From a virus, in IMG/VR virus record IMGVR_UViG_3300028557_000160, positions 1-28,026 of that record: a stretch of 28,026 nucleotides of DNA; one strand, 5' to 3'. Both the position numbers and the translations under genes were made by a program. The notes under the pieces were generated by a model, which saw only the letters and a list, made by a program, of their open reading frames with translations, made no database searches and had not been told where the DNA came from. Below are positions 1-28,026 of this stretch, one piece after another. The stretch's first letter is position 1. The number at the start of each line of letters is the position of its first letter.

Positions 1-3000
1 CACCTGCTGCACAAGCTGTGATGGCTCTCCAAGGATATAGGCATCGGCCAATGCGGTCTGATCGGAGAGCCGCTTCTCCAACTCCGCGATCTTCGCCTCG
101 TCCCTGACGCCCCCATCCCGGAGCTTCTGGCCCCAGTCGGATTGGATCTGGTCTATCGTGTAGACCGGACGACCTTGGTGAGACGTCATAGACGTCATCA
201 TGTGGCCGACTATGTTGGGCTCGGGGAAGTGGCCGGAGCGGAAGTTGTCCCATTCTCCACTCTTGCCGAGCATGTTCTGCACGGCTTCAAAATCTGCCCA
301 TGTGTGCGGACCACCGCTGCCAACGCCTTCTTCGCGCATCTGCTTCATTCTGGCGCGAATGGCATCATCGCCAAATTCAGGCAGATGTATCACCGTCTCC
401 CTATAGGTTGGGTTGGACGGGTCGAGGGAGTAGGCGTTCCATTTGGTGGGCTCGAAAGCCGGCAGCGCATTCTTGCGTGCTTTCAACGCGTCAAACTGCC
501 GGTCGATCTCAAGGACGCGCGGGTCGGCGCGCTCCTCTGGCGAGTTGATCCCTAGCCCGCGCGCCCGGTATTCATCAGTGATGAGCCGGAGGGCTTGCCG
601 CAGAGCCTCCTCCTCTTGCCCGATCTGCGCGCGTTCTGGCGTGACACCATACGTGCGCTCCTGCATCTGCACCCTATTCTCCCCCGCCACCCGCGCGAGG
701 TCTGAGACTGGGACGGCTTTGCTCGGGTCGACGCGAATGTACTCGCGCCCGTTGGTTGTCGTAAACGATAGCCCGTCATGCCCGGCCGCTGACGCCGCCT
801 TGATGAGTTCGCCCATCGTGGTGGACATGGGCAGTCCCAACTGCTGCTTCGCCTCGACCCAATTCTTGGTGGTCAGCAGATTGTTGAACGTGACGCTCTC
901 AGACGTTACCGAGCCGTCTTCGCCGGCGTACATGCGCGCAACGCCCTCGTCGGGCGACATGAACAGCGCGCCGCCCTCGGTCCCCTTGGTCGACTTAGGG
1001 TCGCGCCCTTTCTGCACGCCACGGTAAAGCGTCACCGTCTCCGTTGCGCCCTTGGGCATCAAGAGATCAAGCAGCCCACGAGCTTCAAGTTCCGACGCCT
1101 TCACGCCGCGCTGCTGGAGCGTCTGTGCGGTGACCTTATCCTTCGGCCTGAACCCGCCGAGGACTTCGTCGAGCTTGGAATAGAACCCCAGCGCATCAAA
1201 CTGCCGGCGCATAGTCCGACCGGTCGCTTGGTCCTGCTCTAACGTGACCGAACTAGCTTGGTCGTCGACAAGGGAGGAGAGGATTTCGGAGGGCCGCAGC
1301 GCCGCGAACGTCGTCGCTTCCTGATCGCCGAGTCCTTCCTCCTCAAGCAACGTCGCCAAACGATCGTTCAAATCTTGCTCGACATACGAATCGGAGGCGC
1401 GCAGTCCTGGCGCCCCGGCTGCATCGGGGTGGAAGAAGTCGAGCGCGCTGCGCACCCGAGAGGAGTCCCAGAAGAAAGCGGAGTCCTTGCCGATCCCCTG
1501 CGCGGTGTCCCTGTAGATCACCCCGTCGTAGCCCAGACGGTCCAGTTCCGCTGACAGATCCCGCGAGAACCGGTGGTTCACCGTTCCGGGTTGGCTGGTG
1601 ACGTACTGGCCGTTCTTGAGGATCCACCCCGCCACGAAGCGCTTCAGGGCCTCCGGGCCGTCGAAGTCCGGATGCTTCATGCCCGCGATCCACGCCATCG
1701 GCTGATGCCAATGGCCGTAGTTCAGGCTGGTGACGTGCGGCATCCGCAGCATCTTCTCCGCGCGAACGCGCAGAGGCGTGACGGAGGGGTTCGGGGACTC
1801 CGACAGCTTGCCGGCGCCCAGCCATTGGTAGAGACGGTCCAGCAGGGCCGTGGGGTGCAGGACGCGGGCATTGGCGCCATGCGGCTGGCCGAGAGACACA
1901 TGGAACCCGAACGCGCCGGTCGAGCGGTAGGGGTCGATCGTCTCGAGCGTTCCAAGGCGGGCGCCGTGGAAGGCTTCGACCGTGAACGCCTGCGCACGCG
2001 CGCGCGAGTCTACGGCATCACGTTTCAGTTCATCGGCGAGGAAGGCTTCGAACGCGGCAGCCCGGGCTGCGGGGTCTGCGAGGACTTGGCTGATTGCAGC
2101 GCGCTCTGCGCCTCCTTCAACAGTCCCTTGCGGTCCGGATGTCCCTTCGGCAGCTTCTCCGCCTTGGCGATCAGCCCCGACGCCAGCGCCAATATCGCGC
2201 CCTTCTGCTCTGCCATTCTCAATCTCCCTCAACAGCGCCGCTTTGAGTTGAGCCCGGCGCGTGGTCTCTTTGTAGAGCTTTTCCTTCAGACCCACAAACG
2301 GCGTACCGTCGTCGCCCTGTTGGGGCCCCTGCATCGCGGCGCCCATGCCGGAGACGAGCGACGACAGCACTTCGCCCTCGTCGGGCTTCGCCTGCACTGG
2401 TGCTTCTTTCTGGGGCTTCAGTTCCTTGGTCAACTGCTCGAGACGGGCTTTCACCTCGGCCAATCGCAGCGCACGCAAGAACGGGGTGGGGGTCGACTGC
2501 TTTTCAAGTCGGACCAGATCCTCCCGCTTGTTCGCGAGCGTCTGCTCCGTGTGCTTCACCAGTCCCGGCACGCCGACCACGATGTTGGTGATCTGACTCA
2601 CGAGGCCGATGGGATCGGACTCGGCCGCGATCAGGCGGTCGTAGCCCGGCTGAATGTAGGTCGCCTCGCCACGAAGTTCGAACTGGAACGCCGCGCCGTT
2701 GTCGACCTTGCGGGCGCGCGCAATCACCGGGAACCCCGAGATCGAACCGACCTCGATGTCGAGCGGCGCGCTCGTCCAATGCCGGCCCATGGCGCGCAGG
2801 ATCTCGGCGCGGATCGCCTCGCCGGCTTCTTTCCGATCTGTGACGTCGCCCTGCTTGGTGGTCGTGTCGAGGCGCATGGCGAACTTGTCGCCCCGGACGT
2901 CTTGAACCTTCGGAGCATCCGCTTGGTAGGCGGTCATCACCTTTTCCAGGCGCGCAATGTCGCCCTTCGTGTTGGCGGCTTCGCGCTGCGCGGCGAGGTA

Positions 3001-6000
3001 GGAGCGCTCATGGCCGCGCTTCGCGGCGTCGAGGGTGCGCTCCTCCTTTTGCAACTGGGCCAATTCCAGAATACGCGGGTCGCCGGTTGCCGCCGCGCGC
3101 AGTTCCGCAGCTTCCGGCAAGGGGCTGTCGATATCCTCCATCGTCCGGACGCCTCGAGCACCGGCCCGGAACTTCGCGTCGTTCTCGGCTTTTCCCTCCA
3201 GCAGGTTCCACGTCAGCACGTCGGCCGAGGTCGCCGTGATGTAGCGGTAGATCTCGACCTCTTTGTTCTCGTTGCCCTGCCGGATGATGCGGCCGTCGCG
3301 CTGCACCAAGTCGGCCGGGTTGTACGGGGCATCAAGGTGATGCGCGGCAATGAGGTAGCGCTGGCCGTTGGTGCCCACACCCATCTTGGCGGAGGAGCCC
3401 AACAGAATGCGAACCTTGCCCTCGCGGACAGCCTTGAACAGCTTCGCCTTCTGCAGATCGTCCTTGGCGTCGTAGATGGTGGCGATCTCGTTGCGGGGGA
3501 TACCAGACGCCACGAGCCGATCGATGATGTCCGGATAGAGATCGGACCGGCCGCGCGTCAGCTCCTCGATCTCGGCCGCGGCGTCCTCGTCGGAGTCGGT
3601 CTCCTCCTGGCCGGCCAGCTTGCCCCGGATCTTCTCAATCTGGTTTTCGTCGTCGACGTCCTCGTCCTGCTCGACCTTCGGCTTTTTCTTTCGGGTGTTC
3701 GGGACGCCCATGTCGAGCCAGATGATCTGCGCCAGCGCCGGCTTCTTGCCCTCGCGGTAAATCCGGGCGACGTTCTCCAGCATCTTGCCGATCTTGCCGT
3801 TCGGATTGAACGGCGCATCGGGATCGAGCAACCGCGCGTCGGTCGCCAACTGGCGCATGCGCGTATACAGCGATAGGTGGTTCGGCTCGCCTTTCTTGAC
3901 GGGGCCCTTGAGCTTGGCGATTTGCTCGATGAGCGCCTTGTTCCTTGCAGCCTCCTCGGCTGTGAAGGTGGCGTCGACCTTTTTGACCCCGCCGCCCTTC
4001 ACGTTCGGGCGGACGATGCCGACGTCCTCGGCCGACCTGGTGTCCGCGATCCGAGAATAGATCGCCTGGAGTTCCGGCACGTTGACGAACGTCGCCGACG
4101 TGACGTCCTCGAGCTTGCCGTTGGGCTTGGTTTCCAGCCGGACGCGGACGTTGCCGAACGTCGCGAACCACGAGTCGAACCGCTCGATCCCGTACTCACG
4201 GAGCGTGTCGAGTTGCAGGTAGCGTTGGATCGTATAGACCTCGGCCATCGACCGGGACATCGGCGTGCCCGTCGCGAACACGGCCGACCGCCCGGGACGC
4301 GACTTCTCGAGATGCCGGATCTTCAGGAACAGATCGGTGGCGCGCTGCGATCCCTTGACGCCCAGGCCTTTGAGGTTGTGGCGCGAGGTGTAGTCGAGGT
4401 TCTTGAAGGTGTGCGACTCGTCGGTGATAAGGAGGTCGACACCAAGTTCCTCGAACGTGACGCCCGTGTCCTTTCGCTCCTGGGCCAGCAGTTTGGCCAG
4501 CTTCTTCTCGATCTGCTTTTTCTTCCGCTCGATATTCTTGACGGTCGGGTCGCGCGACGGCTTGCTCTTCACTCCCTCCTTACCGATGTCGTCGAAGTCG
4601 GATTCGTTCGCCACTTCCTTGGCTTGGCGCTTCGCGTCCAGCCACGCCTCGAGGATCTCGGCCTTTTCCTCGTTGATGAAATCGATGTACGCCTGCTGCT
4701 GCATCGGCAGGCGGCCGAACGCGGAATGCGTGATGATGATCGCATCCCACTTGTCGGCGGCGATCCGGGCGGCGAACGCCTTCCGGTTCTTCGCCTCCAT
4801 GTACTTCTCTTCGGCGACGAGGATCTTGGCGTTCGGGTAGGCTTGCAGGAACTCGCGGCTGAACTGCTCCAGCATGTGGTTCGGGATCTGGATCAGTGGA
4901 CGCTGGGCCATGCCGAGGCGCTTCGCCTCCATGGCAATGGCCACCATCGTGAAGGTCTTACCCAGGCCGACTGCGTGGTCCAGCAGGGTGTTCCCGAGGG
5001 TCAGGAACCGCCACACAGCGTTCTTCTGGTGCGGCCGGAGGGCAAACGGCACGATCTGCCCCTGTGCGTTGGTGATCGACGTCGCCATGCCGGGGAAGGT
5101 CAGATGCGACCCGTCGACGTCGGTCTTCACGAGGCGGTTGAACTTGTTGTTGTAGAGCGCTTCGAGACGTTCGGCCCGCGCGTTGTCCTCGTACACCCAG
5201 CCTGGGATGCCGGACGTCTGATCGCCGGAGAATGTCTCTGCGATCAGCTTGGCCTTGATGGCCGCCTGCTCGGTCGCCTGAGTGTTCAGGACTTGCCCGC
5301 CGTCTTCGTCTTTGTCGAAGACGCGAACCGGCTTGTTGTTCAGGGCCGCCATGACGAGTTCGACGGCGGACACGCGATCGGTTCCGAACGCCGCCTGGGC
5401 GGCCGGGGTCGAATAGGGCGTCGTGCGGGTCGCCCAGATCCACATCGAGGAGATCGGCTCGAACTTCACTTCGGCATCGCGCAGTCCGATGACCTTGGCC
5501 AGAAACTCGTTGTAGACGTCATTCGGAACCCACGACGTCCCGAACGGCGCGGCGATGTCGACACGCGACAAGGGGGCGGGTTGCGCGGCTTCCAGAGCCG
5601 CCACGTTGCGCTGATAGGCGGGTTCGGCCTTGGCGGCTTCGCGCGCCTGCTCGAGCTTCGTGACGACGTCGCCGGACAGGTAGAGTTCCGCCAGTTCCCA
5701 TTTTTCGCCGTTGGGGTTGCGGTAGATCCGGTCGCCGATCTCAGCGGCGGCAGCGTCTTCCGACACCTTGAGCATGCCCGCGATGCGGGCCATATCGACG
5801 CCGCCGGTTTCGTTGAGCGAGACCGCCAGCGCGTCCGCCGACCCGCGCACGTCGGGACGCGTGGACGGGGCCAGAATATCGGCCGTGAAGATCGCGCGCT
5901 TGGTGGCGACCCCGGTCTCGGAATCGAAGTTCTCAATCGCGGCGACCTTGTAGGAATCCGGATCGTCGGAGAAATCTTTGAGGTTCGGCCGGCTGACCGT

Positions 6001-8931
6001 GGTGGTCGGCGTCTCTTCGCCCGTCGCCTTGTTCTTGGTGACCCGGACGGTGACGGTTTCCTTGTTGATCGGGCCGAACTCTTTGACGAAGGCGTCGTAG
6101 GCTTTGTTCAGTTTCTTGCGCAGCGCCGCGCCGTCGGCCGCCTTGCCTTGCGCCTGACCACCGAGCAACTGGTTCACCACGTCGCGGACGTCGACCAGCA
6201 GGCAGAGGCGCTTCAGCGCCTTGCCGGCGAACTTCTGCGGCACGGCTTCGCCAGTCACGTTCTGGAAAAGCTTCCCGTCCTTGAAATAAAACGATCCTTC
6301 CTTGATGCCGGCCTGGGCGAGGTCGGTCGTCTTGGTGATGTCCTCGAGGGTTTCGCCGCGGCGCACGAAGACGTCGGCCGGCATCTTTTTCGCCGCCTCG
6401 GCAATGCGCTGCCCAAGGTTCTCGGACGTACCGGCGAGCACGGGCGACGCGTCCCGGTACATCGTGCCGGTCAACCGCATTTCGCCCAGCATCATGTCGG
6501 GGCGGGCGGCGAAGTAGGCGTTGATGGACGTCGGGCCATCGGGAGTCTGGACCTCCTGAGTCTTCAGGAACTCCGCCGTCTCCGGGCGACGCTCCTCCCC
6601 CTGAAGCCGCTTGCGCAGGAAGATGATATCCGTGGTGACGTCCGTCCCAGCATTGCCGGCGAAAGCGCCGGACCGACCGCCGGGGAGGCGAATGGCACCG
6701 ACCAGGTCAGCCCTATCGGCGATCAGCCGGCGCGCGCTGTCGTTCGTCTTGTCCATGGTCCCCGAGGACGTGATGAACGCGACGAGCCCGCCCGGGCGCA
6801 CCTTGTCCAAGCCCTTCGCGAAAAAGTAGTCATGGATCAGGAGCTTAGAATACTTCCGGTCCGTCAGCGTGTAGTTGCCGAACGGCACGTTGGAGATGGC
6901 CAGATCGAAGAAATTGTCGGGGAACTGGACTTTTTCGAACCCGTCGATCCGAACGTCGGAGCCCTCATAGAGGTACTTGGCAATCGCGCCCGTGAGCTTG
7001 TCGAGTTCGACCGCTGTCCAGTCCGTGACGGTGGCGAGTTTCGCGGGGGTCAGCCCTATGAAGTGTCCCACGCCGGCCGACGGCTCGAGCGCCCGCCCCC
7101 CGGTGAAGCCCAGGTGCTGCATGCCCTGCCACATGCCATCGATCACCTCTTTCGAGGTGTAGTGGGCATTGAGCGTCGATGCCTTCGCGGCGTTGTATTC
7201 GTCGGCCGTGAGAAGATCGGTGATCTCCTGGCGTTCCTTCGCCCACTTCTTCGCGTTGTCGGAATACCTGTTGTCATCGAACACGGCTTGCGCGAACGCG
7301 CCCCAGCCGACGTACTTGACGAGAATAGCTTTTTCTTCGGCGGTGGGCTTGCGCTCGGGCTGCTCTTGCAGTTCCTTCAAGAGACGGATGGCCGCAATGT
7401 TGGCGCGGACCTTCTCTTTGGCGCCGCCTTCACCGATCGCGTCGAGTTCGGTGATCCGGTAGTTCTGCCGCCGGCGGGCCTGACGTTCCTTGTCTGCCTG
7501 CTCCTTTGCCGCCTTCAGGTCCGCATCGGTGGCACGGTCAGAACTTCCGCTTGCACGATCTCGGCCACCACTAGCGGGATCTGCTTCAGCTTCTCCGCCG
7601 TCTCCTCGAAGCTTCCGTCTGCCCCGACCGCTTGCCGGTGCATCTGCGTCCGCAGGTCGCTCTCCATCTCGAGCGCTTCCAGCGCCGTCGCCTCCAGATG
7701 GTTGGCCAGCGTCCCCGCCTTCTCCATCTTTTTGTAGACCTTCGGGAAGGACTCCATCAGGAATCGCTCCCTGAACTTCACGTACCCGGTTACGGCGCGC
7801 TGCTCTTCTGCGGTCAGTTGCATTGTCTTCCAAGTCCCTCGTGATGACGGCCGCGTTGTTGCCGATCGCGGCGGCCTCGGTCTCCAATTGACCGCGTTTC
7901 ACGAACTCGGCCTCGATGGCCTCGATCTGCTTGGCTTTGGTCCTCGCAGATTTGGCCTGACCGTAGATCCACGATACCGCGTCCAGATCGGCCTTGGTCA
8001 GCTTCGGCAGGATCTTTTTGAGATCATAGAACAGCTTGCCGTCGGTGCCAATCTTCTCCAAGGCTACGGCGTGCTTGCGGGCAACGTCGGAGACGGGCTG
8101 TCCGTAGGTGGCGGCGAGGCTGTTGACGAGGGACTCGGGGACCCCGACCGGGGAGACCTGCTCTCGCGCAGCGGGTTCGCGGGGAGACTCTGTTGTGGAG
8201 GGGGTGGACTCCGCTGGCGACGGGACAGAAGTCTCCGGCGTTGGCTCGGCCTCTGCCTCCTCCATAGCGGGAGGCTGCTCAGCGGGCGCCCTGGGCGGCT
8301 CTGGCGCTGCTGACGAATCTCCAAGTGCGCGCCGCAATTCCCACGGTGAGGGGTTATGGGCGCCCAACTCAAAGTAGCTCATCACGTGAAAGTGCTTCCC
8401 TTCCTCCCCATTCTGGACAATTTGAAAAGCAAGCTCACCGCTATCATCTCGATAGAGGACGATGGTTTTCTTCCCATCGCGCTCGGTAACACGAACGGTG
8501 TATGTATCCTCCATGCCCGGATCATGCACCTTATCGCCCGTCCGCAGACCATCGGCGGCGGCGGCCCAGCCGTCGCGTTTAGTTTGCTCGGCGGGCGATA
8601 GGTTCTGCGGCGTAAAGACGCCGACTGTGAACGGATTGGGAGACTTTGCTGTCACCGCTTGTTTGGCCGGTTCCGGGCGGGGCTTAGCGGCCTCCAGGGC
8701 GTCATCGATGATGCGCAGTGTCCCCTCGCCCAGTGCCGCCTCGATCTGATCCAGAATATCCGCGCGCGCCGTGATCAGGTCTTGCAGGACCGGAACGAGG
8801 GCAGTCCGGACAGCCTCATCCTCCGACTGTCCATCGGCCAGCGCCTGCTGGTAGGCCGCCGTGATCGCAGCATGATCTTCCTGTGCCAGGAAGCGTTTGG
8901 TCTGCGAGAGGCATTTAGCCAACGATGCCAT
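1..8931 (-). CDS. Giant phage polyvalent protein, DarB-like methylase-helicase with ART-like domains (3' end outside window)
   Basis: One open frame of 2977 codons runs off the left edge. The start is ATG 8931, with AGGA about 10 nt upstream and a 17-nt overlap with the preceding gene. Residues 1-370 are a helical, partly Pro/Glu-rich region of unknown role. Residues about 560-800 are an N6-adenine methyltransferase: SAM motif EPSAGVG (616-622) and catalytic NVPFG (681-685). Residues about 1290-1900 are an SF2 SNF2/strawberry-notch-like helicase: GLGKT (1322-1326), DESH (1504-1507), FATGTP, GSSAKMGVGTN and RDGRIIRQGN (1878-1887). A coiled-coil extension follows to about 2237. ART-like domain 1 covers about 2318-2510 (FHG, GAFGFH, GYDG), ART-like domain 2 about 2632-2735 (LYRG, ALFMSPDEGVARMYAG), and a phage domain with IQSDW ends at 2929-2933. 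Related DarB/polyvalent proteins are packaged and injected to protect phage DNA and modify the host. That role here is inferred from homology by eye and from position in the virion module. Confidence 0.9.
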   Translation of the reverse strand, partial: MASLAKCLSQTKRFLAQEDHAAITAAYQQALADGQSEDEAVRTALVPVLQDLITARADILDQIEAALGEGTLRIIDDALEAAKPRPEPAKQAVTAKSPNPFTVGVFTPQNLSPAEQTKRDGWAAAADGLRTGDKVHDPGMEDTYTVRVTERDGKKTIVLYRDDSGELAFQIVQNGEEGKHFHVMSYFELGAHNPSPWELRRALGDSSAAPEPPRAPAEQPPAMEEAEAEPTPETSVPSPAESTPSTTESPREPAAREQVSPVGVPESLVNSLAATYGQPVSDVARKHAVALEKIGTDGKLFYDLKKILPKLTKADLDAVSWIYGQAKSARTKAKQIEAIEAEFVKRGQLETEAAAIGNNAAVITRDLEDNATDRRRAARRNRVREVQGAIPDGVLPEGLQKDGEGGDAGQPSGGDGAGSARDGERPADADAPASGRGRRKLRGDGGEAEADPASGGRDRASGSSDRATDADLKAAKEQADKERQARRRQNYRITELDAIGEGGAKEKVRANIAAIRLLKELQEQPERKPTAEEKAILVKYVGWGAFAQAVFDDNRYSDNAKKWAKERQEITDLLTADEYNAAKASTLNAHYTSKEVIDGMWQGMQHLGFTGGRALEPSAGVGHFIGLTPAKLATVTDWTAVELDKLTGAIAKYLYEGSDVRIDGFEKVQFPDNFFDLAISNVPFGNYTLTDRKYSKLLIHDYFFAKGLDKVRPGGLVAFITSSGTMDKTNDSARRLIADRADLVGAIRLPGGRSGAFAGNAGTDVTTDIIFLRKRLQGEERRPETAEFLKTQEVQTPDGPTSINAYFAARPDMMLGEMRLTGTMYRDASPVLAGTSENLGQRIAEAAKKMPADVFVRRGETLEDITKTTDLAQAGIKEGSFYFKDGKLFQNVTGEAVPQKFAGKALKRLCLLVDVRDVVNQLLGGQAQGKAADGAALRKKLNKAYDAFVKEFGPINKETVTVRVTKNKATGEETPTTTVSRPNLKDFSDDPDSYKVAAIENFDSETGVATKRAIFTADILAPSTRPDVRGSADALAVSLNETGGVDMARIAGMLKVSEDAAAAEIGDRIYRNPNGEKWELAELYLSGDVVTKLEQAREAAKAEPAYQRNVAALEAAQPAPLSRVDIAAPFGTSWVPNDVYNEFLAKVIGLRDAEVKFEPISSMWIWATRTTPYSTPAAQAAFGTDRVSAVELVMAALNNKPVRVFDKDEDGGQVLNTQATEQAAIKAKLIAETFSGDQTSGIPGWVYEDNARAERLEALYNNKFNRLVKTDVDGSHLTFPGMATSITNAQGQIVPFALRPHQKNAVWRFLTLGNTLLDHAVGLGKTFTMVAIAMEAKRLGMAQRPLIQIPNHMLEQFSREFLQAYPNAKILVAEEKYMEAKNRKAFAARIAADKWDAIIITHSAFGRLPMQQQAYIDFINEEKAEILEAWLDAKRQAKEVANESDFDDIGKEGVKSKPSRDPTVKNIERKKKQIEKKLAKLLAQERKDTGVTFEELGVDLLITDESHTFKNLDYTSRHNLKGLGVKGSQRATDLFLKIRHLEKSRPGRSAVFATGTPMSRSMAEVYTIQRYLQLDTLREYGIERFDSWFATFGNVRVRLETKPNGKLEDVTSATFVNVPELQAIYSRIADTRSAEDVGIVRPNVKGGGVKKVDATFTAEEAARNKALIEQIAKLKGPVKKGEPNHLSLYTRMRQLATDARLLDPDAPFNPNGKIGKMLENVARIYREGKKPALAQIIWLDMGVPNTRKKKPKVEQDEDVDDENQIEKIRGKLAGQEETDSDEDAAAEIEELTRGRSDLYPDIIDRLVASGIPRNEIATIYDAKDDLQKAKLFKAVREGKVRILLGSSAKMGVGTNGQRYLIAAHHLDAPYNPADLVQRDGRIIRQGNENKEVEIYRYITATSADVLTWNLLEGKAENDAKFRAGARGVRTMEDIDSPLPEAAELRAAATGDPRILELAQLQKEERTLDAAKRGHERSYLAAQREAANTKGDIARLEKVMTAYQADAPKVQDVRGDKFAMRLDTTTKQGDVTDRKEAGEAIRAEILRAMGRHWTSAPLDIEVGSISGFPVIARARKVDNGAAFQFELRGEATYIQPGYDRLIAAESDPIGLVSQITNIVVGVPGLVKHTEQTLANKREDLVRLEKQSTPTPFLRALRLAEVKARLEQLTKELKPQKEAPVQAKPDEGEVLSSLVSGMGAAMQGPQQGDDGTPFVGLKEKLYKETTRRAQLKAALLREIENGRAEGRDIGAGVGADRQGGEAAEGTSGPQGTVEGGAERAAISQVLADPAARAAAFEAFLADELKRDAVDSRARAQAFTVEAFHGARLGTLETIDPYRSTGAFGFHVSLGQPHGANARVLHPTALLDRLYQWLGAGKLSESPNPSVTPLRVRAEKMLRMPHVTSLNYGHWHQPMAWIAGMKHPDFDGPEALKRFVAGWILKNGQYVTSQPGTVNHRFSRDLSAELDRLGYDGVIYRDTAQGIGKDSAFFWDSSRVRSALDFFHPDAAGAPGLRASDSYVEQDLNDRLATLLEEEGLGDQEATTFAALRPSEILSSLVDDQASSVTLEQDQATGRTMRRQFDALGFYSKLDEVLGGFRPKDKVTAQTLQQRGVKASELEARGLLDLLMPKGATETVTLYRGVQKGRDPKSTKGTEGGALFMSPDEGVARMYAGEDGSVTSESVTFNNLLTTKNWVEAKQQLGLPMSTTMGELIKAASAAGHDGLSFTTTNGREYIRVDPSKAVPVSDLARVAGENRVQMQERTYGVTPERAQIGQEEEALRQALRLITDEYRARGLGINSPEERADPRVLEIDRQFDALKARKNALPAFEPTKWNAYSLDPSNPTYRETVIHLPEFGDDAIRARMKQMREEGVGSGGPHTWADFEAVQNMLGKSGEWDNFRSGHFPEPNIVGHMMTSMTSHQGRPVYTIDQIQSDWGQKLRDGGVRDEAKIAELEKRLSDQTALADAYILGEPSQLVQQV
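2025..2216 (-). CDS. Nested 63-residue protein, +1 frame inside the polyvalent gene
   Basis: ATG 2216 is preceded by GAGGGAG with a 7-nt spacer, a strong ribosome binding site, and the frame stops at TGA 2025. About 54 of 63 codons end in G or C, as in real genes of this window. In the same stretch the host frame gives a Gly/Ala/Glu-rich low-complexity peptide with more A/T third positions, and it becomes convincingly protein-like again only over the last 60-80 bases. The product starts MAEQKGAILALASGLIAKAE, is probably helical, and has a basic, Pro/Ser-rich tail. No family was recognised. It sits in the linker between the helicase extension and the first ART-like domain. The alternative is a pair of compensating frameshifts in one polyprotein, but the good ribosome binding site argues for separate translation. 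Confidence 0.6.
   Translation of the reverse strand: MAEQKGAILALASGLIAKAEKLPKGHPDRKGLLKEAQSALQSAKSSQTPQPGLPRSKPSSPMN
7515..7823 (-). CDS. Nested 102-residue protein, +1 frame inside the polyvalent gene
   Basis: ATG 7823 to TGA 7515, wholly inside the giant gene but one frame over. About 86 of 102 codons end in G or C. The host frame across the same bases gives a Gly/Asp/Arg/Ala-rich peptide with only about 40% GC at third positions. The nested product starts MQLTAEEQRAVTGYVKFRER and has a regular pattern of hydrophobic, Glu and Lys residues typical of a small helical protein. It resembles small phage proteins of the TAEEQ...FPK...M...GTL type, but I assign no function. The upstream signal is modest: GGAAG close to the ATG and GAGGG about 12 nt away. 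The host frame has no usable ATG, GTG or TTG between this stop and the methylase domain, so the methylase must be translated through the linker or by frameshifting. Confidence 0.6.
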   Translation of the reverse strand: MQLTAEEQRAVTGYVKFRERFLMESFPKVYKKMEKAGTLANHLEATALEALEMESDLRTQMHRQAVGADGSFEETAEKLKQIPLVVAEIVQAEVLTVPPMRT

Positions 8932-9412
8932 GCGTTTTCGTTCCTGTGGTTTTCGCGAGGAAAGCGGTGACGACGGTCATGACGAAGAGATCGTCTTCGG
9001 CGATGTCGATCTGGGGGATCTGAGCGATCTGAGCGATCTGAGCGGGCTTTGCCCGCTTGGTCTTGCCGCGGATAACGGTTGCGACCGCGTGCAGTCCGGT
9101 CCGGCCGATCGCCGAAGCCCGGGGCGTAACGAGGCGGTAGGGCTGCGCCAGCCGGTCCGTGACGTCTGGGGAGCCACCAAGGGCCGGTTGCGTGACGACC
9201 TGCGCGGCGGTGGTCAGCGCCGCAGAGAGACTGGCCGACCCGGACAGGGTGGCCGTGATGTCGTTCGCTGCGCCGGTCGACGTCAGGTCGGCGGTGAGGG
9301 ACGCCGACGCCGTGATGTTGGCCGCGATTGCGCCAGCGGCAACCTCGCCCGTCGCCCAGTACCGCCCCGCAAAGTAGCGAGGCGGGAAATAGCGCGGGGG
9401 GTTCTGGGCCAC
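8915..9412 (-). CDS. Small phage tail-associated protein with YFPPRYF-type N-terminus
   Basis: A 165-residue protein starting at GTG 9412, one base after the TGA of the upstream gene. The N-terminus (residues about 5-20) has the aromatic/proline pattern RYFPPRYFAGRYW, which I know from small structural proteins encoded next to tail genes in many phages. Residues 25-75 are an Ala/Thr/Ser-rich stretch resembling a beta-rich repeat. Residues 124-135 contain a short AQI repeat encoded by three perfect 9-bp units. The C-terminus is hydrophobic (VMTVVTAFLAKT). The last codons overlap the start of the polyvalent gene by 17 nt. The function is unknown; minor tail or tail-fibre-associated protein is the likeliest guess from context. 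Confidence 0.7.
   Translation of the reverse strand: MAQNPPRYFPPRYFAGRYWATGEVAAGAIAANITASASLTADLTSTGAANDITATLSGSASLSAALTTAAQVVTQPALGGSPDVTDRLAQPYRLVTPRASAIGRTGLHAVATVIRGKTKRAKPAQIAQIAQIPQIDIAEDDLFVMTVVTAFLAKTTGTKTHGIVG
9017..9043. repeat. Three tandem copies of a 9-bp unit
   Basis: The unit GATCTGAGC occurs three times without mismatch on the plus strand. On the minus strand it encodes Ala-Gln-Ile repeats in the 165-residue tail-associated protein. Because the unit is a multiple of three, gain or loss of copies keeps the reading frame. Confidence 0.9.
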
Positions 9413-9413
9413 G

Positions 9414-9902
9414 TCAGTCCGTCAGATCGTAGACCAGGGCGGTGCGGTTCCCGTCACCGTCAACGGTCGCCGTGATCCGGGTCTTGTCATCGGCCAGGGC
9501 GCTGGCGATCGTGATCGTGGTTGTGGCCGCGCCCGCGACCTTGCCCGCCGTCGCCGCCGCGATCAGGCGCGGGGCGTTGCGGACGGAGAGGCTGCTCTCG
9601 ACGTCCTCGGCATCGAGGATCTGCGCCGCGAGCGATTGCGGGGACAACTCCGCGAACGGGGTGATAGCCGCCGCGAGCGTGCCGGTGGCGTACCGCGTGG
9701 CCGTGACGGCGCCGGTCCCGGTCAGGGCCGCGATCATGAACCCCTTGGCTTCGATGGTCGACGTGACCGTGGCCACGCCGGCCGACGTGCCTGTTCCCAG
9801 CAGCGCGGCGAGGACCGTGGCGGACACCGCTCCAGTCCCGGCCAGGGCCGCAGCGCCAGAGACGACGAGCTGCCCCGTTGCCGTCAGCGTGCCGGTGCCC
9901 AT
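9414..9902 (-). CDS. Repeat-rich phage tail-associated protein
   Basis: A 162-residue protein. ATG 9902 is chosen because GAGG lies 8 nt upstream; TTG 9905 in the same frame is possible. Residues 1-75 contain degenerate repeats of the type GTGxLxAT, giving an Ala/Gly/Thr/Val-rich beta-like region. The C-terminal 75 residues match by eye a domain common at the end of phage structural proteins (RLIAAATAGKVAG, then DDKTRITATVDGDGNRTAL). The coding frame signal continues 8 or more codons upstream of the ATG and joins, one base out of frame, the Gp80-like fragment that starts at 10050. This may therefore be the back half of a frameshifted or chimeric gene. A role in the tail or at the particle surface is inferred from context. 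Confidence 0.7.
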   Translation of the reverse strand: MGTGTLTATGQLVVSGAAALAGTGAVSATVLAALLGTGTSAGVATVTSTIEAKGFMIAALTGTGAVTATRYATGTLAAAITPFAELSPQSLAAQILDAEDVESSLSVRNAPRLIAAATAGKVAGAATTTITIASALADDKTRITATVDGDGNRTALVYDLTD

Positions 9903-10050
9903 CAACGGTGCCTCGGCGTTCGTGTTCGTCCTGCGTCTCGGGCTCCGCCGTGTGCAGCGACAGATACCGAGGGCTCTTGACCCACCCGGGCACCTCGCCG
10001 ATCAGGATCAAAGCAAGGATCTCGTTGGCGGTCTGCGCTCCTTTAGGCAT
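9903..10050 (-). pseudogene. Truncated Gp80-like tail protein N-terminus
   Basis: ATG 10050 opens a frame beginning MPKGAQTANEILALILIGEV and continuing to YLSLHTAEPETQDEH. This is the characteristic front of small phage tail proteins of the Gp80 type (ANEIL...LYVSLHTADP). After about 45 residues the frame degenerates into Arg/Gly/His-rich nonsense down to a stop at 9487, while convincing coding continues in the +1 frame as the repeat-rich tail protein. The usual downstream motif of the family (YTGYARV-type) is absent. It is either a remnant fused by recombination to a new gene, a frameshift mutation, or a frameshifting site. The start overlaps the TAA at 10043-10045 that ends the read-through extension of the upstream gene. 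Confidence 0.55.
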
Positions 10051-10105
10051 GCGGAACCGGATGCGCGGTGATGGCTTTGATGAGACCCTTGTCGTCGCGC
10101 TCGAC
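10043..10105 (-). other. In-frame continuation of the small gene beyond an amber stop
   Basis: Directly after the TAG at 10106-10108 the same frame stays open for 20 codons to TAA 10043-10045, encoding VERDDKGLIKAITAHPVPHA. About 15 of 20 codons end in G or C and the peptide looks like the natural end of a phage protein (FxVERDxxGxI...ITAxP). The extended frame would overlap the next start (ATG 10050) by 8 nt, like the tight junctions elsewhere in this cluster. It is likely the original 3' end of the gene, lost through a sense-to-TAG change or reached by suppression. Confidence 0.6.
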
Positions 10106-10282
10106 CTAGAACCGGAAGGACGTGGTCTTGTCCTTGTTCTTGGCGAGGGCCTCCGCGATGCAACCGGCCATCTCGGCCTGCGTCATCGGCTTGGGCTCGG
10201 GCGGCTTCGGAGGCTCCGGCTTCTTCGCGACGCTGGCGCCTTTTTTCTCGAGCCGCTTCAGGCTCGTTGCGTTGATCCTCAT
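10106..10282 (-). CDS. Small Lys/Pro-rich phage protein, interrupted by amber codon
   Basis: A 58-residue product. ATG 10282 overlaps the stop of the 1310-residue protein gene as ATGA, so this start is preferred over ATG 10294. Residues 1-20 are basic; residues 24-35 are a Lys/Pro-rich stretch (KKPEPPKPPEPKP); residues 36-50 form a short helix-like segment (MTQAEMAGCIAEALAKN). The sequence then reaches TTSFRF and a TAG. The downstream in-frame codons look coding, so the intact protein was probably 79 residues. No function is recognised. Small genes of this kind sit between ejection and tail-fibre-type genes in related phages. Confidence 0.6.
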   Translation of the reverse strand: MRINATSLKRLEKKGASVAKKPEPPKPPEPKPMTQAEMAGCIAEALAKNKDKTTSFRF

Positions 10283-13200
10283 GCGGCCAAGCACCTCATC
10301 AGGGCAGAGAGACCTTTCAGGCGCCGATCCACAAGGGTCAGGGCTTGGGCGGCCGGCATGGTAACCGGGGTGGACGCCGTCGTGCCGTCGTCTCCCTCGA
10401 CGTCCATCTCGAGGCTGACGTCGACGTCTTCAAAAGCGGCCAGGAGATCCGAGGAGATCGGAGACGGCGAGAGGATGGCAGGGCCGCCGGCGCGCGTGAT
10501 GTCGGCATCGGAGATCCCATACGACCGCAGAGCGGTGAGCATCGGGTTCTCGGGCGCCGCAACAACCGGCTCCGCCGGGACAGGAACAGGGGCGGAGACG
10601 GGGGCTGCGTCTGCTGTGGGGGTGGCAGTAGGCTGCCCACCGACTCTGGCATCAATGGCCTGCCGTAGCGCCTGCAGTTCTTCGCCGGCCGTAGCTACGT
10701 TTGGGCGGGAAAGACCGAGAGCGGCGGCGTACTCGCGAAGCTTGAAAAGGTTGTCGCGCCATCCGTCTCGCGGGACGTAGGCTTTCGGCGTCGGCACCAA
10801 GTCCGCGTCGTCCGCCGCATTGGCTGCGGCTTCCATCCGCCCCCATTGCGCCGCACGACGCGGACCTGCCGGCCCTTTCGTCATGCGAACGCCGTCTTGC
10901 GATACGCTGAAGACGTAGGTGTGGATCTTGGGCTTGAACTCGATGCGGTACTTCCGACCATCGGGCAAGGCTACGTCCGGACCGATGTCCGCTGTGCTGG
11001 CGGTCAGTTCCGTAATGAATGCCTCGCGCGTCATCTGGCGCGGATTCGTCCCCTCGACAATCTCCTCAATGGTCTTCTCGGGCGCATGCACGCCGTCGTT
11101 CTTGGACAGCCGACGCACCGTGTTCGCGACCACTTCCAGAGCCGCCGAGGCTTCGGCCGGGGTATCTATGGCCCCGTCGACGCCGGGGACCTGGTCGGCG
11201 ATGGGGGCTGGGATCTGCGCGAGGAGCGGTCCAGCAACCTGCTGCACCAGTTCAACCGCGTCCGCGTCGACGTGGCGGGCCACGGCCCTGACCTGGTCGA
11301 CGACAGCCGTCACGGCGGTGTCGACGGCCACCGTCTGCACTGTCTCGGAGATCGGCTTGCCGGCCAGCGCGTCCTCGACCGTCTGCTCGATCAGGTCGCG
11401 CGCCGCGTTGGAAAGCTTTGAGTCCTCATTCTGAGACGCGAGATCGAAGGCCAGTTGCCCTTGCACGATACGGGCGAGCAACTGCGCGCGGTTGCGGGCG
11501 CGCTCGAGACGCGCCACGCCGCCATAGGCTGCTTTCAATTCGTCGTCGGGGTGGACGTTGAGGTTGTCGACGAAGCGACGGATGCCAATGGGGTCCCCCT
11601 CGGCCAGAGTTTCGCCGAACCGGCCGGGCCGCAGAGTCCCAAGAGAGTCCCGGGCGAGGTCCGCCAGCTCTGCGCGGCGAGACTCCGTGATCTTGGTGGG
11701 GTCGACCGGGGGGAGACTCTGCTCGCCCATGGAGAGGCGCGGCGTACCCTCGCTGTCGATGCGCACAAGTCCGGCGCGCTGGCCGGCCTGACGAGCGGCC
11801 TCCGGCCAGTCCGCGGCCGGGGTGCGGGCGGCATGGAGTTGACGGGCCTCATCAAGCGCGGGGTCGAACAGGTCAAGCTGGTTGTCCAGCATCTCCTGGC
11901 GCGCGGTCTCGAGGGCGCCGATGGTGCGCTCAAGGTCGTCCAGTTCGTTGAGGACCGCGCGGCGCTCGTTCTCCAACGCCATCCGCTTCTTTGGCGTGGG
12001 GCGGGAGGAGAGCGAGACCTCGATCGTCTGCGCCTGGTTGTTCAGAATGGCCTGCTGCGCCTTCAAGGCCGAGAGCCCGAGGTCGACGTCGCTGAAAGCG
12101 GGGACGGACTTCAGGGTCAGCGACCCATCTGGTCCTTCATCGAGGCTTTCGCGCAGACGCTCCAGGGCGGCTTGCCCCTCGGCCATCCGTCGCGTCTTCT
12201 CGACTTCGGCGACCCGGGGATCACTGGCGGGCTGGCTCGTTGCGGTGGGCAGATTGTCCGGTTGGATGTCCGGATTATTTGCCGCTTGATCTGCCCGTGC
12301 CGGCTGGGCTTGGGCCGGAGTCGGTGCCGCTACATTTGCCGGTTGGTTGACCGGTTGTCCGCCGGTCTGAAGCGCCGTCGCGACCGCCGCCTGCTCCTGC
12401 GGCGACATGCGGTTCCATGTGTCCTTGCCGGTGAGGGCAACCGCGATCTGCTGGAACGCGGCGCGATCCGGATAGCCTTGATCGTCTCGCGGCAAATGCG
12501 GGATGATGTCGGTCTGCCACGACAGCGGCGGCGGGGCCGGCGGCGGCGGGGTGTATCCGAGCTGCGCGGCGACGGCGAGCTTCTCGTCGGGGGTGAGGCG
12601 GTTCCACTCCCGCTTGCCGGTCAGTTGCTCGGCGACATCCTTGACGACCTTGCGCTGGCTCTTGTCAGGGCCAACGAGATCGGCAAACGAGGGGATGCTG
12701 GGATCTTGGGGCTGTGCGGGGTTGATGGGCTGGGCACTGCCGGCGACATCCGTCGAGAACTCGGGCCGCTCCATGGGAGCGGGGTAGGAGGTGTCGGGGA
12801 CGACGTTGAACCCGGGCTCTTCCGGTTCGGGCGGGGCGGCGCCCGTCGCCGGAGCGGGTCCAGGCTGGCCGGGGGCGGGCGACGCGCCGCCCGGCGCGCG
12901 CGGGTCGGTTTTCGCGCCGGGCTTGGCCTCGGCCGGACTGACGAACAGCGAGAACGGCGCCCACCCTTTTTCAAGGGCTTCGTATCGAGCACCCCGCGAG
13001 GCGGATAGCTGCAGGGCCTGCGACCCGCCACCCGTGAGGAAACCGATCAGGGCCGCGTCGCTGATCCCGTCGAACATGCCGCGGGACGGGTCATGACCCG
13101 CCAACGTATTGGCGACGAAGTTCTGCGCGAAGCTCTGAAAACTCTCCTGCAGAGATTCCTCGAAGCCTTCCCGCGAGGCGGCCATCAGATAGGCGCCAAG

Positions 13201-14211
13201 CATGGACTTCGACTTGAACGGCCAATTCAGGCTGGCCACGATCGGCAAGGATTCCGACGCACCTATGAGTAGGCCGCCGACGTAAGCCGTGGCCAAGGCG
13301 TGGTCCGACACCTCCCGTCCATCAGCGCGGGACTTGATGGCATCGTCGAATGTCTCGCTCGACGTCGACAAGGCGCCGAGTGCCCCGACCAGCCACATCC
13401 GCATCACGTCGCTTTGGCCAGCCAGTTTTCCAAGCGCATTGGCGCCATAGAACCCGATGACCGAACCGATGCCCTGACCGAGCTTGGTGCTGAAATCCTC
13501 TTGCCGGGCCGGGTCGCCGGGGAAGTACAGCTTGCCCTTGGTCTCGAGCCACTTGCCCGCCGCCTGGAGCGTGTTGGTGTCGATCTTGTCGTCGTATCCA
13601 ACGCCCCATCGGGCGACAGCCACGCCGTCCCCGATACCCTTGGCGAGACTGCTCGCGAACGACGTCGCCCCTTGAATGGTGCTCTCGGCAAAGTTGACGC
13701 CCCAGGTTTCCAGGGGGCGCTGGGAGTCCGCACGGGCCCTGTCGAGCACCTTCTGCTCGCGGTCCATGTCGGCCTTGAACTGCTGGCGCAGGTCAATCTG
13801 CCCGGGCAATGCCGGGAGGTTCCGATTGATGGCACCGAAGACTTGGCCGAGCGTCGACGTCTTGTCGTCTTCCAGACCCTGACGCCTGGAATCGACGGCC
13901 GCTTGCCGATCCGCCAGATCTGCGGCCTTGGTCGACAGCGGCTTGTAGCCGAGCCCGACGTGATCCAGCAGCCCGCCGATCAGGCCCTTGTGATTCGGGT
14001 CCTTCATCGTGGCTTCGTCGCGCTTGATGTCTTCCTCTAGCCACGACGTTTTCTCGACGGACTCGATCGCATTCTGCACGGGCAAATCAAAAAGATTCGG
14101 GGGCGGCCGCGTTGGATCGATTGAGTACGCTGGGGTTGCGCCGGCGGACTCATCCAGCAGCGAACCCAACTCAGCGTGCAACGCTTGGTCGTCCGAAGGA
14201 GTGTCGGTCAT
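10279..14211 (-). CDS. Large internal virion (ejection) protein, T7 gp16-position
   Basis: A 1310-residue protein starting at ATG 14211 (GGGA 6 nt upstream). Residues about 180-405 contain several Gly/Ala-rich hydrophobic stretches (around 245-265, 272-283, 305-327, 386-400) and an amphipathic segment EGFEESLQESFQSFAQNF, a pattern I know from phage ejection proteins thought to enter or cross the membrane. A Pro/Ala-rich linker follows (about 430-510). Two copies of an LTGKxxWNRxxPxExxAVA motif lie at 530-551 and 593-614, separated by a poly-proline stretch. Coiled coil is likely at about 665-790. The C-terminus (VDRRLKGLSALMRCL) resembles the conserved end of large phage internal proteins. 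No lysozyme or transglycosylase motif was found. Its place after the gp14-like and amidase-bearing genes supports an ejection role; this is inference. Confidence 0.75.
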   Translation of the reverse strand: MTDTPSDDQALHAELGSLLDESAGATPAYSIDPTRPPPNLFDLPVQNAIESVEKTSWLEEDIKRDEATMKDPNHKGLIGGLLDHVGLGYKPLSTKAADLADRQAAVDSRRQGLEDDKTSTLGQVFGAINRNLPALPGQIDLRQQFKADMDREQKVLDRARADSQRPLETWGVNFAESTIQGATSFASSLAKGIGDGVAVARWGVGYDDKIDTNTLQAAGKWLETKGKLYFPGDPARQEDFSTKLGQGIGSVIGFYGANALGKLAGQSDVMRMWLVGALGALSTSSETFDDAIKSRADGREVSDHALATAYVGGLLIGASESLPIVASLNWPFKSKSMLGAYLMAASREGFEESLQESFQSFAQNFVANTLAGHDPSRGMFDGISDAALIGFLTGGGSQALQLSASRGARYEALEKGWAPFSLFVSPAEAKPGAKTDPRAPGGASPAPGQPGPAPATGAAPPEPEEPGFNVVPDTSYPAPMERPEFSTDVAGSAQPINPAQPQDPSIPSFADLVGPDKSQRKVVKDVAEQLTGKREWNRLTPDEKLAVAAQLGYTPPPPAPPPLSWQTDIIPHLPRDDQGYPDRAAFQQIAVALTGKDTWNRMSPQEQAAVATALQTGGQPVNQPANVAAPTPAQAQPARADQAANNPDIQPDNLPTATSQPASDPRVAEVEKTRRMAEGQAALERLRESLDEGPDGSLTLKSVPAFSDVDLGLSALKAQQAILNNQAQTIEVSLSSRPTPKKRMALENERRAVLNELDDLERTIGALETARQEMLDNQLDLFDPALDEARQLHAARTPAADWPEAARQAGQRAGLVRIDSEGTPRLSMGEQSLPPVDPTKITESRRAELADLARDSLGTLRPGRFGETLAEGDPIGIRRFVDNLNVHPDDELKAAYGGVARLERARNRAQLLARIVQGQLAFDLASQNEDSKLSNAARDLIEQTVEDALAGKPISETVQTVAVDTAVTAVVDQVRAVARHVDADAVELVQQVAGPLLAQIPAPIADQVPGVDGAIDTPAEASAALEVVANTVRRLSKNDGVHAPEKTIEEIVEGTNPRQMTREAFITELTASTADIGPDVALPDGRKYRIEFKPKIHTYVFSVSQDGVRMTKGPAGPRRAAQWGRMEAAANAADDADLVPTPKAYVPRDGWRDNLFKLREYAAALGLSRPNVATAGEELQALRQAIDARVGGQPTATPTADAAPVSAPVPVPAEPVVAAPENPMLTALRSYGISDADITRAGGPAILSPSPISSDLLAAFEDVDVSLEMDVEGDDGTTASTPVTMPAAQALTLVDRRLKGLSALMRCLAA

Positions 14212-14223
14212 CGTGTTCCCAAG

Positions 14224-14252
14224 TTGTCGAACGGAAAGGATCGGCCTAAGAT
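14224..14252 (+). promoter_or_regulatory. Weak sigma70-like promoter candidate for the plus-strand gene
   Basis: TTGTCG (14224-14229) and TAAGAT (14247-14252) are separated by exactly 17 nt, each matching consensus at four of six positions. The predicted start near 14259 would leave only a very short leader before ATG 14271, so the ribosome binding site would lie at the extreme 5' end. It is plausible because this gene is alone on its strand, but chance cannot be excluded. Confidence 0.25.
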
Positions 14253-14270
14253 GTGCCGAGGGAGGCGTTC

Positions 14271-14537
14271 ATGGATGTGATCAGAAAGCTCGTCATCGAC
14301 CCGTGGCCGACGCCGGAGGGCACCGAGAGTCAAATCTGGTTTGGCCGCACGATGGTGGCCTGGGCGCCGATGTTTATGATCGCGTGGGCTGGACACCTCG
14401 TGTCCACCGGGCTGAACAGTCTCGGCGCGTCGCGGGAGACCTCCGGCATGGTGTTCGTGGCGATACTGGGGCTCGCCACGTTCTGGGTGTTCCTCGCGAA
14501 GATCAAGACGCGATCGTGGCGCGCGCCGACCTCTTGA
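14271..14537 (+). CDS. Small two-TM membrane protein on the opposite strand (holin-like candidate)
   Basis: An 88-residue protein and the only supported plus-strand gene. ATG 14271 has GAGGGAGG with a 5-nt spacer, an excellent ribosome binding site; GTG 14253 in frame is a poorer choice. About 76 of 88 codons end in G or C, as for real genes here, while minus-strand frames across it look like shadows. Two hydrophobic segments are visible: residues about 28-48 (MVAWAPMFMIAWAGHLVSTG) and 59-77 (GMVFVAILGLATFWVFLAK), followed by a basic tail (KIKTRSWR). Size, two membrane spans and charged end fit a class II holin. A superinfection-exclusion or other membrane protein fits equally well. It fills the gap between the two large ejection genes and ends 10 nt from the convergent stop of the 1427-residue gene. 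Confidence 0.7.
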   Translation: MDVIRKLVIDPWPTPEGTESQIWFGRTMVAWAPMFMIAWAGHLVSTGLNSLGASRETSGMVFVAILGLATFWVFLAKIKTRSWRAPTS

Positions 14538-14547
14538 CCGCCGTGTC

Positions 14548-17500
14548 TTAGTTCCCGAGCGCCTTCCCAATCGATTCTTGGAGTAGCCACTGCGGCAAGA
14601 ATGCGCCCGGCTGCTTGCGGCGCTGATCCTGCGCGATCTGCTGATCGACCAGCGACTTAGCAATTGCCTTTATGTCAGACTCCCTTTGCTCTTTAGTCCG
14701 GCCTTGGCCGGGTTCGACGTACTCCTTCGCCGCCTTCTTCATCCAGTATTCCAGTGTCTCCCTGGCCGCGCCTGGATACATCCTCTGATCGAAGGTCGCC
14801 GATTGCTTCTCGGGATCCTGTATCAGCGACTGCACCATTTTCAGTGTGGCAACCGGCATGGTGACGGATTCTAGGTTGGTAGCCGTGGCATTGGCTGGAT
14901 TTGCGGGCTGCTGATTGATCGCTGGGCCCGGACGCAAGCCGGGATTGGGACCGGGGATGCGCATCGAGAGTCCGTTCATCTGGGCGGGTTGGCTGAACAC
15001 GTCATCCGGTACGGACTGCGAGTTGTTGAGGAACGTCTGCGCCGCGCTCGTCGACTGCAGCATCCGGTAGCGGTGCATGTCTGCGAGCGAGACCTTACCG
15101 CTGATCATCTGTGTCGCGATCTGGATACCGTCCTGCTTGTCCTGCGCGCCACGCACCACGAACTGCAGGGCATCGTTGTAGGCGCGCTTGGCGTACCGCC
15201 GCCCATAGAGACCTTCCGCCCGTTGCGCCGCAAACGCCAGAGCCTCGCGCTTTTCCTCGGGCAGGAGTTTCGACCACTCAACCCCACCAAAGATCAGGTT
15301 CTTGGCTTCGTCGGCCGTGATGACCTTAATCCGTGATGAGGTGTCGCGATCTTTGTCCGGGTTGTAGCGCTCATTAAACGCCCGCTCCTGCGCGGCAATC
15401 CGCGCTTCCGTCAGAGCGGTGCGGAACTCGGGCTCGGTCATCTGGGCTTTGCCGGTGTCGGTCATGCCCGGCCGCAGAGCGCCGCTGGCGTCCTGCCCCA
15501 TGGTGTAGAGCTTCCGGCTTTCCTGGGCCTGGGCGACGACCGCGCGAACCTCCGGCGACGCGTTCACGGCGGCGGCGGCATCCGTCTCGAACGTGTGCAT
15601 GAGCTTGGCGATCTTGGACTGGACCGCTTTCTGCAGCTCGCCCTTGATCTTCTGCTTCACGAGATCGCCGCCGTCGTCCGCCGTCGGGGCTAATGTTGCG
15701 GCGTACCCGCGCAGTTCATCGGGTCCCATGGTCCGCAGCGGTTCAATCGCAGCGTAGGACATCTTGGCCGTCTCGATTGCGATGCGCGCCTTCTTGAACT
15801 GGTTCGGCTCGAGGACCGTCTTGGCACGGTCGAGGAACGTGCGGCCCCGGCTGTCTTGAGCTTCAACACCATTGCGTGTGATGTGGTCGATTTCTCCACC
15901 GACCTCGGCCAGGTACGATTGCCGCTGCGCCACTGTCAGCTTGTAAACGAGGGCGCTGGCTTCCTTTTCAGTGAGGTACTTGTAGTTGAACTTCGGTTGC
16001 ATCGGCGCCGGCGGGCCGACCGGGGACGGATAGAGCCGGGCTTCCGGATTCGGGTTGTCGTTGTCGGCGCGCTGGGCTTCTGCTGTTCTCAGAGCGCCGC
16101 TCAGAACCTCTTTGACTGAGCCGATGGTGACGACGTCCTCGGCGGCCACGCCCTCTTCGTCTTGGTCGTCAGTCTTGATCCGCTTCTCGAACGCAGCGCG
16201 ATCGGCCGGGGACATGACACCCAAGATGGCCTCGCGCTCCGCATCTGGCAGGGCGCTGAGCGGCTTGCCGTTGGGATAGCCATCGAGAATCGTTTGGATG
16301 TTGTGCGGGCCGTTGGCCACGGCGAGCGGCTCGGGGAGATCGCCGCGCTCGACGCCACCGAACTCGGGCGATGCTGGGTCAGCCTGACCGCGGACAAGTT
16401 CGGGCGGGGCAGCGTCGTTTGCAACGTCGGTCCGGCTTGCCACGCGTGCATCGGGATGCCCGAAGGCGAGCGTGCGAGACTGCAGAGACTGCGACTTGGC
16501 CGCCCGCTCTGCCGCGACCTGCTGCACGTTGCCGCCGCCCGTGTGGGGCGCGTCGAGCATTTCGCCCTTGGCCGGGTTGCCGACGCCAGACTTGTCGAAA
16601 TAGTGCTGAACCTTGGTGTCGCCGAAATCAAGCCGGGCGTCTTTGTACGCGCCGACCGTGACGACCTGCTCCGGCTTGGTCCCGGCCGAAGCGGCAAAGT
16701 CGCGGGCGGACTGAGCGCCGAGGGAGAAGCCGTAGACCGCATAAGGCCCGGCGTTGCCCTTGATCGCCTTGTTGGCCTCGGCGACGGCCTCCTTCGTGTT
16801 CCAGGCGGTGATGACCTTAGGCTCGTAACCGAGCGCGCGCGCGTGCGCCTCGAACGCCTTCTGATCGAACGCCCCGTCCACGCCCTTGAACCCGAGCATG
16901 ACCCTGGGCTGCGCGCCGCTGGCCACCTGCGGCGCGGCCTGCTGTGCGGCTTTCTGAACCTCGGCGAGTTGCGTCTTGGTGCCGACCTGAATCTTAAGCT
17001 TGCCGCCGTTCTTCTGCTGCTCGGCCGCGAGATCCTTTTTGAACCGCTCGAAATCCCCATCGATGCCGATGCAGCCGGCGGTAACCCCTTGTCGACCGTC
17101 GTGGATGAGGAGACCGTCGCGCTTGTGCTCCTTGGCCGCACGGCCTTCCACTTCCTGGGCAGCGTTCAGTTCGAACGAATCCCACAAAAGGCTCTTGCCC
17201 TCGGAGGCCCGCTGCGAGGCCGAGGTGTAGCGCTGGATCTCGTAGGTGCCGGTGGGGATCGACCCGCGCGATCCTTCACGCCCACCGGAGTTCCACTTGT
17301 AGGTGGTGCCGTTGACGGTGATCGTGCCGGTCAGCTTGTCGCCGTAGCCGTCCTTGTTGATGGCGCGAGTCGTCTGCTCGGCCGCCGCAGTCAGAATACC
17401 CGGCGTGCTCGGCGGGGCGAACTTGTTGACGCCGACCTCGATCTTGGACGCGTTGGCGACCATTGTGCCGCCGGAACGCAGGCGCTTGACGACGTCCATG

Positions 17501-18831
17501 CCTTCCGACGCTTCGCGGTGGCCGCGGTCCAGTTCCTCGTGACCGTAGACGTCTTTGGTCGGGTTGAAGCCGTATTCCTTCGATTTTACCCGGACAAGGT
17601 TCTCAGCAGCCGCAATAGCTTCTGGCGTCGGGCGCTCGCCCTTGCGGGTGATGATCTCGACCGACAGCGTGTTGCCACTGTGGAGGTCCGGGCGGTCGCC
17701 CCGCTGCCGCTTTTCTGGCCCCCGGACGTGGTTCAGATACTGATCGTCCGGTGCCATCTGGTGGATCGTACCGTCCGGCTGCACGTAGTAGTTGGCGCCC
17801 GTGTTGCTTTCGTTCGACCATGACACGAAGCCATTGAGCGTCGGCGCGACGCCTTGCTTGGTCGCGCTCGCCGTCTCGTGGATCACGAACCCCTTGATGT
17901 CCGCCGTCCCGTTGTCGCGTTTTTTCGCGATGCCCGGCGCTAGTCCCGCCGGCATCGGCTTGTATTTGATCGGCCGCAACGCTGCCTCGGGTCCGCCGGC
18001 CGGGTTGGCGTTGTCCTGCGCGCCCCCCGCCTGCTGTCCGCGCAGTGCGTCCGCCGCCGGTTCCCAGAGGGGACGAGTCCGCAGCTTGACGTCTGCTATG
18101 ATTTGCGCACGGGCTTCTGCGGCCTCTTCAAACCCGAGCTTGTCTTCGCCCTGGTAGTTGGCATCGGCGCGGCGGTCGATATCGGTCAACCGCCCCATCG
18201 CGTGGCGCGACTCGGCGAGCGCGCCGAACTCACGGATCTTTTTTTCCTTCTTTGCGGTCGGGAGCGGCGAACTCCCGGTCATGAACACGAACTGCTGGAT
18301 GTGCTCCTCGAGCTTCTCCGGCTGCTCTTGAATACGACCTAGAAGGCCTTCGCCCTTCTGGGTCAGGTCGGTATCGTGGTATTTGTCTTGCTGTTGGAAC
18401 TGGGCCGTCCGGGCATGGCGATTGATCTCCGCCCCATGCTGGACCAGTGCATAATCGTATTTGGGTTTCAGCTTATCCGGGACGGTCTTGAACCAATCCT
18501 TGCCGGCCTTGAGGTGGTCGGCGGCGCGCTCATCTTGGAACCCAGCCCCATCCGGAGCGATGCCGCGATGGGCCTTCTCATAGGCGTCGTCCTGCTCCTG
18601 CTTGAACTGCACGAACGACGTCGCCGTGCGATACTCTTCCGCCTTGTCGTCCTGTTTCCCAGCCGCCGAAATCACGCCGCCCAGTGCGTGGCCCAGTTTG
18701 CCGATGGCCTCGCCCATCTGGGCTTGGGCACGGCCGGGCGCTGCGAATGCCGACGCGTCGTATTTGGGAATGCCGGTCGGCGCCGCGAAACTCGGTGCCG
18801 GGATGGCCCATTGGTCAGGGATCTTCACCAT
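14548..18831 (-). CDS. Large internal virion protein with amidase, L,D-transpeptidase-like and alpha/beta-hydrolase domains
   Basis: A 1427-residue protein starting at ATG 18831, 11 nt after the gp14-like gene. Residues 1-290 are helical, as in ejection proteins. Residues about 312-452 are an N-acetylmuramoyl-L-alanine amidase (Amidase_2) domain: FVIHET with H318, ANYYV, LNHVRG with H368, SVEIIT, and YGHEELDRGHREASEG with H431 and H438. Residues about 462-615 resemble L,D-transpeptidase/DUF5675-type domains: SIPTGTYEI and LLIHDGRQGVTAGCIGI with H577 and C587. Residues about 643-775 look like an alpha/beta hydrolase: YGFSLG with nucleophile S703, possible D731 and H763. The remaining 600 residues are helical and may form the conduit. 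The likely role is local peptidoglycan opening during genome ejection, with the protein acting in the host envelope. Position in the gene order matches T7 gp15/gp16. Domain calls are by eye; the third is the least certain. Confidence 0.8.
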   Translation of the reverse strand: MVKIPDQWAIPAPSFAAPTGIPKYDASAFAAPGRAQAQMGEAIGKLGHALGGVISAAGKQDDKAEEYRTATSFVQFKQEQDDAYEKAHRGIAPDGAGFQDERAADHLKAGKDWFKTVPDKLKPKYDYALVQHGAEINRHARTAQFQQQDKYHDTDLTQKGEGLLGRIQEQPEKLEEHIQQFVFMTGSSPLPTAKKEKKIREFGALAESRHAMGRLTDIDRRADANYQGEDKLGFEEAAEARAQIIADVKLRTRPLWEPAADALRGQQAGGAQDNANPAGGPEAALRPIKYKPMPAGLAPGIAKKRDNGTADIKGFVIHETASATKQGVAPTLNGFVSWSNESNTGANYYVQPDGTIHQMAPDDQYLNHVRGPEKRQRGDRPDLHSGNTLSVEIITRKGERPTPEAIAAAENLVRVKSKEYGFNPTKDVYGHEELDRGHREASEGMDVVKRLRSGGTMVANASKIEVGVNKFAPPSTPGILTAAAEQTTRAINKDGYGDKLTGTITVNGTTYKWNSGGREGSRGSIPTGTYEIQRYTSASQRASEGKSLLWDSFELNAAQEVEGRAAKEHKRDGLLIHDGRQGVTAGCIGIDGDFERFKKDLAAEQQKNGGKLKIQVGTKTQLAEVQKAAQQAAPQVASGAQPRVMLGFKGVDGAFDQKAFEAHARALGYEPKVITAWNTKEAVAEANKAIKGNAGPYAVYGFSLGAQSARDFAASAGTKPEQVVTVGAYKDARLDFGDTKVQHYFDKSGVGNPAKGEMLDAPHTGGGNVQQVAAERAAKSQSLQSRTLAFGHPDARVASRTDVANDAAPPELVRGQADPASPEFGGVERGDLPEPLAVANGPHNIQTILDGYPNGKPLSALPDAEREAILGVMSPADRAAFEKRIKTDDQDEEGVAAEDVVTIGSVKEVLSGALRTAEAQRADNDNPNPEARLYPSPVGPPAPMQPKFNYKYLTEKEASALVYKLTVAQRQSYLAEVGGEIDHITRNGVEAQDSRGRTFLDRAKTVLEPNQFKKARIAIETAKMSYAAIEPLRTMGPDELRGYAATLAPTADDGGDLVKQKIKGELQKAVQSKIAKLMHTFETDAAAAVNASPEVRAVVAQAQESRKLYTMGQDASGALRPGMTDTGKAQMTEPEFRTALTEARIAAQERAFNERYNPDKDRDTSSRIKVITADEAKNLIFGGVEWSKLLPEEKREALAFAAQRAEGLYGRRYAKRAYNDALQFVVRGAQDKQDGIQIATQMISGKVSLADMHRYRMLQSTSAAQTFLNNSQSVPDDVFSQPAQMNGLSMRIPGPNPGLRPGPAINQQPANPANATATNLESVTMPVATLKMVQSLIQDPEKQSATFDQRMYPGAARETLEYWMKKAAKEYVEPGQGRTKEQRESDIKAIAKSLVDQQIAQDQRRKQPGAFLPQWLLQESIGKALGN

Positions 18832-18842
18832 GTGCTATCCCC

Positions 18843-19379
18843 CTATGAGCCGAACACGTAGTTGCCACCCGACGACCCGCCGCCAATCCCACCGCCGCCC
18901 TTGATGGCCCCGCCGAACCCGCCCACCATCGAAGAAATCCCCGCAATCGCACCGGCCTTCTGCTTCGTGCTCGCGGCTTGGCGCAGCGAGTCCGCTTCGA
19001 CTTGCAGAATATCGGCCTGGAACTGCCTTGACTGATTGGCCTGGAGCCCCTGCCAAATCGTGGTGTTACTGCGATCCAATCCTCGTTCGCCCGTCAGTTC
19101 GGACGTCTCTCGCGCCGACCCGTCGATGCCGCCGCCCGCCGAGGCGAACCGCGCGCGCTGGTCACTGAGCGTCTTGTCGGTTTGCTTCTGCTCTTCGCGG
19201 GCTTTGTAGGTCGCGCGTCCCTGCTCTTCGATGCCCTTGCGCCGCTGTGCTTGACCTTCAGCAGCTTTCACGTTGGCCTGCGTCCTCAGAGCCGACGCCT
19301 CACCGGCCGCGCCCATCATCGAGCCCATACCGCCCGCAACCCCCGACACAATCCCGCCGACTGCCGCCAACCCCGCCAT
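18843..19379 (-). CDS. Internal virion protein B-like (T7 gp14-type)
   Basis: A 178-residue protein beginning MAGLAAVGGIVSGVAGGMGS. The Gly/Ala-rich hydrophobic N-terminus (1-30) is followed by a long Gln/Arg/Glu-rich helix (about 30-75), the motif RARFASAGGGIDGSA (about 75-89), a second helix with many Gln residues, and a Gly-rich tail. This composition and order are typical of T7 gp14-like internal core proteins, which are ejected into the outer membrane. ATG 19379 follows the previous stop by 1 nt. The gene ends in TAG, showing that TAG works as a normal stop in this genome. Confidence 0.75.
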   Translation of the reverse strand: MAGLAAVGGIVSGVAGGMGSMMGAAGEASALRTQANVKAAEGQAQRRKGIEEQGRATYKAREEQKQTDKTLSDQRARFASAGGGIDGSARETSELTGERGLDRSNTTIWQGLQANQSRQFQADILQVEADSLRQAASTKQKAGAIAGISSMVGGFGGAIKGGGGIGGGSSGGNYVFGS

Positions 19380-19380
19380 T

Positions 19381-19845
19381 TCAGTTTCCTTGTGCTTGCC
19401 AGCGCCACGTCCTCGGCCATTGATCCATCTCGGGATTGGCCATCAGGCGCTCGTACAGAATGATGTCTGAAGACTTGTCCAAGGCCGACACCGGCCGGAA
19501 CCCAAGCGCGGTCATGAACTGCCGCGCGTTCGGCTTCGTGGTGTCGCACAGCCCGTAGAGTGTGGTGATCCCGTTCTCTTCGCACATCTTCATGGAGTCG
19601 CGGATCAGCCGGACGATCCAGAGTCCATAGGTTCGGACGTTATCATCCTTGATGTAGAAGTAGACCCAGTGCCGACCGGCGATGAGGTTCACCCCCGCGT
19701 AGGCCACGGGGACCCCGTCTTTCTCGAGAGTCCCCCCCCAGATCGGATTCTCGATCTCCACCCCTTCGATCTCGACGCCGTCGGCCGGATCCATCCGCCG
19801 ACAAACGTAGCCGTCATCAGCAGGGTGAGATTGGAACTTGCTCAC
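19381..19845 (-). CDS. GNAT-like protein at the internal virion protein A position
   Basis: A 154-residue protein. The start chosen is GTG 19845, whose GTGA overlaps the stop of the tail tubular protein B gene; a longer version from 19923 would begin with an Arg/Pro-rich stretch that is a shadow of that gene. The core has the look of a GCN5-type acetyltransferase: VAYAGVNL, WVYFYI, a helix RTYGLWIVRLIRDSMKMCEE, then TKPNARQFMTALGFRPV (about 103-119), the usual C-terminal GNAT signature. T7 gp13 (internal virion protein A) belongs to a GNAT-like family and sits at the same place, so an assembly role for the particle core is more likely than a metabolic one. Whether it binds acetyl-CoA cannot be seen. 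Confidence 0.75.
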   Translation of the reverse strand: MSKFQSHPADDGYVCRRMDPADGVEIEGVEIENPIWGGTLEKDGVPVAYAGVNLIAGRHWVYFYIKDDNVRTYGLWIVRLIRDSMKMCEENGITTLYGLCDTTKPNARQFMTALGFRPVSALDKSSDIILYERLMANPEMDQWPRTWRWQAQGN

Positions 19846-22610
19846 GCCACGCGCTCCATGAGCTCGTTGCCCACGACGAACCCATCGATCCAGCCCGGGA
19901 AGGGGGCCGTCATCCGGAGGCACAGCCGGGGATCGTTGGTGAGACCGCCCGGCATCGAGATCCGGTCGCGCGTCGCCGAGACCAGGGCGGGCCCGGAGTC
20001 GTAGGCGTCATTCACGTCCCGATCCTTCAACCGGTGCATGGTCGTGAAGTTCTGCCCGTATTCAATCCCAGCCGTTGCGGCCTTGCGGATGATCAGCGAC
20101 GACTTTGCCGGGCGGGCCCGTTGCGCCAGCCCCGTGCCCTGCTGGGCGCCGAACGAGAGTTTCGAGGACTTATACCGGCCGGTGTAGGTGAGCCCGACCA
20201 CGATCGTCGCCGCCGCCACCGACAAGGTGATCGACCCGCCCGAGACCGTGAACGTGCCGGCATAGTACCCGTCCGCCCAGGCCGTGACGGTCTGAGCCTC
20301 GAGGTGATCCAGTCCCGTCACCGTGGTCGTCGTCGAGCCCCAGCGGAGGGGATCGTTGGTGCCCCACACCAGTTCGTCCGAATCGCCCCAGGTCAGTGCG
20401 TCCGAGGTGTAGACGATGTGGGAATCGAGGCAGCGCGCATCCGACGCCGTGGCGTAGTAGACCGGACCCAATCTTTCGAGGTAGCGCTTGTCGACGCCGC
20501 CGATCGTGCGCTTGGCGATGATGTAAATCTCATCCTGATTGGCCGTGCCGCCCGGCAGCACCGCGACGGACTCGATCGTCCCCGATGCCCCGTCTGTCTG
20601 CCAGCGCGCCCAGCCTAAAACATTCTCGGTCGGGTCAAACAGCTTGACCAGCAACTGCCCGTCGTTGCGGACAGCCAAGACCCGCGTATCCGGGCGCCGC
20701 ACCACGGCCAACTGCGCTAGGCCAGCCCGTCCGATGTCCCGGTGCAGGGTGGTCAAGGGCCGGGCGACGTAGTCCTGAATCTGGACGTTGTAGACGATCT
20801 CCATCATGTGGATCGTCGAACTGTCGACGTAGAGGCAGCGCGTGTCGATCTTGATCGGCTGGATGTCCCCGACCCCGTAGGTCGACATCTCGCGGACGGT
20901 CATGTTGGTCGTGGTCAAGGGTTCGTCGAAGGCGTTCGAGCGCACCACGACCTCGGCGCCTTCCGTGCCGATGATGAGGCGGCCGAGGGCCATCATCCAC
21001 TGCCCCGTGTTCGCCGCGCCCACAGCCACGGACCGGGCGACGGCGGACGAGTCACCCTCGTCGTGGGCGTGACTTTCGTAGGCCTCGGAGTAGGAGCCCC
21101 AGAACTTGTCATCCTTCAGGGACCACAGACGCCCGTCGAACACCGACAGCGCCCGCGGCCAGCCCCGGTAATCGCTCCAGGCGCCCTCTTCCCAGTCCGA
21201 CGTTGCGGTGGCGGCGGAAAGGTTCTCGAGAACTTCCATCGAGACCGAGAGGGACGACGCGTAGTTGGTGACCCGCACGATGCCTTCGTTCGAGGAAAAA
21301 CCGTAGTAGATCGTGACCGTGCCAGACCCCGAGGTGTACTCGCCGGTCTTCACGCCCACGCGATAGTAGACGTTGTTGTTGTCGAGCCCGTCGTTGAAGG
21401 CTTGGGCCGCGCCTGACCCGGTCGTGACGATCGTGACGCCGCCCGACGTGCTCGACGACGTCGACGCGTCCGCCCAGGACGTCGTGTTGCCGATCGACCG
21501 CTGAATGCGAACCGTGCCCGTCAACCCCGTCCCGACCGTGAACGTGATCGCGCGCGACGACCCAACGCCTTGCACCTGAACTTCGTCGGACCACTGGTCG
21601 TCTGCCGTGATGGTGCGGGACTCGAACTGGCCGGCCTGGGTCAATCGCCACAGAGACCCGACGTGCTCCGCCCGAAACAGCGACCGGTTGGCGGTCAGCG
21701 TCCCGTTACCCGTTCGGACCGACGGGGTGATCGTCAGGCTCTCGTCGGTGTTCGGGTCGCGGAACGGGCCGTCCTCTTCCTGCGTCTCGACCAAGCTCCA
21801 CGAGTTGTTGTCCCAACGCTCGATCCGGCGCTGCTTCAGCGTGCCGTTCGAGACGTACATGGTGTTCAGGGATTGCTCGAACCGGAGGGACTGGAGCTCA
21901 TCCACACCCCACGGGGAGGTGAGAACGAGGTCGCCGGTACTCGCCACCTGCAGGCTTTCGACCTCGATCTGGCGGTACAGGATCGACGTGAGTTGCACAT
22001 AGTAGGACCCGGACGGGGTAAACCCGAGCGAGTGGTGCCCCGTCTTCAGGGTCATCTCTTCGATGTACTCGTCACCGCCGGCGGTCGAACCGCAGCGGAA
22101 CGTCACCGGTCCGTGGTGCACGAAGATCTCGAGCGCATGCAGCGTGCCGGCGCTGGACGTCGTCACCAATTGTTGAACGCCGGCGGTGTCCGAGCCGTTG
22201 GAGTTCAAGAGCAGGCGGCCCGATCCGATGGTCGCCGTGGCGGAGCCGGTCGAGAGGTCGGTCCATCCGGTCAAAGCGTTGAAGTTGCCGTCCACGACGG
22301 TGGAGGTGACGGACGGCCGGGCCACGACGTCGCCGTCCGCGATAATCCGGACGGCCGTATCGCTGAGCGCCAGCAGGAACTTCTCGGTGCTGCGGCGGAC
22401 AAACGGGTGGATGCGGTAGCGGTCGGTGCCCATGTCGGCGAGGAACTGGAACCCCGGGCGCAGGCACATAGGACCGTTGGCATCGAGCCAGATGTTCTCG
22501 ATCGTCTCGGCGGTGGCCCCGTAGTTCTCGAGAGTCAGCCGGTTGATCGTCTCGAGACCAATCTCGCCGCCATTGAAAACGGTATATGCGCCGTTGGCCA
22601 CCGTCGTCAT
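19842..22610 (-). CDS. Tail tubular protein B-like (T7 gp12-type nozzle protein)
   Basis: A 922-residue protein. ATG 22610 shares bases with the stop of the gp11-like gene (TGATG), so it is preferred over an upstream ATG at 22664. The product starts MTTVANGAYTVFNGGEIGLE and continues with a segment about capturing early-gene order (NRLTLENYGATAETIENIWL) typical of phage tail nozzle or stabilisation proteins. It contains motifs common in the family: RIHPFVRRSTEKFLLAL, then a Ser/Thr/Gly-rich insertion (about 120-480), GWPRALSVFDGRLW, and VYNVQIQDYVARPLTTLHRD. The family forms a hexameric beta-propeller-like nozzle that closes the tail. The long Thr/Ser-rich central part makes it larger than T7 gp12 (about 790 residues). 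The product probably assembles with the adjacent gp11-like adaptor. Confidence 0.85.
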   Translation of the reverse strand: MTTVANGAYTVFNGGEIGLETINRLTLENYGATAETIENIWLDANGPMCLRPGFQFLADMGTDRYRIHPFVRRSTEKFLLALSDTAVRIIADGDVVARPSVTSTVVDGNFNALTGWTDLSTGSATATIGSGRLLLNSNGSDTAGVQQLVTTSSAGTLHALEIFVHHGPVTFRCGSTAGGDEYIEEMTLKTGHHSLGFTPSGSYYVQLTSILYRQIEVESLQVASTGDLVLTSPWGVDELQSLRFEQSLNTMYVSNGTLKQRRIERWDNNSWSLVETQEEDGPFRDPNTDESLTITPSVRTGNGTLTANRSLFRAEHVGSLWRLTQAGQFESRTITADDQWSDEVQVQGVGSSRAITFTVGTGLTGTVRIQRSIGNTTSWADASTSSSTSGGVTIVTTGSGAAQAFNDGLDNNNVYYRVGVKTGEYTSGSGTVTIYYGFSSNEGIVRVTNYASSLSVSMEVLENLSAATATSDWEEGAWSDYRGWPRALSVFDGRLWSLKDDKFWGSYSEAYESHAHDEGDSSAVARSVAVGAANTGQWMMALGRLIIGTEGAEVVVRSNAFDEPLTTTNMTVREMSTYGVGDIQPIKIDTRCLYVDSSTIHMMEIVYNVQIQDYVARPLTTLHRDIGRAGLAQLAVVRRPDTRVLAVRNDGQLLVKLFDPTENVLGWARWQTDGASGTIESVAVLPGGTANQDEIYIIAKRTIGGVDKRYLERLGPVYYATASDARCLDSHIVYTSDALTWGDSDELVWGTNDPLRWGSTTTTVTGLDHLEAQTVTAWADGYYAGTFTVSGGSITLSVAAATIVVGLTYTGRYKSSKLSFGAQQGTGLAQRARPAKSSLIIRKAATAGIEYGQNFTTMHRLKDRDVNDAYDSGPALVSATRDRISMPGGLTNDPRLCLRMTAPFPGWIDGFVVGNELMERVA

Positions 22611-23218
22611 CAGCTTTGCTCGCGGCTCGGGTTGAGGTAGTTCCCGCGCGCCGCCGACGACCACGCGCCATGCCGGCGCCGCTGCGGCGGACCCTGCGTG
22701 GCGTCGAGCCCGATGGCCTCTGACTTGGCCTTTTTCCGCTCGACCTTGATCTCATCGAGGCGACCAGGTGCCAGCTTGGGAGCGGCCATGAACGCCAGTT
22801 CGGTCGCAACCCAATGCGCGAAGGTCTCGGACCAGCGCCCGACGGATGACACCGACGTCTCCGAGACGTAGCTGATGAACACGGTCTCTGCCGAGGTCGC
22901 GACCTTGCCGACCTCGACCGAGTAGCCGAGCAGTTCATCGCCCACGGCACCGGTCTCCGAGATCCACAGAAGTCGGAGGAGATCAGACGGGAGGGCATAG
23001 TAGTAGTCATATCCGTGTGTCGGGGTCGCCTCGAGGCGGGCGAGTTCGTCCCGCAGTTTGGCGTGATCCCAGGCTGTGGCTTCGTGACAGCGCAGCGCCA
23101 CCGGCTCCCAGTGGCCGCGCAGCACGAGGGCATCCTCGCCGGTATCGTCGACGGTCTCGACCATCGGCTGGCCGAGAAGCCCGAGCGCGGCGTTGAAGAC
23201 GGTGAGCTGCGTGGGCAT
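22610..23218 (-). CDS. Tail tubular protein A-like (T7 gp11-type head-tail adaptor)
   Basis: A 202-residue protein starting at ATG 23218 in a TGATG overlap with the upstream gene. The N-terminus TVFNAALGLLGQPMVETVDD and the central YDYYYALPSDLLRLLWI are hallmarks of gp11-like adaptor proteins, which form a dodecameric ring between portal and nozzle. A C-terminal Arg/Lys-rich helix (DEIKVERKKAKSEAIGLDA) also fits the family. The length matches the usual 190-210 residues. It lies directly upstream of the gp12-like gene, as in T7-like phages. Confidence 0.85.
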   Translation of the reverse strand: MPTQLTVFNAALGLLGQPMVETVDDTGEDALVLRGHWEPVALRCHEATAWDHAKLRDELARLEATPTHGYDYYYALPSDLLRLLWISETGAVGDELLGYSVEVGKVATSAETVFISYVSETSVSSVGRWSETFAHWVATELAFMAAPKLAPGRLDEIKVERKKAKSEAIGLDATQGPPQRRRHGAWSSAARGNYLNPSREQS

Positions 23219-23724
23219 CAGCGGCGCCGCAGGTCAGCGAGGTGGGCTTCGGCCGACTGCCGACTGGCGAACCCGTCCTTGATGGTGCGGTGGCCGTCCT
23301 TGATGGTCCACTGGCTCGCACCGAGGAACTCGATGGTTGCGCCGGAGATGTCCGGCATGATGATCTCGGCCCGCGAGAAATCGAACTCGTTGCGAATGTA
23401 GGCAATCACGGCCTGCTGCTCGCGGTCGACACGCACGACGTCGAGGCACAGGCACCACAATCCGTAGGGGTGTTTGATCTCGATGTAATCGAGGGGGCGG
23501 ATCTCGTCGGCGCGGTTCCACAAATACCGGGGGTTCTTGGCGTGCTCGACGGTATGATCCTCCTGAGCGACGACGCTCCAGGCGCCCCACAGAGTCCCGG
23601 CCGGCCGGACCATTTCTTTGGTGGCCTGGGGGGTGGTGTTGGCACGCACACGGGCAACAGGCGAAAGCACGGCGGTCACATCTTCAGCGGCGGACTCGGC
23701 GGTGCGGGTGGCGGTCTTGGCCAT
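23218..23724 (-). CDS. Conserved-type phage structural protein, function unknown
   Basis: A 168-residue protein. ATG 23724 has AAGGA 8 nt upstream. The first 35 residues are Ala/Thr/Arg-rich and probably flexible. The rest looks like a compact alpha/beta fold with many aromatic residues (GTLWGAWSVV, IKHPYGLWCLCLDVVRVD, IEFLGASQWTIKDG). The C-terminal part contains a repeated IKDG motif (WTIKDGHRTIKDGFASRQSA). It lies just after the terminator and just before the head-tail adaptor gene. This position suggests a minor head or connector protein. I could not assign a family. Confidence 0.65.
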   Translation of the reverse strand: MAKTATRTAESAAEDVTAVLSPVARVRANTTPQATKEMVRPAGTLWGAWSVVAQEDHTVEHAKNPRYLWNRADEIRPLDYIEIKHPYGLWCLCLDVVRVDREQQAVIAYIRNEFDFSRAEIIMPDISGATIEFLGASQWTIKDGHRTIKDGFASRQSAEAHLADLRRR

Positions 23725-23741
23725 GGGGATATCCTTGGGTT

Positions 23742-23771
23742 GAAGAAAAGGCGGGGGACTGTGCCCCCGCC
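23742..23771 (-). terminator. Intrinsic terminator after the capsid accessory gene
   Basis: On the minus strand an 8-bp all-GC stem (GGCGGGGG / CCCCCGCC) with a 6-nt loop is followed by TTTTCTTC. This is a textbook Rho-independent terminator for transcripts from the capsid side. It separates the capsid and accessory head genes from the next structural gene. Confidence 0.85.
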
Positions 23772-23787
23772 CTCAGTTTCCGTCAGA

Positions 23788-24354
23788 TCACGCCGGCGCC
23801 TTGAGGACGACGAAGTTGATCTGGATGGCGGCGTCGAAGGCGTTGGCGGCGTGGAGGTTGGTGACCGTGATCACCGCCGAGCCGGCGTTGGCCTTGCACT
23901 GCCCAATGGCGGGCGAGCCCGCCGAGGTCTTGGGGTCGACCGAGGCGAGGATGATGTCCCCCGCTGCGATCTGCGAGTTCGTCAGCGTCAGGGTGTACTC
24001 AGCCGCAGCCGCCGTGGTCAGCGCCTCCGACGTGATCTTGCCCTTCAATGCGTTCAGGGTCGCAGCGCCGGCAGTGGCCGTGGCCGTGCCGAAGATGTGA
24101 CCCAGAGTGGCGCCCGTGCTCGCGACGGCCGTGGCGATGAGCTGGTCGTGCGCCGAGATCGCCGCCTTGGCGGTCGAGGCGAACTGCAGCACGTCGACGA
24201 TGTCGCCCACCCGCATGCCACGATCAGCGGCATCCGAGATGTAGGCCGCCGTCGCCACCGTGGTGATGGCGTCGGTGCCCTCGTAGCGCCAGCGCTGAGC
24301 GTTGCCACCGCCCGCCGCGTGCACCAGATAGAGTTCGTTCGTGTCGTAAGCCAT
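23788..24354 (-). CDS. Probable head accessory/cement-type protein
   Basis: A 188-residue protein with AGGAG 8 nt before ATG 24354. It starts MAYDTNELYLVHAAGGGNAQ and contains YEGTDAITTVATAAYISDAA followed by RGMRVGDIVDV, a combination I know from small proteins encoded directly after the capsid gene in many podoviruses. The rest is Ala/Thr-rich and beta-like, with the order VxVTNLHAANAFDAAIQINF near the end. By position it corresponds to the cement protein of Bordetella phage BPP-1, but sequence similarity to that protein cannot be checked here. It is co-transcribed with the capsid gene (26-nt gap) and followed by a strong terminator, which fits a high-copy particle protein. Confidence 0.65.
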   Translation of the reverse strand: MAYDTNELYLVHAAGGGNAQRWRYEGTDAITTVATAAYISDAADRGMRVGDIVDVLQFASTAKAAISAHDQLIATAVASTGATLGHIFGTATATAGAATLNALKGKITSEALTTAAAAEYTLTLTNSQIAAGDIILASVDPKTSAGSPAIGQCKANAGSAVITVTNLHAANAFDAAIQINFVVLKAPA

Positions 24355-24380
24355 GTGACTATCTCCTATCCGTTACCTGA

Positions 24381-25217
24381 TCAGCTCAGAGCGGTGTTGT
24401 CGTTGTGGACCAGCTTGACGATGCCGGCCAACTGCAGGGCCTTGGCGCCCTGGTAGGCGGAGCAACGGGCCCACGAGTAGTCCTGCTCGTCGTTGACGCC
24501 GACCTTGGTCGTCATGTCGCCCATGTTGAGGCCGTGACCGACGGCCATCTTGTGGTAGACGAAGCACGACGCGGTCGCGCCACCGACGCCCGGAAGGTTC
24601 GGGTGACGGCACCACTTCACGCCGTTCCAGTTGCGCCACTGCGAGTAGCGCATGAACGGCTTGTCGGGGACGTAGTCGCCGCTCGAGAACTGGGCGACGT
24701 CCATCAGGTGCGCCCACGCCATCGGCGTCAGCAGACCGTAGCGCTCGCCGTCATCCGGAACGAAGTTCTCGTCGAGGATGGCGCAGGCCTCGAGCAGGTT
24801 GTAGATCGTCATGCCGGTGATCGCCGTGCCACCGTTGGCAGAATAGGTCGTGGTGGCGAGCTGGGTGGTGATCAGGTCGTCGGTCTTTTTGTTGATCGAG
24901 ACCACACCGCGGCGCTGCATGCTGAGACGCTGCGGCACCGACGACGAGTAGATGTTGAAGTTGTTCTTGCGGGCGAGGTGGTGGTACTCCGCCAGCGTGC
25001 AGGTCGCGCTCGTCTGGTCGTCGGAGGCATACGGGATAGCGCCGTTGGCGCCACGCGTGACCGCCGAGTCGGCGGCACCCTCGATGATGAAGACGAAGTT
25101 GTTGCCCTTGATGTCGCCTTCGGTCGTGACGGTGCCACGAAGGAGGGACTGCTTCTGCTCGTACGCCGCGACGAACTCCGTCGCATACTTGGTTGCCATT
25201 ACGCTATTGTCGGCCAT
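24381..25217 (-). CDS. Major capsid protein
   Basis: A 278-residue protein with AGGAG 8 nt before ATG 25217. The N-terminus (ATKYATEFVAAYEQKQSLLR, then GTVT) and the segment DLITTQLATTTYSANGGTAI followed by DENFVPDDGERYGLLTPMAW are typical of the phage capsid family with an HK97-like fold found in BPP-1-like and related podoviruses. The length is normal for that family. There is no N-terminal delta domain, consistent with a separate scaffold gene upstream. Its isolation between an inverted repeat (25454-25490) and the terminator at 23742-23771 suggests it is expressed at a different level from its neighbours. Confidence 0.85.
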   Translation of the reverse strand: MADNSVMATKYATEFVAAYEQKQSLLRGTVTTEGDIKGNNFVFIIEGAADSAVTRGANGAIPYASDDQTSATCTLAEYHHLARKNNFNIYSSSVPQRLSMQRRGVVSINKKTDDLITTQLATTTYSANGGTAITGMTIYNLLEACAILDENFVPDDGERYGLLTPMAWAHLMDVAQFSSGDYVPDKPFMRYSQWRNWNGVKWCRHPNLPGVGGATASCFVYHKMAVGHGLNMGDMTTKVGVNDEQDYSWARCSAYQGAKALQLAGIVKLVHNDNTALS

Positions 25218-25453
25218 GGGAAATTCTCCTGTTTGAGCCGATTGATGGGATCAGACGGAGAACGGCAGGTCGGGTGCCCGACGACTGCGGGAGGGCGGGG
25301 TACCGCGCACGCGAAACAAGGCTGCGGGCCGCACGCAAATGCAGTCGGCGAGTCGAGTCTGACAGTTCTGGAATGGACGGCCGGGGCCGGCGAGCGGGGT
25401 GCCCGGAGCAAATGTCCTAAGAGACGTCGGGAAATACTACGCTGTACTGACGT

Positions 25454-25490
25454 TTGACGTCCGGCCTTGAAATCTCTAGCCGGACGTCAA
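25454..25490. terminator. Perfect 12-bp inverted repeat upstream of the capsid gene
   Basis: TTGACGTCCGGC (25454-25465) and its exact reverse complement (25479-25490) enclose a 13-nt loop. It starts 12 nt after the stop of the HExxH protein gene, in the 285-nt gap before the capsid gene. On the minus strand the stem is followed by ACG and no T-run, so it may be a weak terminator, an mRNA-stabilising or processing hairpin, or an operator. The rest of the gap shows only the capsid ribosome binding site. Confidence 0.55.
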
Positions 25491-25502
25491 TTCTGTTGTG
25501 GT

Positions 25503-25838
25503 TCAAAGGCGTAGGATGGTCCGCTTGTGTTCGTAGGCGGCCAGGAACTCTGCGCGGTAGCGCTCCGCATGCGCCTGGACCTCGTTGGCCTCCCGCTCCA
25601 TCGGCATCTCGCGATAGCCGTAGCGGATGAGTTCGTAGAGGTATCGGAGCGAGAACCAGACCGGGCCCATCCGATCAATCTGCTGGATGTGGACCCACTC
25701 GTGGGCGCGCAACCCGTCGTTGTGCAGGCAGGACGGCCGCATGTAGACCCGACGCCACGGCATCGCCAACCCGTCGCACCCGAAGAGGTCAAGGACGCGC
25801 AGCCAGAAGCCACGCGCTGGGACGAAGACATGAGCCAT
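25503..25838 (-). CDS. HExxH zincin-like small protein
   Basis: A 111-residue protein whose ATG 25838 overlaps the previous stop as TGATG. Residues 46-50 form HEWVH, a zinc-peptidase HExxH motif, and EREANE (81-86) offers a third Glu ligand about 30 residues later. A Tyr/Leu-rich segment (FSLRYLYELIRYGYRE) lies between, as in small bacterial and phage HExxH proteins of this type. There is no signal peptide. It sits between the scaffold and the capsid gene, where a prohead protease often lies, but it is much shorter than known prohead proteases and such a role is only a guess. The C-terminal 17 residues (AEFLAAYEHKRTILRL) resemble the N-terminus of the capsid protein. Confidence 0.65.
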   Translation of the reverse strand: MAHVFVPARGFWLRVLDLFGCDGLAMPWRRVYMRPSCLHNDGLRAHEWVHIQQIDRMGPVWFSLRYLYELIRYGYREMPMEREANEVQAHAERYRAEFLAAYEHKRTILRL

Positions 25839-26035
25839 CAGTCGATCACCCGTATCCAGCGCCCCCGGTGCAGGACCGGGCGGCGACGCGCCTCGAGAAT
25901 AAGCGCCCCCCGCATGAAGAACAGCGTGCGGGCCTGCCGTGTGGTGAGCAGCAGGACCGTGATCTGCGGGTCGTCCTGATGATTGCCCTCGAGCCAGTCC
26001 AGAGCCCGGGCGATGTCATCAGGGCGGGGCAACAT
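25838..26035 (-). CDS. Small hypothetical phage protein
   Basis: A 65-residue protein from ATG 26035 (TGATG overlap with the upstream stop) to TGA 25838, itself overlapping the next start. An acidic helical N-terminus (RPDDIARALDWLEG) is followed by a beta-like core (ITVLLLTTRQARTLFFMRG) and a basic C-terminus (RRRPVLHRGRWIRV). No family was recognised. The tight overlaps on both sides and GC-rich third positions support it as a real gene. Confidence 0.6.
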   Translation of the reverse strand: MLPRPDDIARALDWLEGNHQDDPQITVLLLTTRQARTLFFMRGALILEARRRPVLHRGRWIRVID

Positions 26036-26376
26036 CAGTGCGTCGACATCATCGGGCCCGCGTCAGCCTTGGCGGCCTCGGCGGGGTCGCGGGTCAGATC
26101 GACGTTGACGCTTGCCAGAAACTCCTTCGCCGACTCCTCATCGAACCCCATGGCGACCAGTGCGGCCTCATACTGGGCCTTCCATCCGGATGCCGTGGTC
26201 GGCTTGGTCTTGCGCGGCGCGACCGGGACGCTGGTCGAGACCGGAGTCGGAGACGCGGGCGCCGTCTTCAGTTCGTTGACCTTGTGCAGGATGCGCGCCC
26301 ACTGGGCGGGGGTCGGCTGTTTCTTGATGTTCTCCTCCATCCCGGAGAACCACGCGAGGAAGGTCTGGAGGTCCAT
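26035..26376 (-). CDS. Small conserved-type phage protein of unknown function
   Basis: A 113-residue protein starting at ATG 26376, 3 nt after the stop of the scaffold-like gene. The N-terminal 40 residues have the pattern FLAWFSGMEENIKKQPTPAQ followed by WARILHKVNEL, which I recognise from small proteins encoded in the head regions of many phages (WxxGFxENI...PTxxQWxxI). A Pro/Ala/Thr linker follows, then a helical segment GWKAQYEAALVAMGFDEESA. Function is unknown. Confidence 0.65.
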   Translation of the reverse strand: MDLQTFLAWFSGMEENIKKQPTPAQWARILHKVNELKTAPASPTPVSTSVPVAPRKTKPTTASGWKAQYEAALVAMGFDEESAKEFLASVNVDLTRDPAEAAKADAGPMMSTH

Positions 26377-26379
26377 GGA

Positions 26380-27345
26380 TCACCGCCCCCGGGCTTTGCG
26401 GCGGTTCTGGACCGCGATCAGGCGGTCGAGCTGCGGCTGCAGGGCCTCGTATTCCTTCGGGTCCTTGTCGCGCACAGCCACGATACGGCGGATCTCGCTG
26501 TCGACATCGACGCCGTCAGCCGGTTCCGACCCGACGAAGGCCCCGTCGTCGGCGCGTTCCTTGGCGACCATGAACGCCCACTTGACGAACGTCGGGTGGT
26601 CACCGAGCAGCGAGCCGTCGGCCAACTGCGTGTTCATCAGGGACTGCGAGTCGTTGTCGGTGTAGCCGAGCTGCTTGAGGTCGTTCTGGAACATCCGGTT
26701 CGCGAGTTCCACGTTGTTACGGTATTCCGCACCTGCGAAGCTGCGGATCTCATCCATGTTCGCCTGCTGGCGCTGGATGCGCTGCGCTTCCTGCGCGGCC
26801 TTCACCCGCTGGTCGACGGCCCAGTACATCTTGACGGCGTCGTCGAACTGGCCCTGCGAGTAGTTCTTCTCGAAAGCGTTCTGCTTGAACTCGGACAATA
26901 GTTCCTGATCAAGGTCGGAGAGCGTGCCGACTTCCTTCGGGATCTCGGCCTTGTAGTCGTCCGCCTTCTCCGGGACGCCCCAGGTTTTGCGGAACGCCGC
27001 GATGTCCTTCGGGTCGTCGTTCTTGCCGGTCGGGATCTTGACCCGCTCCCGCGTCAGCTCGCTAATCTTCTGGTCCGCGTGCAGTCCGGCCCGGATGATC
27101 TCGGCGGGGTTGTTCTTCTTCGCCATCCAGTCGAGAGTGCGCTTGCGCTCCTTCTCATCCTTGATGTCGAGGGACACGATCGCGCGGTCGCGCCAGTCGT
27201 CGCCCCACTCCAGCGGCGCGATCTTCGGCGCGGTGTCAGCCTTCGCATCCGGAGTTGCGACGGGCTTGTCCGCATCTGGGGTCTCGGTCGGCCGCTCCAG
27301 AACATCGGCCTCGCCGTCGTCATTGGTCTCGTCGATCATCGTCAA
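26380..27345 (-). CDS. Scaffold-like capsid assembly protein
   Basis: A 321-residue protein; ATG 27345 overlaps the previous stop as ATGA. The first 45 residues are acidic and Pro/Thr-rich, followed by DWRDRAIVSLDIKDEKERKR and a long, highly charged, mostly helical body rich in Gln, Lys and Glu. It contains the pattern FRKTWGVPEKADDYKAEIPK, frequent in podovirus scaffolding and capsid assembly proteins, and a basic C-terminus (AVQNRRKARGR) like the capsid-binding ends of scaffolds. The position between portal and capsid genes agrees. No protease domain is visible. Confidence 0.75.
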   Translation of the reverse strand: MTMIDETNDDGEADVLERPTETPDADKPVATPDAKADTAPKIAPLEWGDDWRDRAIVSLDIKDEKERKRTLDWMAKKNNPAEIIRAGLHADQKISELTRERVKIPTGKNDDPKDIAAFRKTWGVPEKADDYKAEIPKEVGTLSDLDQELLSEFKQNAFEKNYSQGQFDDAVKMYWAVDQRVKAAQEAQRIQRQQANMDEIRSFAGAEYRNNVELANRMFQNDLKQLGYTDNDSQSLMNTQLADGSLLGDHPTFVKWAFMVAKERADDGAFVGSEPADGVDVDSEIRRIVAVRDKDPKEYEALQPQLDRLIAVQNRRKARGR

Positions 27346-27704
27346 AATTCTCCTTGCTCGTCATTCTTGACGGGCATGTTGAGTAGCTTCACGACCTGCT
27401 GCCCGATGAACTGCTTCCCGGCGGCGAAGTCGGAGTTACGCGCACCATCCGTGCCGGGCCTGAACGGCGACTCGTAGGTGCCGCAGGCCTGCAGGATCCA
27501 CTCCAGTACAATCTGCTGTTGGTACGCCTCGGCCCGCCCATCGCGGAGGGCGCGGAACGCGGCGATGTCTTGGACGTCATAGGGCGGCGGCATCCACGGC
27601 TCGCGCTCGAGCGGGACGTTGAGCGAGCGCTGCTCGACGAACCCGCTGGCTTTGCGGGCTCTATTGCGATGCTTCGAGGTCGGCGGGGTCGATGTCGAGT
27701 CCAT
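27342..27704 (-). CDS. Bbp19-like phage protein
   Basis: A 120-residue protein. ATG 27704 has GGAG 9 nt upstream and overlaps the portal gene by 44 nt; no start codon nearer the portal stop is available without losing much of the N-terminus. Residues about 43-113 (DIAAFRALRDGRAEAYQQQI, then ILQACGTYESPF, then NSDFAAGKQFIGQQVVKLL) match by eye the Bbp19-like phage domain. The first 35 residues are basic and may be unstructured. It is found after the portal gene in BPP-1-like phages. Function unknown, presumably head assembly. Confidence 0.75.
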   Translation of the reverse strand: MDSTSTPPTSKHRNRARKASGFVEQRSLNVPLEREPWMPPPYDVQDIAAFRALRDGRAEAYQQQIVLEWILQACGTYESPFRPGTDGARNSDFAAGKQFIGQQVVKLLNMPVKNDEQGEF

Positions 27705-28026
27705 CCGTCAGGGCTCCGATGTCGATGCCGAGATCGCCAAACGGATCTTCCGGCAACGGGAACCCTTCGGCCTGATCTTGCGGCGGTTGCGGTTGCTGCT
27801 GGCCCTGGAGGAGCTGCTGTGCTTGAGCAGCAAACCCGGGCAACTGACTCAACGCACCCATACCCTTCTGTCCGGCGCCGGCGGCCTTGTCGGCGATCTC
27901 CATCATCTTCTGCTGCTTTTCGGCTTCCATCGCCTGGGCGGCCTGCTCCTGATCCTGTGCGATCAGTTCGGCGACCTCTTCCTCTGTGTTCATCCACTCG
28001 GTATCGGCGCCGAGGTTCTGGATCGT
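27661..28026 (-). CDS. Portal (head-to-tail connector) protein, C-terminal part
   Basis: The 5' end lies beyond the window; 121 codons are visible. They begin TIQNLGADTEWMNTEEEVAE, the usual last segment of T7-like head-to-tail connecting proteins (a Leu-Gly-Ala/Val-Asp turn followed by an EEEVAE helix). A Gln/Ala/Met-rich helix follows, then a Gln/Pro-rich linker and an acidic Asp/Leu-rich tail (GDLGIDIGALTDGLDIDPAD). The frame is open to the right edge, so the ATG at 27993 is internal. The gene ends with TAG. Confidence 0.75.
   Translation of the reverse strand, partial: TIQNLGADTEWMNTEEEVAELIAQDQEQAAQAMEAEKQQKMMEIADKAAGAGQKGMGALSQLPGFAAQAQQLLQGQQQPQPPQDQAEGFPLPEDPFGDLGIDIGALTDGLDIDPADLEASQ

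Follow-up and report, generated by a model that had tools for sequence, protein, structure and literature searches.

The window analysed here, a 28-kb virus contig (28,026 nucleotides) from a podovirus-like phage whose tail tube genes are of the T7 type, raises the question of whether a linker of its largest gene also encodes a separate small protein. That gene (the host gene, 1..8931, minus strand) is open over 2977 codons from 8931 to 1, where it is truncated at the window end, and it extends for at least 1,300 further codons in contig G001, which is 99.8-100% identical. It matched PHROG 10089 (E=0) and carries an adenine methylase, an SF2 helicase and further modules. The methylase gave a weak Eco57I match in Pfam, and the helicase module was located at 3274..5043 (minus strand) by Pfam matches (ResIII/Helicase_C) at residues 1297-1886. 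This methylase-helicase fusion identifies the gene as DarB-like, a type of polyvalent protein described in phages and conjugative elements (Iyer et al. 2017, PMC5512222), in which a methylase is likewise fused to an SF2/SWI2-SNF2 helicase and further modules are joined by linkers. A DarB-like giant protein has been detected in the virions of JC1 (PMC9144972), and the host frame is therefore translated in a relative. Outside the giant gene, G001 (about 99.8% identical to the window) contains an extra segment of about 704 bp (L142:14464-15173) at a tail-gene start region, encoding an HNH-endonuclease-like protein, and positions 22598-22605 or so of the window look like the empty site of this insert.

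The preliminary description had proposed that a 63-codon gene in frame +1 lies in a linker downstream of the helicase, 5.3 kb from a first nested ORF of the same gene, with GAGGGAG 7 nt upstream of its ATG, high GC3 and a low-complexity host frame. Coordinates, sequence, spacing and composition all agreed with this proposal. The ORF (2025..2216, minus strand; MAEQKGAILALASGLIAKAEKLPKGHPDRKGLLKEAQSALQSAKSSQTPQPGLPRSKPSSPMN, predicted to form a two-helix protein) starts at the ATG at 2216-2214 and ends with the TGA at 2027-2025, and it lies wholly inside the host ORF, on the same strand and in another frame. It has its own start and a Shine-Dalgarno-like GAGGGAG at 2224..2230 (minus strand). Another TGA at 2229..2231 (minus strand) closes the frame five codons 5' of the ATG, and with the ORF's own stop the nested frame is therefore closed on both sides. 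The RNA of the start region is weakly folded: at -10.0 kcal/mol it lies near the 94th percentile for the gene, whose mean is -17.5 kcal/mol. Across the same bases (2026..2217, minus strand), the host gene reads a linker of low complexity and atypical codon use (NGRAEGRDIGAGVGADRQGGEAAEGTSGPQGTVEGGAERAAISQVL...). Over the nested stretch, GC at codon positions 1/2/3 was 0.61/0.52/0.84 in the nested frame and 0.83/0.60/0.51 in the host frame, and the nested frame had a codon log-odds score of 0.33, against about 0 in the host frame, on a scale where host genes generally score 0.43 +/- 0.21 and +1 frames -0.77 +/- 0.27. As for the flanking modules, which had been described as a helicase extension and an ART-like domain, the helicase upstream was recovered by Pfam, whereas a Pfam search of the host gene returned no match to an ART domain downstream of the nested gene.

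A sister nested ORF lies upstream of the methylase of the same gene, also in frame +1 (7515..7823, minus strand). It belongs to the TnpV family (Pfam PF14198, 31.9 bits with a cut-off of 27, E=1.4e-7), and its codon score was 0.41 vs -0.53 for the host frame. TnpV is known from Tn4451-type mobilisable elements. In most relatives of the host gene, we found a TnpV-like ORF nested in frame +1 upstream of the methylase. On a Cohnella plasmid, an annotated TnpV gene lies inside a methylase-helicase ORF in frame +1, and Stutzerimonas and Burkholderia plasmids carry an annotated hypothetical gene in the same arrangement. Two Clostridia-type genomes contain both free-standing TnpV copies and copies inside a long ORF. 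The 63-residue ORF of the window resembles TnpV as a small gene in frame +1 of a methylase-helicase gene, a place that this small mobile-element protein occupies in phages and plasmids; it differs in giving no match to PF14198, for which reason it was not assigned to TnpV, and in lying at another junction, after the helicase. Sinorhizobium phage PBC5 (L029:1898-8491 and 7915-17697) has two separate ORFs: an upstream giant, which shares the frame of the TnpV-like ORF and terminates together with it, and the methylase-helicase ORF. PHROG 938 has TnpV-like sequence at its end too, and other phages may share the PBC5 layout.

Giant genes were collected from phages, 80 viral contigs, genomes and plasmids, and the phage and viral-contig set, 96 giant ORFs in all, was filtered for same-strand ORFs with a Shine-Dalgarno stretch and a codon use better than that of the host frame. 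The results showed 88 nested coding-like ORFs, every one in frame +1, and none after one synonymous shuffle of each giant. They were located mostly at module junctions, and most of the 88 matches represent one family directly upstream of the methylase. The host frame was open over the nested ORF in all cases, which is partly a matter of ascertainment; a less biased version of this observation came from a search by sequence of 16 loci that the filter had missed, in which a TnpV-like ORF was found upstream of the helicase in ten (three of them weak matches), all ten inside the giant in frame +1. The same filter found no nested ORF in the window's three other giant ORFs. The earlier idea that small overlapping genes, each with its own start, reside in polyvalent-gene linkers thus holds for the window ORF, and more strongly for the relatives, as judged by 88 cases in 96 giants against none in the shuffled set. 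The best explanation for the window ORF is that it is one of a class of small genes in frame +1 at the module junctions of methylase-helicase polyvalent genes. Similar hidden small genes are present in the linkers of giant-gene relatives in many phages and some plasmids, and nearly all of them are unannotated.

Several further loci were noted in the course of this survey. Within the N-terminal portion of the giant gene, a nested +1 ORF is conserved between Erwinia phage Pavtok (L027:6146-6376) and a relative of 60,714 bases (L054:4593-4823). A 275-codon +1 ORF in a methylase-helicase gene (L090:9141-9968) appeared by eye to be an endonuclease-type insertion and not a linker gene. On three plasmids (L133:4714-5019, L134:4684-4989 and L135:3430-3768), the nested small gene is annotated and the giant ORF is omitted or shortened; phage annotation does the reverse, keeping the giant and dropping the nested gene, so that one of the pair is usually lost.

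The junction downstream of the helicase, where the window ORF lies, is occupied by a second nested family, here called KQARQIIREK. Its members are nested in frame +1 in about 20 alphaproteobacterial-type phage contigs, with a conserved ATG and mostly an SD-like stretch, and the family also occurs in Sinorhizobium phage PBC5, Agrobacterium phage Atu_ph08 and Ruegeria phage 45A6. All 20 viral loci, and Ruegeria phage 45A6 in addition, have the ORF in frame +1 of an open host. Changes at nested codon positions 1/2/3 amounted to.297/.275/.426, compared with.173/.117/.447 in the adjoining host-only control; in the host frame, conservation is therefore highest at the third position and lowest at the first, which is the reverse of the control. 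In 105 of 120 pairs, the nested protein was more conserved than the host reading. These results are direct evidence that the nested frame of this family is a selected protein. The preliminary description had named loss of the frame, ATG or ribosome-binding site in relatives, and homologues fused in frame, as signs against its reading; relatives keep the frame, the ATG and mostly the Shine-Dalgarno stretch, and no in-frame fused copy of the post-helicase family was seen. A PDB match of the family to N-WASP (E=1e-4) was judged to be a chance similarity of a short helix.

The window ORF ranked first among all six-frame ORFs of the window in a search with the KQARQIIREK profile (E=0.00085, over 27-29 residues). 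When all loci were searched, it was the best match outside the family (E=0.06, and 0.26 with a wider family). The reverse phmmer search from the window ORF returned a family member first, hhalign aligned 27 residues at 80% (P=1.4e-5), and the only links of the window ORF among 105 nested proteins were to this family. The resemblance had been noticed by eye before the profile was built, so these statistics are somewhat inflated. Both are nested in the same kind of gene, and they share frame +1, a post-helicase module junction in a DarB-like gene, an own ATG, mostly a Shine-Dalgarno stretch, and a predicted helix-loop-helix with the same loop and a P.g.P.R..lLKqA motif. The C-terminal helix-loop-helix with R..(l)LK.A is recognisable in the window ORF over 27-29 residues, whereas the N-terminal IDPPxPFDTLQxW, in which D, T, L, Q and W are nearly invariant in the family, is absent from it in the alignment. 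Identity is about 16-27%, and the flanking modules differ. On this alignment evidence the window ORF is probably a distant relative of the family; it was not filed as a member because the N-terminal motif is absent, the homology is short and E is 0.06 in the wider set.

Closer relatives of the 63-residue protein were sought as well, as the preliminary description had suggested. The phage search by tblastn yielded no homologue, free-standing or otherwise close, and among the viral contigs only the near-identical one matched. This sole other copy, in G001, is identical over the nested stretch. No free-standing copy was found in plasmids, which were searched with a related-family member as the query. 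Pfam, PHROG, NCBIfam and PDB searches with the 63-residue ORF gave no match. The nearest giant genes (L034-L038), whose modules at the corresponding junction differ from those of the window, have no nested ORF there.

How the small gene came to lie in the linker can be read in two ways, and the preliminary description had offered both linkers as landing sites and separate genes fused by losing stops. Because the nested codon use is typical and the host codon use atypical, the nested frame looks older, and since TnpV occurs both free-standing and nested, we lean towards trapping. The search for an unfused ancestor of the window locus found none; a small gene between two polyvalent genes in L051 was considered as a free form between unfused modules and was set aside, having no evident similarity to the window ORF. 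Overprinting would give the same product by a different history, with the linker present first and the small gene arising de novo in its +1 frame. This history would fit the shuffles of the host gene, in which ORFs with an ATG and a Shine-Dalgarno stretch arose far more often in +1 than in +2 (930 vs 17 of 1000), matching the all-+1 pattern; it would also fit the lack of a free-standing copy of the window ORF in these searches, and the nested C-terminal tail, which is of low complexity where the host frame is protein-like. We nevertheless consider it rather unlikely, since typical nested against atypical host codon use is the usual sign of an older nested frame, and since the sister gene TnpV exists free-standing. 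Stop avoidance was rejected as the cause of the +1 frame: over a random gene, the host was open no more often in +1 than in +2 (0.175 vs 0.259 with the host gene's codon use). A host reading rich in acidic residues, and in most genomes tried also lower in Cys/Trp, results only from the +1 phase, and we infer that this linker-suited composition explains the +1 frame better than stop avoidance does.

The ORF might also be a product of chance, an untranslated by-product of a GC-rich, low-complexity linker. Its length, ATG and ribosome site are not unusual, because synonymous shuffling of the host gene produced a +1 ORF of at least 60 codons with an ATG and a Shine-Dalgarno stretch 930 times in 1000; the nested stretch itself stayed stop-free in 866 of 1000, and the absence of phage homologues in the tblastn search, with a match only in the near-identical viral contig, points the same way. 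The codon use argues otherwise. A coding score of at least 0.30 was reached in none of the 1000 synonymous shuffles, in which the region scored -0.32 +/- 0.12, and the nested ORF thus clearly exceeds chance by its coding-like codon use. Chance is made improbable by this result, by the absence of false positives of the same filter in 96 shuffled giants, by the sister nested ORF being a Pfam family, and by the reciprocal best match between the window ORF and a post-helicase nested family under constraint.

If internal initiation served regulation only, by way of ribosome traffic or pausing at the domain junction, the peptide itself would have no role. The location of nested starts at module junctions would suit this explanation; the related-family peptide is conserved at the amino-acid level, with second codon positions the most constrained, which makes it very unlikely. 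Finally, two compensating frameshifts (sequencing errors or mutations), by which the nested frame would be the true host reading and not a separate gene, would explain why it resembles a coding frame between two host-frame stretches and are hardly credible, as a stop closes the nested frame just before the Shine-Dalgarno and ATG, dozens of separate assemblies show this layout, the distinct strain G001 has the identical sequence at the nested ORF, and related-family members have conserved ATGs and their own stops.

Judged from the sequence, then, 2216..2025 is quite probably a genuine small gene that is translated separately, in frame +1, from the linker that joins the helicase extension to the module after it. 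On the late mRNA, ribosomes would start at the nested gene's own Shine-Dalgarno and ATG, and from the same bases host-gene ribosomes would make a hydrophilic, disordered linker. The product of the nested gene would be 63 residues long, a helical hairpin followed by a tail that is basic, Pro-rich and disordered; AlphaFold predicted a two-helix hairpin with pLDDT of about 90 in both helices, followed by the Pro-rich tail, and a fold search returned only generic helical hairpins, with no E below 0.77. Because the small gene is encoded inside the giant gene and both are on one mRNA, our guess, and a doubtful one, is that the small protein serves the giant ejected protein as a partner or assembly chaperone and that the two are made in step. 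A role as antitoxin or immunity protein towards the 'ART' module next to it was also considered and found no support, as related nested ORFs precede other modules and Pfam did not confirm the ART label.

Small genes that lie wholly within another gene on the same strand, with their own start, are known from Rz/Rz1, with Rz1 inside Rz in BcepIL02 and JC1. Rz1-type proteins are spanin lipoproteins with a known role, whereas the window ORF has no visible lipoprotein signal and its host gene is unrelated. Compared with the DarB-like polyvalent proteins as described, the linker-nested genes are the new element here: searches of the text of PMC5512222 found neither TnpV nor overlapping genes mentioned, and our literature search, whose coverage was incomplete, turned up no description of nested genes in these giant genes.

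It is conceivable, if somewhat short of probable, that the linkers of these giant genes form a dual-coding layer in phages and plasmids of several bacterial phyla, encoding small helical proteins (TnpV before the methylase, other families elsewhere), always in frame +1. If so, the giant ejected protein and its small partners would form a single unit of inheritance and expression. The giant anti-restriction proteins, which rank with the largest that phages produce, have hitherto been annotated as one protein per gene; recurring, conserved small proteins encoded in their linkers would be an overlooked part of phage and plasmid anti-defence. Low-complexity linkers would become informative, and they would offer a natural system for testing the origin of overlapping genes and the reason for a single frame.

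Follow-up and report, generated by a model that had tools for sequence, protein, structure and literature searches.

A putative +1-frame TnpV-family gene nested in a giant DarB-like polyvalent gene of a virus, and its relatives in phages and bacterial mobile elements

In the stretch of viral DNA analysed here (28,026 nucleotides, the window), the minus-strand ORF 7823..7515 is, as judged from the sequence, very probably a real TnpV-family gene that codes for protein and lies entirely within a giant DarB-like gene, so that the same bases would code for two proteins. The nested ORF is not a sequencing artefact, a chance ORF or a frameshift pair. Sequence comparisons indicate that selection acts on both frames, preserving the protein sequence of the nested one and the unbroken reading of the giant one.

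The nested gene and its giant host gene

The coordinates, strand, ATG, TGA and length of 102 codons proposed for the nested ORF in the first-pass annotation were exact on re-checking, and the ORF does lie in the +1 frame relative to the giant gene. The features discussed below are the following.

1..8931, minus strand: giant DarB-like polyvalent gene, an open frame running past the window edge (phrog_10089; ResIII)
7515..7823, minus strand: nested TnpV-family gene (PF14198), 102 aa, ATG at 7823, TGA at 7517-7515 (Pfam and homologues)
7515..7833, minus strand: probable overprinted low-complexity linker, the giant frame across the nested gene (codon usage; openness in homologues)
7827..7839, minus strand: Shine-Dalgarno-like stretch upstream of the nested ATG (AGGGA at 7839-7835, GGAAG at 7831-7827)
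6601..7464, minus strand: methylase-domain region directly downstream of the nested gene, starting NYRITELDAIGEGG (translation)
2025..2216, minus strand: further candidate for a nested +1 ORF (63 aa), in a different Gly-rich linker (homologue in the relative L235)

As first observed, the giant frame contains no stop from 8931 to the window edge; a contig of 38,306 bases, which matches the window exactly wherever the two were compared, carries it on to 5761 aa and a TAG stop. The gene matched phrog_10089 (DarB-like antirestriction) with 1578.7 bits, and the Pfam search indicated ResIII. Its domain order comprises N-terminal domains, the linker, an adenine methylase, a SNF2-type helicase and further domains; it thus has the adenine methylase followed by a SNF2-type helicase in a single giant ORF by which DarB-like genes were recognised. 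The methylase-domain region has 34 viral and 562 bacterial relatives in tblastn searches. No ATG, GTG or TTG occurs in the giant frame from 7833 to 7380, in agreement with the earlier remark that no usable start precedes the methylase domain; the methylase part therefore has no start of its own.

Both third-position GC and a codon model confirmed that the coding signature moves to the +1 frame and then returns. Across 7842-7543, the third-position GC of the giant frame drops from about 0.85 to 0.37, and the GC of the nested frame is 0.65/0.37/0.82 at the three codon positions; in the codon model, which covered five long genes of the window, the annotated frame is beaten by another one at the nested site only. 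The codon usage of the nested frame resembles that of the host gene elsewhere, whereas the host frame scores −1.77 in the linker versus −0.92 ± 0.16 elsewhere. The linker peptide is disordered-looking, of low complexity, rich in Gly, Arg, Asp and Glu and without a recognisable domain. ORF length was rejected as evidence for the nested gene, since the host peptide and its codon usage would by themselves be expected to leave the +1 frame open over such a length (P = 0.94); the case is made by codon usage, homology and conservation.

The first-pass annotation had proposed a profile search with the 102-residue protein, and this search assigned it to the Pfam family TnpV (PF14198; E-value 1.4e-7, 31.9 bits, gathering cut-off 27), residues 2-94 aligning to profile positions 14-110 of 111. 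The nested protein of the relative L005 matched TnpV with an E-value of 2.8e-10, and hhalign comparison of the nested phage proteins with TnpV gave a probability of 85% and an E-value of 6e-6; divergent phage members score under the Pfam cut-off. AlphaFold models with pLDDT of 83 and 90 contain five helices in an order common to the nested protein and TnpV, the agreement being judged on helix order and not on superposition, and the nested product is predicted to be a small helical protein. The PHROGs search gave only a weak match for the window protein; the nested protein of phage LASTA matched phrog_938 at its C-terminus, perhaps owing to a giant gene split as in phage PBC5. Foldseek searches against PDB and BFVD revealed no significant match, a profile search of PDB sequences found only designed helical proteins and one chance-level match, and the window protein, being too divergent, had no tblastn match among phages. 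A reading of the family as DNA mimics was rejected, since its members are only mildly acidic (median pI 5.1).

Conservation of both frames and translation of the nested gene

The nested arrangement is common to more than 130 relatives in phages and bacterial mobile elements, including elements of Clostridia, Paenibacillus, Synergistes and Verrucomicrobia and many Proteobacteria phages. The nested gene is in the +1 phase in 65/65 complete viral and 69/70 bacterial loci, and the giant frame is open across it in the same proportions (8.3 and 4.0 open frames expected, respectively) and in 24/24 low-GC loci (1.0 expected), the loci counted for phase and openness being related and not phylogenetically independent; in the window alone, with the nested protein taken as fixed, a giant frame without stops would be no surprise (P = 0.38). 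Both frames are retained in all 65 complete viral loci, in about 66 of the 70 bacterial loci and in relatives at 68% DNA identity. The N/S ratio of the nested frame is 0.12–0.45 in close isolate-phage pairs and 0.03–0.41 in 14 bacterial pairs, and that of the host frame over the same bases is mostly above 1. For the window and L005, a pair too diverged for a clear signal, the ratio is 0.87; their nested similarity is 221, versus 3 ± 23 (maximum 86 of 3000) under a null keeping the host peptides. The comparison of both frames in homologues, recommended at the outset, thus found both maintained, the nested frame by N/S and the giant frame by openness.

These data bear on the readings other than overprinting. 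Compensating indels, proposed in the first-pass annotation, or an assembly error, with the 102 residues belonging to the giant polypeptide, would account for the shift and return of the coding signal, but another IMG/VR contig has the same bases throughout the region, and none of the relatives found carries the sequence in frame within a full-length giant protein; the relatives with the same arrangement refute this reading, and since they and the viral and bacterial loci keep both frames, indels at both borders are excluded, leaving it a vanishingly small probability. It is highly improbable that the nested gene alone is genuine, with a giant frame open by chance and a methylase-helicase that starts downstream. 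The unremarkable openness in the window and the domainless linker would allow it; the excess of open giant frames among viral and bacterial loci and the missing start codon before the methylase part speak against it, as does phage JC1, whose virions contain a single 4515-aa DarB-like product represented by 51 peptides (PMC9144972).

A strong Shine-Dalgarno (SD) sequence precedes 97% of 90 nested starts, versus 18–19% of control ATGs, and is present upstream of the nested start in 26 of the 28 representatives with less than 55% identity. Compared with most relatives, the window has a weaker SD at a shorter distance from the ATG, the nearer motif lying only 3 nt away; the anti-SD duplex of −6.1 kcal/mol is reached by 3–5% of control ATGs. 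A programmed +1 frameshift from the N-terminal part of the giant protein into the TnpV frame, ending at the stop at 7515 and yielding a fusion beside the full protein, is very unlikely. The nested frame of the window is open for 25 codons upstream of its ATG, and in phage PBC5 the N-terminal part continues in frame into TnpV-like sequence, but the PBC5 linker has a frame disruption relative to Agrobacterium phage Atu_ph08, and in phages LASTA and PEp14 a nested-frame stop lies 3–4 codons before the nested ATG. The ATG and SD are shared in the inspected upstream sequences, in which a by-eye search found no shared slippery site. The conserved start with its SD and the upstream stops in several phages therefore favour independent initiation over the frameshift pair considered earlier. 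Ribosomes would start the small protein at its own SD and ATG within the message, and other ribosomes would read through the nested gene, making the giant protein.

Origin, possible role and wider occurrence

Overprinting within a linker, which had been the remaining reading, is supported by the homologues, although its direction is probably the reverse of that supposed. Since TnpV also occurs stand-alone (stand-alone paralogues lie next to the nested one on a single contig), the nested gene is, from sequence relationships, most likely the older partner of the overlap and the giant-frame linker the overprint. An upstream polyvalent gene may have fused with a downstream methylase-helicase gene across the nested gene, the Gly/Arg/Asp linker arising by overprinting during the fusion; a disordered linker would then have been templated by the gene of a folded protein, opposite to the usual course of overprinting. 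In P1 darB, no nested TnpV was detectable.

In all loci examined, the nested gene is linked to the methylase-helicase module, most loci having been found via the methylase domain or lying near it by construction. In Bacteroides, DUF1896 is encoded by a small gene of its own, whose last 11 nt overlap the beginning of the methylase/helicase gene. From this linkage and the Bacteroides arrangement, it can tentatively be suggested that the small protein is a cis-made partner, an assembly or control factor, of the adjacent module, made from the same message as the giant protein. The DarB-like methylase-helicase, poorly understood in its action, would thereby gain a candidate partner in isolated phages. 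With the same dual coding, it is possible, if doubtful, that the nested protein is a Xis-like excision factor, as postulated for TnpV of Tn4451 (PMC3158075), or an independent anti-defence protein, DUF1896 genes being found near AcrIIA9 homologues (PMC6739104). An excision factor is at odds with the predicted conserved core, which is all-helical and without a winged helix, with the neighbour in the examined loci, a methylase-helicase and not a recombinase, and with the presence of the nested gene within the DarB-like gene of LASTA, PEp14 and similar phages. On the partner reading, the arrangement could plausibly be an ancient dual-coding module of phages and conjugative elements in several phyla, with the partner inside the methylase-helicase ORF in the sole phase that leaves the host frame open.

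The second candidate, 2216..2025, has a homologue in L235 (56% identity, E-value 1e-10), also in the +1 phase of the giant frame, with a nested similarity of 145 versus a null of 26 ± 19. An unrelated +1 nested ORF was seen in Bacteroides phage BKO1-TP3. More nested genes of this kind may lie concealed in polyvalent-gene linkers.

The nested gene is annotated in 0/21 isolate-phage records carrying it, and a search of open-access papers, preprints excluded, on TnpV, DarB, DUF1896 and nested genes found no description of the nesting. In prokaryotes, long nested genes on the same strand seldom find acceptance, since annotation software leaves them out and many of the reported cases are young orphans. 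The nested TnpV gene, in contrast, appears old, recurs in elements of the bacterial groups named above and belongs to a named family, yet is unannotated in the isolate-phage records.

Comparison with known systems

The nested protein resembles the TnpV family (tnpV of Tn4451/Tn4453) in sequence, length and predicted helix order; the Tn4451-type tnpV is a stand-alone gene beside a recombinase, whereas the nested gene lies inside another gene and is tied to the methylase-helicase. Another parallel in form is the embedded Rz1, which has its own start and lies complete within the spanin gene Rz, in the +1 frame. The embedded Rz/Rz1 class has been noted in JC1 (PMC9144972); Rz and Rz1 are unrelated to the proteins of the present pair, both act in lysis, and their genes are small.

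The giant host gene is a member of the DarB/polyvalent methylase-SNF2 helicase proteins (PMC5512222), and the main text of Iyer et al. 2017 mentions neither TnpV nor an overlapping gene (PMC5512222). DUF1896 of Bacteroidota (PF08989; PG0816, PDB 2apl) is likewise a small helical protein of acidic character, its gene immediately preceding that of a methylase/helicase, and PG0816 is the best structural match of the window model (Z-score 8.2, rmsd 2.1 over 70 residues), being absent among the matches of the TnpV model. In contrast to the nested gene, DUF1896 is a separate gene with the short overlap described above and without a significant sequence match to the nested protein (PF08989 was not among the Pfam matches of the window protein; hhalign probability 25%). 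The paramyxovirus P/C overlap is similar in that the code for a folded protein overlaps, in another frame, that for a disordered region of a larger protein (PMC3934983); the paramyxovirus C protein is newly originated (PMC3934983), whereas here the nested protein is probably the older of the two.

The giant gene and its nested frames

The left third of the 28,026-base virus record is a single minus-strand frame without a stop between 8931 and the edge, as the first-pass annotation had it, and profile matches group its product with the DarB-like polyvalent proteins (methylase and SNF2 helicase). On a second IMG/VR contig (38,306 bases), identical to the window over the region compared, this frame reaches a proper end and encodes 5761 aa. 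The +1 gene described in that annotation is present, and its product exceeds the Pfam gathering threshold for TnpV (PF14198). The nested frames are:

7823..7515, minus strand: nested ORF of 102 codons with its own ATG and TGA, +1 frame of the giant gene
2025-2216, minus strand: second +1 ORF, 63 aa, within a different Gly-rich linker of the giant gene

The second ORF has AGGGAG 7 nt upstream of its ATG and a homologue in the same phase in a retrieved locus (L235 at 3128, 56% identity); it has no match in Pfam or among phages.

Openness of the +1 frame was rejected as evidence by itself, this frame staying open in 94% of trials with synonymous resampling of host codons. The reported move of the coding signature into the +1 frame is borne out by codon usage; over the nested ORF the mean log relative usage is -1.77 in the host frame, beyond all 275 windows from the remainder of the giant gene (mean -0.92, lowest -1.33), versus -0.97 in the nested frame, and the codon model found no second such place across five long genes.

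Homologous loci and selection on both frames

The methylase domain has many viral relatives whose low-complexity linker contains a +1 ORF immediately upstream of the NYRIT..GEGG motif. The ORFs of the isolate phages POI1126, Itty13, Mwe-JY07, LASTA, SopranoGao, PEp14, Pavtok, Stean, VvAW1, PBC5 and Atu_ph08 clearly form one family (MNLNNWxxxARxHWKExxP...), and those at the corresponding position in BcepIL02, USP_18 and Y7 are more divergent. In Bacteroides phage BKO1-TP3 (L226, ~3700-3960) the corresponding linker, ahead of the methylase domain, holds a +1 ORF unlike TnpV (MDEYTKKVLRLQGHSEKSIAKMELEERIDAACYRH...). Scanning IMG/VR with a profile yielded 67 loci, in 65 of which the nested gene lies +1 to a giant frame that is open and includes the methylase region downstream; the two exceptions are truncated at contig ends, and none of the 67 has the remaining same-strand frame open. 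Of 80 loci of the methylase domain in bacterial genomes, 70 have a same-strand TnpV-like ORF, in +1 phase in all but one (broken), and the methylase ORF spans it except in L051, L058, L065 and L114, whose giant frame is split. Of the ten loci lacking a match, several are short or cut close to the methylase.

The comparison of both frames in homologues, proposed in the first-pass annotation, could be made with two contigs (L005 and L023) identical to each other in the region; they are 68% identical to the window in DNA sequence there, keep both frames and have in common with it the nested ATG in its CAACTGACC context. Nested similarity was 221, versus 3 ± 23 (maximum 86) when codons were resampled with the two host peptides held fixed; host similarity was 150, versus 89 ± 23 with the nested peptides held fixed (P 0.003). 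Judged by these nulls, the nested frame is conserved in its own right, and the host frame somewhat more than the nested frame alone would impose. Nested N/S (the rate ratio) is 0.12-0.45 in close phage pairs and 0.03-0.41 in close bacterial-element pairs; host-frame N/S is mostly above 1, as would be expected with changes concentrated at nested third positions. Ignoring kinship between loci, the giant frame is open in 65/65 viral loci versus 8.3 expected given the nested proteins, and in 69/70 bacterial loci versus 4.0. These sequence comparisons indicate selection on both frames. The expected chance of an open giant frame is 0.001-0.002 in the alternative phase versus 0.06-0.13 in +1, a difference that may account for the invariable +1 phase.

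Start site and route of expression

An anti-Shine-Dalgarno duplex of -4 kcal/mol or stronger precedes 97% of 90 nested starts versus 18-19% of control ATGs, and 26 of the 28 representatives below 55% identity; the commonest spacing is 6-9 nt. The window has a weaker site (-6.1 with 3-nt spacing, or a more distant AGGGA). Taking the best start close to the domain, 94% of the bacterial loci pass, versus 45% at control sites under an identical search. The nested gene is thus probably expressed from its own start. The programmed frameshift considered in the first-pass annotation would find a parallel in Sinorhizobium phage PBC5 (L149), where the giant gene is in two pieces and its N-terminal part reads in frame into TnpV-like sequence, but this fusion accompanies a disruption of the linker frame in comparison with Atu_ph08; frameshifting is an unlikely route to the nested product, since in both LASTA and PEp14 the nested ATG is preceded 3-4 codons upstream by a stop.

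The nested protein and known systems

TnpV is already known, as are polyvalent proteins and nested genes; the open-access papers searched contained no report of TnpV nested in a polyvalent gene. In all 21 phage records that the LASTA protein retrieved, only the giant gene or its equivalent is annotated over the nested gene. The Cohnella herbarum plasmid NZ_CP051681 lists a TnpV protein and no gene at the adjoining methylase match, which suggests, from at least one record with an incomplete gene table, that annotation picks either one frame or the other.

TnpV occurs three times on one contig (L013 / L118, L133, L136): one copy is nested in +1 of a giant ORF and the other two stand alone, so the best view of the overlapping pair takes the nested gene as the older. 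A Xis-like role has been postulated for TnpV (PMC3158075), and the nested protein might share it, but the protein's predicted helical core gives no suggestion of a winged helix. The AlphaFold model of the window protein has five helices (pLDDT 83); that of a similarly nested bacterial TnpV has the same helix order and an N-terminal β-hairpin (pLDDT 90). In Streptococcus suis ICEs, snf2 genes are the specific insertion target of mobilizable elements carrying TnpV (PMC9815147); nested TnpV in the bacterial loci sits in this same type of gene.

Structurally, the window protein best matches PG0816, a DUF1896 protein. Genes of this family on Bacteroides plasmids are:

L228 3414-3866: DUF1896 gene, its last 11 nt within the start of the methylase/helicase gene
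L232 3501-3938: DUF1896 gene, its last 11 nt within the start of the methylase/helicase gene

This predicted likeness is a lead, as sequence comparison falls short of establishing common descent. Unlike the nested TnpV genes, the DUF1896 genes are separate from the methylase/helicase gene and overlap it in a different phase; their arrangement fits a small helical protein encoded right before or within a methylase-helicase gene, which would work with the methylase-helicase.
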